From NCBI RefSeq assembly GCF_000204055.1, contig NW_006768815.1, forward strand, positions 1 to 64,000: 64,000 nucleotides of DNA. Reading direction: 5' to 3'. The notes beneath the pieces are model-generated. The model was not told where the DNA came from, did not search any database, and saw nothing but the letters and a program-made list of their open reading frames with translations. Origin of the DNA: Melampsora larici-populina 98AG31. Taxonomy: Eukaryota > Basidiomycota > Pucciniomycetes > Pucciniales > Melampsoraceae. The position numbers and the translations under genes were made by a program. This document shows, piece after piece, positions 1 through 64,000 of this stretch (position 1 is its first letter; each line of letters opens with the position of its first letter).

Positions 1-1069
1 TCCTGAGTTTTGATATTCCATAGCAGTTGTAAGCTGTGAATTGAGGGCGTATCAGGGTCGGTGTGTGTCCAAGCAAGGTGTTGTGCGCGCGTAGGTGTGC
101 AGTAGAAATGAAAAATGATAGTTTAGAATTGGATTTCCCTCAAGAAAAGAAGAGGTCAGAATATCGAACTCACCAGACATGGGATAACCTAACGTGGGTA
201 TACTCACAACAAGCTGCGCCGCAGCCTCCGCAGTCACTGCGTTGCGCAGTCACTGCATCAACATGTAAGTGCACCTCCGGGTGTGCAGAGTTGCCTCTTC
301 ACTCCACATGATGTATACACAAGATCAACTCATGTTCAGTCACAAATCCCACTTCCACTGACGTGTACGATCTTGTCATAACTTCCGGTCCAACACAAAC
401 ATCCTCAGGTATATGACCTAAGGATGTTTTTCACTCATAGCCACCTCAAGGATCAAGGATTGATCCGGGTGCGCATGCACCCAGTACGGGGTGCGCCTCT
501 ATACAATGCACGTATCTTCACCCTCACTACGCACCTCTGCTCGCCGATGGCGAGCTTGCCATGGGACTCTTGTTGGCCACTTGTTCAATATGATGACCAG
601 GCCATCACATCTCTTCCTTGCGCATCAGCACGCGTCTCAAGCAGCCATTGGAATGCTTGTCATTCAGCTTGCGGAGTTTCTTATTGAGAGACCATCAGGC
701 TGCTCGCCGATGGCGAGCAGCCGTCACACATGAGTATGACCAGGGATATCCATATGTTAACATGTGTCATTGACAGACGTTGATACTCAAACGAGTTGTT
801 CAATATTTTGACTTTGCAATGCAGAGGGGCATTTTTTGAGGTGCTCGCCATCGGCGAGCACCCCTTCTCTCGCATACTCAGCATTGTCGATTGTAAGACA
901 TCATGATGGAGCAATCTAAGGCAAGTGGCACAAGTCATCATTGTACATCTCTCAGTCAGTTGACACAAATATAATATTCTCATTTGCAAATCATGAATTC
1001 AATTTGTTCATCTACAATATATATAGGCATTTCTATTTCTCTAGGGCACCACTCAATGTATCCATTGAA
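1..1069. other. Intergenic region downstream of gene A
   Basis: I see no convincing gene. The short open frames overlap one another on both strands and show no recognisable domain. The stretch holds three complete copies of the GCTCGCC hairpin (539-555, 702-718, 843-859). It probably includes the 3' UTR of gene A, whose stop codon lies at 1070. Confidence 0.6.
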
Positions 1070-4000
1070 TTACAACTCCACATCTGGATCCTCGCTATCT
1101 GAAGTACACCCATGACCTCCTCCTCCTCGTCCATCGCCAGGACCCTCCTCACTAGATTCTTCTTCCGAACTTTCTTCATTACCGGGTTCCTCCGTCGCTG
1201 CTTTCGCTTTGTCCGCTGCCATTCGAGTTTCGTTGGTATGATGAAGGGTATGCCGCCCATTCTCGTTGACTTCAGGATACATACTGCCGCCACCATCCAC
1301 CGGATTCACTAGCTTTCCTTCAGTAGGTCCCCATAAAGCTCGGAAGGATTGAGTTGCAGGCCCATCCATCAACCACTTCTCCGAATCTTCTAGCTTGACG
1401 TGCGGTTGCACCAACCCATTTAATCCGCGGCTCAATCCAGGTCTCTGCATTTCCATCATCAAGTCCAAGGTGAAAGCTTGAGCGATATTCGTAGGATCGA
1501 ATTTTCGGCTGAAGTACCCAGTTAGTGCAGGCCAATCAATATCATTCCTGAAGTCTCCGTTTTCGGTGATGAATCGTTTGAGAGCCCGGTGCATCAGAGA
1601 GTCAAGTCGGTTCCATGCTCGGCATCCGAATACGTGCTTCTTGTCTTCGACGTTGCGCCATCGACGTTCATGTAGAATTGCTGATAAGTTGATTAGCAAC
1701 GCTGCATCATGTTGAGTCGTATCACGCGTGGTCGGCCAAACGTGGAAAAAAGAGGCAGTTCCGTAGAGAAAAAATAAGGACATGGCCTGAATGGCATCAC
1801 CTCGAAAGCGTGAAAGGTCGTGATTGATGACTTGTGCTATCTTTCTTTCTTCAGCTTTAGTTTTCGCAACAGTCGTTGACGTGTCTGAGCCTTTGAGCCT
1901 CTTGCTGACATTTCTATGCTTCGTGTTAACGAGTTGTCGAAGACAGGTCTGATCTTTCTGAATCGCCTTGAGTTCAGCGATTTCTTGAGCGTTGTTGCCC
2001 GTCTTCTTCCTTCTCATGTTCTTCGAATCTTCACGATTATAACAATCGCTTTTGTACACCAACATTGTCCCCACGAGCACTAAGAAGAATTTGGCTTGTA
2101 GAGCATTAACACTAGCACTGGCGACTCGGTCCCCTCGGGCATTTCCTTCAGGTTTCATTCTCATACTGATTTGATGATATAACCATCCTACAGTCTGAGA
2201 CATAGGAATGAACTTCTCAGGAATCATAAACTCTCCATCGTTCCTGATGATAATATCGTCATGTTGGGTTTCGTATGATATGAGAGCAAGACTATCGGCT
2301 AAAATGTTGTGTAATATCATGCTGCCATTCTTGATGTCACTTTTGAGTTTAGACACTTCGGTCCACGTCGTAGAATCAGACTTGCGGCAGGACATCGCGT
2401 GAAGTGCGCGGAATACTCCGTTCATATCTTTAGTGAACGGGAACATAGAGGATTCCTCGACCAACTCCCAGTTCAGTGATGTCTCGTCGAAGAAGGGATC
2501 AAGCGCGGACAGTTGCATGAGAAGAGGGGCTAGGTGTACGAAGAATACAAGTCAGTATGCTGTCCTGCGTGCTCGCCTTCGGCGAGCAAAGGCAACACTC
2601 TATGATCACTTACCAGTTTGAATGCGTTTTTCCATCAATGCATGATCATCTACTAGGGATTTGATGTACTCAAGATGAGAAGGGAGGTCTGATTCATCAG
2701 GCTTGTCGTCCAGGGATCGTCGATCGAAGGACCACAATTGGATGATGGAGCAGACGTTCGACGTAAGGGCCTCTCCCCAATTGAAGGCGACGTTGATTAA
2801 CTGATCTCTGAAGTTTCGAATTTCTTGCCCCTCGATAGGTGTCATATCCTTGAGAAGACCTGGGAGAAATGTATAGATCATGTTCGTCAGTATGGCAGAT
2901 TCTGATTGCTCGCCAATGGCGAGCGGTGGTTATTCATCCATGATTACTCAGGCCACGAGACTGTACCGCTCGCCGATGGCGAGCGTTGGACCAATGAATA
3001 GGAGTGAAATGAGATTCATGAGCTGATACGTGGACTTACGCGCTAAGTCAGGTTTTGTTCCCTTGCGGAACATTTCGGGTATGATAACCTTCTTCTGCTC
3101 TTCTCCATCTTCCTCATCGTCGTCTTCGACTGGTTTCTTCTTGCCTTTCTTCTGAGGAGGATGAACCACGAGGCCTTCTGCTTCTTTTGAGGTAGATTCG
3201 GGTCTTTGAGGCATGTCTTCTTCAGGGACTTCCGCCGGGGTTTGAGTCTTGCGTCTCTTGGTGGACTTGATCCCAATGTCGGCTCTTCCTTCTTGGTTAC
3301 ACTCCACTGCCTCCTTCTCCTCGAAGTCCTTAGTGTTCATCCGCTTCCTCGGAGCATCATGAGCTATGTGAGTTTCTCCTTGTTAGTTCTTGTGTTCTTG
3401 ATCTCCAGCTTAATCTTTCACTTACCTGTTGCATCACTGGTGCGATTCTTCCGCTTCATCGAGGAACCTTGTGTTTCAAAAAGAATGAGGTTTAGTCAGT
3501 TCAACCTCCTACATATAACATATTTAGACTGGTCTTACCTGATGCTTGCTTGTCACTTTCTTCAGGTACTGTATCAGCTCCATCACGTTGACTCTTCTTG
3601 ACGTTGGTGGTTTCGACGGTTGGCACATATACTGAGGGAACGAAGATGACTTCGGGGTGTTGACTAGTCAGGGTAACCATCAATTCATGCTCAGCTTCAG
3701 CCATGGTCTTCAGAAGCTCGTCGAGGCTGCGTTGTAGAACATATAGCTGTTTGTCGATGGCACCGTTTTCAGCTTTCTTCTCTAACTTCTCAACTCTGCT
3801 TTTCATTATGTTGTACAATTCGCGGACTACGGTGCCATTGGATTAGCATCATCTCAATGTATATGAATCTACATTTGCTGATCGATTCACTTACCTTCTT
3901 CGAACTCTTCTGTAGCTTGCTGGACCTTGACTGATTGCATGGTCTGCGTGGCGGGCTTCTGCGTGGAATTTTCATTCGACATTCATTTGATGTCAGTGTC

Positions 4001-5773
4001 TCATTCTTTTCAATCATTCTTACTGGATCTCTTGACTTACATCTTCCTCTTTCAATCCTTGGCTCGCGTTCCTCTCGTGTTCAACTTGGGTTTGATCCTG
4101 TCATTTAACCATGGTTAGTAAGTCATTTGTCTGCCTCTCATCATAGGCGTTCAGCCTCGTCAGGAATTCATACTCACCTCCTCTCCACTTTCCATGGTCT
4201 CATCCCGGATGGCTGGTTCCTCTTGCGCCTATAGCATTTCGTGAAGTAACACAAGTGATCAGCTTATGTCATCATGTGCATGACTCTTGAATTGAACTCA
4301 CATGGCCCGCCTGTTCCGTCGAATTCGCAGACCCGTCTCCTTCAGTTGTCGTTGCTGGAGCTAGATCTGGTGTATAGGCCTGTTCGGATGTGACGTAAGT
4401 CTCCTGCTGATCTGCGCTCGCCATTGGCGAGGAGTGCTACTTGAGCGCTGCACACTTACATCTTTTCCTGGTTTAGAGATACCGCTAATACCCTTCTTGT
4501 GAGGTTCGATAGGTGCAAACGTGGTCTGCTAAAGGAGGACTCTGGCTCATCAGTAGCTGTATGTCACAAGTGTAGTGCTCGCCGTTGGCGAGCTGAGGTC
4601 AACTTCAACTAACCTCCTGTCCAGATGAAGAGTCTTCTACAATCCTGCGACTTCGTGTATTGTCCTGTGCATTCTGTACGGAGCGGCGTCAGTTTCTTTC
4701 CTGTGAATCTAGGTTCTTGTACTCTTTGTTGTTCATTGGCTAACTCACTTTTTTGTTTGTTGTACCATTACCCGTAATGGTTTCGACATCCTGCGGTGTA
4801 GGGATGAAACATTGTCAGTCGAAGGCGACGAGTGCTCGCCAATGGCGAGCGTCAATAGATACTGAACATCCTTTTGAGCCTGAGGTGAGTCCGCTGCCAG
4901 CTTCCTTCGCCTATTCGATTCGATGACAGTCAGCCTCTCTTCGTCCCTATGTACGTTTGGAGTTGAGGAAAGAGTTACTCACAAGTACCTTCTTTTTTTT
5001 GGCCTGCTTGTCCGAAATGATGGCGGCCTTGAACGTCTACAAATCATTCTATCATAAACATGAACCCTCATTGATTGGTTCATCCGTGTGAACTCACCTT
5101 GGGGATCTTGCTTGGTTCCGAGGCTTGAACGGGGGTCTTCAGCTTAGGATCAACGATAGCAGGTGCCTGCAAACTTCTCGTCAGTCTTGCCTGGGATTGC
5201 TCGCCGTCGGCGAGCAACTGACTACCGCGGATGGAACTCACCTTGCGTGGGGCCATCAAATCATTCACCGGGGCTGCGGCCTTCTTCGAATCAACGTATC
5301 GTCGTGAGTTCCTTCTGATCATTCAGCATACAGTTTGATGTCTACTTACAGCTCTGGGTGTCGCTGGAACGCTGGGAGCAGGGGTGAATGGAGCTGTGGT
5401 TGATCTGTTACGTTCAGACACCTGGTGATAACCATTTAAATCAGCTTGTTTCATTCATCCAATGCTTATATATTGTTCTTCAAAGCTTACCTCGGTGTCT
5501 TTGGAGCTGGAACCTTGCGATTGACGGTTCTTGGCACTGCTTTTGATCTGGTTAAGTTTCATTCGGATGTTAGCTTGTCGTGATCTTAGTCTTTCATTTG
5601 TTACTTCAATCGTAGCTGCTCGCCATCGGCGAGCAGGCGGATCGATGCATTTGTTCAAACGCTGATCGAACATTGGGTGAGTGGAAGGTTCAACTTGATG
5701 GTTGCCAAGTGATGAGGTGGGAAGTGATGTGATTGGTGTAGACTTCTTGTTGGGAGGTACTTACAGGGTTCAT
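1070..5773 (-). CDS. Gene A: multi-exon protein of unknown function, paralogue of gene B
   Basis: The last exon (1070-2529) encodes about 480 aa of a globular domain I do not recognise, ending in an acidic, glycine-rich tail. Earlier exons that join in frame are 2614-2859, 3040-3363, 3426-3467, 3539-3826, 3895-3955, 4041-4097, 4178-4228, 4302-4379, 4460-4525, 4614-4673 and 4749-4790. More micro-exons lie near 4870-4915, 4985-5040, 5100-5165, 5243-5300, 5350-5410 and 5490-5555. Exon 1 would be a 9-nt coding exon starting with ATG at 5773, followed by GTAAGT. Exons from 4041 to 4790 are 42-78 nt, multiples of three and phase 0. The N-terminal two fifths are charged and low-complexity (K/E/S/T/P-rich, with a lysine-rich nuclear-type patch around 3250); a short helical, possibly coiled-coil stretch lies in 3539-3826. 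Homology to gene B is clear at FNWGE, KHVFG-RAW, FTLDL and GPTEG. No catalytic motif was recognised. Confidence 0.75.
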
Positions 5774-6063
5774 CTTTACTGGTTCTTTTTGGTTTGTTAT
5801 CCGGTATTTCGGGTCGGGTCGGGTCGGGTATTGTCGGGTCGGGGTACGGGCGGGGTGTGAACGGGTTTACGCACGGATCTGGTTTAGAAAATCGAAAAAT
5901 CAAAACCTGGACCTGCCTTTCGATCAAAACACAAAGTCCTTATATAGCCTACATTATCATCACGTTAGGTTTCGTGTGCTGCGCGCAGCAGTCACGTGAT
6001 TACTGCGCCACGTGACTGCTGCGCGCAGCAACTGCGCTTACTAGCTCACTATCGTGAGCTAGT
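5774..6063 (-). promoter_or_regulatory. 5' region of gene A: GGGTC repeat, TATA box, CACGTG palindromes
   Basis: Reading on the minus strand, a TATA-like TATATAA lies at 5940-5946. A (GGGTC)n tract on the plus strand (about 5813-5860) would then fall in the 5' UTR or first exon, just ahead of the ATG at 5773. Its four or more GGG runs could form a G-quadruplex on the template strand. Further upstream is a perfect inverted repeat with 22-bp arms (5977-5998 and 6009-6030, 10-nt spacer), each arm holding CACGTG and GCGCGC. A second palindrome follows with arms ACTAGCTCAC and GTGAGCTAGT (6040-6063). Gene B has the same set of elements in the same order. The promoter role is inferred. Confidence 0.55.
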
Positions 6064-6846
6064 TTGGCGCTGTGCTCGCCGTCGGCGAGCATGGCGTCCA
6101 ATCAGTGATTGCATGTTCTGACGCGGTCTGCTGAGGTTTGGCAGATGGTCACGAGTCTTCGTCATGTGCCGGTCACTTATACTGTGGCTGAGCATGTCTT
6201 GTTACCTCCGGCATGTCCACCGCATCCTTCCCTTTGCTCGCCATCGGCGAGCACACCATTTCGGGCCCATCACTCAGGTAGCCATGGCGCGGATCATCTG
6301 TCCATGACGCCTATATTCGAAAGGGCCTGCTCCCGCCATTGGTGTCCGTGTGGTTTGTGCCTAGTCTCATGATGCACCTGCGATGTGGTGTGCCCTTTCT
6401 GGACCTTATAATTGCCACTTGAACAAGCAGTTCATCACCTGTCTGCTGGTGTACTTATTGATGGTTGGCACACTGTTATTTAACATGTCATGTCCTCTGG
6501 AGTTATATGTGCTGCTCCTTGCAAGCCCTGGGTGTTTGTCCACCATCTCATTGGAATAGCTGCGCAGTGGGCTGCTCCGTGCATGTCTGTGCAGTCAATG
6601 AGTATAAACCGGTATATACTCAAAGGATACTCAGGTTTTACTAGTTTGCGGCGGCAAACAGAGGCAATAGTACTGATTATAGTCAACATTACTACCTTGG
6701 TGAGTAAACAGATACTCACTCCTGCGTCCCTGGGTGAGACAGGTATGGTGAATTTTACTGTGTTCCATGGGCCAAGGTCACAGTGGTCTGTATATGTACT
6801 TAGTATCAGGGGTACTGTGAGGGCCATGGGCAACGGGCAAAAAATA
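6064..6846. other. Non-coding spacer between gene A and the helicase relic
   Basis: Two family-A hairpins (6074-6090, 6236-6252) mark the upstream edge of the gene A block. Beyond 6.26 kb I see no hairpin of either family and no convincing reading frame. The short plus-strand frames have no supporting features. Confidence 0.5.
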
Positions 6847-6915
6847 CGTACGCAAAACCAGGAATTGCGTACGATGCGTGCTGTCCCGGAGGGCTACGGG
6901 GCTCCGCCCCGTAGC
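6847..6915. repeat. Two palindromes at the truncated 3' edge of the helicase relic
   Basis: The first palindrome has arms CGTACGCAA (6847-6855) and TTGCGTACG (6865-6873). The second is a perfect hairpin with a 10-bp stem, GCTACGGGGC (6893-6902) and GCCCCGTAGC (6906-6915), around a 3-nt loop TCC. Helicase homology stops at or within a few bases of the second hairpin, so it probably marks an insertion or recombination boundary. Its layout (GC-rich stem, 3-nt loop) resembles hairpin family A, but the stem sequence differs. Confidence 0.75.
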
Positions 6916-8062
6916 TAGGCATTCCAAGGTTTTACCATCCAAAAGCTTGGCATACTCACCTGGAATGCAGTTGGAGGTATTCATGAGTGCATGAGCAAAT
7001 GACCCAGGCCGGGCTTTGGCCATGGGGTAAAACCATACTGAAGCCTGCGCTTCATCACGACCCGCACGGCCAGCCTCTTGAAATGACTTGTTGACCTCAT
7101 CATCTCTTGGCATACCAACCAAGAACACATGGCGGACGTGCTTGTAGTTAATACCAGCACCAAAACCACTGGTTGCCACCATGACACATTTGTCAGTCGA
7201 TTTCCACAACCCAACTTGTTTGCTTCGCTCGTCTTCAGGTATCCGAGAGTTGTACATTGCCACTGGAATGTCCTTGGCCTTGAGTGCATCTGCCATTTCC
7301 CCGCATTTGGCGATATTCTCGATGAAGATGATACTGCGATCCCTAGCGTGAAGAGAGGCCTGGGTGACTTTGGGTGATATCTTTTCGGCAATTGGTTTGA
7401 TGTCATACATGACAGGCTGTAAGGAGAAATGCAGTTCAGGTTGGGCGGTTACTTCACGTTCTTGCACATAATTCCGTATAGAGAATAGGTCTAAAAGATG
7501 TCGCTCGTGACCAAGTTGCATGGTGGCAGTCATGAAGATGAAAGGACACTTGGTTGCTCACAGTTTGGCCACCCCACTAGCATAGGCTCGGAATCTCTCG
7601 TCATCCTTATAGCAGTGTGCTTCGTCAATGATGATACGGTTGATCTTGTCCAATGTCATTAACTCCTTTCGAAACGCCGGTGTTGCCGCCGCATCAGTGG
7701 TAGTGATCACCACTTTGATGCCTTTTGGAATCCTTTCCCCGCCCTTGTAATGTAAGTGAGGGACACCAAGCCTAGCGAATTCGGTAACTGTTTCCTCAAC
7801 TAATGCAACCAATGGTTGGATGATGACAGTTACACCTTGATTTTCGACCAATGGTGGAAGGGTGTAGGCCAGGGACTTGCCGCTCCCAGTGCGAGCCACT
7901 ATGAGATAGTCTTCACGCCTGTCGAATACGCCCTTGACCCAGCGTGCTTGGAAAGGGGTGCGAAATGTTGCCTTTTTGTCCTGTGTATATTTGCAAAGCA
8001 CCTCCATCCATCATCTTCTCTTGTACTGGTGCCACCATATCCGTTTCGAAAACGCTATCAAT
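6916..8062 (-). pseudogene. RecQ-like helicase core, 3' part of an OrsD-helicase gene (decayed)
   Basis: This exon encodes both halves of a superfamily 2 DNA helicase of RecQ type. Visible motifs are I (ARTGSGKSLAY), Ia (IIQPLVALVEE), II (DEAHC), III (MTATM), V (VATSGFGAGINY) and VI (QEAGRAGRD). It follows the exon ending at 8122 through a GTAAGC..CAG intron. Two lesions break it. Near 8005-8012 a tetranucleotide appears twice in tandem, and the frame before it runs into the helicase frame only if one copy is absent. At 7558-7560 an in-frame TGA separates ASGVAKL from ATKCPFIF-MTAT, a segment that is continuous in the family. The 3' end is cut at 6916-6919 beside a hairpin. It is therefore probably non-functional. 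The same architecture is known from fungal telomere-linked helicases; subtelomeric origin is inference. Confidence 0.85.
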
Positions 8063-8121
8063 CTGGAGACAACATGTCAGTCAATAATAGCAGGAAACTT
8101 TTAGCTAGGGAGTGGGCTTAC

Positions 8122-11100
8122 ACCCCAAAACACATGTGCAGCATTGCTAGTAATTCTGTACTTCAACTCTGAGGTTCGATCTACCTCAAAACCACCTGTT
8201 CCACCGTAACGAAAATTAGCTGTTGAACTGTTGTGGCCTCTCTGGCAGTCAAGCATTGCATTCTGCCCACGTAGGGCATTCTCAACTTTGAAGTGGGCAT
8301 CACTGATAGCCACGGACGCTTGTCGCCATTCACGCACCCCAAGGGAGGCCACACCACCCTCGTGGAAGCGGCGCTTGAGAATACTGGTGAAGTCATCAGT
8401 GTCCAGCAACCCTTTGGTGCTGCTAACCCAGAGGTAAGTTGACATCTGAACAGCACGCTCAGGTTCGCCAAGCACCATTAGACCAAAACTGCAAAAACCG
8501 TTTTTCATCATCAATCAGTGGTCAGGCTCATAGTGCAAAACCAGAAACATGAAACTCACACTGCTACAGGCCGTATAAAACTGTTCCAAAAGTGCCAAAG
8601 CTTGCTATGCGCAGGAGGCAGGAAAGTCATCCGAGGCTTGTTTTTACCCGACATATTTCTTTCCTTGTGATACCAAGAGGTGATAGCAAAAACATTATGT
8701 CGCACAAACAAACTACGTGGTGCTACTCGAGTGTTGATCAACAAGGTTCCACTTTCTTCTGTACCTCGGATGGGCTGACCGGATGCCACATGATACAAGA
8801 AGTAAAATCGCTCCATCATCCTATCAACCTTCTTTAACCAACTCATCCAAGCAGCATCGTTCCAGATAGACATGTCAGTGGCGGTAATGTCTGTGTCGAG
8901 TTTGTCAGACCATGCCTTGTTGAATAATCCATGCAGATCATTTTTGGTAGCCCATTCTTTGAGCAGGTGTAGAGAATACTTCTTGTGAGTCATGTCGGAG
9001 TTGGTGAGGTAGTTTGCCCCAGGTCTTGTATCGTCTGGCCGATCACAGTATAAAGCTAGGTCAAACTCAGGAAGCTTGCATCCCTTGACGATATCGTGGA
9101 AGTCGACTTCGGCCATCTTGTCTTGCAGCTTGATACAAGAGCGAACACCAGAAATGGTGATTGTTTTGTTGTTGATCTGCAGGGTCTCTTGATGGATGTC
9201 AGCCCAGTGAGTTGAATCAGGCATGGTTTCTGACATGTGCACCGAAGTGGCCAGGTGCATCAGCTGACGTAGGATGTTAAAAGGGGCAGATGCACCCTTG
9301 TACAAAAACTTGAACTTTCGAAAGTCGTCCTTCCCCGGAGAGTCAGGGTCCTCGTCAGGATTGAATGCAGGTTGTTCCGCAGCTTGCTGAAGAAACTGTT
9401 CTGCAAAGGCAAGCCGGACCCCATACTGAATAGCCGCTATTTGACGTGTGAAGTCGTCTGGCTGGCCATATGATTCATCCTTCTTCAACAAGGAGCGCGC
9501 CACAAATTGACAGGCCGGAAGCCAGTATTGACAGTCGGCAGCACTGCAGTACATTTGGAATAATGAGCATAGCAAGGCTGAGACTTGTGAGCAAATGGGA
9601 TTGTCCAAAGTTGCAGGAGCACGTTCTTCATCCTCGGCAGCTGAGTCGGCAGGGAGGACTGCACTGACAGAATGATGTAGCGCCCTTAGTTGATTTTTTT
9701 GAACGGTGTATAGGCGGGTGTTGGTGTCAGTTGGTCGAAGTGTCTCGTCAATCAGATAACACATAAAGCGCGCTATAGTTGTTGCATATTTTGTGACAGT
9801 GGACATCTCCTGCAGAGGCATCAATCCTTTGTTGTCCTCCACATCACTGAGAACAAATTGCTCATGTGAGTAAGTTTGCAAGATATAAACTGATCAACTG
9901 AGGCTTACCTAGTCTCCGCTGTGCAGTGTCTCTTCAGAAGCTGGCCGGTTTTGTGAAGCCGTTTCATTGTTGCATTGATCCACAGACTGATGTAAGGTGC
10001 CATTGCTAGTACATACTTATCTGTGTCTGAGGGGATCATGAGGTCCTTGATTGTATGACCACTTTCAACGAGTCCACTGATGTAATCGTGGATACCGGAA
10101 ACATACAACCAGTTGGCCATTTCTTTGACATTTGTTGGATCGGGAACGAGTTGAGAGTCTGCAACGTGTTGTTTCAGTTTCTCTAGCAGACGGTCCACCG
10201 TGTCAGAATGCTGTGGGGCCTCTTCGTGGTCGACCTCCATGGTGTCCACGGATTGGTTTACGAGGTGTGGACGCCGGATGTAAGACAGAACAGGGAAGAA
10301 ATGAGTACGATTATGGCTGTACAAGGTCTGACATTTGTTGTCATGAGTGTGCTGTGATGGAGAGATGCCTGGAAAAGGAAACCACCAGATGAGTTGATGA
10401 ACATACCACTGGACCAAGTGAACTGACCAGGATGATCAACACTGAAGTGATTCTTAACAGTTTTTTCACAGGGCCAACACCGGTCGCACAGGTCACATCG
10501 GATACCGTCGTAGATGATCAGTGCCTCAAGAGGCTCGCAGGGCTTTCCTTCTATGTAGTCCAAAGGTAAGGGGCCTTGATTAACCTCTTCCACATAGCTG
10601 CTCAAGTCTGCCAAGACCTCAGATCTCTTCAACGACATTGTTCCGATATGTTTGCCCACATGAGACGAAATTTCGGTTGGGGGGATACCCTTGTGGCATT
10701 TGACGCATATGAGAATATGGCAGCGCTTGTTCCACACCAGGCCATACTTCAATAGAGTGTCGTCACCTGCAAGAGGACATCAGTGTGTTTCGATGGCCCA
10801 CAGAGATATGGCTTACATTGAATCTCCAATCCCTCCGGCACCACTGTATTGAGAGATTCGACCGCGGACACAGGTGTAACGTCCTGAACCTCATTATACT
10901 TGCAAGTCTTGACGTGCTTTATCATGTACCTCGCATTCTGATGATTGTATTTGCAACTACCCAAAGGACACCAAAACTTCTCATCATTCTTACGAGTCAC
11001 CTTTAGTGATTCTTGATGCATAGTCGTCACAGAGACATCTTTTTGATGCATGATCCTACGATGTTCAGTGAGCTGAGAGGTTTCTTTGAAAGTGACCTCA

Positions 11101-11171
11101 CAAGCCACACAGCTGTGGACAGCTACTGATTGTGCTACATTGGCCACATCCACTGTGTCTGTAACATCCAT
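8122..11171 (-). pseudogene. N-terminal part of the OrsD-helicase gene: C2H2 fingers, OrsD domain, central region
   Basis: Five exons join in frame: 10817-11171, 10407-10766, 9909-10368, 8560-9846 and 8122-8488. The first opens with ATG at 11171 and has a C2H2 finger (C-x2-C-x12-H-x4-H, about residues 20-42) and a second Cys/His cluster ending HVKTC. The second encodes an OrsD (DUF3505)-like zinc-binding domain, with ICVKC, a spaced H-x3-H, and RCDLCDRC followed by H-x4-H. The central 550 or so residues (exons 8560-9846 and 8122-8488) correspond to the conserved but uncharacterised middle of these proteins, including EWRQASVAISDAHF and GHNSSTANFRYG. No lesion is seen in these exons, so the gene may have died recently through its 3' half. 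OrsD with a RecQ helicase is an established fungal combination. Confidence 0.8.
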
Positions 11172-12887
11172 GGCACTGCTCTTCTGGAAAAGCCCCCAAC
11201 ATGTCAGAATCCGAGCACACAGCAGGACCGCCGAAAATCCATTTCGGCGGCCTCAAGGTAATTTAAATGAACCCACTGTATTAACCCAAGATCAGTTGAG
11301 CTTGATGCCAAGGAAATGATTGTCAGGTGCACAATTAGTGTACAGTCAAACCTTGATCTATGCAACACACTTGTGCAATCAGTGTAGCTATCAGAAGAGG
11401 GGCAGGGCCGCCGGAAAAGCTTTTCGGCGGCCCGACAAATGTCACAACAACGTCAGCTGTCAGATGAGCAAGTGTCACGGAAATAGAAGTCACTCACAAG
11501 GCTGAGCGCTCTGGATGTAGTGTCCAGATGTCACAGGTCTGTGACAGGGGGTATGACAGGTGAGTGAAAGACAAGAGACAGGCCCGTGACAGACTTGTCA
11601 AGAATATTCAAGAAGAGGGGGCAAAAGGACCCTCATGTATTTAAGATAACGGGAGAAAACATTTATCACAACTCCTGGGGGCAACAACCGGCAAATCTCG
11701 GGACCAGGCCAAGTTGTGGGTGCTGCGGATCACGTGATCCGCAGGCGCTGCGGCCGCAGCAGCAAGTCAAAATGAAGAAGTTTGGTATTCACTGAATGTG
11801 GCCGCACCTTTACAAAGTTGACACATTTGTCTTGGGGTTCAAATGATGAGGTACACCCTGACAGCAAATTAATCTCACCCACATGTGGTTGTATAAGAAT
11901 TTGATCCAATAGGAGTATGTAATGGGATAATGTGAAATATTCCAGTGAAATGTGATCAGAGGTGACACATGACGTGACATATTTATCATCAGAGCTCAAG
12001 ATGCACAACAGCAGCATAGTCAATAAAATCATACTGGATAACCTGTATACTCACATGAATGATCCTGATCTTTCTTCACCAGGCCGCCGGAAAAGGAATC
12101 CGGCGGCCATGCAGTTTGACCACCTCCATCATTGTATCATAGCTCTGAATACACAACGATGGAGAACCCAAGAAAGATGATAATGTGAAGTGAGATGGGT
12201 GTGAGTGATGGATTGATGAGCAGAAGTAATCAGACAGTACATTGCAGTGGAGGTCGGACACATTATTGGGCCACTAACCACACCCATCTCAGCTATGTAT
12301 ATGAGCACAATCAACAACATGACTAAGTTGAGCGGCCTAGGCCGCTTGGAAAAGTCTATCAGCCTTCACTGGATGCAGAGATACAATTCATCATGAATTA
12401 CAGGGATTATGAAAGGAATCCGTCACCGCCGGAAAAAAGAAATGGCGGCCAGCCAATAGTCTGAACATTGAAAAGCCAAAGAAGCAATGTGCCATCAGCA
12501 TTGCATTCTCTTCACACGGCAGGGAACTGGAAACAGTGGACACAGTATGGGCCAGGTACTAATACCCATACACAAATAGCAACAGTCTCTTCATTGAGAA
12601 AAGAAAAAGAGCATGGACCGCCAAAAAACAAAGAAGGCGGCCTCTCAGACACTGAAGAAACATAAACATGACAAAAACCCCAACTGGAAACAGTGGACAC
12701 AGTATGGGCCAGGTACTAATACCCATACACAAATAGCAACAGTCTCTTCATTGAGAAAAGAAAAAGAGCATGGACCGCCGAAAAACAAAAAAGGCGGCCT
12801 CTCAGACACTGAAGAAACATAAACATGTCAAAATTGGAGGAACAAATCATTGAGCATACAACATGAAGAGCTAATGAAACTCGAGCT
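11172..12887. other. Intergenic region between helicase 5' end and gene B stop
   Basis: No gene is recognised. The stretch carries family-B hairpins at 11226-11253, 11405-11433, 12082-12108, 12426-12450, 12615-12642 and 12772-12799, and a loopless relative AGCGGCCTAGGCCGCT at 12331-12346. Two adjacent perfect palindromes, TGCGGATCACGTGATCCGCA (11724-11743) and GCTGCGGCCGCAGC (11747-11760), lie about 560 bp upstream of the helicase ATG and again contain CACGTG. Confidence 0.7.
12525..12833. repeat. 157-bp tandem duplication carrying a family-B hairpin
   Basis: Copy 1 starts at 12525 and copy 2 at 12682. By eye they match at every base up to the hairpin and again after it until the copies diverge at about 12672/12828. 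The only two differences inside the matched stretch lie in the loops of the hairpins at 12615-12642 and 12772-12799. Confidence 0.9.
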
Positions 12888-15800
12888 CTACTCCTCTTCC
12901 TGTTCACTTTCTTCCTCACCATCACCCACAGATTTTTCAGATCCTCCATCATCATCATCGAGTACCTCTTGGGGTCCAGGTGCATTTGAGCCTGACTGCT
13001 CAGCAGGAGGACCTCTCATAAAGCCACCTCCAGGTCCCAAATTTACATCAACAGCTTGAGTGTTGCGCTTGACCGCCTTAGGCGGTCCTTCAGTCGGACC
13101 AAAGATGCGGCGGAATGATTCTGAATGAGGGGCATATGGATCCCAATCCTGCTTGGTCTTGCTCTTGATGTCAACTTCGTTCACCACCAGACCATTGATA
13201 CCTCTACTACATTTAGGCGCACCAAATTCAGTAAATAAGTCTAAGGTAAAAAGCTTAGCTATAACAGGAAAATCAAATTCTTGAGTAAAGATTGAAGTCA
13301 TTTGAGGCCACCTGATATCTGTAGCAAATTTGTGACCATTCATGAACTTTCGTAAAACACAATAAACATGATTGTCAAGTCTGGCCCATGCTCTATCTCC
13401 AAACACATGCTTTCTTGGGGGTTTAGCTTTACCCTTTTGATCCATGAACATAGTTGATAACATGATTAATCTCACAGCCTCATGCATGTTTTGATCTTTG
13501 AACCTTGTCCATACGTGAATTAATCCTGAGGTGCCGAATGTGAGGAATAGGGCTAGAGATTGGAGTGCTTCTTTTCGAAGTAGTGAGAGATCGAGGCTTA
13601 CTTCTTTCGTGCTGACTTGTAATTGACCATCATTTTGAATAAGTTCAGTGGAGGCTGCTGGAGGGGCTGTAATCTTCTTAGATGTCTTCGACTTCTTCAT
13701 CAAAATAATTTTGTTCTTGACATTAGCTCTGACTAATTGATTTAAGCAAGTTAATTCCGATGTTTTCTTCTTGTAATCAGCTAATTCCTCCCCAGACATG
13801 CCTCTCTGTTCAGCTAAAACACATTCTGCATTGTACATATGAGACTCATACACCATCATGATACCTAGTAAAACTAAGAAATAACGTCGTTGTAAGGCAG
13901 CCAAGTCCCGCTTAGAAGTCTTGATCTTTCTATCGGATTCCTCAGGATCCGTGTTCATGACTATTTGCTGATAAATCCACCCGCAAGCTTGAGAGAATGG
14001 TACGAATTCTTCAGGTACTGCTAAATCCCCTTCGACTTCTATTTCAATATTGTCATGAATAGTGGAAGATGAAATATGTTGTAAACCTTGATTGTAAATA
14101 GTACGAATTGAAGTGTAACCGTCCCTGATTTGCTTGAGGAGCGTAGGTTCGTCAGTCCAGTCAGTAGATGTGTCAAATCTACAACACATGCCATGTAGAG
14201 CGCGGAAAAGCCCGTTGGTCTTGTCCCAGACGTAGTTTTTGGACTTCGAGATAAGATCCCACTTCAGGAGTTCAGGCGCAAAGTACGGATCTTGAGAAGA
14301 GACTTGCATAAGCCTAGGAGCTAAGGTTCAATCAATGGTCAGTGATCTGGAAGGAAATATCAGAATATATATACGGAAACACTCACCACCTTTGAGATGC
14401 CAGAGGAACTCATCATCTTCTCCAAAGGACTTCATCATCAATATATGAGGCTCTAGATCCTCGAATGTGGGCTTGCCGTGTTCAGTTGCAGAATCATAGC
14501 TCCATCTACATAACAGGAATTTGACAGGCTGACTGAGTGTTTCACCCCAGTTGAATGAGTTGTTGGTGATCTTCTTTTCCATCCTTTCTATAAACTCAGC
14601 TTCCACTTGAGTAATTGATGTCGTGATTTCTACAAATAAGCAAGGACCATTGATCAGTATGATGCGCGGCACGTAATTAGCACAAAGGATGAGTAAGAAA
14701 CAGTTAAAGATAGAGAATAATGACAGATGTGATGCCGCTGTCAATTGTATTAGGCGGTCACTTTCTTAATAATGATATATCAATGAAGGGAGGACCGCCG
14801 GAATAGAAAAAAGGCGGCCACGCTCTCAGCTCATAGCAGATGAGTCACAAATAATGCTGTGCCAGAGATAACATGCTCAGGTTCGGATGCGGTCCGGTGT
14901 GAATGTAGGATAGGTAATATGAATGAAAGCAGCTGCCGGAATTGAAAAAAGGCGGCCAACCAACGTAACCAATGTCCTTGATAGAAATCACAGGAAAATG
15001 ATATAGGTGCCGCCGGAAAGAGAAAAAGGCGGCCGATATGAAGGAGGATACAGATTGAATGCAAAGCTCACCTGTGATGTCGACATTCTTCCTCGCGTAG
15101 ATGCAGAATTTGCTTTCAGGCATCTTATAAACACTAGGTTTCTTGGGCTTTTCCCCAGTACCACTTTTCTTCGCCTTCTTGATAGCCTTTGCTTCTACAA
15201 CCTCCTCCTTTTTGCTGGTAGACTGAGCTAGCTTAGGATCATCCGCTTCAGTAACGAATTCGGAACTCTTAGGGTCTTGTCGAGGTTTCTTGGCAGGGCG
15301 CTTCTTCTCATTGTCGTCTGATGAATCTTCTCCTTCTTCCGCTTCCAAGTCAAGGAACATGCTGGGATTCACTGTGGTGGCAACAGCTGCAAAAAAGAAC
15401 CAGATGTTAGTTCCAATCAATGATCAATGAAAGGGTGGTCAACATTACATTTAGCCTTCCCCATTGGTACTTTACGCTTCGTGGCCACGTTTTGACCACG
15501 TTTCGGAGTAGGATCAGGTACCACGATTAAGGCAGAGGTGATTTGAATGTCGGGGTCATTTTTGGAAATGAGGCGGTCCAGCTCTCGTCCTTTAGTGTCC
15601 AAAGAAAATTTAACCCTAGCCAGAGATCCAGTCAAATCTTCTACCTCTCCTTCAATACCTTGCTTGTCTTCATCGACACCTTCTTCCTTCATGGCAGTTT
15701 TGAGACGATGGTAAGTTCTGGCCACTAAAAGACCTTTTATCAGTCATGACACCTTCATTTGAGTCCAATCAGATGACTTACTCTTCGCATATTGAGCGCG

Positions 15801-17130
15801 TTTGAGCTCTATGAGTTGGTCTCGAGTCAGGCTACCCTCGTCAACTTGGGATTCTCCCTGAGATATCAAGTATCAGCATAAGATACAAAGAAACTCAAGA
15901 CGCAATTACTTACTCGAGTTGCATCAGTGGAGTCATCCTTCTTGAAATGAAGATCCTTCAAGGCGCCGCCTCCTTCCACCATGATGCTGTCCAAAAACTG
16001 CATTGCCTGTGTGTCAAATTCAAGTGACTAAACATGAACTTGAGGCTCACTTACAGCATTGAGCTCCGTGGTCTTCTCTTTTGTGGATGGTTGAGCCTGA
16101 ATTGTCAAAGCAATACATGTTGAGTTATCTTTCAATGAATGTTGTCAAAGAGAAGTACTCACGTCCTTTTCGACAGAGTCCTTGGCAGCCCGTGGTTTAG
16201 GTCCTTCGACAGCAGGACTCAACTTGTATAAGAATAGGATTAGTCAGTGCGAGTTGATACAACTCTGATAATGTCTGTACATACCTTTTCCGCTGCTTCT
16301 TCTACAGGGGGCGCTGACGTGCTGCGTTCAGCCTCTCATGAAGTGGAGTCATCAACCTGATGATTCAATAAGAGATTAGTCAGTCATTATTGCTGAATTA
16401 GATTTCATCCGAACTGTGATCATGTACTCACCTGTTTGTTGTTTGCTCCACCTAACACACTTGGGTCTATGTGTTGAGACTCCGTCAGCGCCAACTCTGT
16501 AGCCTGATGGTTTGATTCGAGAGGAATAAGAGTGAGGAAGGTCAGCCTCAGATTGTATAGATAAGAGGTTTAGGCCGCCGAATTATGTTTTTGGCGGCCT
16601 CCAACGTCACTACTTACCTCAGGTCTGATGGTTGGTTCCGAAAGGGATTCGATGGGTGAATTACCTGCCTGCATGATTGACGAGCTGTTGGTAAAGTGAT
16701 TAAACATACACATAAGGTCAGCTGTCTATTAGCACGTGTTAATATGAGTTTGAATGTGATTGAGGCCGCCGGAATTCGGAATCGGCGGCCATGGAATGTA
16801 TGAGGGCTTACTTATGTTTGTTTTTGGAAGTTTGATGAGTTCGGATTGGTTTGGATGTTTGGCTGAACAGATGTAATAAAGAAAATCAATTCCAAGTCAG
16901 TGACCGCCGGAAAATGAAAACGGCGGTAGTGAATTCTTCAAGAAGTAATGGATTAAGTAACTTGATTGAGGGTATGAACGTCTTGAGGTTTGGTGGATGA
17001 TGATGCAGTGAATGGTGAGGTGGGAATTGGAGTGAAGTGAGGATTTCGAAATGAAAGACAAGATGCCTGGAGGACCAGAGGAAGAGTACTCACAGGGCAC
17101 GGGGCTCGGGTCGGGTCGGGTCGGGTACGG
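12888..17130 (-). CDS. Gene B: multi-exon protein of unknown function, paralogue of gene A
   Basis: The last exon (12888-14320) encodes about 470 aa colinear with the gene A C-terminal domain, ending in an acidic tail. It shares FNWGE, KHVFG-RAW, FTLDL, SRG-NGLV and FGPTEG with gene A. The exons before it, 14387-14629, 15072-15386 and 15449-15724, join in frame, with introns at the same places as in gene A. The intron that splits gene A between 3467 and 3539 is absent here. Further coding micro-exons are visible around 15785-15865 and 15915-16010 and probably continue to the GTGAGT donor near 17094. I see no ATG matching the gene A start, so the true start is unsettled. The N-terminal region is again charged, with a lysine/acid-rich tract (15130-15350). 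The intron at 14630-15071 contains three family-B hairpins. Function is not recognised; an intact-looking C-terminal domain suggests selection was recent. Confidence 0.72.
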
Positions 17131-17300
17131 TACACGGGTCGGATTTGAAAAATACTAGCAAGGATGACTAGGGGTTGGTCAAGACCAGGTTGACCTGAAT
17201 TTATAGTCGAAATTGGAGTCACTAGGTTAGGGCTAGAATGTGAGTATCACTATTGTGGTTCCCCTGCTGCGCAGCTGCGGCTGCGCACGTGAGCTAGGGA
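17104..17300 (-). promoter_or_regulatory. 5' region of gene B: GGGTC repeat, TATA box, CACGTG element
   Basis: On the minus strand a TATAAAT lies at 17199-17205. A GGGTC tract on the plus strand (about 17107-17130) lies just upstream of the first visible splice donor. About 140 bp further upstream is a GC-rich palindromic stretch (about 17265-17296) with GCTGCGCAGC, CACGTG (17286-17291) and GTGAGCTAG. The order and spacing match gene A. Regulatory function is inferred from this conservation. Confidence 0.5.
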
Positions 17301-17649
17301 GCATAGCTGTGACACGGGTCCGGACCCGGTCCCGCAGGCAATACCGGTTCCGGGTTGTCCTGCGTCTTCATTTTCTGTGCTTGAATGTAGCGGCCGCCGG
17401 AAATGCAAAACGGCGGCCATTGCTGTGTTTTGCTGATTCAAGGTATGGTTAAATACCCATTGGGCCGCCGGAAATTGATTTCCGGCGGCCCATCCCTTCT
17501 GAGCCTTGGCTATCCTTGTGGAATTCAGCTATTCCATGTGTCACCCACTTCCTGACCTACAGTTTGGGTGATTGTGACCTCTTTCTCAACCTGAAGAGTA
17601 AGTTGTTGCTTCTTTGAGAGTATTGTGGGTCAATCTCCAGCTGACATTG

Positions 17650-20600
17650 CATCAGTAATTTGTTGAAGGGTTATTGAGGGTTCTATACAATTATGCACTT
17701 CAATAAACAAGCAGTTCGAGGATGTGGTATTGGGTAACTTGGAATCACGAGGTGAGGGATACAGCAAGGCACAGCTGGCCGTTTTATTGAATGCTTCACA
17801 AGCAGTACAATATGTTGAAATTGCAGACTATAAGACATGAAGTATAATCGTACTTCATGTAGATGAGGCATTTGTCAGGGAAGGTTCTACAATTCACATA
17901 AGAGAAGATGACCCACACGTACCAAGGCATATGAGTTTGGACTTGACAGCAGGTGATTTGATACAAGCGCTGGAAATACAATTCTATTGAGGTGAATTCT
18001 GAAATTGATGAGGAAGGTGATGTATTCTATGTCATGATTTGCTTTGGTTCAAGAAAGTGTATTTCATGCAACTGGCCATGCATTAGCATACTAGTTGATA
18101 TATCGTTGATTATTAATGTAGATTGCCTTTTGTCATTCAGTTCTTGCAAGGCTAAACAATCCAGAGTGAGGTGTGTAATATGTTGCAGTCATTATGAATT
18201 TGATATACACATAGGGTATATCAGATGTGCAGGGATGAGCTCGCCCCCAATAAACCAATGAATGGGTATATACATTACACATATCAGTACTTGTTCACTT
18301 GCCTTGCAATTGAGTGAGGGGGTGAGCTCTTAAGTTACAAATACATAATGTGTAGTTGTGTTGTGTAGGTGTTGTGATGTGTGATGCAATGTGGAAATAC
18401 ATTATGTACTTTTGGTGTAATTATTCAGAATGCCAAGGTGACGTATTGCCACAATGAAGGATGCCGCATGAGGACATTGTTGGTTTGATTGCTTATAATA
18501 CTGCAATTTGTTCATCTCCTGTCTCATCAATATATGCAAATCATATGGTTTTAGCTTGTCTTGTATTTCCCTGACAGTTGTCCAAGTGAATGTGTTGCAG
18601 TTGAGTATCATGTATAGGGGTAATGTGTGGGTGGTTTTGTGTGGGTGGTTTTGTGTAAAACATACAAATGTAATAATTGACTATTATTTTGTTGTTTCTA
18701 AACGATAATACAACAATCCAAGGAATTGTTGATCCTTTCTTGTTTATTTCTGTTGAATTGTATAATAAATTGTGAATATATTATTGTTATAATTATCAAG
18801 CAGTCATTTATTTTTTGATTTCAGATGGATGGATAAACCCTGGGCTTGTTCTCATTGTATGATTTTCATTCAGAGAATCCATATCAACCTTTTTTGTAGT
18901 GGTGCTTTGTAGGCGTAGGTAAAACGATTTATATATCAATGGATACGGGGATCATATGTATTGGCCATTATTATGCCATAATGGCCAAACCCTAGATTTT
19001 ATTCCTTGCAAAGGAATAAAGTAACTATTTTTGGGTGTGATTTTACAAACCCAGTAGTGATATGACAGGTGTTTCCCTGCGCAATCAAGTATTAGGGGTT
19101 TGTTAACTTTGTAGAGGTGATGAGTGGGTGATTTGATGTATAATGCCATTACTACAAATATGAAGCTTTTGGGGTATTTGTTGGTTAAATTAGAATACCT
19201 TTGTGATTTAACATTTTGTTGAATGAAGCCACACAACTTACATGTTGTTTCATTTTCATCAATCCATTTATTGGATGTATTATGTTATGAATGTCAACTG
19301 TGTGATAGTTATGTTATTCATATTATAGTATATGCTAATAAGATCTTTGTAACATTATACTTATGACTGCATTAGCATTAGTCATATATATACAGATGTT
19401 AGTTTTGTTAGTTGGATTGGGTTATTTTCTTTACCTTTCCAATATTGTCTAACATTTCCATTGAGGTAAGTTGACTAAATGCAATGTCGACCTTTCCAAT
19501 ATTGTCTAACATTTCTATTCAGTCGTGAGATCCTTCTGATCAAATTGTTTTAATTTCCCTAAAATTTAAACCTATGAATATGTGCATTAGGTCCTTTTGT
19601 GGTCAGTAGTGATTGGTGGGAGGTAGGATGTATAATACAATTGATGTAGGAACTATATCAAATAAATTCATGTTCTATAATTCAAAATAAGAAAGCCACT
19701 GGGTTATTTCAAACCCCAAACCACATGAGGCCCTTGTTGTTGTCATTTCTTACCAAATGACAGTTTACTTTGCTTCTATCTTACCATAAATTGTCAATTA
19801 TACATTGTACTTCAGTAATTTTATGTGTGATAAAATTTTCAAAGAAAGTACTTGTCAAATATTCTTCCGAATGATGGTGGCTGGGCTACATTTATACAGG
19901 TATATAGTGTGCCTGTATAAATTGTTTGGTGGGGGAGCAAGTCCACAAGTGCACATTTGGACTCGTTTTCCCTGCCCCAGCCCAAAAAAATATGTAGCAG
20001 CAGGTATGTACGTGTACATGATCCTTTGAGTACCGTAAACGATCATGTGAGAGTGGAGTATATGTGTAATGATGTATAAGGCAGATACTGTGGAGGCCAT
20101 ATCAATTAAACTAATGTGACAATGAAGACAAAAACCATAATTGTCTTTGGGTACGGTGTATTCAATCATATCGTGTGTTCAATCCTAAGGCCAATATTGA
20201 AATTTGAATTTTTTGCTAATTGTCGTTGAAATAATGAATAAATTATCATTATTTCCATTCATTTATTTTGATCCATACGATACGATTTAAGGACTGCAGG
20301 GGTTGTGACTCTGGGTCGTGTAGCCCACTTGATGTGACATTCAAAGGGCCAGTTCTAATCAAATCATGGAATGAATATGACTTGGTTATTTAGAAACACT
20401 AATGTGACATGGTGATTCATTGGGCAAAACTGGAGGGCTTACTGTTCAATTTATGATATTTATTATATTAGGTAAATGCACAAATGTAATTTAAATTCCC
20501 TTGTTGGTTTAAACCCGGTGTTTTACTAGTCAAAAGTTCATGGAACATTTCATGTAATGTGGGTGTTATTTGTGTGCAGTAGCTCCTTGTCTCATTGCCT

Positions 20601-23600
20601 GCCAGTATTTGAATATAGGTACCAGATGTTTTAGTTCAAGCAATGTATGTCAATTAGTAATTAGTTGTAGGCAACAAGTTGCCATCATTTTTGGTACAAA
20701 TGTTAACAAACCTGAAATACCAATGCCACATAAGGATCCATTGGAGCAAAGATCATGATTTCCTTGTTGTATAATCAAAATTTTGGGTATATTTTAATTG
20801 GTAAAATTTTAGGGATACCACATGACTTGCTTGATGTTACATTGGGTTGAGTCCGTCTATAAAATTATGATACTTCATAATAATTTTTATTCTAAGGTTT
20901 GTATTTCTTTTTTTTGCTTTCTCATGTTTTCTTTGAACCCATTATGTATTACAGGTGGTTGTGGCGTGATGTGGGGATGTGTATGTGGTCCAAAGTTGGA
21001 ACCAAGCGCTTACAAAATATATCATTTACGATGTTATTTGTTAATTTGTAAAACCAGTGCAGAGTACCAAATGAATGGCAAGTGCGACCTGACTTCTTTG
21101 ATGTTTATATTTATTCATCCTATAGAATAAATTATTTGATTAGTGTATCAAATCAAATCAAAGCTCTTTGTAGAAGCAACTAAGGATCTGTGTGGTAGGA
21201 ATTTCTTAAAAGCAAAGATTGTAATCGATTTGAATCTCTAGATTACATGGAACTATCTATGCATATAATTTTGTGTGTGATTGTGAGGTATGTGGGATTT
21301 AAAAGCAATGTATCAAGCAATCACTATTGATGTTTCATGTTAAAGGAGGATGCCTTTGGAGGGGAACAATTTGTTGAGAATAGCAACCCGCCTTGCTTGT
21401 CAGAACGTTTTCATTGTACCTTTTCAGTGAGTCTTGTGCTATGTTATAAGATAGGTTATATTGATGTATTTACGCTGAAGAAGATATTTTGCAAAGTGTA
21501 TACCAAAAATTTATGTATAAAGGGTGAGTTGTGTGGGCAGTAATAGTGTGGGTCATTTGATGTATAATGGATTGGCTACAGGCAATGTATGATTTAAAAT
21601 TTTTTTAGTTAATTTGGGATATGCAAGAAACATGTCCATTTAATAGAGAAGAAACATGAGTTCCATGAAGTTCAAATCCAACTGAAATCGATTAGTTTGG
21701 AAACAGTACATTTTATAATTAATTGTGTTGAGTTGTTTTTAATTTGAATATTTTATATCACTCATTGTGGTCACAGTATATGAGGTAGGGGTGTTGTTTG
21801 GGGGTAGTTGAACTTGTGTTGGTGGTTCGGTGTACAATGTGGTGGCTCTAGTAATTATATCACATTGGTGTTGCACTTTGATAAAGTGGGATACCAATGT
21901 AACATTTCAATGTGAATTGAAGTAATTCACATGAGTTGATTGATGTACCAATATAATTATATTCCACAATATAATTATTAATCTTGTATTGTTTGGATTT
22001 CTATCATTTCGTGCGACAGGTTTCAAACCTGTAAGACTCTTTGAGAATTGCAGGTTTAATTAATTATTCTTACTTAGTTTAAAATGGTATTTCCTTTTTG
22101 TGTCCTTTCATTGTGAGTAAAATTTTGAGTTTTGTTCTAGCTTAATTACCAATTAATTTTATTGGAGTGATTAGATTTAATAAATATTTGAAAAGACGAC
22201 ACAAGTTCCTTGTTGTCGGGGTTGGTGAAAACGTTTCTAATTAGGTTTATTTGGTTGTATAATGGTTTTGTACCAATAATTTTATATCAATTATATTATT
22301 TCTCCAATTTCCATCAAGATGATTATGCCTGACATTTTCAATGTGTGTGGTTGAGTACACATTGTGAGCACACATTGTATCATTTGAAATTTCCTTTGTT
22401 ATTTCAAATACCAGTGTGAGTATTAACTCATTGAAACAAACAACATGACTTTGTTGTTGTTTCATTGTCATGACATTTTATACTTTGTTTGTTTTGTATT
22501 TTATAAATCGGTTTTAATTGGATAATTGAAGCAATTGTGTTATGTGGAGGGGGTTTGATGTGGGATTTGATGGTTATAGGAAAGGTGTATGTTGAAAATT
22601 TACTTAGTTATTTAAATTGTGCATGCGACATGGTAATTAATTGGAGGCAACCACATGATTTCCTTGTTTTCTCTTCTTTGTTTATCTGTTGTATAGACAT
22701 TGATGATTTTGCGTTTCTATTTCGATTATGACTCCAATGGAGAAGGAATCAATCATGATTTTCTTGGTTTCATTAAATTTAGATTTATTGCATTTTATAA
22801 TTGTCTTCAATTTTCTTTTTTTTGTTTGTATTGTTGCTGTAATGTTCATGCAGCCTTTTGTGTATCATATCAACGGAATTGTATGTGGAGGATGGCGGAG
22901 TGTAGGTGTTTTCTTGTAGAATGCAATGGGTATAGATATCTTATGATTGAAGTTTGGCTTTATTAGTTTAAGATACCAATGCAACACCACAGATTCGTGG
23001 ACAGAAGCGTGATTGTTGTATCAGATTAGGTAAGTATTTCAAATTCCTTTTGATATACTTGGTAATACATTTATTTTGGTGTTTGTAAACAACTTGAAAA
23101 CAATGTTGATCATTGTCTTCAAGTTGTTTATGTATTGAGGGGTTTCTTTGTGTGTTCTTGTAATTTTCTATAATCATAATTGGTGTTTTTTTTTGTTCTT
23201 CTTTGTCCTAGAATATTTGTCTAGTTCACATCAAACTACTTGTGCAGTATGGGTATTTTGTGTGGGGATGGCGTGGAGTTTGATGTATGTGGAATTGCTA
23301 TACGGAATGTTTCAATGGAATTATTCTTTGTTAATTTGAGATAACCGATGTGATGTAAGTGTTTCATTGTGGAATTCTGCTGGGATTCCTTTGGGATTCC
23401 ATGGCTTGAAATATTTTAATTCTGGTCGATTGTTTTATCAAAAATCTTCGACTTGGTGTGATTATTACCATAACTGATGTTGTTTGAGAAAACAACGTGA
23501 GTTATTCTTTGATATATGTTTTCAAGATCTTTGCCTGTGGTTTTGCACCGCATTTTGTTTTTGTTTTGGCTTCCAATGTTTCCCTTCTATAAGTTTCTGC

Positions 23601-24269
23601 AATGGATTGTTGCATTGCGGGTTTGCTTTTGTGTAGTGTCTTCTTGTTTGGGTGGTTAGGAGTATCATGGGATGACTATAGGGAGTATGGTACGAATTTT
23701 GCTGTGATAATTTATAATGGCAATGCAACGGAAGGGTTTATAGGGGAAAACAACCAGGCTTATTTGTTGTTTCTTTTACCAGCAATATATTAATTTGGAT
23801 TGAATCTTTTTTATAAACAGTTGTATTTTATATTCATGGGAATTGATAATTCCTTGAGGGGACCACAAGCTCCTGGTTGTTTGTGTTAGGGTTAGATTAT
23901 TTCAATTCAGTTTGACGTGTTTTGGAATAATTTATGTTTGTATTTTTTGATGTGTCTTGGAAATATTTGGACCACTACCATGTAGCCCTTTTTTTCCGCT
24001 TGGTGTTGATGTGTTGGCGGTTTTGAAAAAGGAGGTTGTGGAATTGTATTGTTCATATTGTTCATGTTGAAATTCCGGTAGGAATTCAATGATCTCCTTC
24101 ATTGGGGGTAACCGCCGGGCATGTTTCATATTCATGGAGTGTTTTACAAGGATGGCTTCCTAATTTCTGTTTTGTTTTATTGTATGTGATCGATTTACCA
24201 TTGTTTCAATAATTGTAACAATGGTAAATAATTACAATAGCTGTGTGTTGAAGGTTGTGTTTATAGGCC
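17650..24269 (+). repeat. T-rich degenerate tandem array, first block
   Basis: This 6.6-kb stretch has no gene that I can support; the plus strand is markedly poor in C. Related phrases recur: a box like GGTTTGATGTATAATGG followed by GGCTA-AGG (for example about 19131, 21556, 22551, 23279), then a box like ATACCAATGCAAC, then one like AACCACATGACTTGC (for example 20818, 22649). The order of boxes is kept but spacing and sequence are degenerate, so this block looks older than the one after 25.6 kb. A separate direct repeat of about 25 bp lies at about 19434 and 19491. Identity of the repeat is unknown. Confidence 0.6.
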
Positions 24270-24860
24270 GCTTGGTGGATGAGATAGTTTGATAGTGTAG
24301 CTCAGCGCCCTACGCACTGGCGAGTCCAGGATTGACATGTGTTAGGTGGTTGTGACGGCCAAGTAGGCTGGAATCCAAGTGAAATATAATTACATGTGTA
24401 GGGGTGAAACCTGGATATTAGCATATGGAGGAAGATGCAGCTAGTTACACCTGTTTATAAGCATATTTCAATGTCTGCAAGATTGGAGGTCCGGCGGGGG
24501 TTTTGTCCCAAAGGAGGTTAAAGCATTGGCTGCAATGCTGGAGTGGGAAGACCTTTTCGTGCGGCCGCCGAAAACCAAAAACGGCGGCCTCATGGATACT
24601 GTGATTCTTGATGAATGACGGTGACCACTGGATGGGCCGCCATTTCAGATTGTAGGCGGCCTTGGCCTAGTTTCTTGCCGCTGCTGAAGGACACCAAGAA
24701 GCAATTGTGGTGGTGTTGGGTCATTCCTTCGAGGCAGGCACCTTTCAGGGGCTTTGGCAGTGTGACGCCCAAAAGTGTCCACTTGCACCAAAGTGTACAC
24801 TCGATAGCTAGCACCCACCCGCCGCTCCCAGGGGGCGGTGGGCAGGGCCCGAGTGCTAGG
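24270..24860. repeat. Array-end segment, copy 1
   Basis: This roughly 590-bp segment matches 31040-31650 in order. Both have a GC-containing stretch, a phrase TGGATATTA-CATAT, a phrase TTTATAAGCATATT, family-B hairpins (here 24563-24589 and 24634-24661), an AGGGGCT phrase, two GTGTAC-containing boxes (one GTGTACACTCG at 24793-24803), a CCGCC/GGGCGG palindrome, and the end GTGCTAGG. It closes the first T-rich array. Confidence 0.75.
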
Positions 24861-25569
24861 GAGATAGAGTCAAGTGCTTCTAATGGAAGCTCATAGTTAG
24901 GTGAAACTGCCCGAGATGATACAATGGGGATGATAGGTGTGTGCAATCCAGAATGAAGACCTTGAGGGTTGGTACGTGGACTAAAGTACTGTATATGATG
25001 TACTACATGGTAAGTCTACTAAAAATGATAACCACTAGCTGATCAATGATACACACTCACTATTAAGTGGGTAATTCTGCCAGCAAAACAAAATAACTTA
25101 CCAGAATAGGGAGAGGTAAATAAAATATGAAAGTAATCCAGACTATTTGGACAAAAGACGACAGTGCTCAAGCATAAGTCAATGGTTTCTCTCTTCATCC
25201 CAAGATGTAGTTGGCAGAAAAAAAGATTATTTCAAACTTATAAAGAGTAGCAAATTCTTTTGGGACAGCCAACACTCCACATCAAGGTAGAAGGGTGGTA
25301 GGTGGCCTAATATGGGAATTGATAATGGAATTTGGTGATGAGGCTAATAATGCAAAAGGATACTCTGATTTGTTGGGTGGTAACCAGCATGAGGCCTTTG
25401 CTTCAACCGGACGGCTGTACAAGAGAGGTAATCACAAGGGCTGAGTAAGTGAGTGATGTTACATGTCAAGGCCTCTTATGCTGCTCCCTTCCTTGGTAAC
25501 ATGTTACCAAGTGCTACGATTGGGGATGTTGTATTGAATCCAACCTGTACCTGAGTACCGTTGAACTAA
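24861..25569. other. Unassigned spacer between array blocks
   Basis: This 0.7-kb stretch has no hairpin of either family, no array boxes and no supportable reading frame. Its base composition is more balanced than the arrays on either side. I cannot say what it is. Confidence 0.4.
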
Positions 25570-28500
25570 ACATGTAATCAGGAGGTTTTTGGGTGGGGAG
25601 GAGTTGTGTATGGTGTTTGATGTTAGATTTGATGGCTATAGATGTATGAAAGTTTTTCAAGTTTGATAATTTCGAGATGTGGTGTGACTTGGTTTGTCAT
25701 TCTAGAAAACCACATTTGTTTTTGCAAGACAGAAATTTATTAAATTGGTCAACATCTAAAAATTTGCATTAGTGTTTCAATTTCATGATAATTATTTCTA
25801 TAATTTTCATCACTCTTCTGGTTTAAGCAGGTTGCATTGGGGTGTTTTGTTTTCCAACTAATTTTTAAGTAGTGAAACAATGCCAAAATCATATTGAGTC
25901 AGGCTGTTTGTCAAAAACCTGAGCATTAAGGGGTTTTTGGTGTGTGGTGGTGTCGTTATGTATATAAGAACTTTCTAGGAGGTAGCTCTTGAAATATTAT
26001 CTATCAAGTGTATAATTGGTAATATGGAAATCCCATGCGCAATGGAGAAAACCATATGGCATTGTTTGTTCATTGTTTGTTTGTATACTTGGTATTAGAA
26101 TACCAAGTATACAATCACTCAATTTAGTTATGTATACATGATAGTGAAATATCTCTAAAGGTTTCACTGAGTATGTGTTCTTGCAGGGAGACGTGTCAGT
26201 TAAGATTTTATTGGTTGATATAAGATACCAATATGAGGTAAGAGGAGACAACCGCTGATTCTTTGGGGAGTTGAATGGTTTTATTATAGTTCACAATGAA
26301 TTTTGAATTTTTGTTTTGATTATGCTGGTCTCAACAGTCAAACTTTCAGCATTTGAGTTTGTATTGGTTGAAACTGGATGTCTGCAAAGTAATGATGCCT
26401 TGGAGGCAACGACCCCAGTGGCTGGTTGTATGTTCTTGAACATCTTCCCTTTAGTTTAATTATACTTAATAATGACTTTTCTTCCAATTGTTTCATTTCA
26501 TTTATTTTAGTGGTCCAAATATTGTGAAGTCTGTCTTCCATAAGTAAAAATGCTGAGTCAAGGTGAGAATCCATTGCAGACAACCATACAGCTTGGCTGT
26601 GGTTACTTATCCTGGACCACTTTTGATTTTGCTTAATATATTGGCAATGAATTTTCTTGTTTTTAGTGAAACCATTTGTTTGTTGAAAGTTAATCATTCA
26701 ACATAAGGAATTACATTTGGTTGGCAAGTATACCTTGGGGGAAACCACATGAGTGGCTTGATGTTGCGGAAATCTAATCTCATTTAATTTAGATTTGTAT
26801 ACTTGACAATAATTTTGCATTTGGGGTTAAATTTTTGGTGAAATTATTTGTCAGGATATTATAATTCAAGTTTATATTTGTTCATTTGAATTGCGCAAGC
26901 AATGTAAGAATGCATTCGAGACGACCACACCGCTTGTGTGTTGTTAGTTTTTCTCGGGCACATTTGAATTGGTTTAATTATACTTGATAATAATTTTTCT
27001 TACATTGATTTCATTTTTATTATATTGTTTGTCGAAATTCAATTATTTGAGTTTATGTTTGTCAATTTACAATGGTGATTCCAAGGTAAGAGTACAATGA
27101 GGAAAACCATGTCACCCGGTTGATGTGTTCCATTGAATATGTTTCCATGGGTAATTCCTCGAGGCATCCACACAACTTGCTGGTTGGGCTGATTTATTGA
27201 TTGTGTGTATAGTTGTTGAAATGGTGGATAAGGATTCTAGGTGATAGCGACGCCATATACAAAATAATGTTTTAATTTGTTGTTTTAGATAGCGATGCAG
27301 CGTAATAATACATTGGACAGGACTATGTGACTTTCATGTTGTTATAATGTATTCAATGTATTTCAGTTGGTTCATTGGAGACACACATAGACTTGCTGGT
27401 TGTGAACTTGTTTGTCTGATTTTCATGAAATAGATTGTGTGAGACAAGTGTTTGTTGGGTGTAGTAGTGTGGTGTATGTGGTTCAATGTCAAAAGCAATG
27501 GCAAGCCTAAACATACCATATGGGTTCCTCTATGTTAATACCCAATATCAAAGCCACATGGTAATAATCTGTATTGTAATCAATTGTATTCCAGTGGTTT
27601 AAATTAATTATTAATATTTGGAGTGAGTGAACCACACATGTCTGATGTTGTTAGATTTTGTTAAAAGCTGTGAATAGAGTATCCATCTAGTTTGTAAGTT
27701 TTTTCATTGCTGAAAGATCATTGAAATATTTCAAGTCTCTAGTCTTGATCAAACAATTCATGCCATTTCTTTTTGTGTGTCTTGGAGATTTGTAGGTGTA
27801 TAAGGTAGTGGGTATGGCAATTGGATCTTTATCATTTTTTCAGTAAAATGAGAAAGCTGTTGCAACATAAGATTGGGTTGAGGGAATCTGCACAACGGAT
27901 TTGCTGTTCCAAAATCTTGAAACCTTTTGGTTTAGTTTTGTTATATTATATCTTGATCCTGTTGGTGTTGGGTTTGTGTTGAATTGCTTGTTGCAATGAA
28001 TTATCACATTGTTTAACGGACGGTAAAGAACTAGTCTGTCACGATGTGTAGTTCATGATTAAAATAAGTTATCGACAAATTAAAATCTATGTTCAAGAAC
28101 TGAATATATGTGGTGTTATTCAATTCATTGTTTTCTCATGGTAGTAGTATGGAAAGTATCTTCAAGGACTAGTAACGTGATGACATGAGAAAATTGGGGT
28201 GTTTGATTTGTCTTGATAGTGATCTGGAGTGTTATGTGGGATATTGTGTTTTTGTGTTGATGATATCGAGTTGGTTTGATTTTCATATATCCTAGCCTCT
28301 GTCTACCTTCAGATTTCTTTTTCCTTCTTGTCGAAGGAATTTATCTGAAGGTCATGTATATTATGTTTTTTAATTTGAATACCTTTGTTTACCAAATTAA
28401 TTTTTGTCTCGCACGTATATCTTTATTTTCATTTCTGCAGTCGAGGTTTTGTCTTGTCGTCTTCAATTAGGTGTGTGAGCTTCGTGCTGGTGTCTCGTCC

Positions 28501-31039
28501 TCAGCTCAGTGCTTCGTCAGCACGTCAAGCTGAAAGTTTTTATTAAACCTTTGGAAGGTTGTATTTCAGTCAAATTCTTACATTGGTTTGCTCATAATTT
28601 TTTTCATTTTATTGAGGCTTTACAGGTAGTTGGTATGTGCAGTGGTGTTGGGTAGGCCATGGGAAGTATAGTGCGAAGGTTGTAGGTAGCTTGTCATTGG
28701 CATTTTCAATGTCAAGCTACAGTGCGAATGCAACGTAGGATATCATTGGAGGAAACTGCCTGGCTAGCATGTTGAGACTTTTCCTTGAGATATGTTATTG
28801 CTTTGCAGTCTTTTATTGCAAGCAATGCTTCTTTGGAGGGAACTGCACATCATCCTTGTGAGTTGATTGTCACACATTGGTGAATTTAATTTTTAGTATG
28901 TTTCATAGTCAGATGTGTTTTATTTATTTTATTTCTTCAAATGTTATGAGACGGTTTATGTCATTTTTTAATTGTGGAGTTGCTTTGGAGGTGGTTTGGT
29001 GTATGATGGAATGGGTATGGGGAATATCTCATCTGGAAATGTGTTTGAGAATTTGGAATGCCAGAGCAGCATAGTCATTTGGTGCGGGAAACATCGGGGA
29101 ATCTGTGTTGTTTGTTGTAAATCTATTGTATTTAAAGATCAGTTTTAATTCGGTGATTTTATTCAACTTATTCATTACTTGGGGACACACGACATCCTTG
29201 TTGTGTTTTGTTAAAACAATTTGGATTAGTAATCTTATTTTCCATAATGATTGTTATTGATTATTCCCATTGTGTTGATGATTTGATGTGGGTCAAACTA
29301 TTCATACATTAAGGGTTTTCTTTAGGTGTATAACTGATGTTTTAGCTCTCGTGTTATTAACAATGAGAACTGTTTCGTAGTGTTTATTTTGAGTCATTTA
29401 TGTGCGTAAGTCGATTGAAACTAGGATTATGGTTTTTCGTGTGTGTATGGTGGCTTTGTGATGATGGAACGTTGTGTTTTGGCTGCAATGGCTATTTGTA
29501 ACAATGAAAATTTCTTAGCAAACTCATAATGGCAGTGCACTTAAGGTGCGTTGGAGGAAACCACGTGAGTTCCTTGATATTTCTTGTTCTTTAAATCGGG
29601 TAGTTTAGTTATATGGGTCTTTATTTAATTTTTGTTTCTTCGGTTATTTTACTTCTTTAATTTGCCTCGAACTATTTATGTAATACGGTGTTTATTGGTG
29701 GTGGTGCTGTGTGGGTGGTTTGATGTTCAATGTGAGCAGGGCAATGATTATTTGTTTTTTTTTTGCTTTGTTAATTTGGATTACCAGAGCAGCATAATTA
29801 AATTTTATGGGGGGCCGCATGACTTGGTCATTGCAATATTTTATGAAAAAGTTGTGAATAGTTTTGCTATATTATATAGGCCAAGTATATGTTGCCCTAA
29901 TTTCTATGTTTTGTGTCTCTGGTTTTCATCAAAGGGTTTAACTGGTAAGGGTGTTTTTGGGTGTACTTTTAGTTTAGTTTTGTCATAATTTGTAATTAAT
30001 TTTATGTGATTGTGGTTATGTTGTTGTTTTTTGGTGGATTAATTTATTAATGCAAGTGTGATGAGACTATTTGTGGATTGTTTTTTTTTCAGTGGTGTTG
30101 TCTAGGTGGTTTGGTGTATGGTGCATTGGCTAGAAGACTGTATCATTTGATTTTTCTTTGTTATTGTGTAATACCAATGCAAGACAAGGTTGCATAGGGG
30201 TAAACCACCTGGCTGCTTTGTGATTTCTTATTCTCAGAATTGTTCAATTTAGTTTTAGTAGATTTTCTTAAAATTTTTGTTTTGGGGTGGTAATTTTATT
30301 GTTTGTTTGAGGGGGCCATATGACGGTTTAGTTGTTTCGATTTCTGGATGTCTTTGGATTTAGTTTTGACCTATTACAAGCATCTTTATTTCATTGGGTT
30401 GATTTGAATTGTTTTACTACTATCATTTTGTTTAATGGGATTATGTATTATATTATGGGTAGTGGTGTGGGTGGATTGAGGTGTAATGCAAAGGTGATTG
30501 CAATTATATCATTTGATTTTTTCTTTTTTGATTGTAAAATCCAATACAGCACGGAAATCATTGGAGAGGGTCACCTGCTTAAAACAGATCAATTTAATTT
30601 TATTCAATTTCAAAGTCAGCTTTATTTTATTGTTTTGTTTTCAATGGTATATCCTTGAAGAAAGTCGCATGACTTGCGTGTGGTTTCATTTTCTTGAAGT
30701 CATTCAATTTACTTTTGTTTGATATTAAATTTTTGGTTGGTTTACTCAAAGTTGATTATGTTTTGTCTGGATCTAGAGATTTTTGTCAAACTGTCTATAT
30801 GATGTGTTTGGTTTGTGTTTGTGTGGGTGGGTAGGTGGTTTGATGTAAACGGCAATGGCTGTAGGAGCTTGCTTGAATCTTCGTCAATTTGGAATGGCGA
30901 GTCGGTCGACTTCATTGAGGAAAGGCAAACAACTTGTTTGTGTTTTCATATACTGTTACTTCAGTGGTTTCCTTTTTTTTTTGTCCAGTTTGGAGTAGTT
31001 TGGTTATCTTGAACTAATCACAATATTCAAGTATTGGGG
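25570..31039 (+). repeat. T-rich degenerate tandem array, second block (about 360-bp unit)
   Basis: The GGTGGTTTGATG-like box recurs at about 28989, 29446, 29715, 30104, 30470 and 30832, giving spacings of roughly 270-460 bp with most near 370. Each unit continues with GCAATGGCTATAGG-like, TTAATTTGGAATACCAATGC-like and GGAGGAAACCACATGACTTG-like boxes. Earlier units (25596, 26230, 26741, 27480, 28640) are looser. The many short open frames share these phrases but differ in length and frame, so I treat them as non-coding. In the unit at 30104 the outer boxes are complementary (30104-30112 with 30202-30210), as are the inner ones (30123-30129 with 30174-30180). Confidence 0.65.
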
Positions 31040-31650
31040 GTTTTGTGTGTAGCCAGCTTTGCGGATGACATGGTTTGTCGTGTAATGCGGCGTGCTACGC
31101 GCTAGCCAAACAGGAGGTGGTACGTGAGGTGTCTACCCTTTGTGACAACCATGTGCCGGAACCAAGGTTGAATGTTGCAGATGTGTAGATAGAGCAATCT
31201 GGATATTAACATATTTGTACATCTGAGACTGTTTGTACCCCTTTATAAGCATATTACAGTGAGGTAAGGATTTGCCCTGCAGGGGGTCTTTGTCCAGGAG
31301 GCAGGATTCCCGCTGCACAGAGGAGCTTCAGGAAAATGGCCAATGTGAATGGCCGCCGGAATTCAAAAATGGCGGCCCAATGAAACATGCCTTTCTTGGT
31401 CCCTATGTGTTCACGTCATTTGGGCTGCCTTTTTCAATTTTAGGCGGCCTTGCCTGGCTCCTTTGTGCTGCTGGAGGCCGCCAAAATGCATTTTCGGCGG
31501 CCATTGGCCTTTTTTTTGGGCCCATTGCGCAAAAGCGTACACCTTTTTAGGGGCTCCGGGCCCCGGGACGGCCAAAAGTGTACGCTCCCGCCAAAAAGCG
31601 TACACTCGGTACCATCCCCCCGCCCTCCGGGCGGGGGGGCGGGTGCTAGG
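31040..31650. repeat. Array-end segment, copy 2, truncating a Gypsy element
   Basis: This is homologous to 24270-24860 and carries three family-B hairpins (31351-31377, 31422-31449, 31476-31502). It also has paired boxes around 31575-31610 (AAAAGTGTACGCT, then GCGTACACTCG), a CCCCGCCC/GGGCGGGG palindrome, and the terminal GTGCTAGG at 31643-31650. The next base belongs to the integrase coding sequence of the Gypsy element, so this is a real junction: the segment end is fused to a broken retrotransposon. Confidence 0.8.
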
Positions 31651-33360
31651 AAAAAACCTCTTGATATGTTCCGCCGCAACTCTTCTATTCATAACTGTTC
31701 CGTCCAATTCTTCTAATATATAAGACCCTCCAGGATATTGCTCTTTCACTCTATACGGACCATTCCACCTGTCTTTAAATAATTTTCCCCACTGCGTTTC
31801 TAAACTATTATTGTAAACTAGTACCAAGTCACTGCCTCCAATGCTCCTCTTAATCTATGTGAATTTTTCTCATCCCAGTAAATAACTCCATCCGTCCTTG
31901 CCCTCATCATCTGTTCATATGCTTTCTTCAACATCTCATCTCTTTGCTCCAATTGCTCCACTCTTGCCATCAACAATTCCTCCCTAGTAGTAACCGTGTC
32001 CCAATCTACGCCAAGAAAAGTTCCTACTTCAACATCTACTGGTAAGATTGCTTTTTGATTAAACATAACTTCATACGGCGAAAATCCAGTTGTACGCTTA
32101 GTTGAAATCCTATCTGCAAATAAAACTAAAGGTAACTTCTCCGCCCACTTATTTCCATCTTCACCGCACATCTTGACTAAAGTATCCTTCAAAGGTTGAT
32201 GACCGCGCTCTACCATTCCTTCACCTTGAGGCCAATACGGAGTAGACTCCCCCAACTTTGATCCTGACATCCGCACTGCATCTCTCAACTCCGCCTTGAA
32301 TTCTGGTCCACCGTCCACCGTGAAACATTTCACCGCTCCATATCTCCATATCCATTCTTTCAAAATAAAGTCTGCCACTGCTTTTGCTGTCAATTTTTGT
32401 AATGCTTTAGCTTCTACCCATCCGGAAAGATCATCCCGTGCTACAATCAAATATTTATATGTACTAGTCTTGATGTGAACTGCATCCAAACTAACTCGTC
32501 CAAATACCGTAGATTCTCCTGTAGCATGTCCCTTCTCCTTCTGAGTTCTTGGACTTCGCCGCTGACAAGATTCACAAGACATAACCCATTTACGTACATC
32601 TTCCTTCATTTCCGGCCACCAAAATCTTATCAAACATCTTCTATAAGTCTCTTCTACGCCTCTATGACCCATCTCCTCATGTAATCTCTGTAATACTATC
32701 TCCTGCCCATCCTTTCTTGAAACTACTAACCTCCCACAAGGTACACCTCTCCTCTTTAATCTTCCACGTTCCACAAAAAATGTCCTAGCTCTATTCTGAA
32801 TCCATTGATAATCTTCATCTGAACAATTCTCTGGTCTATTAAAATTCTTTAAATATTCCTCAAGCAAAATCCATATTCCGTCCTGAGTCCAAGGTGATAA
32901 ATCATCTGCATCTTTATCAATATTAGAAACAGGAAAACCTTCATGTGGTGAAATGTCTCTCTGTTCTTCATCAAAATCCTCTCCTTCAGAAGTTGAGTCT
33001 TCTCCAACTGGCCGTCTTGAGAGTCCATCGGGCATTCCAAAATTCTTTCCGGACTTGTGAACAATATCATAAGAAAATAATTGAATGAAAGCAACCCATC
33101 TGGTCATAGGCGCATTTGGTAAAGTAGGTCTATTGATCATTTCTATTAAAGATTTGGCGTCCACTTGAAGTTCAAAATGTTGTCCCCACAGCTTACTTTG
33201 AAATTTCTTCAGAATTCTAGCAACACCACAAAGCTCTAATTTTGGTTGTGAATATCTTGATTCCACGGGTGAAAATACCAAAGATTCATAGAACACCGGC
33301 CTAACTTTTTCCTGCTTATCCTCCTGCATCAACACACCTCCTGCTGCAATCTGACTTGAA
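31651..33360 (-). pseudogene. Gypsy-1 RNase H and integrase region
   Basis: The frame from 33335 begins within RNase H and carries the FYES / RYSQPKLEL / FELQVDAKSL block. It continues into an integrase with an HHCC-type zinc module (H-x4-H in the LHEEMGHRG stretch, and CESC). The catalytic core has D in SLDAVHI, D in VDGG and E in GMVERG. A GPY module (NRWNGPYRV-type) follows after a frame break near 31840. Compared with the second Gypsy copy, the RT-RNase H joint at about 33360 lacks a short stretch and is out of frame. The protein is cut after HIKRFF at 31651, so about 30 C-terminal residues are lost. Confidence 0.88.
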
Positions 33361-33367
33361 TCTACCG

Positions 33368-35130
33368 CTAAAATGATCTCAACATTATATCTTCACCAAT
33401 AATCTTCTTCAGCGTATCCAATGCTTCCTGACATTCCTCTGTCCAATACCACTCTACATCCTTCCGAGTCAACCTCCGCATAGGCGCTGCAATCTTTGAA
33501 AAATCTTTAATAAACATTCTGACATAAATACACATTCCAAGAAAACCTAAAACCTCTGTTGTATTTCGTGGAACTGGCCAATTTTGAATTTTATTCTTCT
33601 TCTTCTTTGATGTAGTTCTTCCATCTTTACAAACTACGTGTCCTACAATCTCCAATGCGGGAACACAAACCGCAAACTTCTTTCCGGAAACTGTCAAACC
33701 AGCCTCTTCAATCCTGAATAACACCCTTTCCAAAGTAATTGCATATTCCCAAATGAAACGCCTAATCCCCGGATTCGCATCCAGAACTGCGTCACCGTAA
33801 GTAGAATCAGGACCTTTGATTCCGCCGTCATCAATGAAGATACCTACGTTCTGTGGAATTTTGTCTTGAAGAATCCACATCATCTGAGCTTGATAAACCG
33901 CTACTGAGTTTGTAGCACCTTGAGGCAGTCGAGTAAGTTGTAAGCGCCCTAAAGGTGTTTCAAAAGTGGTTAATGGTCTTGAAAAATCTGCTAACTCCCT
34001 CTCATCATATCCTCCCATAATATCACCCAATCCGTAACATGCTCTTCCCGCAAATGCTTCTACAAACTCTTCCGGCGCCGGAGGCAATCCCGCATCCTTG
34101 ATAGTAACTTTGTTCAGTTCTTGTAAATCATGCACCACTCTAAGCTTCCCGTCTTGTTTCTTGACACAAAATACTGGACTTGAATAACTTGAAGTAGATT
34201 GCTCATATAAACCTGTCCGTAGCCTTTGACGTACTAATTCAATGTATTCAGGTTTGATGGCCGCTGGAATAGGAATTGGCCTCTTCTGCCAAGGTTTGTG
34301 ATCCACAACAGGAATTGCATAAGGAAATCCATAAGAATGCTTCAAAACTCCTCTCTCTTCTTCACAATACGCAATAGCTCCTTCCCGTAAAACTACCACA
34401 TGTAATAATAACTTCAATTCTTCATCACTCAACCAGCCTTCCGGTCCAAAATTACACATCTTCAACCGCTCCAACGTAGTCTTCTTAGTTTCTACGAAGT
34501 CCGGAGGATTCATTGATAAAGGAGTTTGATAAGGATCTCTAGACAAAGGCGGTCTTTGTAATGGCGGATTGAGATGTTGTGGCATTGCTGCATTGACCGG
34601 TCAAACCTTTTTTGCTACCGGCTTATACTTTGTAAAACATAAAATATTTCCTTTCTTCCATTCTTCACACACTTCTGCTTGCTGTCTAATATCAAAACCC
34701 TGATTTAAATTCTGAACTGTCTCCCATTCATCATCATTCAATAATCCTCTACTGATTCCTCTTTCTAACTCTTGAACACATCCGCCGTAATCTTCTAATT
34801 GTACATCACTACTTGAAAACTCAGACTGAGAAAGAGACGATTCAATGAAACTAAAAGAAGAAACATATCCAAAATCTTGAGAACTACTATCCTCCACTTT
34901 ATTCCCCTCTTGCGCGTCCTCCATTGATACCAAGGCTGAAAAATAAGAAACTTGAGACTGAGACTGAGACTGAGACTGAGACTGAGACGTAAATTGAAAT
35001 TGAATAAGAGAGTTGAAATTATCTGTTGTACACGACCAAGTCCCCATTTCACTATTAGTTGGCAATGGACATTCAAGGTTACTTGGATTTGCTATATACT
35101 GAATGACCCTTGATTCACCGACACCACTTA
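33368..35130 (-). pseudogene. Gypsy-1 pol N-terminus and reverse transcriptase
   Basis: The -1 frame is open from the gag stop at 35128 down to 33368 except for one TGA at 34601-34603. Its N-terminal 150 residues are acidic and serine-rich with a short SQ repeat. The RT domain follows, with SSPVFCVKK, RVVHDLQELN, LPQGATNS and the catalytic FIDDGG (FxDD in place of the usual YxDD). GFLGM-YVRMF marks the thumb/connection region. At the TGA, the second Gypsy copy has an arginine codon. Confidence 0.88.
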
Positions 35131-38100
35131 CAAAAAAGCCTTTTCTTCACCGGAAAATTCTTCTACATAATCCGGAACTACACTACTGTCTTCATCCTTA
35201 ACCTCCTGCTGCAACCGCGCTAATTGTGCTTGTACCACCGTCGTCCTTTTCTCTCCCAAGTCTAACTCTCTTTCCCAATCTCCTTCGTCCGGTTGACATA
35301 TTGTGAATCTAGTCCAAATACCATGTTCATCCTTCAAAGTTGACCACTCACCAACCGCTTTTCCAAACTCTATTCCCGCTCTGAAATCCATAAGAAAGGG
35401 ACGTCCTAATAAAATTGGACACTTACTCTCCTTAGCTATCCAAAAATGCGCCACCCCTTGTACTCTAGTGCCAACCACAACCTCTATAGCTTCACCAATA
35501 CCAATCAACTCCGTCCTTTGACCACCAATACCTCTAACTCCAGATCTAATTGAAACCAATCCAGTCAATCCCAATTCCTCTGCAACTGATTCAGGAAGAA
35601 TATTGATTTGTGAACCGGAATCCACCAAAGCTTTAACCCTTTTCTTCTTTCCGCCTAACATCATTTCCAAGTAACCTAAAGGACACGAATACAAAACATC
35701 TTCACCATCTTCCTCACTCTCAGAAGTTGAATCATCATCTTCTAATCCTCCTGCCGCTGCTCGTAAAGGCTTGATGATTCTGGGTATTACCACCCGTCGC
35801 TTTGAGACTTGCTTCTTCATATGTTCCGCTAATGCCGGCGAAATAGCACATAATTCTCCAACCTCTGCTTCAATATGAGTCTTCATAATTTTCTCAACCA
35901 CTTTATCCATTACTCCTTCATAACTCCGCTCCACTGGCCGTTCAAATCTTCCTTTGATAATGTCCTTCTTCTCCGCTCGCGGTGCTACTACAGTTGCTCT
36001 CTTTCTTGCCTTCAATTTCGCCAAAGGAACATCTTCGCTACTATCATCATCTTCATTCAATTCCATAATCTCATCCTCTACTTCATAATTCTCATTCTGA
36101 ATTGTAACTTTCTTCTTCCTTGGCGCGTCAACCGGTTCCGCTTTACCTCTACCTCTTTTAACTTCCACATCATAAACTTTTGTACCTGCCCCTGCCATAA
36201 CTGACTTCAATCCTTTACTTGTAATACCCGGCGCCTTCCAATCTTCTAAAATTCCACAGCTAGCACGTAATTCCTGAATTTGAGGGTCCCCATTAGCTGC
36301 TTTACTTAAAATACCTGTCACAGTTGTCTTCTCTGGTACTGCTGGAATTGACACGACAGGAGGTTGAGTTGACACTTGAGGACTTTCACCTTTTGCCGCT
36401 GCAATCTTTGCTTGTTCAACTTGTAATGAATAATCAGCAACTACGGTACGAATTGGCCAACTGCTATCCCATCTGACTACCGCTCCATTTGACAAGATGT
36501 AAGTATTGTTATGTTCTGTAACAAAACCATCATTTACATCTCTTTGTTTATCCGGACATCTATTATGACCATGTCCTTCTTTACCACAATAATAACACAT
36601 CAGTGGTCCATCCCGAAAAGCACGTTGTTGAAACTCTCCACGCGTAGGTCCGTTATTCGGTGGAGGTCCATAGGGTCCGCTGGATTGTTGACCACCATTA
36701 GTTTGTTGGAATTGTCCTCCAGAACCATTCCATTGATTAGAATTCGAGTTAAAACCTCCATGTCCGTACTGATTTCCTCCGTAACCACCCCTATTACCTG
36801 AATATCCACCTCGTCCTCTAGTCATCCCAAAATTTGCGTATTGACCACCATTATTAAAATTAGGACCAGAAGAATTATTATTCAAGTTTTGACCCCCTTG
36901 CTGACCATTTCTGAAATAATTTGAAGCATTAAAACTAGGCGCAGATCCACTGTTTTGAGCTGTCGGACCAAGGTTCTGTTGCTGTCCTGAAAATGATTTA
37001 TTCTGAAAACTAGAATGATTTTGAACATTCTGATTTCCAGCCAAAGGTCGATTCATTCCTTGACTGCTCCACACCGCAAACTGACTAACTAATTCATTAA
37101 TAGTAGCTTCATCCCCCGACTTTCCACCAATCTTCTTGTTCAATCCTTCCATCTTTAAACCTCTTCTTTCCATATCCTTCTGTACCACCTTCTCCTTAAG
37201 CTCATCATCCTTCTTCATCTCAACTTCTTTCTTTCCGCGTAATTCCTCAAATACCAATTCAACTTCCGCCCGCAATACCTTCTCAATTGACTTCTTTAAC
37301 ACTTTCCACCCCGGTAATCTATGTCTTCCATCCTTTGTAATCCTTAATTCATCTTCATCCCTTAAGTTTTCCTTGATCTTCTTCTGCATATTATCTGAAA
37401 AAGCTCTATAGTAATACGTACAGACTTCATCTTCAGAATCAATATAATCATTTTTCTTCAAATAAACTAAGATGCTTTCAAACTTGTGACGAAAACCTTC
37501 AAATTCCAATTTTGAATCAATACCACCATTTCTTTCGTACTCCAACACCAATTCCTTCAAATCTTCAATTGTATACCTAGGTGCCTCACGTATTGACACA
37601 TACCGGTCCTTCATCTCTGCCTTTAAAGTTTTCCAATTCCATTCCCCTTCACCCCAACCATCAAGTTCCTTAATTTCTTCCTTTAAATCCTTTCCATCTA
37701 CAAATGCGCACACCTGCATTGCCATATCAATACCACTAGCACCATCTACTTGCGCAGCAACCTCAAAATCCCGTAAAAACTTTTGAATGTCATCCCCACG
37801 CCTAAATCGTAATTCTGAATCTTGAGGTTCAATCTTTACAACCTTCTTCTTGTTCTTCTTCTTCTTCTTAATTTCAACATCACTTTCATCCTCTGAACTT
37901 GAACTACCATCACTACTGTAAACTTTCTTCTTTCCTTTCCCCTGCCTCTTATCCGCCTTAACTTTTGCCTCCTTCAACGCTTTCAACAACCTTTCCATCT
38001 TCTCTGCCTGTACTTGAGCCTCCTCTAAATACGCCTCTGCTTCCTTAAATGAAATTCCACCGTCCTTCATCATTCCTTCTACATCGTCCAGTGAAACAAT

Positions 38101-38301
38101 TTCCTCCTTAAACCTTCCTTCTGAACCCTTTTCCGTAACATTATCCCCTGAATCATCACCACTATCTTCCTTTTCCCTGTATGACTTACGTTCCTCTTGA
38201 CCAATAACACTCCCACCTTTAATACCAGATCCAGACACAGCAGGTTCCATTGCAGGTTGTTTTGAAGCCGCTGCCGGTGGAAGTTCCTTTTGAGATGACA
38301 T
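35128..38301 (-). CDS. Gypsy-1 gag-protease polyprotein (1057 aa)
   Basis: The ORF starts with ATG at 38301 and is intact. Residues 1-165 are charged and lysine-rich. About 165-370 is a retrotransposon gag capsid-type domain (FLRDFEVAAQ, YYYRAF). Then comes a Q/N/G-rich region with RGG-type repeats, a CCHC knuckle (C-x2-C-x4-H-x4-C, CYYCGKEGHGHNRC) near residue 570, and a retropepsin-like protease with VDSGSQINIL near residue 890 and LLGRPFL about 80 residues later. Gag and protease sharing one ORF, with pol shifted by -1, is a known arrangement in Gypsy elements. It should act in cytoplasmic particle assembly and processing. Confidence 0.92.
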   Translation of the reverse strand: MSSQKELPPAAASKQPAMEPAVSGSGIKGGSVIGQEERKSYREKEDSGDDSGDNVTEKGSEGRFKEEIVSLDDVEGMMKDGGISFKEAEAYLEEAQVQAEKMERLLKALKEAKVKADKRQGKGKKKVYSSDGSSSSEDESDVEIKKKKKNKKKVVKIEPQDSELRFRRGDDIQKFLRDFEVAAQVDGASGIDMAMQVCAFVDGKDLKEEIKELDGWGEGEWNWKTLKAEMKDRYVSIREAPRYTIEDLKELVLEYERNGGIDSKLEFEGFRHKFESILVYLKKNDYIDSEDEVCTYYYRAFSDNMQKKIKENLRDEDELRITKDGRHRLPGWKVLKKSIEKVLRAEVELVFEELRGKKEVEMKKDDELKEKVVQKDMERRGLKMEGLNKKIGGKSGDEATINELVSQFAVWSSQGMNRPLAGNQNVQNHSSFQNKSFSGQQQNLGPTAQNSGSAPSFNASNYFRNGQQGGQNLNNNSSGPNFNNGGQYANFGMTRGRGGYSGNRGGYGGNQYGHGGFNSNSNQWNGSGGQFQQTNGGQQSSGPYGPPPNNGPTRGEFQQRAFRDGPLMCYYCGKEGHGHNRCPDKQRDVNDGFVTEHNNTYILSNGAVVRWDSSWPIRTVVADYSLQVEQAKIAAAKGESPQVSTQPPVVSIPAVPEKTTVTGILSKAANGDPQIQELRASCGILEDWKAPGITSKGLKSVMAGAGTKVYDVEVKRGRGKAEPVDAPRKKKVTIQNENYEVEDEIMELNEDDDSSEDVPLAKLKARKRATVVAPRAEKKDIIKGRFERPVERSYEGVMDKVVEKIMKTHIEAEVGELCAISPALAEHMKKQVSKRRVVIPRIIKPLRAAAGGLEDDDSTSESEEDGEDVLYSCPLGYLEMMLGGKKKRVKALVDSGSQINILPESVAEELGLTGLVSIRSGVRGIGGQRTELIGIGEAIEVVVGTRVQGVAHFWIAKESKCPILLGRPFLMDFRAGIEFGKAVGEWSTLKDEHGIWTRFTICQPDEGDWERELDLGEKRTTVVQAQLARLQQEVKDEDSSVVPDYVEEFSGEEKAFL
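35131..35137 (-). promoter_or_regulatory. Probable -1 ribosomal frameshift site at the gag-pol junction
   Basis: On the minus strand the last gag codons read GCT TTT TTG TAA, giving the heptamer T TTT TTG directly before the stop. Slipping back one base yields TTT GTA AGT and a frame that stays open into pol. The heptamer fits the X XXY YYZ rule. The homologous site of the third Gypsy fragment (about 63000) keeps TTTG plus a stop, and its -1 frame continues with the same F-V..G-E-S residues. No downstream structure was assessed. Confidence 0.65.
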
Positions 38302-39011
38302 GATCAGATAAGAGATTCAATGAAATTTAGAATTGTAGTATTGATGATTCTGATTTCTAAGTTAGAATTTGAAATACAAGAGTTGCAAGTTTGATTGGTG
38401 AATGACTGAATAATTGATGTAAATAATTTTGATAACCACAACTTCAGATTTGTATCCGCGCAGAAGTTGAGATTTTGAAGCAATTTAAGATCTGAAATAT
38501 GAATAACAGGAGTTTGAAAACTCCGGTATGATGAAATTTGAGTTATGATGAGCTTAAAATACGCAAAGTAAAGAAATGTGATGATGGTGACCACAAGGAT
38601 CAGTTGATGGGGATCTGGTTTGATGGTTCACTGCAAATTATAAAGGTGAGTTGATGAGAATTTGACAAACAAACACTTTGATGATTTGCGGATAGATAAT
38701 GTTGAGATTATAATTTTATTTCTGATAAAATAATTTGATGTGAATCACTGAATTTGAAATACGATTTGAGTAGTTAAATTTTAACTGAGATATATGATTG
38801 TCTTGCGGATTGAATAAATTTCAACGCAGAGTTCTGAGATATAATTTGATAATTTTGAGATTTGAGATTTGAGATATGATGATTTGCGGAATGAATAGTA
38901 ATTTTAAATTGATGGTAAGATGAATTTGAAAATTGAAATTGATATCTTGAGTTCAAGAAACTACTTTTGAGGAAGAGCACCTCAAAGACACAAAAGTTGT
39001 TTTGAGAAATT
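38302..39011 (-). other. Gypsy-1 leader between PBS and gag
   Basis: This 0.7-kb untranslated leader is AT-rich with a run of similar GAT(T/A)TGAG phrases around 38840-38960. No reading frame is supported. Confidence 0.6.
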
Positions 39012-39029
39012 GCTCCATTGGAGTCACCA
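39012..39029 (-). other. Gypsy-1 primer-binding site
   Basis: Two bases after the 5' LTR, the minus strand reads TGGTGACTCCAATGGAGC. It begins with TGG, as needed to pair with a tRNA ending in CCA. The donor tRNA should end in GGAGTCACCA; I cannot assign its isotype. Confidence 0.7.
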
Positions 39030-39031
39030 GA

Positions 39032-41384
39032 TGTAGAACTCCTACGCTGTGTGGCGTAGGCTGAGCCGGAGAGGGGATGAGATTCCACCAATGAAATAAT
39101 GATGAACTCGGGTGCGGTGAAGCTGCCCTCAACCTTGAATATAAAGTTCAAAAAAAAACAATCAAGCAATTCTCTAACTACTTTTGACGTTCACAAATAT
39201 AACCCGTAACACTAATATAATGATTCTAAAAGATCCGCAAGATCTGGTGGATTCCAATGATACCCTACGCTAAACTATACGAGGTTGTGATAAGAAACTA
39301 TGTTGATTTCAAGTTTTAACATAACTGTTGCTACGTGTGATTAAAAAAATGATAATCTGGAAGCCCTGATAAGAAAACCCGGCCCTGAGCTTGAATCCAA
39401 CCAACTGACAACCAATATATGACAAAGCTCAGCAACAACAAATATCACAGCAACAAAATTCCACACGAGATACCACAATAACTATCCCTTTCAAACAACA
39501 ACACTCTTTTGATCAATGCTTCAACAATGTAAACCTCTCTTTTCTATCTTCCTTCCTTCTTCACTAAGCAAAATAAAGAAATAAAACTAACGAGATCAAT
39601 TTTAAACCGTCAGAATAACTAACAATGATTTTCTAATTCTTTGATAGGATGTTTGAAAAAACTCTTATACGCTCTCAAGAACGCAAAGACACGATCAAAA
39701 CACTCAGACACAGACCCGAACACCAATACGATGATCAAACACTAGCACGCTTTCAAGAAATAACACTAGAAACCCTTCAGAACACTTTTAGATGCGAACA
39801 CTTAAAAAAAACTTGATGATCCCTTGGATGGATCACAAAAAAAAGAAAAACACACTACACTAACTCCTCCGACTAGACACAACGGACCAAGCAGACACGA
39901 ACTGATAGATAACTTCTCTCAATCCCTCCCTCCTGCTTTCTCAATTTTCAACTCGATCTCCAATCGGACTTTTCTTCTCTTCAAATCACACAAGGTAAGG
40001 TTTTTTAATTCATCTCCACTATCTCATTCTTGCTTTTAAGTATTTAAATTCGATCTTGGCCCTTTATTTAAGTAAGTACTTTGTTTCAATTCTTTGTTTG
40101 TTCTTATTTGATTTCTTTCTGACTCAATCTTCTTTCTTGCTTTGATTAGTTTGAAGATTGGACCTCAAAATCGAATCTCTATTCTGTTTCAATTGTTATT
40201 CTGATCTTTGATATGGTATGTAGTTTGCTTCTTTTTTTTTCTATCTTCTCCACTTTCTCACTGTACTAACTCTCTATTTTCTTTTCTTAACCATTCTTCT
40301 TTGGATCTTAGATTCATTAAATTCGATTTTGACTGTTCATCAAGATTCATTTCATTTTCGATTTTGGGGTCTTCATTCGCTTCTAGGTACCTTCCTTTAA
40401 TCAATTGATACCAAAAACTTCCATTGGACCCTTACATCCCAATCAATCTCATTATGTCACTCAATCACATCATCCAAATCAATCCCATTGAATCAGACTC
40501 ATCAAATCAAATTCGATCTTAGCTACTTTCCAACTACAACCCTCAAAAACTGACCTCCTGTCAGTAACAATCAATCTCCACTCGATTTCGATCTTGACCT
40601 ATGATCATGATCTTCATCCTTCAATTAAACTGACTCAGAATTCCAATATAACTTTGATCACACTCCTAATCTAGTATTCAGTTTTGATTTTGGACTCCAA
40701 TCTTGATCCTGTAAAGTGAGTGAGACATCTTTTAGCTTTCCTGGATGTTAACCTTGACAGTAACTGATAGTACCCTCTTTGTCTTGTTTGAATAACAGAC
40801 CCCAAAATCAAACCTTCATTGACTTGAAATTTTCGATTTTGGGCTGTAATTTAGGTATGTAAGTTTTGTATTCTTTCTTTGTCTCTTCAACTGAACTGAG
40901 CTGATATGATGATGAGCTTTGAGTATGTTATGTTTAATTGTTTATTTAACCTAAGCTATCAATCTTGATCATTTTGGATTCTGAGCCTTGCTTTAGACAT
41001 GTCTTTTCCCTGTTGATTTTCTATTCTTTTCTTTCACCTAACTAAATATTATACACTTTTCAATCTGTTATCCTCAATGATTCTCTGATATTCTTTTTAA
41101 CTCTTCCTTTATGTGATTCTACTTGTTGAATTTCCCTTGATTATGAATGTAAATTTGGGCTATGTTCTCTGCTTTGTAATGATGTGATTATAAGAAATTA
41201 GGGTGCTTTTGATAAAATCTTGATAGTGAATTGTGCTCAGCAGTGAAAATGAAATAAAATATGAGTTTAATTGTGAATTTTGAGAGTTATAAATATGCGT
41301 AGAGTCAGATTATCAAATAAAAATGTGGTGATGTTAATGTATGATAATGAGCTTCAGATGTACTGTTAGGATTTGATCTCCACA
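39032..41384 (-). mobile_element. 5' LTR of Gypsy-1 (2,353 bp)
   Basis: On the minus strand it starts TGTGGAGATC (at 41384) and ends GTTCTACA (at 39032), and it aligns along its length with the solo LTR at 55971-58813. The inner half (about 39,900-41,100) is a chain of divergent modules, each with a phrase like TCGATTTTG and a GTAAGT-like phrase on the plus strand. A short palindrome, CCTACGC-TGTGTG-GCGTAGG (39041-39060), sits at its 3' edge. Confidence 0.85.
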
Positions 41385-41529
41385 GCGTGAACCAGATACA
41401 ACAAGTATCCAAACCAAAATAGACCCATTCCCTTATAGATGGCTCATAACACAAACCACCCAAGCAAAAGATCATAATCCACAATAGTCATATTTCTGCT
41501 TTCTGGGCATTAATTACCCTCAAAATCCA

Positions 41530-43300
41530 ATATTTTTCATTCCTGTTTTATCTCTTTCCACAATCCCTACTTCTGTTTCTTTCATGATCATCATGAATCC
41601 TATTGCTTTGACCATAATCTCTTCCATCTCTATCTGATTGCCTATGTCCGCCCTTATAAAAACCTCTATCTATCTTTTTCTTCATCCTTATGCCTACACC
41701 AATCCCAACTCCTCTACCTATGCCTATAATTTGTACCATCAGAATCTCCTTCCTTATCACAACAACCATCATACCTATGGTCTTGTCATTTCAATGGATA
41801 TTCTTTTGGATTCTTCAGCAGTCTGTTTTCCTACCATCCCAATCATGAATCTATTTGATGCTGCTCTTACTTCCATTCCTGTTGTACAATCTTGTTTAAG
41901 ATGTGGTCCACCACAATTTCAACATCCAGATTTTATTGGTTTTCCATCTTTCCCAAGTTGACCCTTCTGACTCCATCCAGCATCTTGAGATGTAGTATCC
42001 TATATGAAAATATTTGAAGTAAATTTAATTATATGAAATTCTAGATTCCAAATAAAGACAGCAAGAAGATTGGTGTGACTTAATTCTTTTGCTAAATGTG
42101 TTCATTTTATTCAATGCATCTTTCCAAAATCTTGCACTTGCATACCTGCTGGAAGTAATTTTGTTTTGTTTTGTTGTACCTTCAGTAGGTGCAGTGGAAT
42201 CATGTTTTTTCAAAAACTTTTGCTTCCTATATAAACCAAAGAATGAAAAATATGTCACATGAGATTGAGAGTATCAATTATAGTATAAAAAACCCAATGA
42301 AACTGACCGCATAAAATGCACTCTTAGGATGATATTTTTATAGGAAAGTTTGTTGTCCTTTGGTTTAGCTGCACAGGTTTCAATTGAAAATTTGATATCA
42401 TCTGCTAATTTTTCAGATTCAGGTAAAGCTCTTCTTCCTTCGAATGGTTATTTTTCTTTCTCATGTCTAACCAAAATAAATCAAAATAAAAAAAATCACA
42501 TCTCTTTTCGGATGAAGAGAAACATGAAAAAGTTGAATGGTTTACTCTAGCATGAAGTCTTTTTCCCTTTTCAGTTGTTTTGATATCTTAATCTCCATGC
42601 TTCAAATTCTGCTTCTGAATTTAATTCATCAGTCTCATCCACACCAGGAACACCTTTGATTCCCTCTTTAAACAAAAATGAAGAATCAAGATGTCAATCA
42701 GCTTTTCAAAATACATAGATCCTAGATTCATCAAAAATTGAATCTCAACTTACTTTCAGCTAAATCTCCTATTGAAGTTTGTTCAACAAATGTTTGACTT
42801 TGTAATCTACGTTCTTAAAGTTCAGCTCATCTACAAGCTTCAATAGCTTCTTCTGATCCATCTTGAACTTTTTTAGGCAAAAGAGTAGCCTGTTGAGGTC
42901 TGTGACAGATCAAAATCAAAATAAGTATTGAATACCCTTTCAGGAATATGGAGTGGTAGTGTGCAAGTTTTGGGGTTTATTCCTCTGATGATGATCCTGA
43001 ACCTGGATTGCTTGATGAAACTGAAGGATGTGAGTTAATCTGAATGAAATCAAACTTTACATTCCTATGAGATTCAAGTAGAGGAGTTTATACCTTTGAT
43101 TGATTTGGTTCTGATTTTGGTTTAGTTTTTGAATTTGAACCTTCTGATAATAATTTGAAGTCAATTTCAATAGGTTCACCTCATCTATAAATTTGATTTA
43201 GTTTAAATGGTCTTTCTGAAGTTGATGGTTTTTCAATTTTGAATTATTTATTTCCTTTGGAAACTTTCTAGAAATCTAATCCACAGCACTATCTAAATCA
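41530..43300 (-). pseudogene. MFAP1-like splicing factor relic
   Basis: Reading the minus strand in order, about 43200-42780 is an acidic/lysine-rich N-terminus, then an R-rich block ending ERRLQSQTF. At about 42660-42600 comes GVDETDELNSEAEFEAWRLR. At 42350-42300 a KYHPKSAFYA block ends at an intron. At about 42160-42060 is LPAGMQVQDFGK followed by THLAKEL. At 41960-41880 is a CxxCGGPH-x4-C knuckle, after an R/D-rich region or beside it. This order (EFEAWRLR, K-Y-H-K-AFY, LP-MQV-FGK-THL, C-terminal CGGPH knuckle) is what I know of fungal MFAP1/Spp381-type spliceosomal proteins. Several frame breaks and in-frame stops show it is dead. At least one intron remains, so it is not a processed copy. 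Confidence 0.62.
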
Positions 43301-44009
43301 ATACATTTAAATTGTCTGATTCAAATAACAATGTATTTTTGGGTGTGATTGAGAAAATCACAGGTTCACCAATCACCAAAGTAGTGATTTTTTACAGAAT
43401 CTAGAAATTAAAGACCCAAGTTTCATAGAATTCTGAGGTGATTATAAAAATGTAGAGCTTTTGATATTTGAATCAAGAATTGAATCTGATTTTCAAAAGT
43501 TTGAGAATCAGATAAAGTCTTTTATCAAACCTAGAAGTAAATCAAAGATACACAAAGAAAGATCAGAATCAAAAAGCAAGGAAGAAGGAAAGAAAAAGGA
43601 AGAAGTAAGTGAAGAAGGAAAACAAGGGAGTGAGTGAAAAATGACCTAAGTTAAATAGCTAATATCATCAACACCCCACTACATTGAATGTGATTGATCA
43701 ACTTTAACTTGATTTAAAAGTTCAGGAATTTGATCAATTACTTTTGTACTATCCTTCATAATTGATCGATTCAAAATCAATGTCATCATGTTTGATCTGA
43801 GATTGAAGTGATTCAGAACGTTTAATATTCAATTTTAATCAACCGAGTTGAGCTGAGACCCTTTCGAAAAGGATAATTTCATCGTTAAATAAACATACTT
43901 TGATATCTAACCAATCGGATTCTTGTACTTTTTCTATTTTAGTACCTGTGGTACCTGTGGTAAGATCATGATCAATTTGAATGTTGAATAAAAAGTCAAA
44001 TAAATCAGC
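43301..44009. other. AT-rich region without a supported gene
   Basis: I see no domain or open frame worth reporting. A purine-rich plus-strand stretch (about 43560-43640) resembles a 5' UTR pyrimidine tract on the minus strand, which could be the upstream region of the MFAP1 relic. Confidence 0.4.
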
Positions 44010-44230
44010 TTACATCAGGTGACAGATACTATTACCAAAGGAAATGAGATGGAAAGTTAATGAAAAGCTGCTTAAAACCTGGAAGGTGACATTTTGAGCG
44101 TCTTTAGGATTGTGCTCGATTGTCAACTCTGCTGAATATTCAAAGGTGTCGCGATCAACCGGATCAATGAAATTGGGCAGCCGATAAAAGTTTGTAGTCG
44201 GACACGCGGAAATGACACAAAATAGATTGA
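44010..44230 (-). other. Possible isolated coding exon
   Basis: On the minus strand a coding-like stretch (LPNFIDPVDRDTFEYS, then AELTIEHNPKDAQNVTFQ) ends at a GT. I do not recognise the family and find no adjoining exon. It could be a fragment of another captured gene. Confidence 0.3.
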
Positions 44231-44400
44231 AGTGCGGTGTGATAATGTTAGTACAATATAATTGATGACAAATGAGTGTGATTAATGTGGATACTGACAG
44301 CCCATAGCCAGAGACCGAGGATTGTTTTGAGGAACTCGCTTTGCAATGATCATGAGAAGGCGAAAAAAGTGCACAGAAGTCAAAAGTGGTCGAGTACAAG

Positions 44401-44540
44401 TAAATTGGTTGCGGGTAACTGGTGAGGTAGGTGAAATTGAAAGTGGTTGAGTATGATTCCGAGTAAATTGGTTATGGGTAATTGGTGGTGTGGGTGAAAT
44501 TGAAAGTGGTTGAGTAGGCTGTAGCTGATTACGGGTGATT
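44401..44540. repeat. Two-copy tandem repeat (about 65 bp)
   Basis: A unit with AAATTGG-T-GGGTAA followed by GTGAAATTGAAAGTGGTTGAGTA occurs twice in a row, with a third partial copy up to about 44540. It lies just past the stop codon of the LIM relic. Confidence 0.7.
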
Positions 44541-45438
44541 GTGCCCGTGGAGGCCGAGGTCGGAAGGGGACTGGTGGGTTGTAGGTGATGAGTCACAACT
44601 CATTGACTGTGAAGCTGAGAGTTTTGGTGAAGGTGTAGGGCCTTTCTCGAGTCCAGCCTTTTGTAGCTTACTTCTTAATTCTTCAACTGTTGGTCTCAAA
44701 GCCTTAGTAGCGGGTGAATCCACAGTTCTTTTGATATTAGGTTCATTGCAAAGATCTGGGATATCAGTGACCATGGATGTTGCGGACTTGTTCGTTGAGC
44801 GATCAAGGCATTCATCACAACACAGATCACCTCCTAAGTTTACTGAGGGAGATAATGAGATATCTATTGTGCAGTGTATGCATCTGAAATATTTCTGTTG
44901 ATAGATCAAAAAAATGCAATCAGTTTCTTGATGAACTTAACAATGGAGAAGAGAAAAGTAGAAAAACCTTGTGCCAAAAACCACGTGAACCGGCTTTCTC
45001 AAGCTGAACAAAACCTTCATCACCCACTATGACTTTCTCCCAAGCTTTACAATCCCCACGGTTGAAGAGTTTAATATAACAATTACGACAACAAAAGACA
45101 CCAGCCCAATCACCTGATGATAAATCATCACGTCTTGGATCTGGATAAATTTTACCTTCACCTTTGAAAACTTCTCAACAAGCCCCACATTGACCTCTAG
45201 TTATGTTTGGATCAAGAACTGAACCAAACACATTGGTTAAAAATTCTTCTTGCGCTGCTGATAAATTAATTGAATCGGGTATGTTGGCAGTCAATGAGCG
45301 TGGGTGCAATGATTTGACTGATAATCCACGTTTGGGGGTAGGAGCTGATGTTGTTGATGGTTGAGGTTCTTTGAGTGGAGTAGGTGGTGTTACCATTCGA
45401 AGTCTGTCTTTAACTTGAATGATTGTCAAGATTCCCAT
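44529..45438 (-). pseudogene. LIM-domain protein relic
   Basis: Two exons are visible. Exon 44968-45438 starts at ATG (45438), has a P/T-rich linker, then QCGAC, a stop, and a segment with GVFCCRNC and NRGDCKAW, ending GFWHK before a GT donor. Exon 44529-44890 opens after a CAG with KYFRCIHC and GGDLCCDECL. Joined, WHK-KYFRC-x2-C..CCDEC fits the core of a LIM zinc finger (W-H-x2-[C]-F-x-C-x2-C ... C-x2-C), with one zinc ligand replaced by Y. The frame contains a TGA at 45175-45177, within the first zinc module. It may be a pseudogene, or the stop may reflect a recent C-to-T change. The C-terminal tail is S/P-rich. Confidence 0.6.
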
Positions 45439-45990
45439 TTGCTCAAAATGCCTTGAAACATTGAAACACCTTGATATCAGCTTGAAACACCTTTTTGATC
45501 AATATCAAGCATGATCAAAGCATGATTGATTGTTTGATTCAAATTGTTTATCGTGATTCTTTGAGATAGATAGTCAAAATGTTATTTGGCTCAAAGTTAA
45601 AATGACAAACACCTCAATGTCAGCTATTGAAACTTGTTGGTTGAAAGTGAATAAATCGTTGTTGTGAATATCAAAGCATGGCAGGTGTGAAAGCACTCCA
45701 TGAGGATGCCGCTAGGATTGAGGCTTGTTGGTTGGAATTGGATAACTCGTGGTGGTCAATACCAAAGCATTTCAAACAATATTCTTGTGATTGATCTTGC
45801 TGGGCAGGTATAGAAGTGGGGTGGGGAATTGGAAGGCGATCAATTGAGGATGCTGCAGTCAAGAGGATAGGTTACGTGAAGTCTGCCATTTGAAGTAAGA
45901 GAGTCATGGATGCTTAAGGGCTTAGGGGGGTATATAAAGGCTTAAGGGTTTTAATCAAGTTTCGCTGGGAAACTTGGTTGTGCCTTTAGT
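45439..45990. other. Upstream region of the LIM relic, no supported gene
   Basis: A TATATAAAGG-type box lies at about 45931 on the plus strand, followed by a small hairpin (AAGTTTC..GAAACTT near 45958-45976). What they serve is unclear, because the next plus-strand sequence is a truncated retroelement. Confidence 0.35.
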
Positions 45991-45992
45991 TT

Positions 45993-46618
45993 TATGATTA
46001 CCAAAAGATTTTATAAAAGATAAAGATATTCAAATTCACCCAACATCGCTGAATTTTCACATGATGCTTAGCAAAGCCTGTGATCATGCGAAACAATGCA
46101 TAACAGACTCAGTTCTATATAATAAAGAACGTTGGGATAAAACCCATAAAGAAATTGAATTTAAAATAGGAGACAAAGTCCTAGTCTCAACAATAAACTT
46201 TACGAACATCCAAGGACCCAAGAAACTTAGGGATTCTTTCGTAGGACCATTTGTCGTTGTCAAACTGCATGGACCAAATGCAGTCAAAGTGGCACTGACG
46301 GGAGAATTTTCTAGAAAACACCCAACCTTCCCGGTGTCCCTCCTGAAACACTACAGGGAAGCAGTAGGCAAACAGCTCTCATCGCGAGCAGAAATAATCA
46401 AACAACCAGTGCCTTTCGAAGAGGAAACTGATAAGACTGTAGAAAAAGTCTTGCAGCAAAGAATGATCAAATCAAAGGGTAAAGATACCAGATTATCTTT
46501 AGTCCATCACAAAAATAAAAGCAGTGATTACGATGAATGGATAACTGAAAGCAAGATCCCAAATTCCTCAGTTTTACTTAGGAAATTCAGAGGAGAGAGA
46601 AAAAATCTTCAAAAATGA
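45993..46618 (+). pseudogene. Chromodomain Ty3/Gypsy integrase C-terminus, 5'-truncated
   Basis: The open frame runs from about 45993 to the stop at 46618. It has the late integrase region (YNKERWDKTH, GDKVLVS), a GPF module (DSFVGPFVVV), and a chromodomain-type C-terminus (EKVLQQR, HHKNKSSDYDEWITES, SVLLRKFR). This is a chromovirus-type Gypsy end, clearly different from the three other Gypsy copies in the window. Everything upstream (gag to integrase core) is missing. Confidence 0.88.
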
Positions 46619-46644
46619 GAGATTTTTTTTTCGACCCCGGTGAG

Positions 46645-47664
46645 TGTCAACCTAGAGGGCAAATACTTACCCCCTAGGAAGACAAAAAATACATAAGCAC
46701 TAAAAAAATAAAAAGCTCGATAAAACCCTTCTTATAGAACCCGAATCAACATACACCTCATACTCTAGTATCAAGAGTAAATAGAATACGTGAACTAAAA
46801 AGAAAGACCCTCATCCATGACAAACTGAACCAGTCAGGATGAGGTATTAAAACCAAAACCCTTTTCGAAGTGAAACCACTACAAAAACGACCAAAAAAAA
46901 GTTAGACTAGGAATCTACAACAGACCCTAACCTACCATCGCAGGCGCCAAGCCTTCCCTTAAAACCTGGTCAAGGTCAAATTTACATTCCAACCCTGACC
47001 AACTACGCACTTAGGAAAAATAAAAAACGACATTCGAAACTAATATAAATACCAGAGTCGAATGCAAACAAAGACAGGATCCCCATCCTATATCACCCAA
47101 ACAACTTTTACTTTTACCAGAAACTTGAAATTCTATAACAATCAAAGAACCCCAGCCAAATACATTTAAATTAGATTAGTATAACTTTTTGTTACGAATC
47201 TATTTTTTATCGTCACCTTTGTGGTTTCTTCACAATTGATTATCGACTTCAAACTTACTCTGATAAAAGATCACCGTTATCCGGAACTTTATTCCCTTTC
47301 ATACCTAGTCGAAGATAGTTCTCAGATCCTCTTTTACGATAAGAACTAAACATTCTTAAAGTTGAGAAGTAGAGCTTATTGACTCACCCTGGGGAAGGAT
47401 TACATTTGTAACCTCCTGTAGGAGACCAGTTGACTATATTGATTATACTTAATGTGAGTACTCATACTTGTTGCTGAGACAGCCAGTCTAAAACACTAAC
47501 CGACAAAAGTCCTGATCTCTAACTTGTAGGCTTGAATTTACTTCAATAAAATGACCACCTCTTTTATTGTAACAAAGCCGCAAAACTTCTTTATTTCAAA
47601 GAATACTCTATCTGTACGTACATTCAGTTCATTTTAGTCTAACTTTCATAGACTCAAGCTGACA
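46645..47664 (+). mobile_element. 3' LTR of the chromodomain Gypsy fragment
   Basis: It begins TGTCAACC 26 bp after the integrase stop and ends GCTGACA, giving TGTCA/TGACA termini over about 1,020 bp. A TATAAATA box at about 47045 and an AATAAA at about 47548 are placed as expected for the promoter and polyadenylation signals of an LTR. The right end is chosen from the terminal inverted match only. Confidence 0.6.
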
Positions 47665-48510
47665 AAGACTCTATATGAATGAAATATAACCGTAACTTGA
47701 AATTGTGAGAATTAATTGAAACCCGCCTCTATGATGTTTAAATATTTTGTGAACCCATGACCGCCTTGAATGATAATTAAAGTAAGTGAAATAGTAAAAA
47801 ATGAAATAATAAATTGAAACATAACCATTGATTTGATAAAATCTTCACGCCGAATTTAATTGATTTGAACCTGCCGCTAATAAATTTTTGTATTGTAAAT
47901 TTTCTATGACCCTGTTTGACTTGTATGACTTTTGTTAAAATGATGTTAACTCCAATAATTTTGTTAAAGTAATTTCAGCACCCGTAATTTTCAAGGAACC
48001 TTTGTAAGAATAAAAAAAATAGAAACCCCGCCAACTAAATTTGTAAAAACCCAAAATAACCAAAAAAAGAAAAAAAAAATTAAGACTATAAAAAAAACTT
48101 GTAAAATAAATTGATAAGTGAAGAACCCGCCACTACTTTGTGTTTTGTTCCCTCTTCACTAATATGATTTTAATACCCTCTTGATTGAATAATTGATTGA
48201 ATGAAATAAGCAAAATAAAATGAAATGAAAGAAACATAACCATAATCTAAGAAAATTGAAAATTAACCTGCAACTGAATTTTAAAATAAAGAAATCCGCC
48301 TCTGAAGTAACCCACAGCCGTGATTCAATGAAGAAAACATAACATAAAAAAAGAAAAAAGATAGAGAAACATAACTCAAAAAGAAACATAACCATAAAAA
48401 AATCTAAAAAATAAGTCAAAAAAAACCACAATCTATATTGTATTTTTATTTACTTTTGTAATTTTAATTTAAACATCAAACTCCTCATCACTTTCTTCCC
48501 ATCGTGAACC
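47665..48510 (-). repeat. AT-rich stretch with recurring ACCCGCC phrases
   Basis: Phrases like AAACCCGCC or AACCTGCCGCTAATAAA recur at about 47733, 47850, 47877, 48025, 48122 and 48290 in an otherwise A/T-only background. It adjoins the 3' end of Gypsy-2 pol and may be that element's 3' untranslated region or LTR. I cannot define LTR ends. Confidence 0.45.
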
Positions 48511-51500
48511 TTAATCCATAAAATCTTCACCACTTTGTTGTTCATTTAAATCTTCTTCATCTGTACTTTCTTCTACTTCATTTGTGCCTCTTGCATAAAA
48601 TTTCTTGACATGAGAAGCCGCATACCTTCGCCGTAATTCAGTACCATCTAATTCTTCCAAAACAAAAGACCCCATATGTAATTGTTCTTTGACTTTATAA
48701 GGACCATTCCATCTATTTTCAAATAATTTACCCCATTGACTTTCTAAAGATGCATTATAAACTAAAACCATATCACCAACTTCCAAAGGACTTTTCCTTA
48801 ATTTGTGCGCATTTTTCTTATCGCAATACCTAACACTTTCTTCTCTAACTCTCATCATTTTACTGCAAGCATTATCCATCATTTCTTCTCTTCTTAATAA
48901 TTGTTCAGTTCTTGCTTCTAATAATTCAGCTCTTGTATGTACTTCTTCCCAATTAACTCCTAAGAAAGTTCCAGCCTCAACATCAACAGGTAAGACCGCT
49001 CTTTGACCAAAAACCATCTCATAAGGTGAAACTCCTGTAGTTCTTTTTGTTGAAATTCTATCTGCAAATAAAACCATTGGTAAAGTCTTCCGCCAAGCGC
49101 TTGGATTTGTACTACACATTTTGACTAAGGTATCCTTGATTGGCTTGGGCCTCTCTCAACCATTCCAGCTGCCTGTGTGTAATAAGGTGTAACAATTCTA
49201 AGTTTTGCTCCACACTTTTCAACTGCTTCGACTAATTCATCTTTGAATTCACCTCCTCCATCAACTGTAACCGTTTTAGTTGCACCGTACCTAAATATCC
49301 ACTCTTTTTCTAAAAAATCAGCAACCTTATCCGCCTTTGAATTTACCAAAGGTACCGCTTCAACCCATCCTGATAAATCATCTCTAGCAACCACTAAATA
49401 TTTATGTTGTCCAGCTTTAATATGTACAGCATCCATACTAATTTTACCGAATAAAGTAGCTTCACCTGTAGCATGACCCAATTCTTTGGGTGTTAAGTAA
49501 CTCCGCTTTTGACAAGCTTCACAACTTTGAACCCATTCCCGCACAGACTTCTTCAAACTTGGCCACCAAAACCTAAGTACTATCCTTCTGTAAGTTTCTT
49601 CAACTCCTCTATGACCTAAACCTTCATGTAATTGTTCTAAAATCCAATCTTGACCTTCAACATTTGTAACTACAGCCTGAGCCATAGGATTTTGCCGCCG
49701 CATTAACCTTCCATTATCCAAATAAAACTTATCACTCTTCCTCTTAATTGATCTAAATTCTTCATCACTAATATCTTCAGGTCTGATTAAATTTTCTAAG
49801 TAATTGACTAAACGTTTCCAGAATCCAACTTGTTCCCATCTTGCGTCACCATCAAGTAAATCTTCATTGATAATTAAATCTCCACAATAAATTCCAAAAT
49901 CTTAATCATTGTTTGCAACATCAATAAGTTTCTTCTCTCCATTAAATTCCTCAGCATCACTATCTAAATCACTATCTTGAGGTCTGCGTGATAAACCATC
50001 TGGCATAGTGAAAGTCTTACCCGCTTTATGAACCAAGTCAAAAGAAAATCATTGAATAAAAGAAACCCATCTAGTCATGGGAGCATTAGGTAAATCAGGA
50101 GTATTAATCATTTGAATCAAAGCTTTAGCATCTACTTGTAACTCAAAATGTTGACCCCATAAATGAACGTGTAATTTCTTCAACATCTTTGCAACTCCAC
50201 ATAATTCTAATTTTGGTTGTGAGTACCTTGATTCAACTTCAGTAAATGTAACAGATTCATACAACACTGGTCTATCTTTCTTAATTTTATCTTCTTGAGT
50301 TAATACCGCACCAGCCGCAATATAACTTGAATCAACTGCTAATTCTAATTTACCTGCATCTTCACCATAAGTAATACTCTTCAAAGTAATTTCTCTACCT
50401 ACAATTTCCTTCAATTTTTCAAATACATCTTGACATACACTATCCCAATCCCAATCAACTCCCTTCCTTGTTAATCTTCTTAAAGGAGAAGATACCTCAG
50501 AGAAACCTTCAATAAACATTCTTACATAAACAAATACACCTAAAAAGCCTCTAATTTGTCCTGGATCTTTTGGTACTGGCCAAGTTTGAATTTTGTTCTT
50601 CTTCTTATTTGAAATAGTGCGCCCATGAAAACCAACTACATGTCCCACAATTTCTGATTCAGGTACACATGCAGCAAACTTCTTTCCTGAAACTGTAAGT
50701 CCAGCTTCCTCAATTCTGAATAAAATTCTTTCAAATGTAACCGCATACTCATAAATAAATCTTCTGATACCTTCATTTTCAAATAAAACTTCATTTTCAT
50801 AATCATCTCTTGGACCCATAATTCCACCATCATCAATAAATACACCCGCATGTTCAGGAATCTCATCTTGTAAAATCCACATCATTTGAGCTTGATAAAC
50901 TGCAACTGAATTTGTTGCACCTTGAGGAAGTCTAGTCAATTGAAATCTACCTAAAGGAGTCTCAAAAGTAGTCAAAGTTCTTGACTCAACCGCCAATTCC
51001 CTCTCATCATAACCACCCATAATATCACCAAGTCCATAACATGACCTTCCTGCAAAAGCTTCAACAAATTCTTCTGGAGCTGGTGGTACACCTGCATCCT
51101 TAATTGTAACTTTATTTAACTCTCATAAATCATGAACTACTCGAAGTTTTCCATCATGCTTAATTACACAAAATACTGGGCTTGAATAACTTGAAGTACT
51201 TTGCTCATATAAACCAGTTCTCAATCTTTGTCTGACTAATTCAATATATTCATGTCTTTTAGCTTTAGGAATCGGAATAACTTTCTTCTGCCAAGGTTCA
51301 TGATCAACCACAGGAATAATATAAGGTAATCCATATTCATGTCTTAAAACACCTCTTTCACTTTCATTAAATGCAATTGATTTTTCTCTCAAGACAATAA
51401 CACGTAAAATTAATTTCATTTCTTCACTACTTAACCAACCAGGCGGACCAAAATTAACCATCTTAAGTCTTTCTTCAGTAACCTTTTCAGTTTCCATAAA

Positions 51501-51971
51501 TTCAGGAGGAGTCTTGAGAACAGGAGTTTCATAAGGATCCCTCGACAGAGATGGTCTTTGAAGTGGAGGATTAAGATATTGAGGCATTGGTTCATTCACT
51601 GGCCTGATCTTCTTAGCCACTGGTTTGTACTTGGTTTCTCCAACAATAAGTCCACCTTCTTTAAAGTCCTTACATACCAATTCTTGTTCCTTCATACCCA
51701 ATCCACTTGCCAAATAAGATAATGAAATCAATTCTTCTTCTTCAAATAAACCATCTTCATTCTTGAACCGTAATAATCTTCTCTTTCCACGTCTTGAACC
51801 TCTTCTTCTCACCGCCAACATAGATGCCTCGGATTGAAAAATCCGAGGCATCATCGGATGGAAACCCTCGGACAGGTCTTGTCCAAGGATTTGAGTCTGA
51901 TGATACCTTGGATTTTTCAATCCAAGGCATCTTTGTTGGCTGTGTCTTGCTTTACATTTACCGCTGTTCAA
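48511..51971 (-). pseudogene. Gypsy-2 pol: RT, RNase H, integrase (decayed)
   Basis: This is the same family as Gypsy-1 and colinear with its pol. RT occupies about 51700-50400 with SSPVFCVIK, LPQGATNS and FIDDGG. RNase H lies at about 50350-50050 (LAVDSSYIAAG, RYSQPKLELCG). The integrase zinc module and core lie at 49700-49130 (HEGLGHRG, CEACQKR, MDAVHI, VDGGGEF, GMVERG), and the GPY tail at 48950-48511. Breaks include TGA at about 51121 (VVHDL-stop-ELNK), TGA at about 50052, a stop near 49905 and a frame break near 49143. Gag and protease are absent upstream. It keeps the short RT-RNase H linker that Gypsy-1 has lost. Confidence 0.9.
51814..51940. mobile_element. 127-bp MITE-like palindrome inside Gypsy-2
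   Basis: The termini GCCAACA (51814) and TGTTGGC (ending 51940) begin a long imperfect inverted repeat including GATGCCT..GGATT and its complement. The left arm also folds on itself (GATGCCTCGGATT / AATCCGAGGCATC, about 51822-51851). It sits in the N-terminal part of the pol frame and interrupts homology with Gypsy-1, so it probably inserted after the element. I could not identify a target duplication. Confidence 0.6.
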
Positions 51972-53580
51972 ACATTTACCACCATAAAAATTATTAAACT
52001 CATCATCATTTGAAATAAAATTAAATTGAGAAAAAAAGAAATTGAATAAGAGTCGAAAGAAAAGTTTTGATTTTGAATATACAGCTACTCAAGGGTCAGA
52101 TGGCAGTTTTTGGCCTCATTGTGTTGCAGACGGATTTTACCTCCAAGTCCAAAACTTGAAATTATAACATTTTTGACTTGAAACCTTACAATAAAATATG
52201 TCAAACTTTCTCTAGACGTCTCTGTCTTGGCCTATGACTGACGGTTTCTTCTTAGAAACCGGGTCCAGAATGTCGTGGATCACATTCCAAGGATCCAACC
52301 CATTCCTGACCACTTCAGGGTCGGACACAATCACCAACTCTTTTTCCTTCCCACACAATTCTCCTCCCCTTGTTCATAAACTTTCCATTTGTACGACTCC
52401 AATTCAACCTCCAGTCAGCAACCGGTGATGCAGCCGGGGTTCACACAAAAACATCAAGACACATCACCGTTGGCGCTCAGAATGATATGAGTGTTTCTTT
52501 AGCTAAATACCTTCTTGTTCCTCTCATATCACACAAGGAACGTTTTCATACAATCAAGGAAGGTAAGAGTTCCTAAGAGTTCAGTTTCCTATGACCTCAA
52601 TCATACCTATCAGAGCTCGAGGTGTAGCTGACCATTCAATGATTATTGATTTGTTTTTTCGGTGAAAGCAATCTTTCAAATCACCATTGATTCCATCCAC
52701 CCAAAAAGTTTTGATTCAAGATTTTCTCTTGGCATATTCTAATCAAATTCAACTCAATTCTTTGCTCGTAATCAATGTCTTTCAACTTCTTCAACGGTTT
52801 CGATTGAAGGCCCAGAAGAAGAACTATCAAGAATTATACCATCAAATCCATCCAAGCCAAACAAAGCTCATTGCGTTTTTCAAACTCATTCATATTCAAA
52901 TCAATCGGTTCGCATTCAAAGTGTTCAGTTGTCTTCCATCTAACCTTTGATTCTTTTGTCATTCGATTCTGCCACCTTGTTTTCCACCCGGTTGCTTTTC
53001 GATCACTAGCTGTCATCTTGGTCGGAGCTAATTTATCGATTCTACCGCCAAATCAATATTCAAATCAATTGTTTCGCAATTCAAGCGTTCAGTTGGCTTC
53101 CATCTAACCTTTGATTCTTGGTTCATTCAATTCTGCCACCTTGTTTTTTGCCCGGTTGCTTTCGAATCACTAGCTGCCATCTCTGTCGGAATCAAATTAT
53201 TGATTCTGCCGCCAAATATTTCTACGTAGCATCATTCTAAAGGTATAAAAGCAGCCTTCGGTCTCAGTGTCCGTTTTCAATCAAGCCATCTCAACTCCGG
53301 TTAATCCAAGAATTCGAAAGTTTCTGTTTCCAAAGTCACTCATCTATTCACCAACCCTTATTGTCAGCTGCTTAATATTTCTCATTCTTTGTTTATGAGT
53401 CTAAACACAAGGCTGATGCCTCTTGCTTCTATTTTCTTCTTTGTTGCATTAGTTAGACATCCAATCTAGCTCCGAAAATATTACTTGATCAATATAGTGG
53501 GGATGTTTTGTATATGCTTGAACCTTTTCAAGCACTGAGTTTACAGTGTTTTGTTTTTTTATATAATTTTTACGCAGAGA
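51972..53580. other. Non-coding region upstream of gene C
   Basis: It holds an 18-20-bp hairpin, CGGTTTC..GAAACCG (52242-52261), two tandem copies of a roughly 164-bp unit (52892-53055 and 53056-53219), and a TATAAAA box at 53244-53250. A T-rich tract ends in CAG just before the gene C ATG, suggesting a 5' UTR intron (about 53520-53578). The TATA box points to transcription toward gene C, but this is inference. Confidence 0.5.
52892..53219. repeat. Two-copy tandem repeat of about 164 bp upstream of gene C
   Basis: Both units start with ATATTCAAATCAAT-G-TTCGC and share CTTCCATCTAACCTTTGATTC, GCCACCTTGTTTT and GGTTGCTTT phrases, ending in CGCCAAAT. The copies differ at roughly one base in ten. 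Confidence 0.8.
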
Positions 53581-53653
53581 TGTCTCTTCCACCACCTTTG
53601 TCCAACCCCAGCCAGCCCTCAAGCCAGCCCTTATCAGGTCATGTTGACTCTTA

Positions 53654-54549
53654 CACTGCAAAGATAATATATTTTTCCACAGTGAAAAATGATTGCATTT
53701 ATTTTAAAATGATTGACAAAAAACCGTTTCTGAAATTTAGGGCCCAGTTTTAGCCCAAAATTCTTGACAAACGGATTGCAGAGAGATACAATGCTGTTTG
53801 TCCTTGAACGTTTTTTTCAAGTTGGCTAGAGTGTTTTACTCAGAAGTAACTCAGCAAGCAATTCCTGATACTTTTTTCGGTTTTTGAAAGCTCACAGCAG
53901 TTCAAAAAATCCAGAAAAATCAGAACAGATCAAAAATGCCCTTTGTGATGTTCAGTGATTTTCTTGTATTTTTTGGTGCCTTTGTCTTGGATATATGCTA
54001 GGTATAACACCAAAAGTTGTTCTCTGTTTGCCAAATAAATTGTAAATGTATTTTGGGTCACCAATGTATCAAATGTGGACCGATGATCCTGAAATGTTTT
54101 CCACACAATGGCACATCCTTTTTTGTGTTGCAAATTTTTTTCCGGATGGTTTTGGAGCCTTGTACATATGTCAGCATAATATATATAGTTTTAACAATAC
54201 ACATGTGATGGTATACATACTGAGCCAGCAAGATCCCGAAAAAAACGTTCAACAAAGGGGATGCTGTCCTTCACTTATGATTTTTTTTCTGGCTTGGTCT
54301 TGTAAATTTTGGAGGCTTAAATGAGTGCGCAAGTTCTGCATTTCTGTCTATCTTGCCAAAAAATCTGGGAAATCACCCAACGGAGTGCTAGAATTTTTCT
54401 ATGTCCGCCAAATTCTTCCACTGGAAAGAAAATCACACAATTTTACTTATCTGATTTTTTCAGATTTTTTGGACCAATATGAAGCATGCCATTTCAATTG
54501 CTGGTTTCAATCATTTTTCACCATGGAAAAATATATTATCTTTGCAGTG
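53654..54549. mobile_element. 896-bp MITE in intron 1 of gene C, TTA target duplication
   Basis: The terminal inverted repeats start CACTGCAAAGATAAT and extend about 40 bp with a few mismatches. TTA occurs on both sides (53651-53653 and 54550-54552). A 3-bp TTA/TAA duplication is typical of PIF/Harbinger elements. No transposase is encoded. Without it the intron would be about 80 bp, the usual size here. Confidence 0.85.
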
Positions 54550-55970
54550 TTATGAGTTTTCCCTCTATCTCGATTGATCCCTGTATGCAGATAGATACTG
54601 TCCATCTTGTCGTCAGGGTTTGACCGGCCGTCTGACATCTTTGAAGGACCAGACGCCCCTTGCACTTTCATCAAGGGCCCCTTGTTCCGTGCGGGATCCG
54701 ATGCCAGAATTGCTTTTGATCAAAAACACGAGGTTGTCATTGACATTATCTTTAAGCTTCATGCTCACAGCGCAATGCCCCTTGGGGGCGTTATTCCACA
54801 AAAGGTCGCCAATTGTCGCAGGTCCTCGGGAATCACGAAGGCCCCTCTTGTCGATTCGAAAACTTTCAACAACGGCGAGCCGATAGAGTTCAAGGCTTGC
54901 TTTTATGGCAAGTCTTTGAACAACTTAAAGAAGATTTGCGCTAAATTATGTGACGTGCATGCCCCACTAATGGAGCAACTACTTTTGACGAGTGAGATAG
55001 CACCTTCAATCATTTGGAAAGGTATTGTTGGTAGAACCAAGGTGGTTCTGGATGGTCATAAAGGGTGGTTTGAGTTTGTCGAGTTGCTCAAAAAGTCTAA
55101 GAAGAAGAAAGGGTCCATCATGATGCTGCACAAGGACGAGGTGGCCAAGGCTCAAAAACACGCTAAAGTAAGTTTCCATCTCATTATTATTTGGATTTCA
55201 TTGTATCTTGGTCATTTTTCCTTTGGTTAGTTTGTTGGGCAATGTTGTGGGCTGATTCGAATGCATTTGATTTGCTATCAGATGACGGCTGCTAAGCGCC
55301 TAATTGCTACGGCGGCTGGGCCTGCGTCTGGACAGGGAGGCCAAGAGTTGGAGGTAGTTACTGCCCGATTAGCAGTGAGTCTTTCCGAAATTTTGATCAT
55401 TATCACGTTACATTGGCTTAACTCGTTCTTGATGTTTACTAATTGATCGCACAGGCATCCGAAGCTGTGGTCAAACTACATGATACCACAGCCCAGATCT
55501 ACCATCAGCACGCTGAACAATCACACGGAGGTGATGGGGTGATCCTAGTAGCCCCATGAGATCCCATGTTTCAATACCGGTTTACTCTCCGATGTGCCTT
55601 CGAGTGGGCCAAAGCGATTGTAAGTTGCCTATCTGCCAATTTTTTCCTTTTCTACTGGTTATTTGATTCATACTGAAAGCAGATGATCCTTATGCAGGAG
55701 GCTGAATTGGCCACAATGCATATGCCACCCGATACTAACAAGTACTGGGCCAAAATGGCCAAAACTCGTGTTTTCCATCGGTCTTTGAGTGTCCGTGATT
55801 GTGTCAACCTGCGTCTAGGTGCGCGTAGGGAGGCCAGTTCGACTCGTCCATCGGTTGGCAAGGTTGCCAAAGAAAGCGCAAGTCCTACCCCTGGGGGTAG
55901 TAAGGCCAAATGCCTAGTCATTTCCTGTGATGACCGAGACCGAGTAATCTCGGATTCGGAACCTGAACGT

Positions 55971-58813
55971 TGTGGAAAGCAAATTCTTCCACAGCATTTT
56001 TTCTCACATTATCATCACTATGGGTTTTTTTATCTGATGATCCGAACATTCATAATCTCAAAGCTCAACAGGCTAAATATTCACTTAAACTCACACACAC
56101 ACTAAACTTGTTCTTTTACTTGAGATCACTCAATTTTCAGTTTAGTTTTATTTAAACAATTTATTTCTCATTATTATTTACACATCTTTGAAAACATACA
56201 TATATATCAATCAAATTGAATTGCATCACATAGATCATATCAAATCTTTATAAAGTGAATTAAGATACAAATAAGTTAGATTAAATGATAAGTTAGAATT
56301 CAAAGAGAATTGAATCAATTTTGATCAACACACTCAAGCATATTCAATATAGTAAAAAAAAGATAGGAAAAAGGGATTGAATAAAAGAAGATTAGGTTGG
56401 CAGAAGAGAAGAAAAGCAGGGGATAAGGAATACAAGAGGAACTTACAGTTGTAGTTGAAGATATCAGTCGAAATTTGAGCTTGAAAGCTTGATTAAACAA
56501 GGAGACTCGGGCGGAGCTGAAGTATGATGTTACGGTGCATTCAAATTGTGGAGGAAAATGTTAAGAACAGTTAAGATCGAAATATAGATAACAAAAGATG
56601 AGAAAGTGGAGAAGAAGTATGATAAGATCAGTATGCATGATGGAAATCAATGAAAAGAGATAAGGAAGAAACTCACTTACTTAGATAACAGCCAAAATCG
56701 AAATCTAAAAGGATCAAGATCAAAGTTTGAGATCAAAATTAGAATAGAAATGAATTTTCGATTTTGAGGTTCAAATTTGAAAGACTATTTCAACATCAGG
56801 TTGAGAAAGAAGTTGAATGAAGTAGTTTGATAAAGATTGTAGCTGGAAAGAACATGAGATTGAAATTGAGTTGATGAGATTGAATAGATTGAAGTTGAAT
56901 TGGAGGGGTTAAGAAGTTTAAATGAATCAGCAAGTAAAATGAGATACAGAAGATGGGAAGGTGGAGAAAAAGAACATACCAAGTAAACCAGAATAAAGGG
57001 TCCTGATCGAAATTGAAATGAAGATTGATTATGAATCAAAGATGAGGATCAATTTTGAGGTTCACAGCTAAACGGAAGAATGAGAGTTGTGTCAGTATAA
57101 AGCAAAGATCAAAAGAAACTGAATGAAACTTACTTATATAAAGGAGCAAGATCAAGATTGAAGGTCAAGATCGAAATTGAAATGGTGGTTGATTGATTGA
57201 AGTGGAGATGATTAAAAGCAAAGATGATGTGATTAAGTTACAGAATCCAGGTTTGTAATAGAGTATTAAGTTGAAATTTATCAAATAGATACCTAGATGC
57301 GAAATGAGAACAAATCAAAATTAAAACAAAGATGATATAGTCAGTAAACAAGAACAAACAAAATGAATTAAAACTTTACTTAGAAGAAAACAGTCAAAAT
57401 CGAATTTAATGAATCTAAGATCCAAAGAAGAATGGTTAAGAAAAGAAAATAGAGAGTTAGTACAGTGAGAAAGTGGAGAAGATAGAATAGGAAGGAAATT
57501 ACATACCAAGTAAACCAAAAACAAGGGTTCTAATTGAAATTGAAATGGAAACTGGTTGTGATTGAAAGTATCTCAGTATGTTGAAGGTTATAGTTGGGGA
57601 AGCTGAGATCGAAATGATTAATTGAATATGAATTTCGATTTTGAGGTTCATAGCTAAAAGAAAGAATGGAATCAAAAAAAAGGAGTCAATAAAGGAACAA
57701 ACAAAGACAAAGAAAATGAGAGAACCTACTTAAAAGAAGGTCAAGATCGAATTTAGATAAGAGAAATAAAGGATGAGATAGTGGAGAAAGAATTGAAAAG
57801 CTTACGTTGTGTGATTTGAAAGGGAAAGTCCGATCGGAGATGAAAATGAAATTTGGAAGGAGGGATGGATCGAGAATTTTGGGAAGCATCTATCTGTCTG
57901 GTCTCGTTTTTGTGTTTTGGGTGTCTGTGTGTAGAATCTTTTTCTTTTTTTTTGGTGATCCATCCATCGGATCATCCTTGTGATTTTTCTTGGCATCGTT
58001 TTGATTGTGTCTGAGCAATCAAGTGTTTTCTGAGTCCAATAGTGTCTAGTCGTAGTAGTTAGGAGTGTGTTATCTTTCTCATTTTTTTTGAAGATCCGTC
58101 CATGGGATCATCATCGTAGTTTTTTCATATTTTTCTTTTATTTTTTGATCGTATGTTGAAGTTAAAGTCCTAGAGTTATTGAATGGAATAGTTTTTTTTG
58201 TTAGTAAGGGCTTCTTTGATAACAGAGACAAAGAAAGAAAAGCTCTTACCTTTATTTTTTGTACCCATCCTTGATAACAGAGACAAGGAAATCATTTGAA
58301 ACGTGACTTTAGTTTTTTTTATTGAGTAGAAATAGTTTGTTGAAGTCTTTACTGGTGTTTGTTGTTGTGTTTTGCTGAGCTCGGCCATCAAGTGAAAGTG
58401 TTATATTTTATTTTAGTTTGTTAACATCAAAGTCTGTCGGATTCAAGATCAGGGCCGGGTTTTTTTTATCAGGGCTTTCCAGATTATAATTTTTTTATCA
58501 CACGTAGCAACAGTTACATTAAAATTTGGAATCAACATAGTTTCTTATCACAACCTCGTATAGTTTAGTGTAGGGTATCATTGGAATCCACCAGATCTTG
58601 CATATATTTCAGAATTATTAGAAAAGTGTTATGGGTTATATTTGTGAACGTCAAAAGTAGTTAGAGATTTGCTTCATTGTTTTTTTTTTATTTTTGAACT
58701 TTATATTCAAGGTTGAGGGCAGCTTCACCGCACCTGAGTTTCTACGTACTTCATCAGTGGAATCTCATCCCCTCTCGGGCTCAGCCTACGCCACACAGCG
58801 TAGGAGTTCTACA
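55971..58813 (+). mobile_element. Solo LTR (2,843 bp) of the Gypsy-1 family in an exon of gene C
   Basis: It starts TGTGGAAAGC and ends GTTCTACA, is flanked by ACGT on both sides (55967-55970 and 58814-58817), and aligns with the Gypsy-1 5' LTR in opposite orientation. The gene C reading frame is continuous when the LTR and one ACGT are left out. It contains a chain of at least six divergent modules (about 56690, 56980, 57130, 57370, 57500 and 57720), each with a TTAC-TA-TA phrase followed by a TCAAAATCGAA-like phrase. A lone LTR implies recombination between the two LTRs of a once-complete insertion. Confidence 0.92.
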
Positions 58814-59866
58814 ACGTGAGGCCGCAAAGTTTCACCAAAAGGGGAAACATGAGTTTATCTATCTCATATCCAACTTAAATCGTATCCAATCTGATTGATT
58901 TTTTCCTTTCCTCATGTTCAATGAACCGCAGTTGTTCAATCCAAAGTTGATCGACAACTGATCCCAGCCCTGAGCCCAACTCGTCCAACTTTCTCTTGCC
59001 CATCTTGGAGGCCAAGCCAAACTTACCTAAAACCCAATATGGTAAGTTTCATTACTTCTTTCTCTTATTCATCTGCGCATTAGCAGATCCTAATGCTTAT
59101 TAATGTTTTATCATTAGTTACCGGTTGATCATCTGGGGATGTGATCGTTCTAGATGATGCTGATGACTCGTCCTCTGTTTCTGACGGTCTCGGGACTGAA
59201 GTCATTGCCTCGCACGAAGCCGCCTTAGAGAATTTTCTCCATCTCAACGGGGTTTTACCTGAAGACATCCATACCCGCATGTGTTTGGCCAAAGTGGGGG
59301 TTGAGGCCTGGAGCGATCTCATTCCGTCCCTTCAAATGACCGAAGGGACTTTGGTATTTCAAGGGCTCAAACGCGACATAGCGGGCCAACTGCTTGCTGC
59401 AGCCCAAGCTCCAAACTGGCGATTGCAAAAGAAAACATGTACGTGAATTTCTTACTGCCTTTTAGTTCTTCATCACTGAGGTTTGTTTCTGTTTTGTAAT
59501 TGTTTACTTCCAGCTGCCAAGTAGGCTGGACACCGACTTGAAGCTATTGGATTATTTTCATCATCAAGCTGAACTCATGTTGTGTCAAGACCTTCAAGCG
59601 TTAAGTAAATAGATCAATGTTATCACAAAACGTTCAACTGTTGTATGTACAAGTAGAACATTGTCGACTCGGTCATTTTAGAGCTAATGATACATGAAAG
59701 GGGAAAATGTGTGTTTGGTTGTCAGTTGATTGGAATGTAAGCTTAGCGAAGTAGTGGATGAATGCAGGGGTGGTCACGCGTCTTTCTCTTCTCTTTTTGT
59801 TTGTCAATTTTTTGTCTTATATGTGTGTTTGCTCGTGTTGTCCCCTTTAGTTTTTCTTTTTCCTCA

Positions 59867-60255
59867 CCGTCTGGGAAAAGAAATTCTACAGGTAATAATT
59901 TTGATTTCTGTTCTCTTATTAGTGTCTTTAATTTAAAACACTTTACTTACTCATCACTCGCTCTACTAGTTTTATTTCTTTGTCAAACCTTGTCAGGTTT
60001 GCTATCTTCTTTAATCTCTTCGAGTCTAGTCAGCTCGCTGTTGAGAGATTTATATTGTTTCTCTTTGTTAAAGGTGTGTTGTGGGATTGTGTTTTTGATT
60101 TGTTTCTCTTTTATCTTTTACCTGACCGTCTGGGAAAAGAAATTCTAAAGTTTTATTTCTTTGTCAAACCTTGTCAGGTTTGCTATCTTCTTTAATCTCT
60201 TTGAGTCTAGTCAGCTCGCTGTCGAGAGATTTATATTGTTTCTCTTTGTTAAAGC
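59867..60255. repeat. Partial direct duplication
   Basis: The stretch at 59969-60074 recurs almost unchanged at 60150-60255. A preceding CCGTCTGGGAAAAGAAATTC phrase recurs as well, but with a shorter spacer. The second copy therefore lacks an internal segment of roughly 80 bp. Confidence 0.8.
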
Positions 60256-60931
60256 CTTTAACACAGATATCATCAATGTCGAGTTGTATCTCCGTTGTAT
60301 TCTTTTAGAAGCTACCCTTTCAAAGCAAGTGTGACCACTTAGTGTTTTCTAACACTTCCAAATGTTATCCCCGGTCATCGAAAGTTATCCCCAATTGCAA
60401 ATTCCTTTTTCTCTTATCTTGTTATCGTTGTCTTATCTTGTTATCGTTAAGTGCTTATATCACAAAATATAAACCCAATGTTCCCCGATAAAAAGGGATC
60501 TGTTATCTTGTTGTCGTTATCTGGTTATCTCACCCAAAATCTCCTTAAAAACTCAACAAAATGTTATCTAGTTATCCTGCTATCTTGTTTCCTATTTCGA
60601 AAGAATCTGATCCATCAAAACGAGATCATGAAGACATTGTGGTTCTATGCTTATCTACCCAAATTTGTCTCCACTTGAATATGATGTCTCATCTTGATGC
60701 AAAATATGATGAGTTGTGTGCTGTTCCAGTTTGATGTTCTAACAACCACCAAGTCCAATGTCCAAAAGTGTGATCATAAATCATGAATCATAAACCTCTT
60801 TGTGAATATTTTGAAGAATCAATTCATTATTTGCAAATGATGAATTGATTCGGTGTCCCATTGACCTCTTTGTCAAGAATTAATTCAAAGTGGTCAAAGA
60901 TTTGATCATTAACGATCTTCAGAAACTTGTT

Positions 60932-60978
60932 AGATCAATAACATAGATCAATAACATATTGATCTATGTTATTGATCT
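60932..60978. repeat. Perfect 22-bp-arm palindrome
   Basis: The arms 60932-60953 and 60957-60978 are exact reverse complements around the 3-nt loop ACA. Each arm is itself a near-direct repeat of AGATCAATA. It is A/T-rich, unlike the GC-rich hairpin families. Confidence 0.85.
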
Positions 60979-61327
60979 ATATCTTTATATCAATAACATA
61001 ATGTGAACAACTTGCCTATTTCAATCGCACTTCACTCTAACTCTCAATCTCACAAAGGGTTCAAGTCAAAATTGATTTGACTAAGTTTCTTTCCTAAGAA
61101 CCATGACCATTTATTTCAAAGCAAAGAACAACACAATAATATCAAAGAAAACCAGTCATTACCAGGCGCATAAACCTCCTAAAATGAGAAATACAAGCCA
61201 GTGACCATTTTTTTCAAAGCAAAGAAAAACAGTCATAACAAGTTCCATCATCCTTCTCCAATAAGAAATATCCTTCTCCATTAAGAAATACGAGCAAATT
61301 TAAATCAAACTACATGTAACAACAACC

Positions 61328-62430
61328 TCAAAAAAGGCCTTCTGAAAGTAAGTCAGTCATTAGCATCATACAAGTTTGGAAGATTGCAGCCATCTCTTTG
61401 TTTTCATTCAAAGCATGTTGCAACACCTTGGAGCTTCTTAAGCGGGCCTTCAAGATTGAGAAAGCTTTCTCTATCGGGTTGAGATCTGAGCTGTGCGGTG
61501 GAAGATATACCAGACGAACTCCTCGAGCCTCACAAAGCTCTGCCACGCGGCCGTTGTGATGGATAGGTGCGTTATCCATGACTAAGACACTGTTGCGGGC
61601 TGGGAAGGGATTCACTGCGGGTAACTACAATGAGATGAAACCAAAATTAGTATGATGATTGAAAGAAATCAACCAAACATTACTCACCAGATTGTGTTCC
61701 AGGTAGTCCTCAAAATCAATACGTGAGTAGCCACCCGCCTGGATTTTGCATGCGATAACTCCATCCAACAAAATGGCAGGTAGTACAGACCAACAAGCCG
61801 CATTGGTGGGCCTCTGGAGGCAAGTGGTACGTTGTCCGATGGGTGCTCGTGCGTATTCTCGAAACAGTCAACGTTTCGTGATGGTGCTTTCATCTGAAGT
61901 GTCAAAAGGTCAGATGAAGCTCATTGAGGAGGCATGACAAAGAATTTAAAAAGACAGAGGTGCATACCAGTGAAAACGAGACACCTAGGGTCATACTCTA
62001 GAATTGACTCAATGAAGGCTCCTCGTGCCTCCATTGATTGGTCTGGATGGACTGTACGGGCTTTTTTTCTGGTCCAAGCCAAACAATTCCGTAGCTCCTT
62101 TGACAGAGTCGTAGTCAAAACCCAAAGTCCAAAAGTGTCCCTTAATCTTGATTGGAGCTCGTCCAAATGGAGCGTTGGATCAACTTCCAGTGACTCCAGT
62201 ACAAATTGATGTTCAGCTGGACCTAAAGTTGCCGGTGGTCCTCAAGCCAAATGATCCATTGGGTTTGTGACAATCGCTCAAGTCGTGAGGTACAAATCAT
62301 ACCAACGCCGTACCGAGGTGAGTGACAGATTGATTCCAAGAGAATTGACGATCTCTCGAAAGCGCAACCCCCAAAGTACCATGCGCACAACCAACATCTT
62401 GACCTCTGGGCTGTGGAGAGTCATCTTCAT
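61328..62430 (-). pseudogene. Tc1/mariner-type transposase, DD34E, decayed
   Basis: Exons 61968-62430, 61688-61893 and 61328-61624 join in phase. The N-terminus has a helix-turn-helix (VRMVLWGLRFREI..LGINLSLTSVRRW). A second helical domain follows (HLDELQSRLRDTFG). The catalytic residues are D in VFTDEST (across the first intron), D in LVMDNAPIHH and E in SDLNPIEKAF. Thirty-four residues separate the last two, as in Tc1-type DD34E. In-frame TGAs at 62278-62280, 62242-62244 and 61868-61870 each follow a T. The protein is close to full length, so loss of function appears due to point changes rather than truncation. Terminal inverted repeats were not found. Confidence 0.88.
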
Positions 62431-62999
62431 GTGAGACGGGGAAGAAAGCAAGTCAGCCCATGTTGACCAATATGAAACCAAAAAAGTGAAATTTACCAGG
62501 TCAGAGAAGAGAGAGAAATGTTGACAAAGCGATGACAAAGCAGAAACACGATTGAAAAAACAAGGATGATGAGAGCGGATGATGAGAGATGATGATGAGA
62601 AAGGGGAAAGAAATGACAAGACAGGGGACAAAAAGAGGGGAAGAGGGTATGGGTATGAAATCTCGTACCCTTCTGTGGCTTGTGCTTCCATCGACAGGGC
62701 ACGTGGGAACTGGGCTTCCATAGAAGGTCCACGTCAGTATATGTAGAGAGGAGATGGTGACAGCTCCCTCACGGTACCAATGGAATCAAATATGAAAAAA
62801 AGGGTTTTATTCAAGATTTAACCCTTTTAGACATGGTGCCTTGGTGACTCTTTGGAGTCAAATCTGCCATCTAACCCTTTAGTAGCTGTAAGATAATTCG
62901 AGAAATAATTGAAAGTACATTGAAAATTATGATGCAAATAATTAGATGAACCAGGGGTGTTTTGCTGCACCTTGACAATTTCCCCATGTAAAGATTCAC
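62431..62999. other. Non-coding region upstream of the Tc1 relic
   Basis: It contains a hairpin AAAGGGTT..AACCCTTT (about 62797-62830) and a smaller one TGACTC-TTT-GGAGTCA (about 62848-62863). The upper part, from about 62940, may still belong to the Gypsy-3 fragment in the -1 frame. No gene is supported. Confidence 0.45.
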
Positions 63000-63660
63000 C
63001 TACAAATCTTTTACATGCCTCTGACCGTCATCAGCATCTTCTCTAACTAATTTCCAAACTTTCTTCCCACTATTTGCATACCTACGTCTTCTTGAAGATT
63101 GATTTCCTCTTGAGTCTTCATGTTCATAAACTTGAGGAGGCCAGTCCATTCCCGGAATACTCCTTTGAAATTCACTAGCTTTACCATCACAAGTTGAAAA
63201 CCTTGCAACCATTCCTCTATCATCTACCATTGGGATTCTTTCACCATACTTCTCTGAAAACTGACAATTTGCTTCAAAATCAACTAAGAATGGACGTCCT
63301 AAACTAACTGGTGCATCACCAGTAGTTAAAAAGAAATGAACTTTTCCTTGAACATGATTACCAAGTAAAAGCGGAACATTTTCAACAATACCAACTAATT
63401 CAGCTTCATTGTTAACAATACCACGTAATGACATCTTGATTTTAACATGAGATTCTAAACCCATACTATACGCAAAATCAACATTCATAACATTAATTTG
63501 AGATCCTGAATCAATAAGACATCTTTTCGTAATTTCATGATCTCCAAGTTCAACATTAAGAAAACCCAAAGGACATGAATACAACCAATCTTTCTGTCTA
63601 CCCCAAATTGATTTTAATTTCCCAAAATCCAAGTTTTCCAAATCCATATGATCCATATGA
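63000..63660 (-). pseudogene. Gypsy-3 gag-protease fragment
   Basis: The frame encodes the protease part of a gag-protease ORF related to Gypsy-1. It has LYSCPLGFLN, a catalytic IDSGSQINVM, then VSLGRPFLVDFEANC, and it ends DL-TAG at the same place relative to the domain as Gypsy-1. Just past the stop, the -1 frame stays open with FV-GES residues, as in Gypsy-1. The capsid and knuckle parts are missing because another element's LTR begins at 63661. Confidence 0.85.
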
Positions 63661-63840
63661 TGTTATGGTCACGGTCAGGGGTTGGGACAAGGGAAGAGGT
63701 GGGTCCTATCTATCTGGTATTGTGATTGTCGGATGGAGAGAAAAGGACATATGTACCACGTGGGTGAGTACAACATACTGGCTACAAGTCTGTGATATGT
63801 ATGTACTATATGTCAGCTCTGTGAAACCCGGATCATAACA
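63661..63840 (-). mobile_element. 180-bp LTR of a further retroelement
   Basis: On the minus strand it starts TGTTATGATCCGGG and ends CGTGACCATAACA, so the termini are inverted matches. Directly before it is a polypurine tract. It is therefore read as a 3' LTR whose internal region continues past the window end. It interrupts the Gypsy-3 fragment. A short LTR of this kind would fit a Ty1/Copia-type element, but no coding domain confirms that. Confidence 0.65.
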
Positions 63841-64000
63841 GTATCCCCCTTTTATGCCCAAACCCCCTCTTGCAAGTTCTGCATTCATCCACGGGCAGCG
63901 TTAAAAAACCCTGTGGGAAAAAGCTTGCCCTCTCACTTTTTTCGCCGTCTTTTCTTGTATTTACTTGATGCTGTAGGAAATTTTGAATTAAAATCATCTA
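63841..64000 (-). mobile_element. Polypurine tract and 3' internal end of the last retroelement
   Basis: The minus strand reads AAAAGGGGGATAC just upstream of the LTR, a typical polypurine tract for plus-strand priming. The rest to the window edge shows no domain that I can recognise. Confidence 0.5.

Follow-up and report, generated by a model that had tools for sequence, protein, structure and literature searches.

Short palindromic dyads follow gene lineage in the introns and flanks of a Melampsora gene family

The window analysed here is a stretch of 64,000 nucleotides from the rust fungus Melampsora larici-populina 98AG31 (contig NW_006768815.1, positions 1 to 64,000), in which two copies of one gene type are separated by a helicase region (Table 1). 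The spliced model of gene A (locus C51-A) has 3,168 exon bases and no internal stop, with one non-canonical acceptor, at 3980, set by hand. Gene B (C51-B) is given as an extent and not exon by exon; its C-terminal ORF (12888-14327) displays 39% identity to the gene A type. Between the two genes, the window contains the combination of RecQ helicase and OrsD (match at 1.8e-10) that is typical of telomere-linked helicases; that the ORFs form a single gene is inferred. In 6700-11200, repeated arms make up no family of at least three copies. Helicase paralogues are found on five further contigs holding gene A, and most gene A units are situated close to a contig end or on a contig of small size.

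Table 1. Genes and palindromic dyads located in the window.
Feature	Position	Strand	Remarks
Gene A	1070-5773	-	hand-made model: 19 exons, 18 introns, 1,055 codons
RecQ-type helicase region	6778-11252	-	ORFs matching Helicase_C, DEAD and OrsD
Gene B	12888-17200	-	second gene-A-type copy; upper end approximate
Dyad A1	539-555		downstream flank of gene A
Dyad A2	702-718		downstream flank of gene A; 11-bp extended arms
Dyad A3	843-859		downstream flank of gene A
Dyad A4	2571-2587		intron 2530-2613
Dyad A5	2908-2924		intron 2860-3039
Dyad A6	2968-2984		intron 2860-3039
Dyad A7	4416-4432		intron 4404-4459; sole copy with an altered arm base
Dyad A8	4577-4593		intron 4529-4613
Dyad A9	4834-4850		intron 4791-4862
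Dyad A10	5199-5215		intron 5167-5241
Dyad A11	5618-5634		first intron, 5548-5764
Dyad A12	6074-6090		upstream flank of gene A
Dyad A13	6236-6252		upstream flank of gene A
Dyad family B, GGCCGCC-N13-GGCGGCC	11226-17490		15 copies around gene B, up to 3 substitutions; starts 11226, 11406, 12082, 12424, 12616, 12773, 14733, 14793, 14931, 15008, 16573, 16764, 16902, 17392, 17463
Two B-type dyads	24563-24661		precede a GCGTAC...GCTAGG block; no adjacent gene A
Three B-type dyads	31351-31502		starts 31351, 31423, 31476; precede a block of the GCGTAC...GCTAGG kind

A search with GCTCGCCNNNGGCGAGC, allowing up to three mismatches, returned 13 matches at 539-6252, where shuffled sequences yield an expected 0.35. 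Twelve matches are exact, and the copy at 4416 is the single inexact one, with one change. Our recount agrees with the initial annotation, which had described a nearly invariant stem with a variable loop, limited to the introns and flanks of gene A: one of 182 arm positions is changed, the middles take seven forms, and eight copies lie in seven introns, five in flanks and none in exons. The middles are not free, since 12 of the 13 read RWY. Scanning positions 1-20000 with up to four substitutions added three matches, each with four substitutions; therefore, no half-decayed relics were overlooked in that part of the window. As a control, slices of 18000-64000 were searched with two mismatches. 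Chance families of 3-5 copies appear there, none of which exceeds 3 G/C in 6 among the matches listed (four per slice), and exact 6-mer arms with at least 3 G/C gave no family of at least three copies among the matches listed. Rfam returned no match at the gathering threshold in positions 1-18000.

The arms of the dyads are retained while their spacers decay at CpG. None of the 26 arm CpGs in the gene A copies has changed, whereas CpG is absent at 14 of the 26 spacer edges and present at 12 (Fisher 1.1e-5), the 14 counting as losses if the ancestral middle is presumed to be GTC/GAC. The proposed difference in constraint between stem and loop is thus borne out, and the decayed spacers indicate that the copies are old. 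The dyads also outlive the surrounding intron: in one intron compared among three paralogues, dyad columns are 86-92% identical and other columns 48-52%. The intron of dyad A5, apparently the same one by tblastn coordinates, holds dyads in C25, C236, C173 and C15-44k too. Flanks of the gene A dyads stand at chance identity (24-26%), so that each unit measures at most ~19 bp; gene conversion as the homogeniser of these copies was set aside on this ground. The constancy of the stem holds only in part elsewhere, as clusters on contigs C22 and C123 have changed arms. Every arm CpG loss in these clusters reads TG or CA. A compensatory reading was dropped because losses of this type follow a known bias of the species: in a published analysis, the transposons of three genomes, Melampsora among them, carry solely a CpG C-to-T signature, though its frequency is low (10-20%; PMC4352252).

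Across the genome, exact GCTCGCC-N3 dyads occur in 13 places, 12 in the gene A unit and one on C22, while the reversed-pattern control gave none. All 12 ATTCTCGC-N5 sites are on gene-A contigs, and all 20 GTCGCC-N14 sites are on contigs where gene A is also present, whole or as a fragment (eight on C59, nine on C229 and three on C177, the last ~16 kb from the gene A fragment). Copies scattered over the genome without regard to the gene family would have counted against the initial annotation. Over 98 Mb no such dispersal was seen, and the palindromes are restricted to the gene units plus a few clusters at contig ends. The suggested tie to the gene family extends to all 15 gene-A-type loci compared, each of which holds related dyads of the form YCGCC-N-GGCGR. 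Dyads with no gene A match on or near them form the clusters on C22 and C123 and the modules on C3 and at 24 kb and 31 kb of the window.

Flavour and spacing of the dyads track gene lineage rather than chromosome position. The core CGCC...GGCG is common to most families, and the outer letters and spacing are specific to each lineage, with N3 in one group and N13 or N14 elsewhere; the family B copy at 17463 has N14. The six N3 genes form one group in the gene tree (94/95). Genes A and B, 12 kb apart, differ in site flavour, and outer letters are near-uniform inside a unit but unlike between these neighbours. Three half-site searches found a spacer of 3 or 14 in 59 of 59 sites inside gene-A regions among the matches listed, with region limits drawn after earlier matches were known. 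CTCGCC contributes 20 of these at N3 and 8 at N14 (50 of its 55 sites listed, inside and outside), GTCGCC 20 at N14 and ATCGCC 11 at N3. Outside the regions, spacers are scattered among the 69 matches listed (22 CTCGCC, 24 GTCGCC, 23 ATCGCC), with 7 also at 3 or 14 and none of the 22 CTCGCC sites at N3. The wide-gap totals fall below their reversed-pattern controls (55 against 139, 44 against 59 and 34 against 77), and the case therefore depends on spacer and place. With spacers of 3 or 14, and N13 in family B, the dyads consist of two half-sites in a fixed helical register.

Two protein searches, which require shared 5-residue words, recovered 10 and 18 relatives of gene A, the larger set from the 7,994 best candidates scored. 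All named relatives are from Melampsora americana save one from M. larici-populina, and on these comparisons the named members appear confined to Melampsora so far. Pfam at 1e-3 gave no domain in the large C-terminal ORF of gene A, and at up to 1 a single Hemerythrin match (0.11) among five of 22 family proteins; the family alignment had no match to PDB sequences. The gene A proteins tried against Pfam and PDB contain no detectable DNA-binding, transposase or HUH domain, searches that remote homologues may escape. An AlphaFold model from 10 family sequences reached a pLDDT of 39.6 and was discarded as unusable.

We put at about even chances the reading that the dyads are two-fold sites in duplex DNA for a dimeric protein, perhaps encoded by gene A, co-evolving with the gene A family. 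The half-site would be YCGCC with lineage-specific outer letters, mirrored 3 or 13-14 bp away; these spacings differ by approximately one helical turn, so both would place the two subunits on the same face. Arrays of such sites occupy the introns and flanks of the gene A family, often with a RecQ-type helicase gene on the same contig. A dimeric protein from gene A or its unit would read the sites of its own lineage, and this reading may single out the unit to be silenced, to regulate itself or to be copied from one chromosome end to another. A bolder and more tentative version is that each gene A lineage encodes the reader of a private palindromic code; the unit, together with its telomere-linked helicase, would thereby be identified as self, with silencing or the transfer of copies to other chromosome ends as the outcome.

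The dyads might instead be structural hairpins, held by base pairing in pre-mRNA or in extruded DNA. The initial annotation suggested that pairing is maintained, which fails as a general rule but has a counterpart in the long-armed families. There, the arms of single copies covary, A-T to T-A pairs included (paired cells: 539 of 615, against a mean of 503 and a maximum of 529 when shuffled within loci), and shuffles give 55 pooled N14 inner pairs where 80 are observed. Folding is also clearly better than in shuffles for four of five test strands, one of the four being an idealised copy. By contrast, the 13 gene A copies have decayed spacers yet no compensated change and no doubly changed arm, and hence it is the sequence that is kept, not pairing. 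The middle of family B is A/T-rich and unpaired (27 paired cells against 37.8 in shuffles). When C59 is taken by itself, the inner coupling is absent (28 against 27) and arm-adjacent pairs are mismatched in 3 of 15 copies; many shuffles fold as well as one of these three (z -1.27). Further points against hairpins, which we consider unlikely, are the spacer lengths of 3 or 13-14, the presence of copies beyond the gene, and the arm changes in C22 and C123, where C-to-T substitutions affect both arms and are CpG losses in every case.

Spread of a mobile, REP/RAYT-like palindromic element around its own gene by the gene A product seems to us rather improbable. It would accommodate the correspondence of one gene lineage with one palindrome family, the 17-19 bp units of gene A in unrelated flanks and the clusters lacking gene A on C22 and C123, but not the failure of the Pfam and PDB searches to find a transposase domain, the lack of dispersal or the age of the gene A copies, and the regular steps of several arrays (~54, 60, 79, 91 and 100 bp) suggest tandem duplication. 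Such steps, like the arm coupling, would suit a neutral origin, in which template switching from one arm to the other perfects the palindromes and local duplication multiplies them. Template switching, however, predicts doubly changed arms in gene A, of which there are none, and leaves confinement, fixed spacers and the conservation of dyads above the intron unexplained; we regard it as very improbable. We assign the lowest likelihood to sites of one general host factor, with outer letters drifting by lineage around the common core: the core is indeed shared by most families, but outer letters are near-uniform per unit and change within 12 kb, and CTCGCC sites listed outside the regions never have N3. 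For two-fold sites bound by a dimeric protein, the counterpoints are the arm covariation of single copies, which plain dimer binding does not require, the lack of a DNA-binding domain in the searches above, and the dyad clusters and modules that have no gene A. The 7 sites at spacer 3 or 14 outside the regions also weigh against it, as do an N5 site ~170 bp from the C3 module and a short palindrome, GACCGCC-N3-GGCGGTC, at 13071 within the coding ORF of gene B.

A literature search found no element resembling these dyads, in agreement with the initial annotation, which knew of no described eukaryotic nuclear element of this kind. Bacterial REP/BIME palindromes accompany RAYT transposases, and here too a gene lineage lies beside its own palindrome family, with outer arms kept and the middle variable. 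The gene A dyads differ in being eukaryotic, intronic, restricted to the gene units apart from a few clusters, and divided into two spacer classes, with no HUH or transposase domain found; they are not palindromes of 20-40 bp dispersed genome-wide. DNA transposons carry subterminal transposase-binding repeats, which are likewise short sites clustered around a gene with matching specificity, whereas the gene A sites run through the introns of the whole gene and no transposase domain was found. Mitochondrial double-hairpin elements are similarly short, GC-rich palindromes of introns and spacers, but the present dyads belong to a nuclear-type eukaryotic assembly and go with a single gene family. 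Introner-like elements are also intronic and repeated; the dyads, by contrast, are a site of 17-39 bp repeated within otherwise different introns and in flanks. The telomere-linked helicase units of Ustilago, UTASa with RecQ and UTASb with OrsD (PMC10532341), share these domains and the arrangement of repeated units near contig ends. The available part of that article mentions no gene A or dyads, and TTAGGG telomere repeats are absent from the four rust contig ends sampled.

To telomere-linked helicase biology, these loci add a so far Melampsora-only gene family of unassigned function with a strong cis signature, which may explain how gene units at chromosome ends retain identity despite a common neighbourhood. 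Within one genome, about eight flavours of site correspond to gene lineages, a natural series in which joint change of a DNA-reading factor and its sites could be put to a direct test. Self-marking, if true, would follow the logic of RAYT and REP in a eukaryotic nucleus, the code and its reader changing in step.

Thirteen copies of GCTCGCCNNNGGCGAGC occur in the window, 12 exact and one with a single change (search tolerating up to 3 mismatches), against 0.35 expected. The initial annotation had described them as hairpins confined to introns and flanks of gene A, a minus-strand gene with relatives known from Melampsora, and the spliced model bears this out. Read from 5773 to 1070, the model is open across 1,055 codons with 18 introns; eight of the dyads (palindromic sites of two mirror arms around a spacer, N3, N13 or N14 by its length) fall in 7 of the 18 introns, five in flanks and none in 3,168 exon bases. 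Random placement across the gene, where 1,536 of 4,704 bases are intronic, would by simple arithmetic leave all eight in introns with a chance of ~1e-4. The tie to this gene also held up in the 98.3 Mb genome (243 contigs; the window opens the 726 kb contig C51): exact copies occupy 13 places, the 12 in the window and one on contig C22, ~19 kb from its end. The upstream flank also contains a perfect inverted repeat that does not belong to the dyad family, its 21-bp arms separated by 10 bases (GCTGCGCGCAGCAGTCACGTG...).

All 15 gene-A-type loci placed in a tree bear YCGCC-spacer-GGCGR dyads with lineage-specific outer letters (see table). Clusters on C22 and C123 have no gene A found by the genome-wide search of these contigs, or by tblastn, with five queries, against the 3-8 kb stretches read. 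Exact GGCCGCC-N13 sites, the type around gene B (the second gene-A-type copy of the window), number 20 genome-wide (control 0). A palindrome in the gene B coding ORF, with 7-bp arms and a 3-base middle, has B-like arms and A-like spacing.

Dyad types, arm CpG scores (intact/scored) and positions of associated features (C, contigs; L, sequence stretches analysed)
Feature	Place	Type or content	Arm CpG
Dyads	C51 gene A	GCTCGCC-N3, 13 copies	
Dyads	C51 gene B	GGCCGCC-N13, 15 copies, five more farther away at 24.5 and 31.4 kb	
Dyads	C25	GTTCAAATTCTCGCY-N3	19/20
Dyads	C236	GTTCAAATTCTCGCY-N3	7/10
Dyads	C173	GTTCAAATTCTCGCY-N3	16/20
Dyads	C225	arms around TATCGCC-N3	7/8
Dyads	C15 at 44 kb	arms around TATCGCC-N3	22/24
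Dyads	C59, C229	YGTCGCC-N14	
Dyads	C15 at 1, 6, 16, 24, 29 kb	CTCGCC-N14 (1-2 substitutions must be allowed for the loci read at 6 and 16 kb; two copies each at 1 and 6 kb)	
Dyads	C15 at 109 kb	GTCGCA-N13	
Dyad cluster	C22	GCTYGCC-N3	6/14
Dyad cluster	C123	GCTYGCC-N3	0/20 (10 of 11 copies; copy at 3108 left out)
Exact GGCCGCC-N13 sites	C51, C177, C3 (6 kb from contig end), C123, C173	9, 4, 3, 2, 2	
79-bp-step dyads	L048:5603-6015, L045:4119-4234, L047:3807-3990		
Gene B palindrome	window 13071-13087	GACCGCC-TTA-GGCGGTC	
Inverted repeat	window 5978-6029	GCTGCGCGCAGCAGTCACGTG...	
CGGGT-rich runs	window 5811-5850, window 17107-17130, L044:4670-4710, L047:6548-6585	GGGTCGGGT	
GCTAGG-ended stretches/blocks	window 6893-6915, L044:6196-6218, window 24770-24860, window 31530-31650, L051, L053	TAGCTAGG in two places	
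Further palindrome	L045:1780-1805, L047:1094-1117, L046:1492-1510	CTGCGGCGCAGT	
Telomere-like repeats	L001:505 (C22), window 23886	CTAACCCTAA, TTAGGGTTAG	
Gypsy-type stretches	window 31818-38316	RNase H, integrase, protease	
	window 48511-52088	RNase H, integrase, reverse transcriptase	
Further gene A matches	C25, C15 (several), C236, C225, C173, C59, C229, C177, C51 at 13083-14327		

Three half-site pairs were searched genome-wide with a free gap of 3-17, the limits of gene-A regions being drawn from earlier gene-A matches and those of the C22 cluster from its first match. CTCGCC gave 55 sites. Among the 50 listed, the 28 inside these regions (two from C22) are all at N3 (20) or N14 (8), whereas the 22 elsewhere spread across eleven spacers with one N14 and no N3 (Fisher 3e-13 over the listed sites). 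For GTCGCC (44 sites) all 20 inside are at N14, and the 24 elsewhere include one N3, three N13 and no N14. For ATCGCC (34 sites) all 11 inside are at N3; the 23 elsewhere include three N3, two N14, one N13 and an N5 site ~170 bp from a dyad module on C3. These totals are lower than those of reversed-pattern controls (139, 59 and 77, respectively), so that the signal lies in spacer and place being restricted together. One exception is a TTATCGC-N5 site, one of seven, which lies on C14 with no gene A match near it.

In a midpoint-rooted tree of the 15 gene A C-terminal regions, the six N3 carriers group together (94/95, slightly under the program's star). C59 joins C229 (100/100), and another group unites the C15 copies at 1-29 kb, five in all (100/99); support is weak for the deeper branching, including the N13 genes. 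Because of these groupings, and because the adjacent genes A and B of the window differ in code, the dyad code goes with gene lineage. Such a code is as expected from co-evolution with a reader, and also from plain co-inheritance of intron sites. What argues against a passive code is arm conservation that exceeds the intron background. The constancy of the arms and variability of the middles noted initially in gene A is upheld: arm CpG is intact in 26/26 cases, and 14/26 spacer edges lack CpG (Fisher 1.1e-5). Six of the seven middle forms, TTC being the other, can on our reading be taken as CpG-decay states of one GTC/GAC middle, which would make these copies old and their arms kept. Every arm CpG loss in the scored loci is TG or CA, and by these scores the most decayed loci are the two clusters that lack gene A. 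In an intron common to C25, C236 and C173, two dyads are 86-92% identical among paralogues and the remaining columns 48-52%, with dyad columns marked on the C236 row and the intron so diverged that the alignment is poor.

Pairing was counted as well. Of 44 long-armed copies collected, three were chance matches and were dropped; in the other 41, paired cells number 539 of 615, more than in any of 5,000 shuffles made within loci (mean 503, maximum 529). This count is inflated by kinship of the copies and by the collection criterion of at least 8/12 pairs. Inner pairs of the N14 class number 80 when pooled, against 55 in shuffles; C229 has 37 against 28.7 (36 of 5,000 shuffles reach 37), and C59 alone, with 28 against 27, has no excess. 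The N13 middle of the gene B family does not pair (27 against 37.8).

We propose that the dyads are duplex sites of a putative dimeric protein, whose specificity would move with gene A lineage and for which the gene A product is the simplest candidate. On C59, eight exact N14 sites at 561-565 kb adjoin gene A (565 kb) and not RecQ (586 kb), which favours gene A over this helicase as partner; on C15, however, a RecQ match is ~1 kb from the sites at 10139 and 10229. The effect may be autoregulation, or that the unit is silenced or copied. Titles and abstract openings in a literature library covering only a minority of subscription papers and no bioRxiv preprints gave no description of such Melampsora sites or gene family.

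Protein searches named relatives of gene A in Melampsora americana and M. larici-populina. The M. larici-populina 98AG31 protein P0010 matches C236 at 96-100% over residues 336-829 and at 54-82% in its first part, in stretches where tblastn crosses introns. The genome is very probably that of M. larici-populina. Gene A has 17 further genome matches, some of which are fragments belonging to the same copy. The majority are on small contigs or no more than some tens of kb from a contig's end, and one sits at 109 kb on C15. RecQ paralogues occur on C15 (two), C59, C173, C236 and C225, and the helicase region of the window (6778..11252) also contains an OrsD match. The Ustilago subtelomeric units UTASa and UTASb contain RecQ and OrsD, as described in PMC10532341. 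No telomere repeats were seen at four contig ends sampled, so that a subtelomeric position of the gene A units is one that we only infer.

Short interstitial telomere-like repeats lie near dyad clusters, and the window holds two Gypsy-type retrotransposon stretches. CGGGT-rich runs lie just upstream of the start in four gene A paralogues, and a further palindrome downstream of three. In apparently the same intron of three paralogues, dyads of two arm types stand mostly at 79-bp steps. In several places, blocks with GCGTAC-like repeats come after 2-3 dyads and end in a GC-rich stretch terminating in GCTAGG; this stretch resembles Helitron 3' ends, which consist of a hairpin followed by CTRR.
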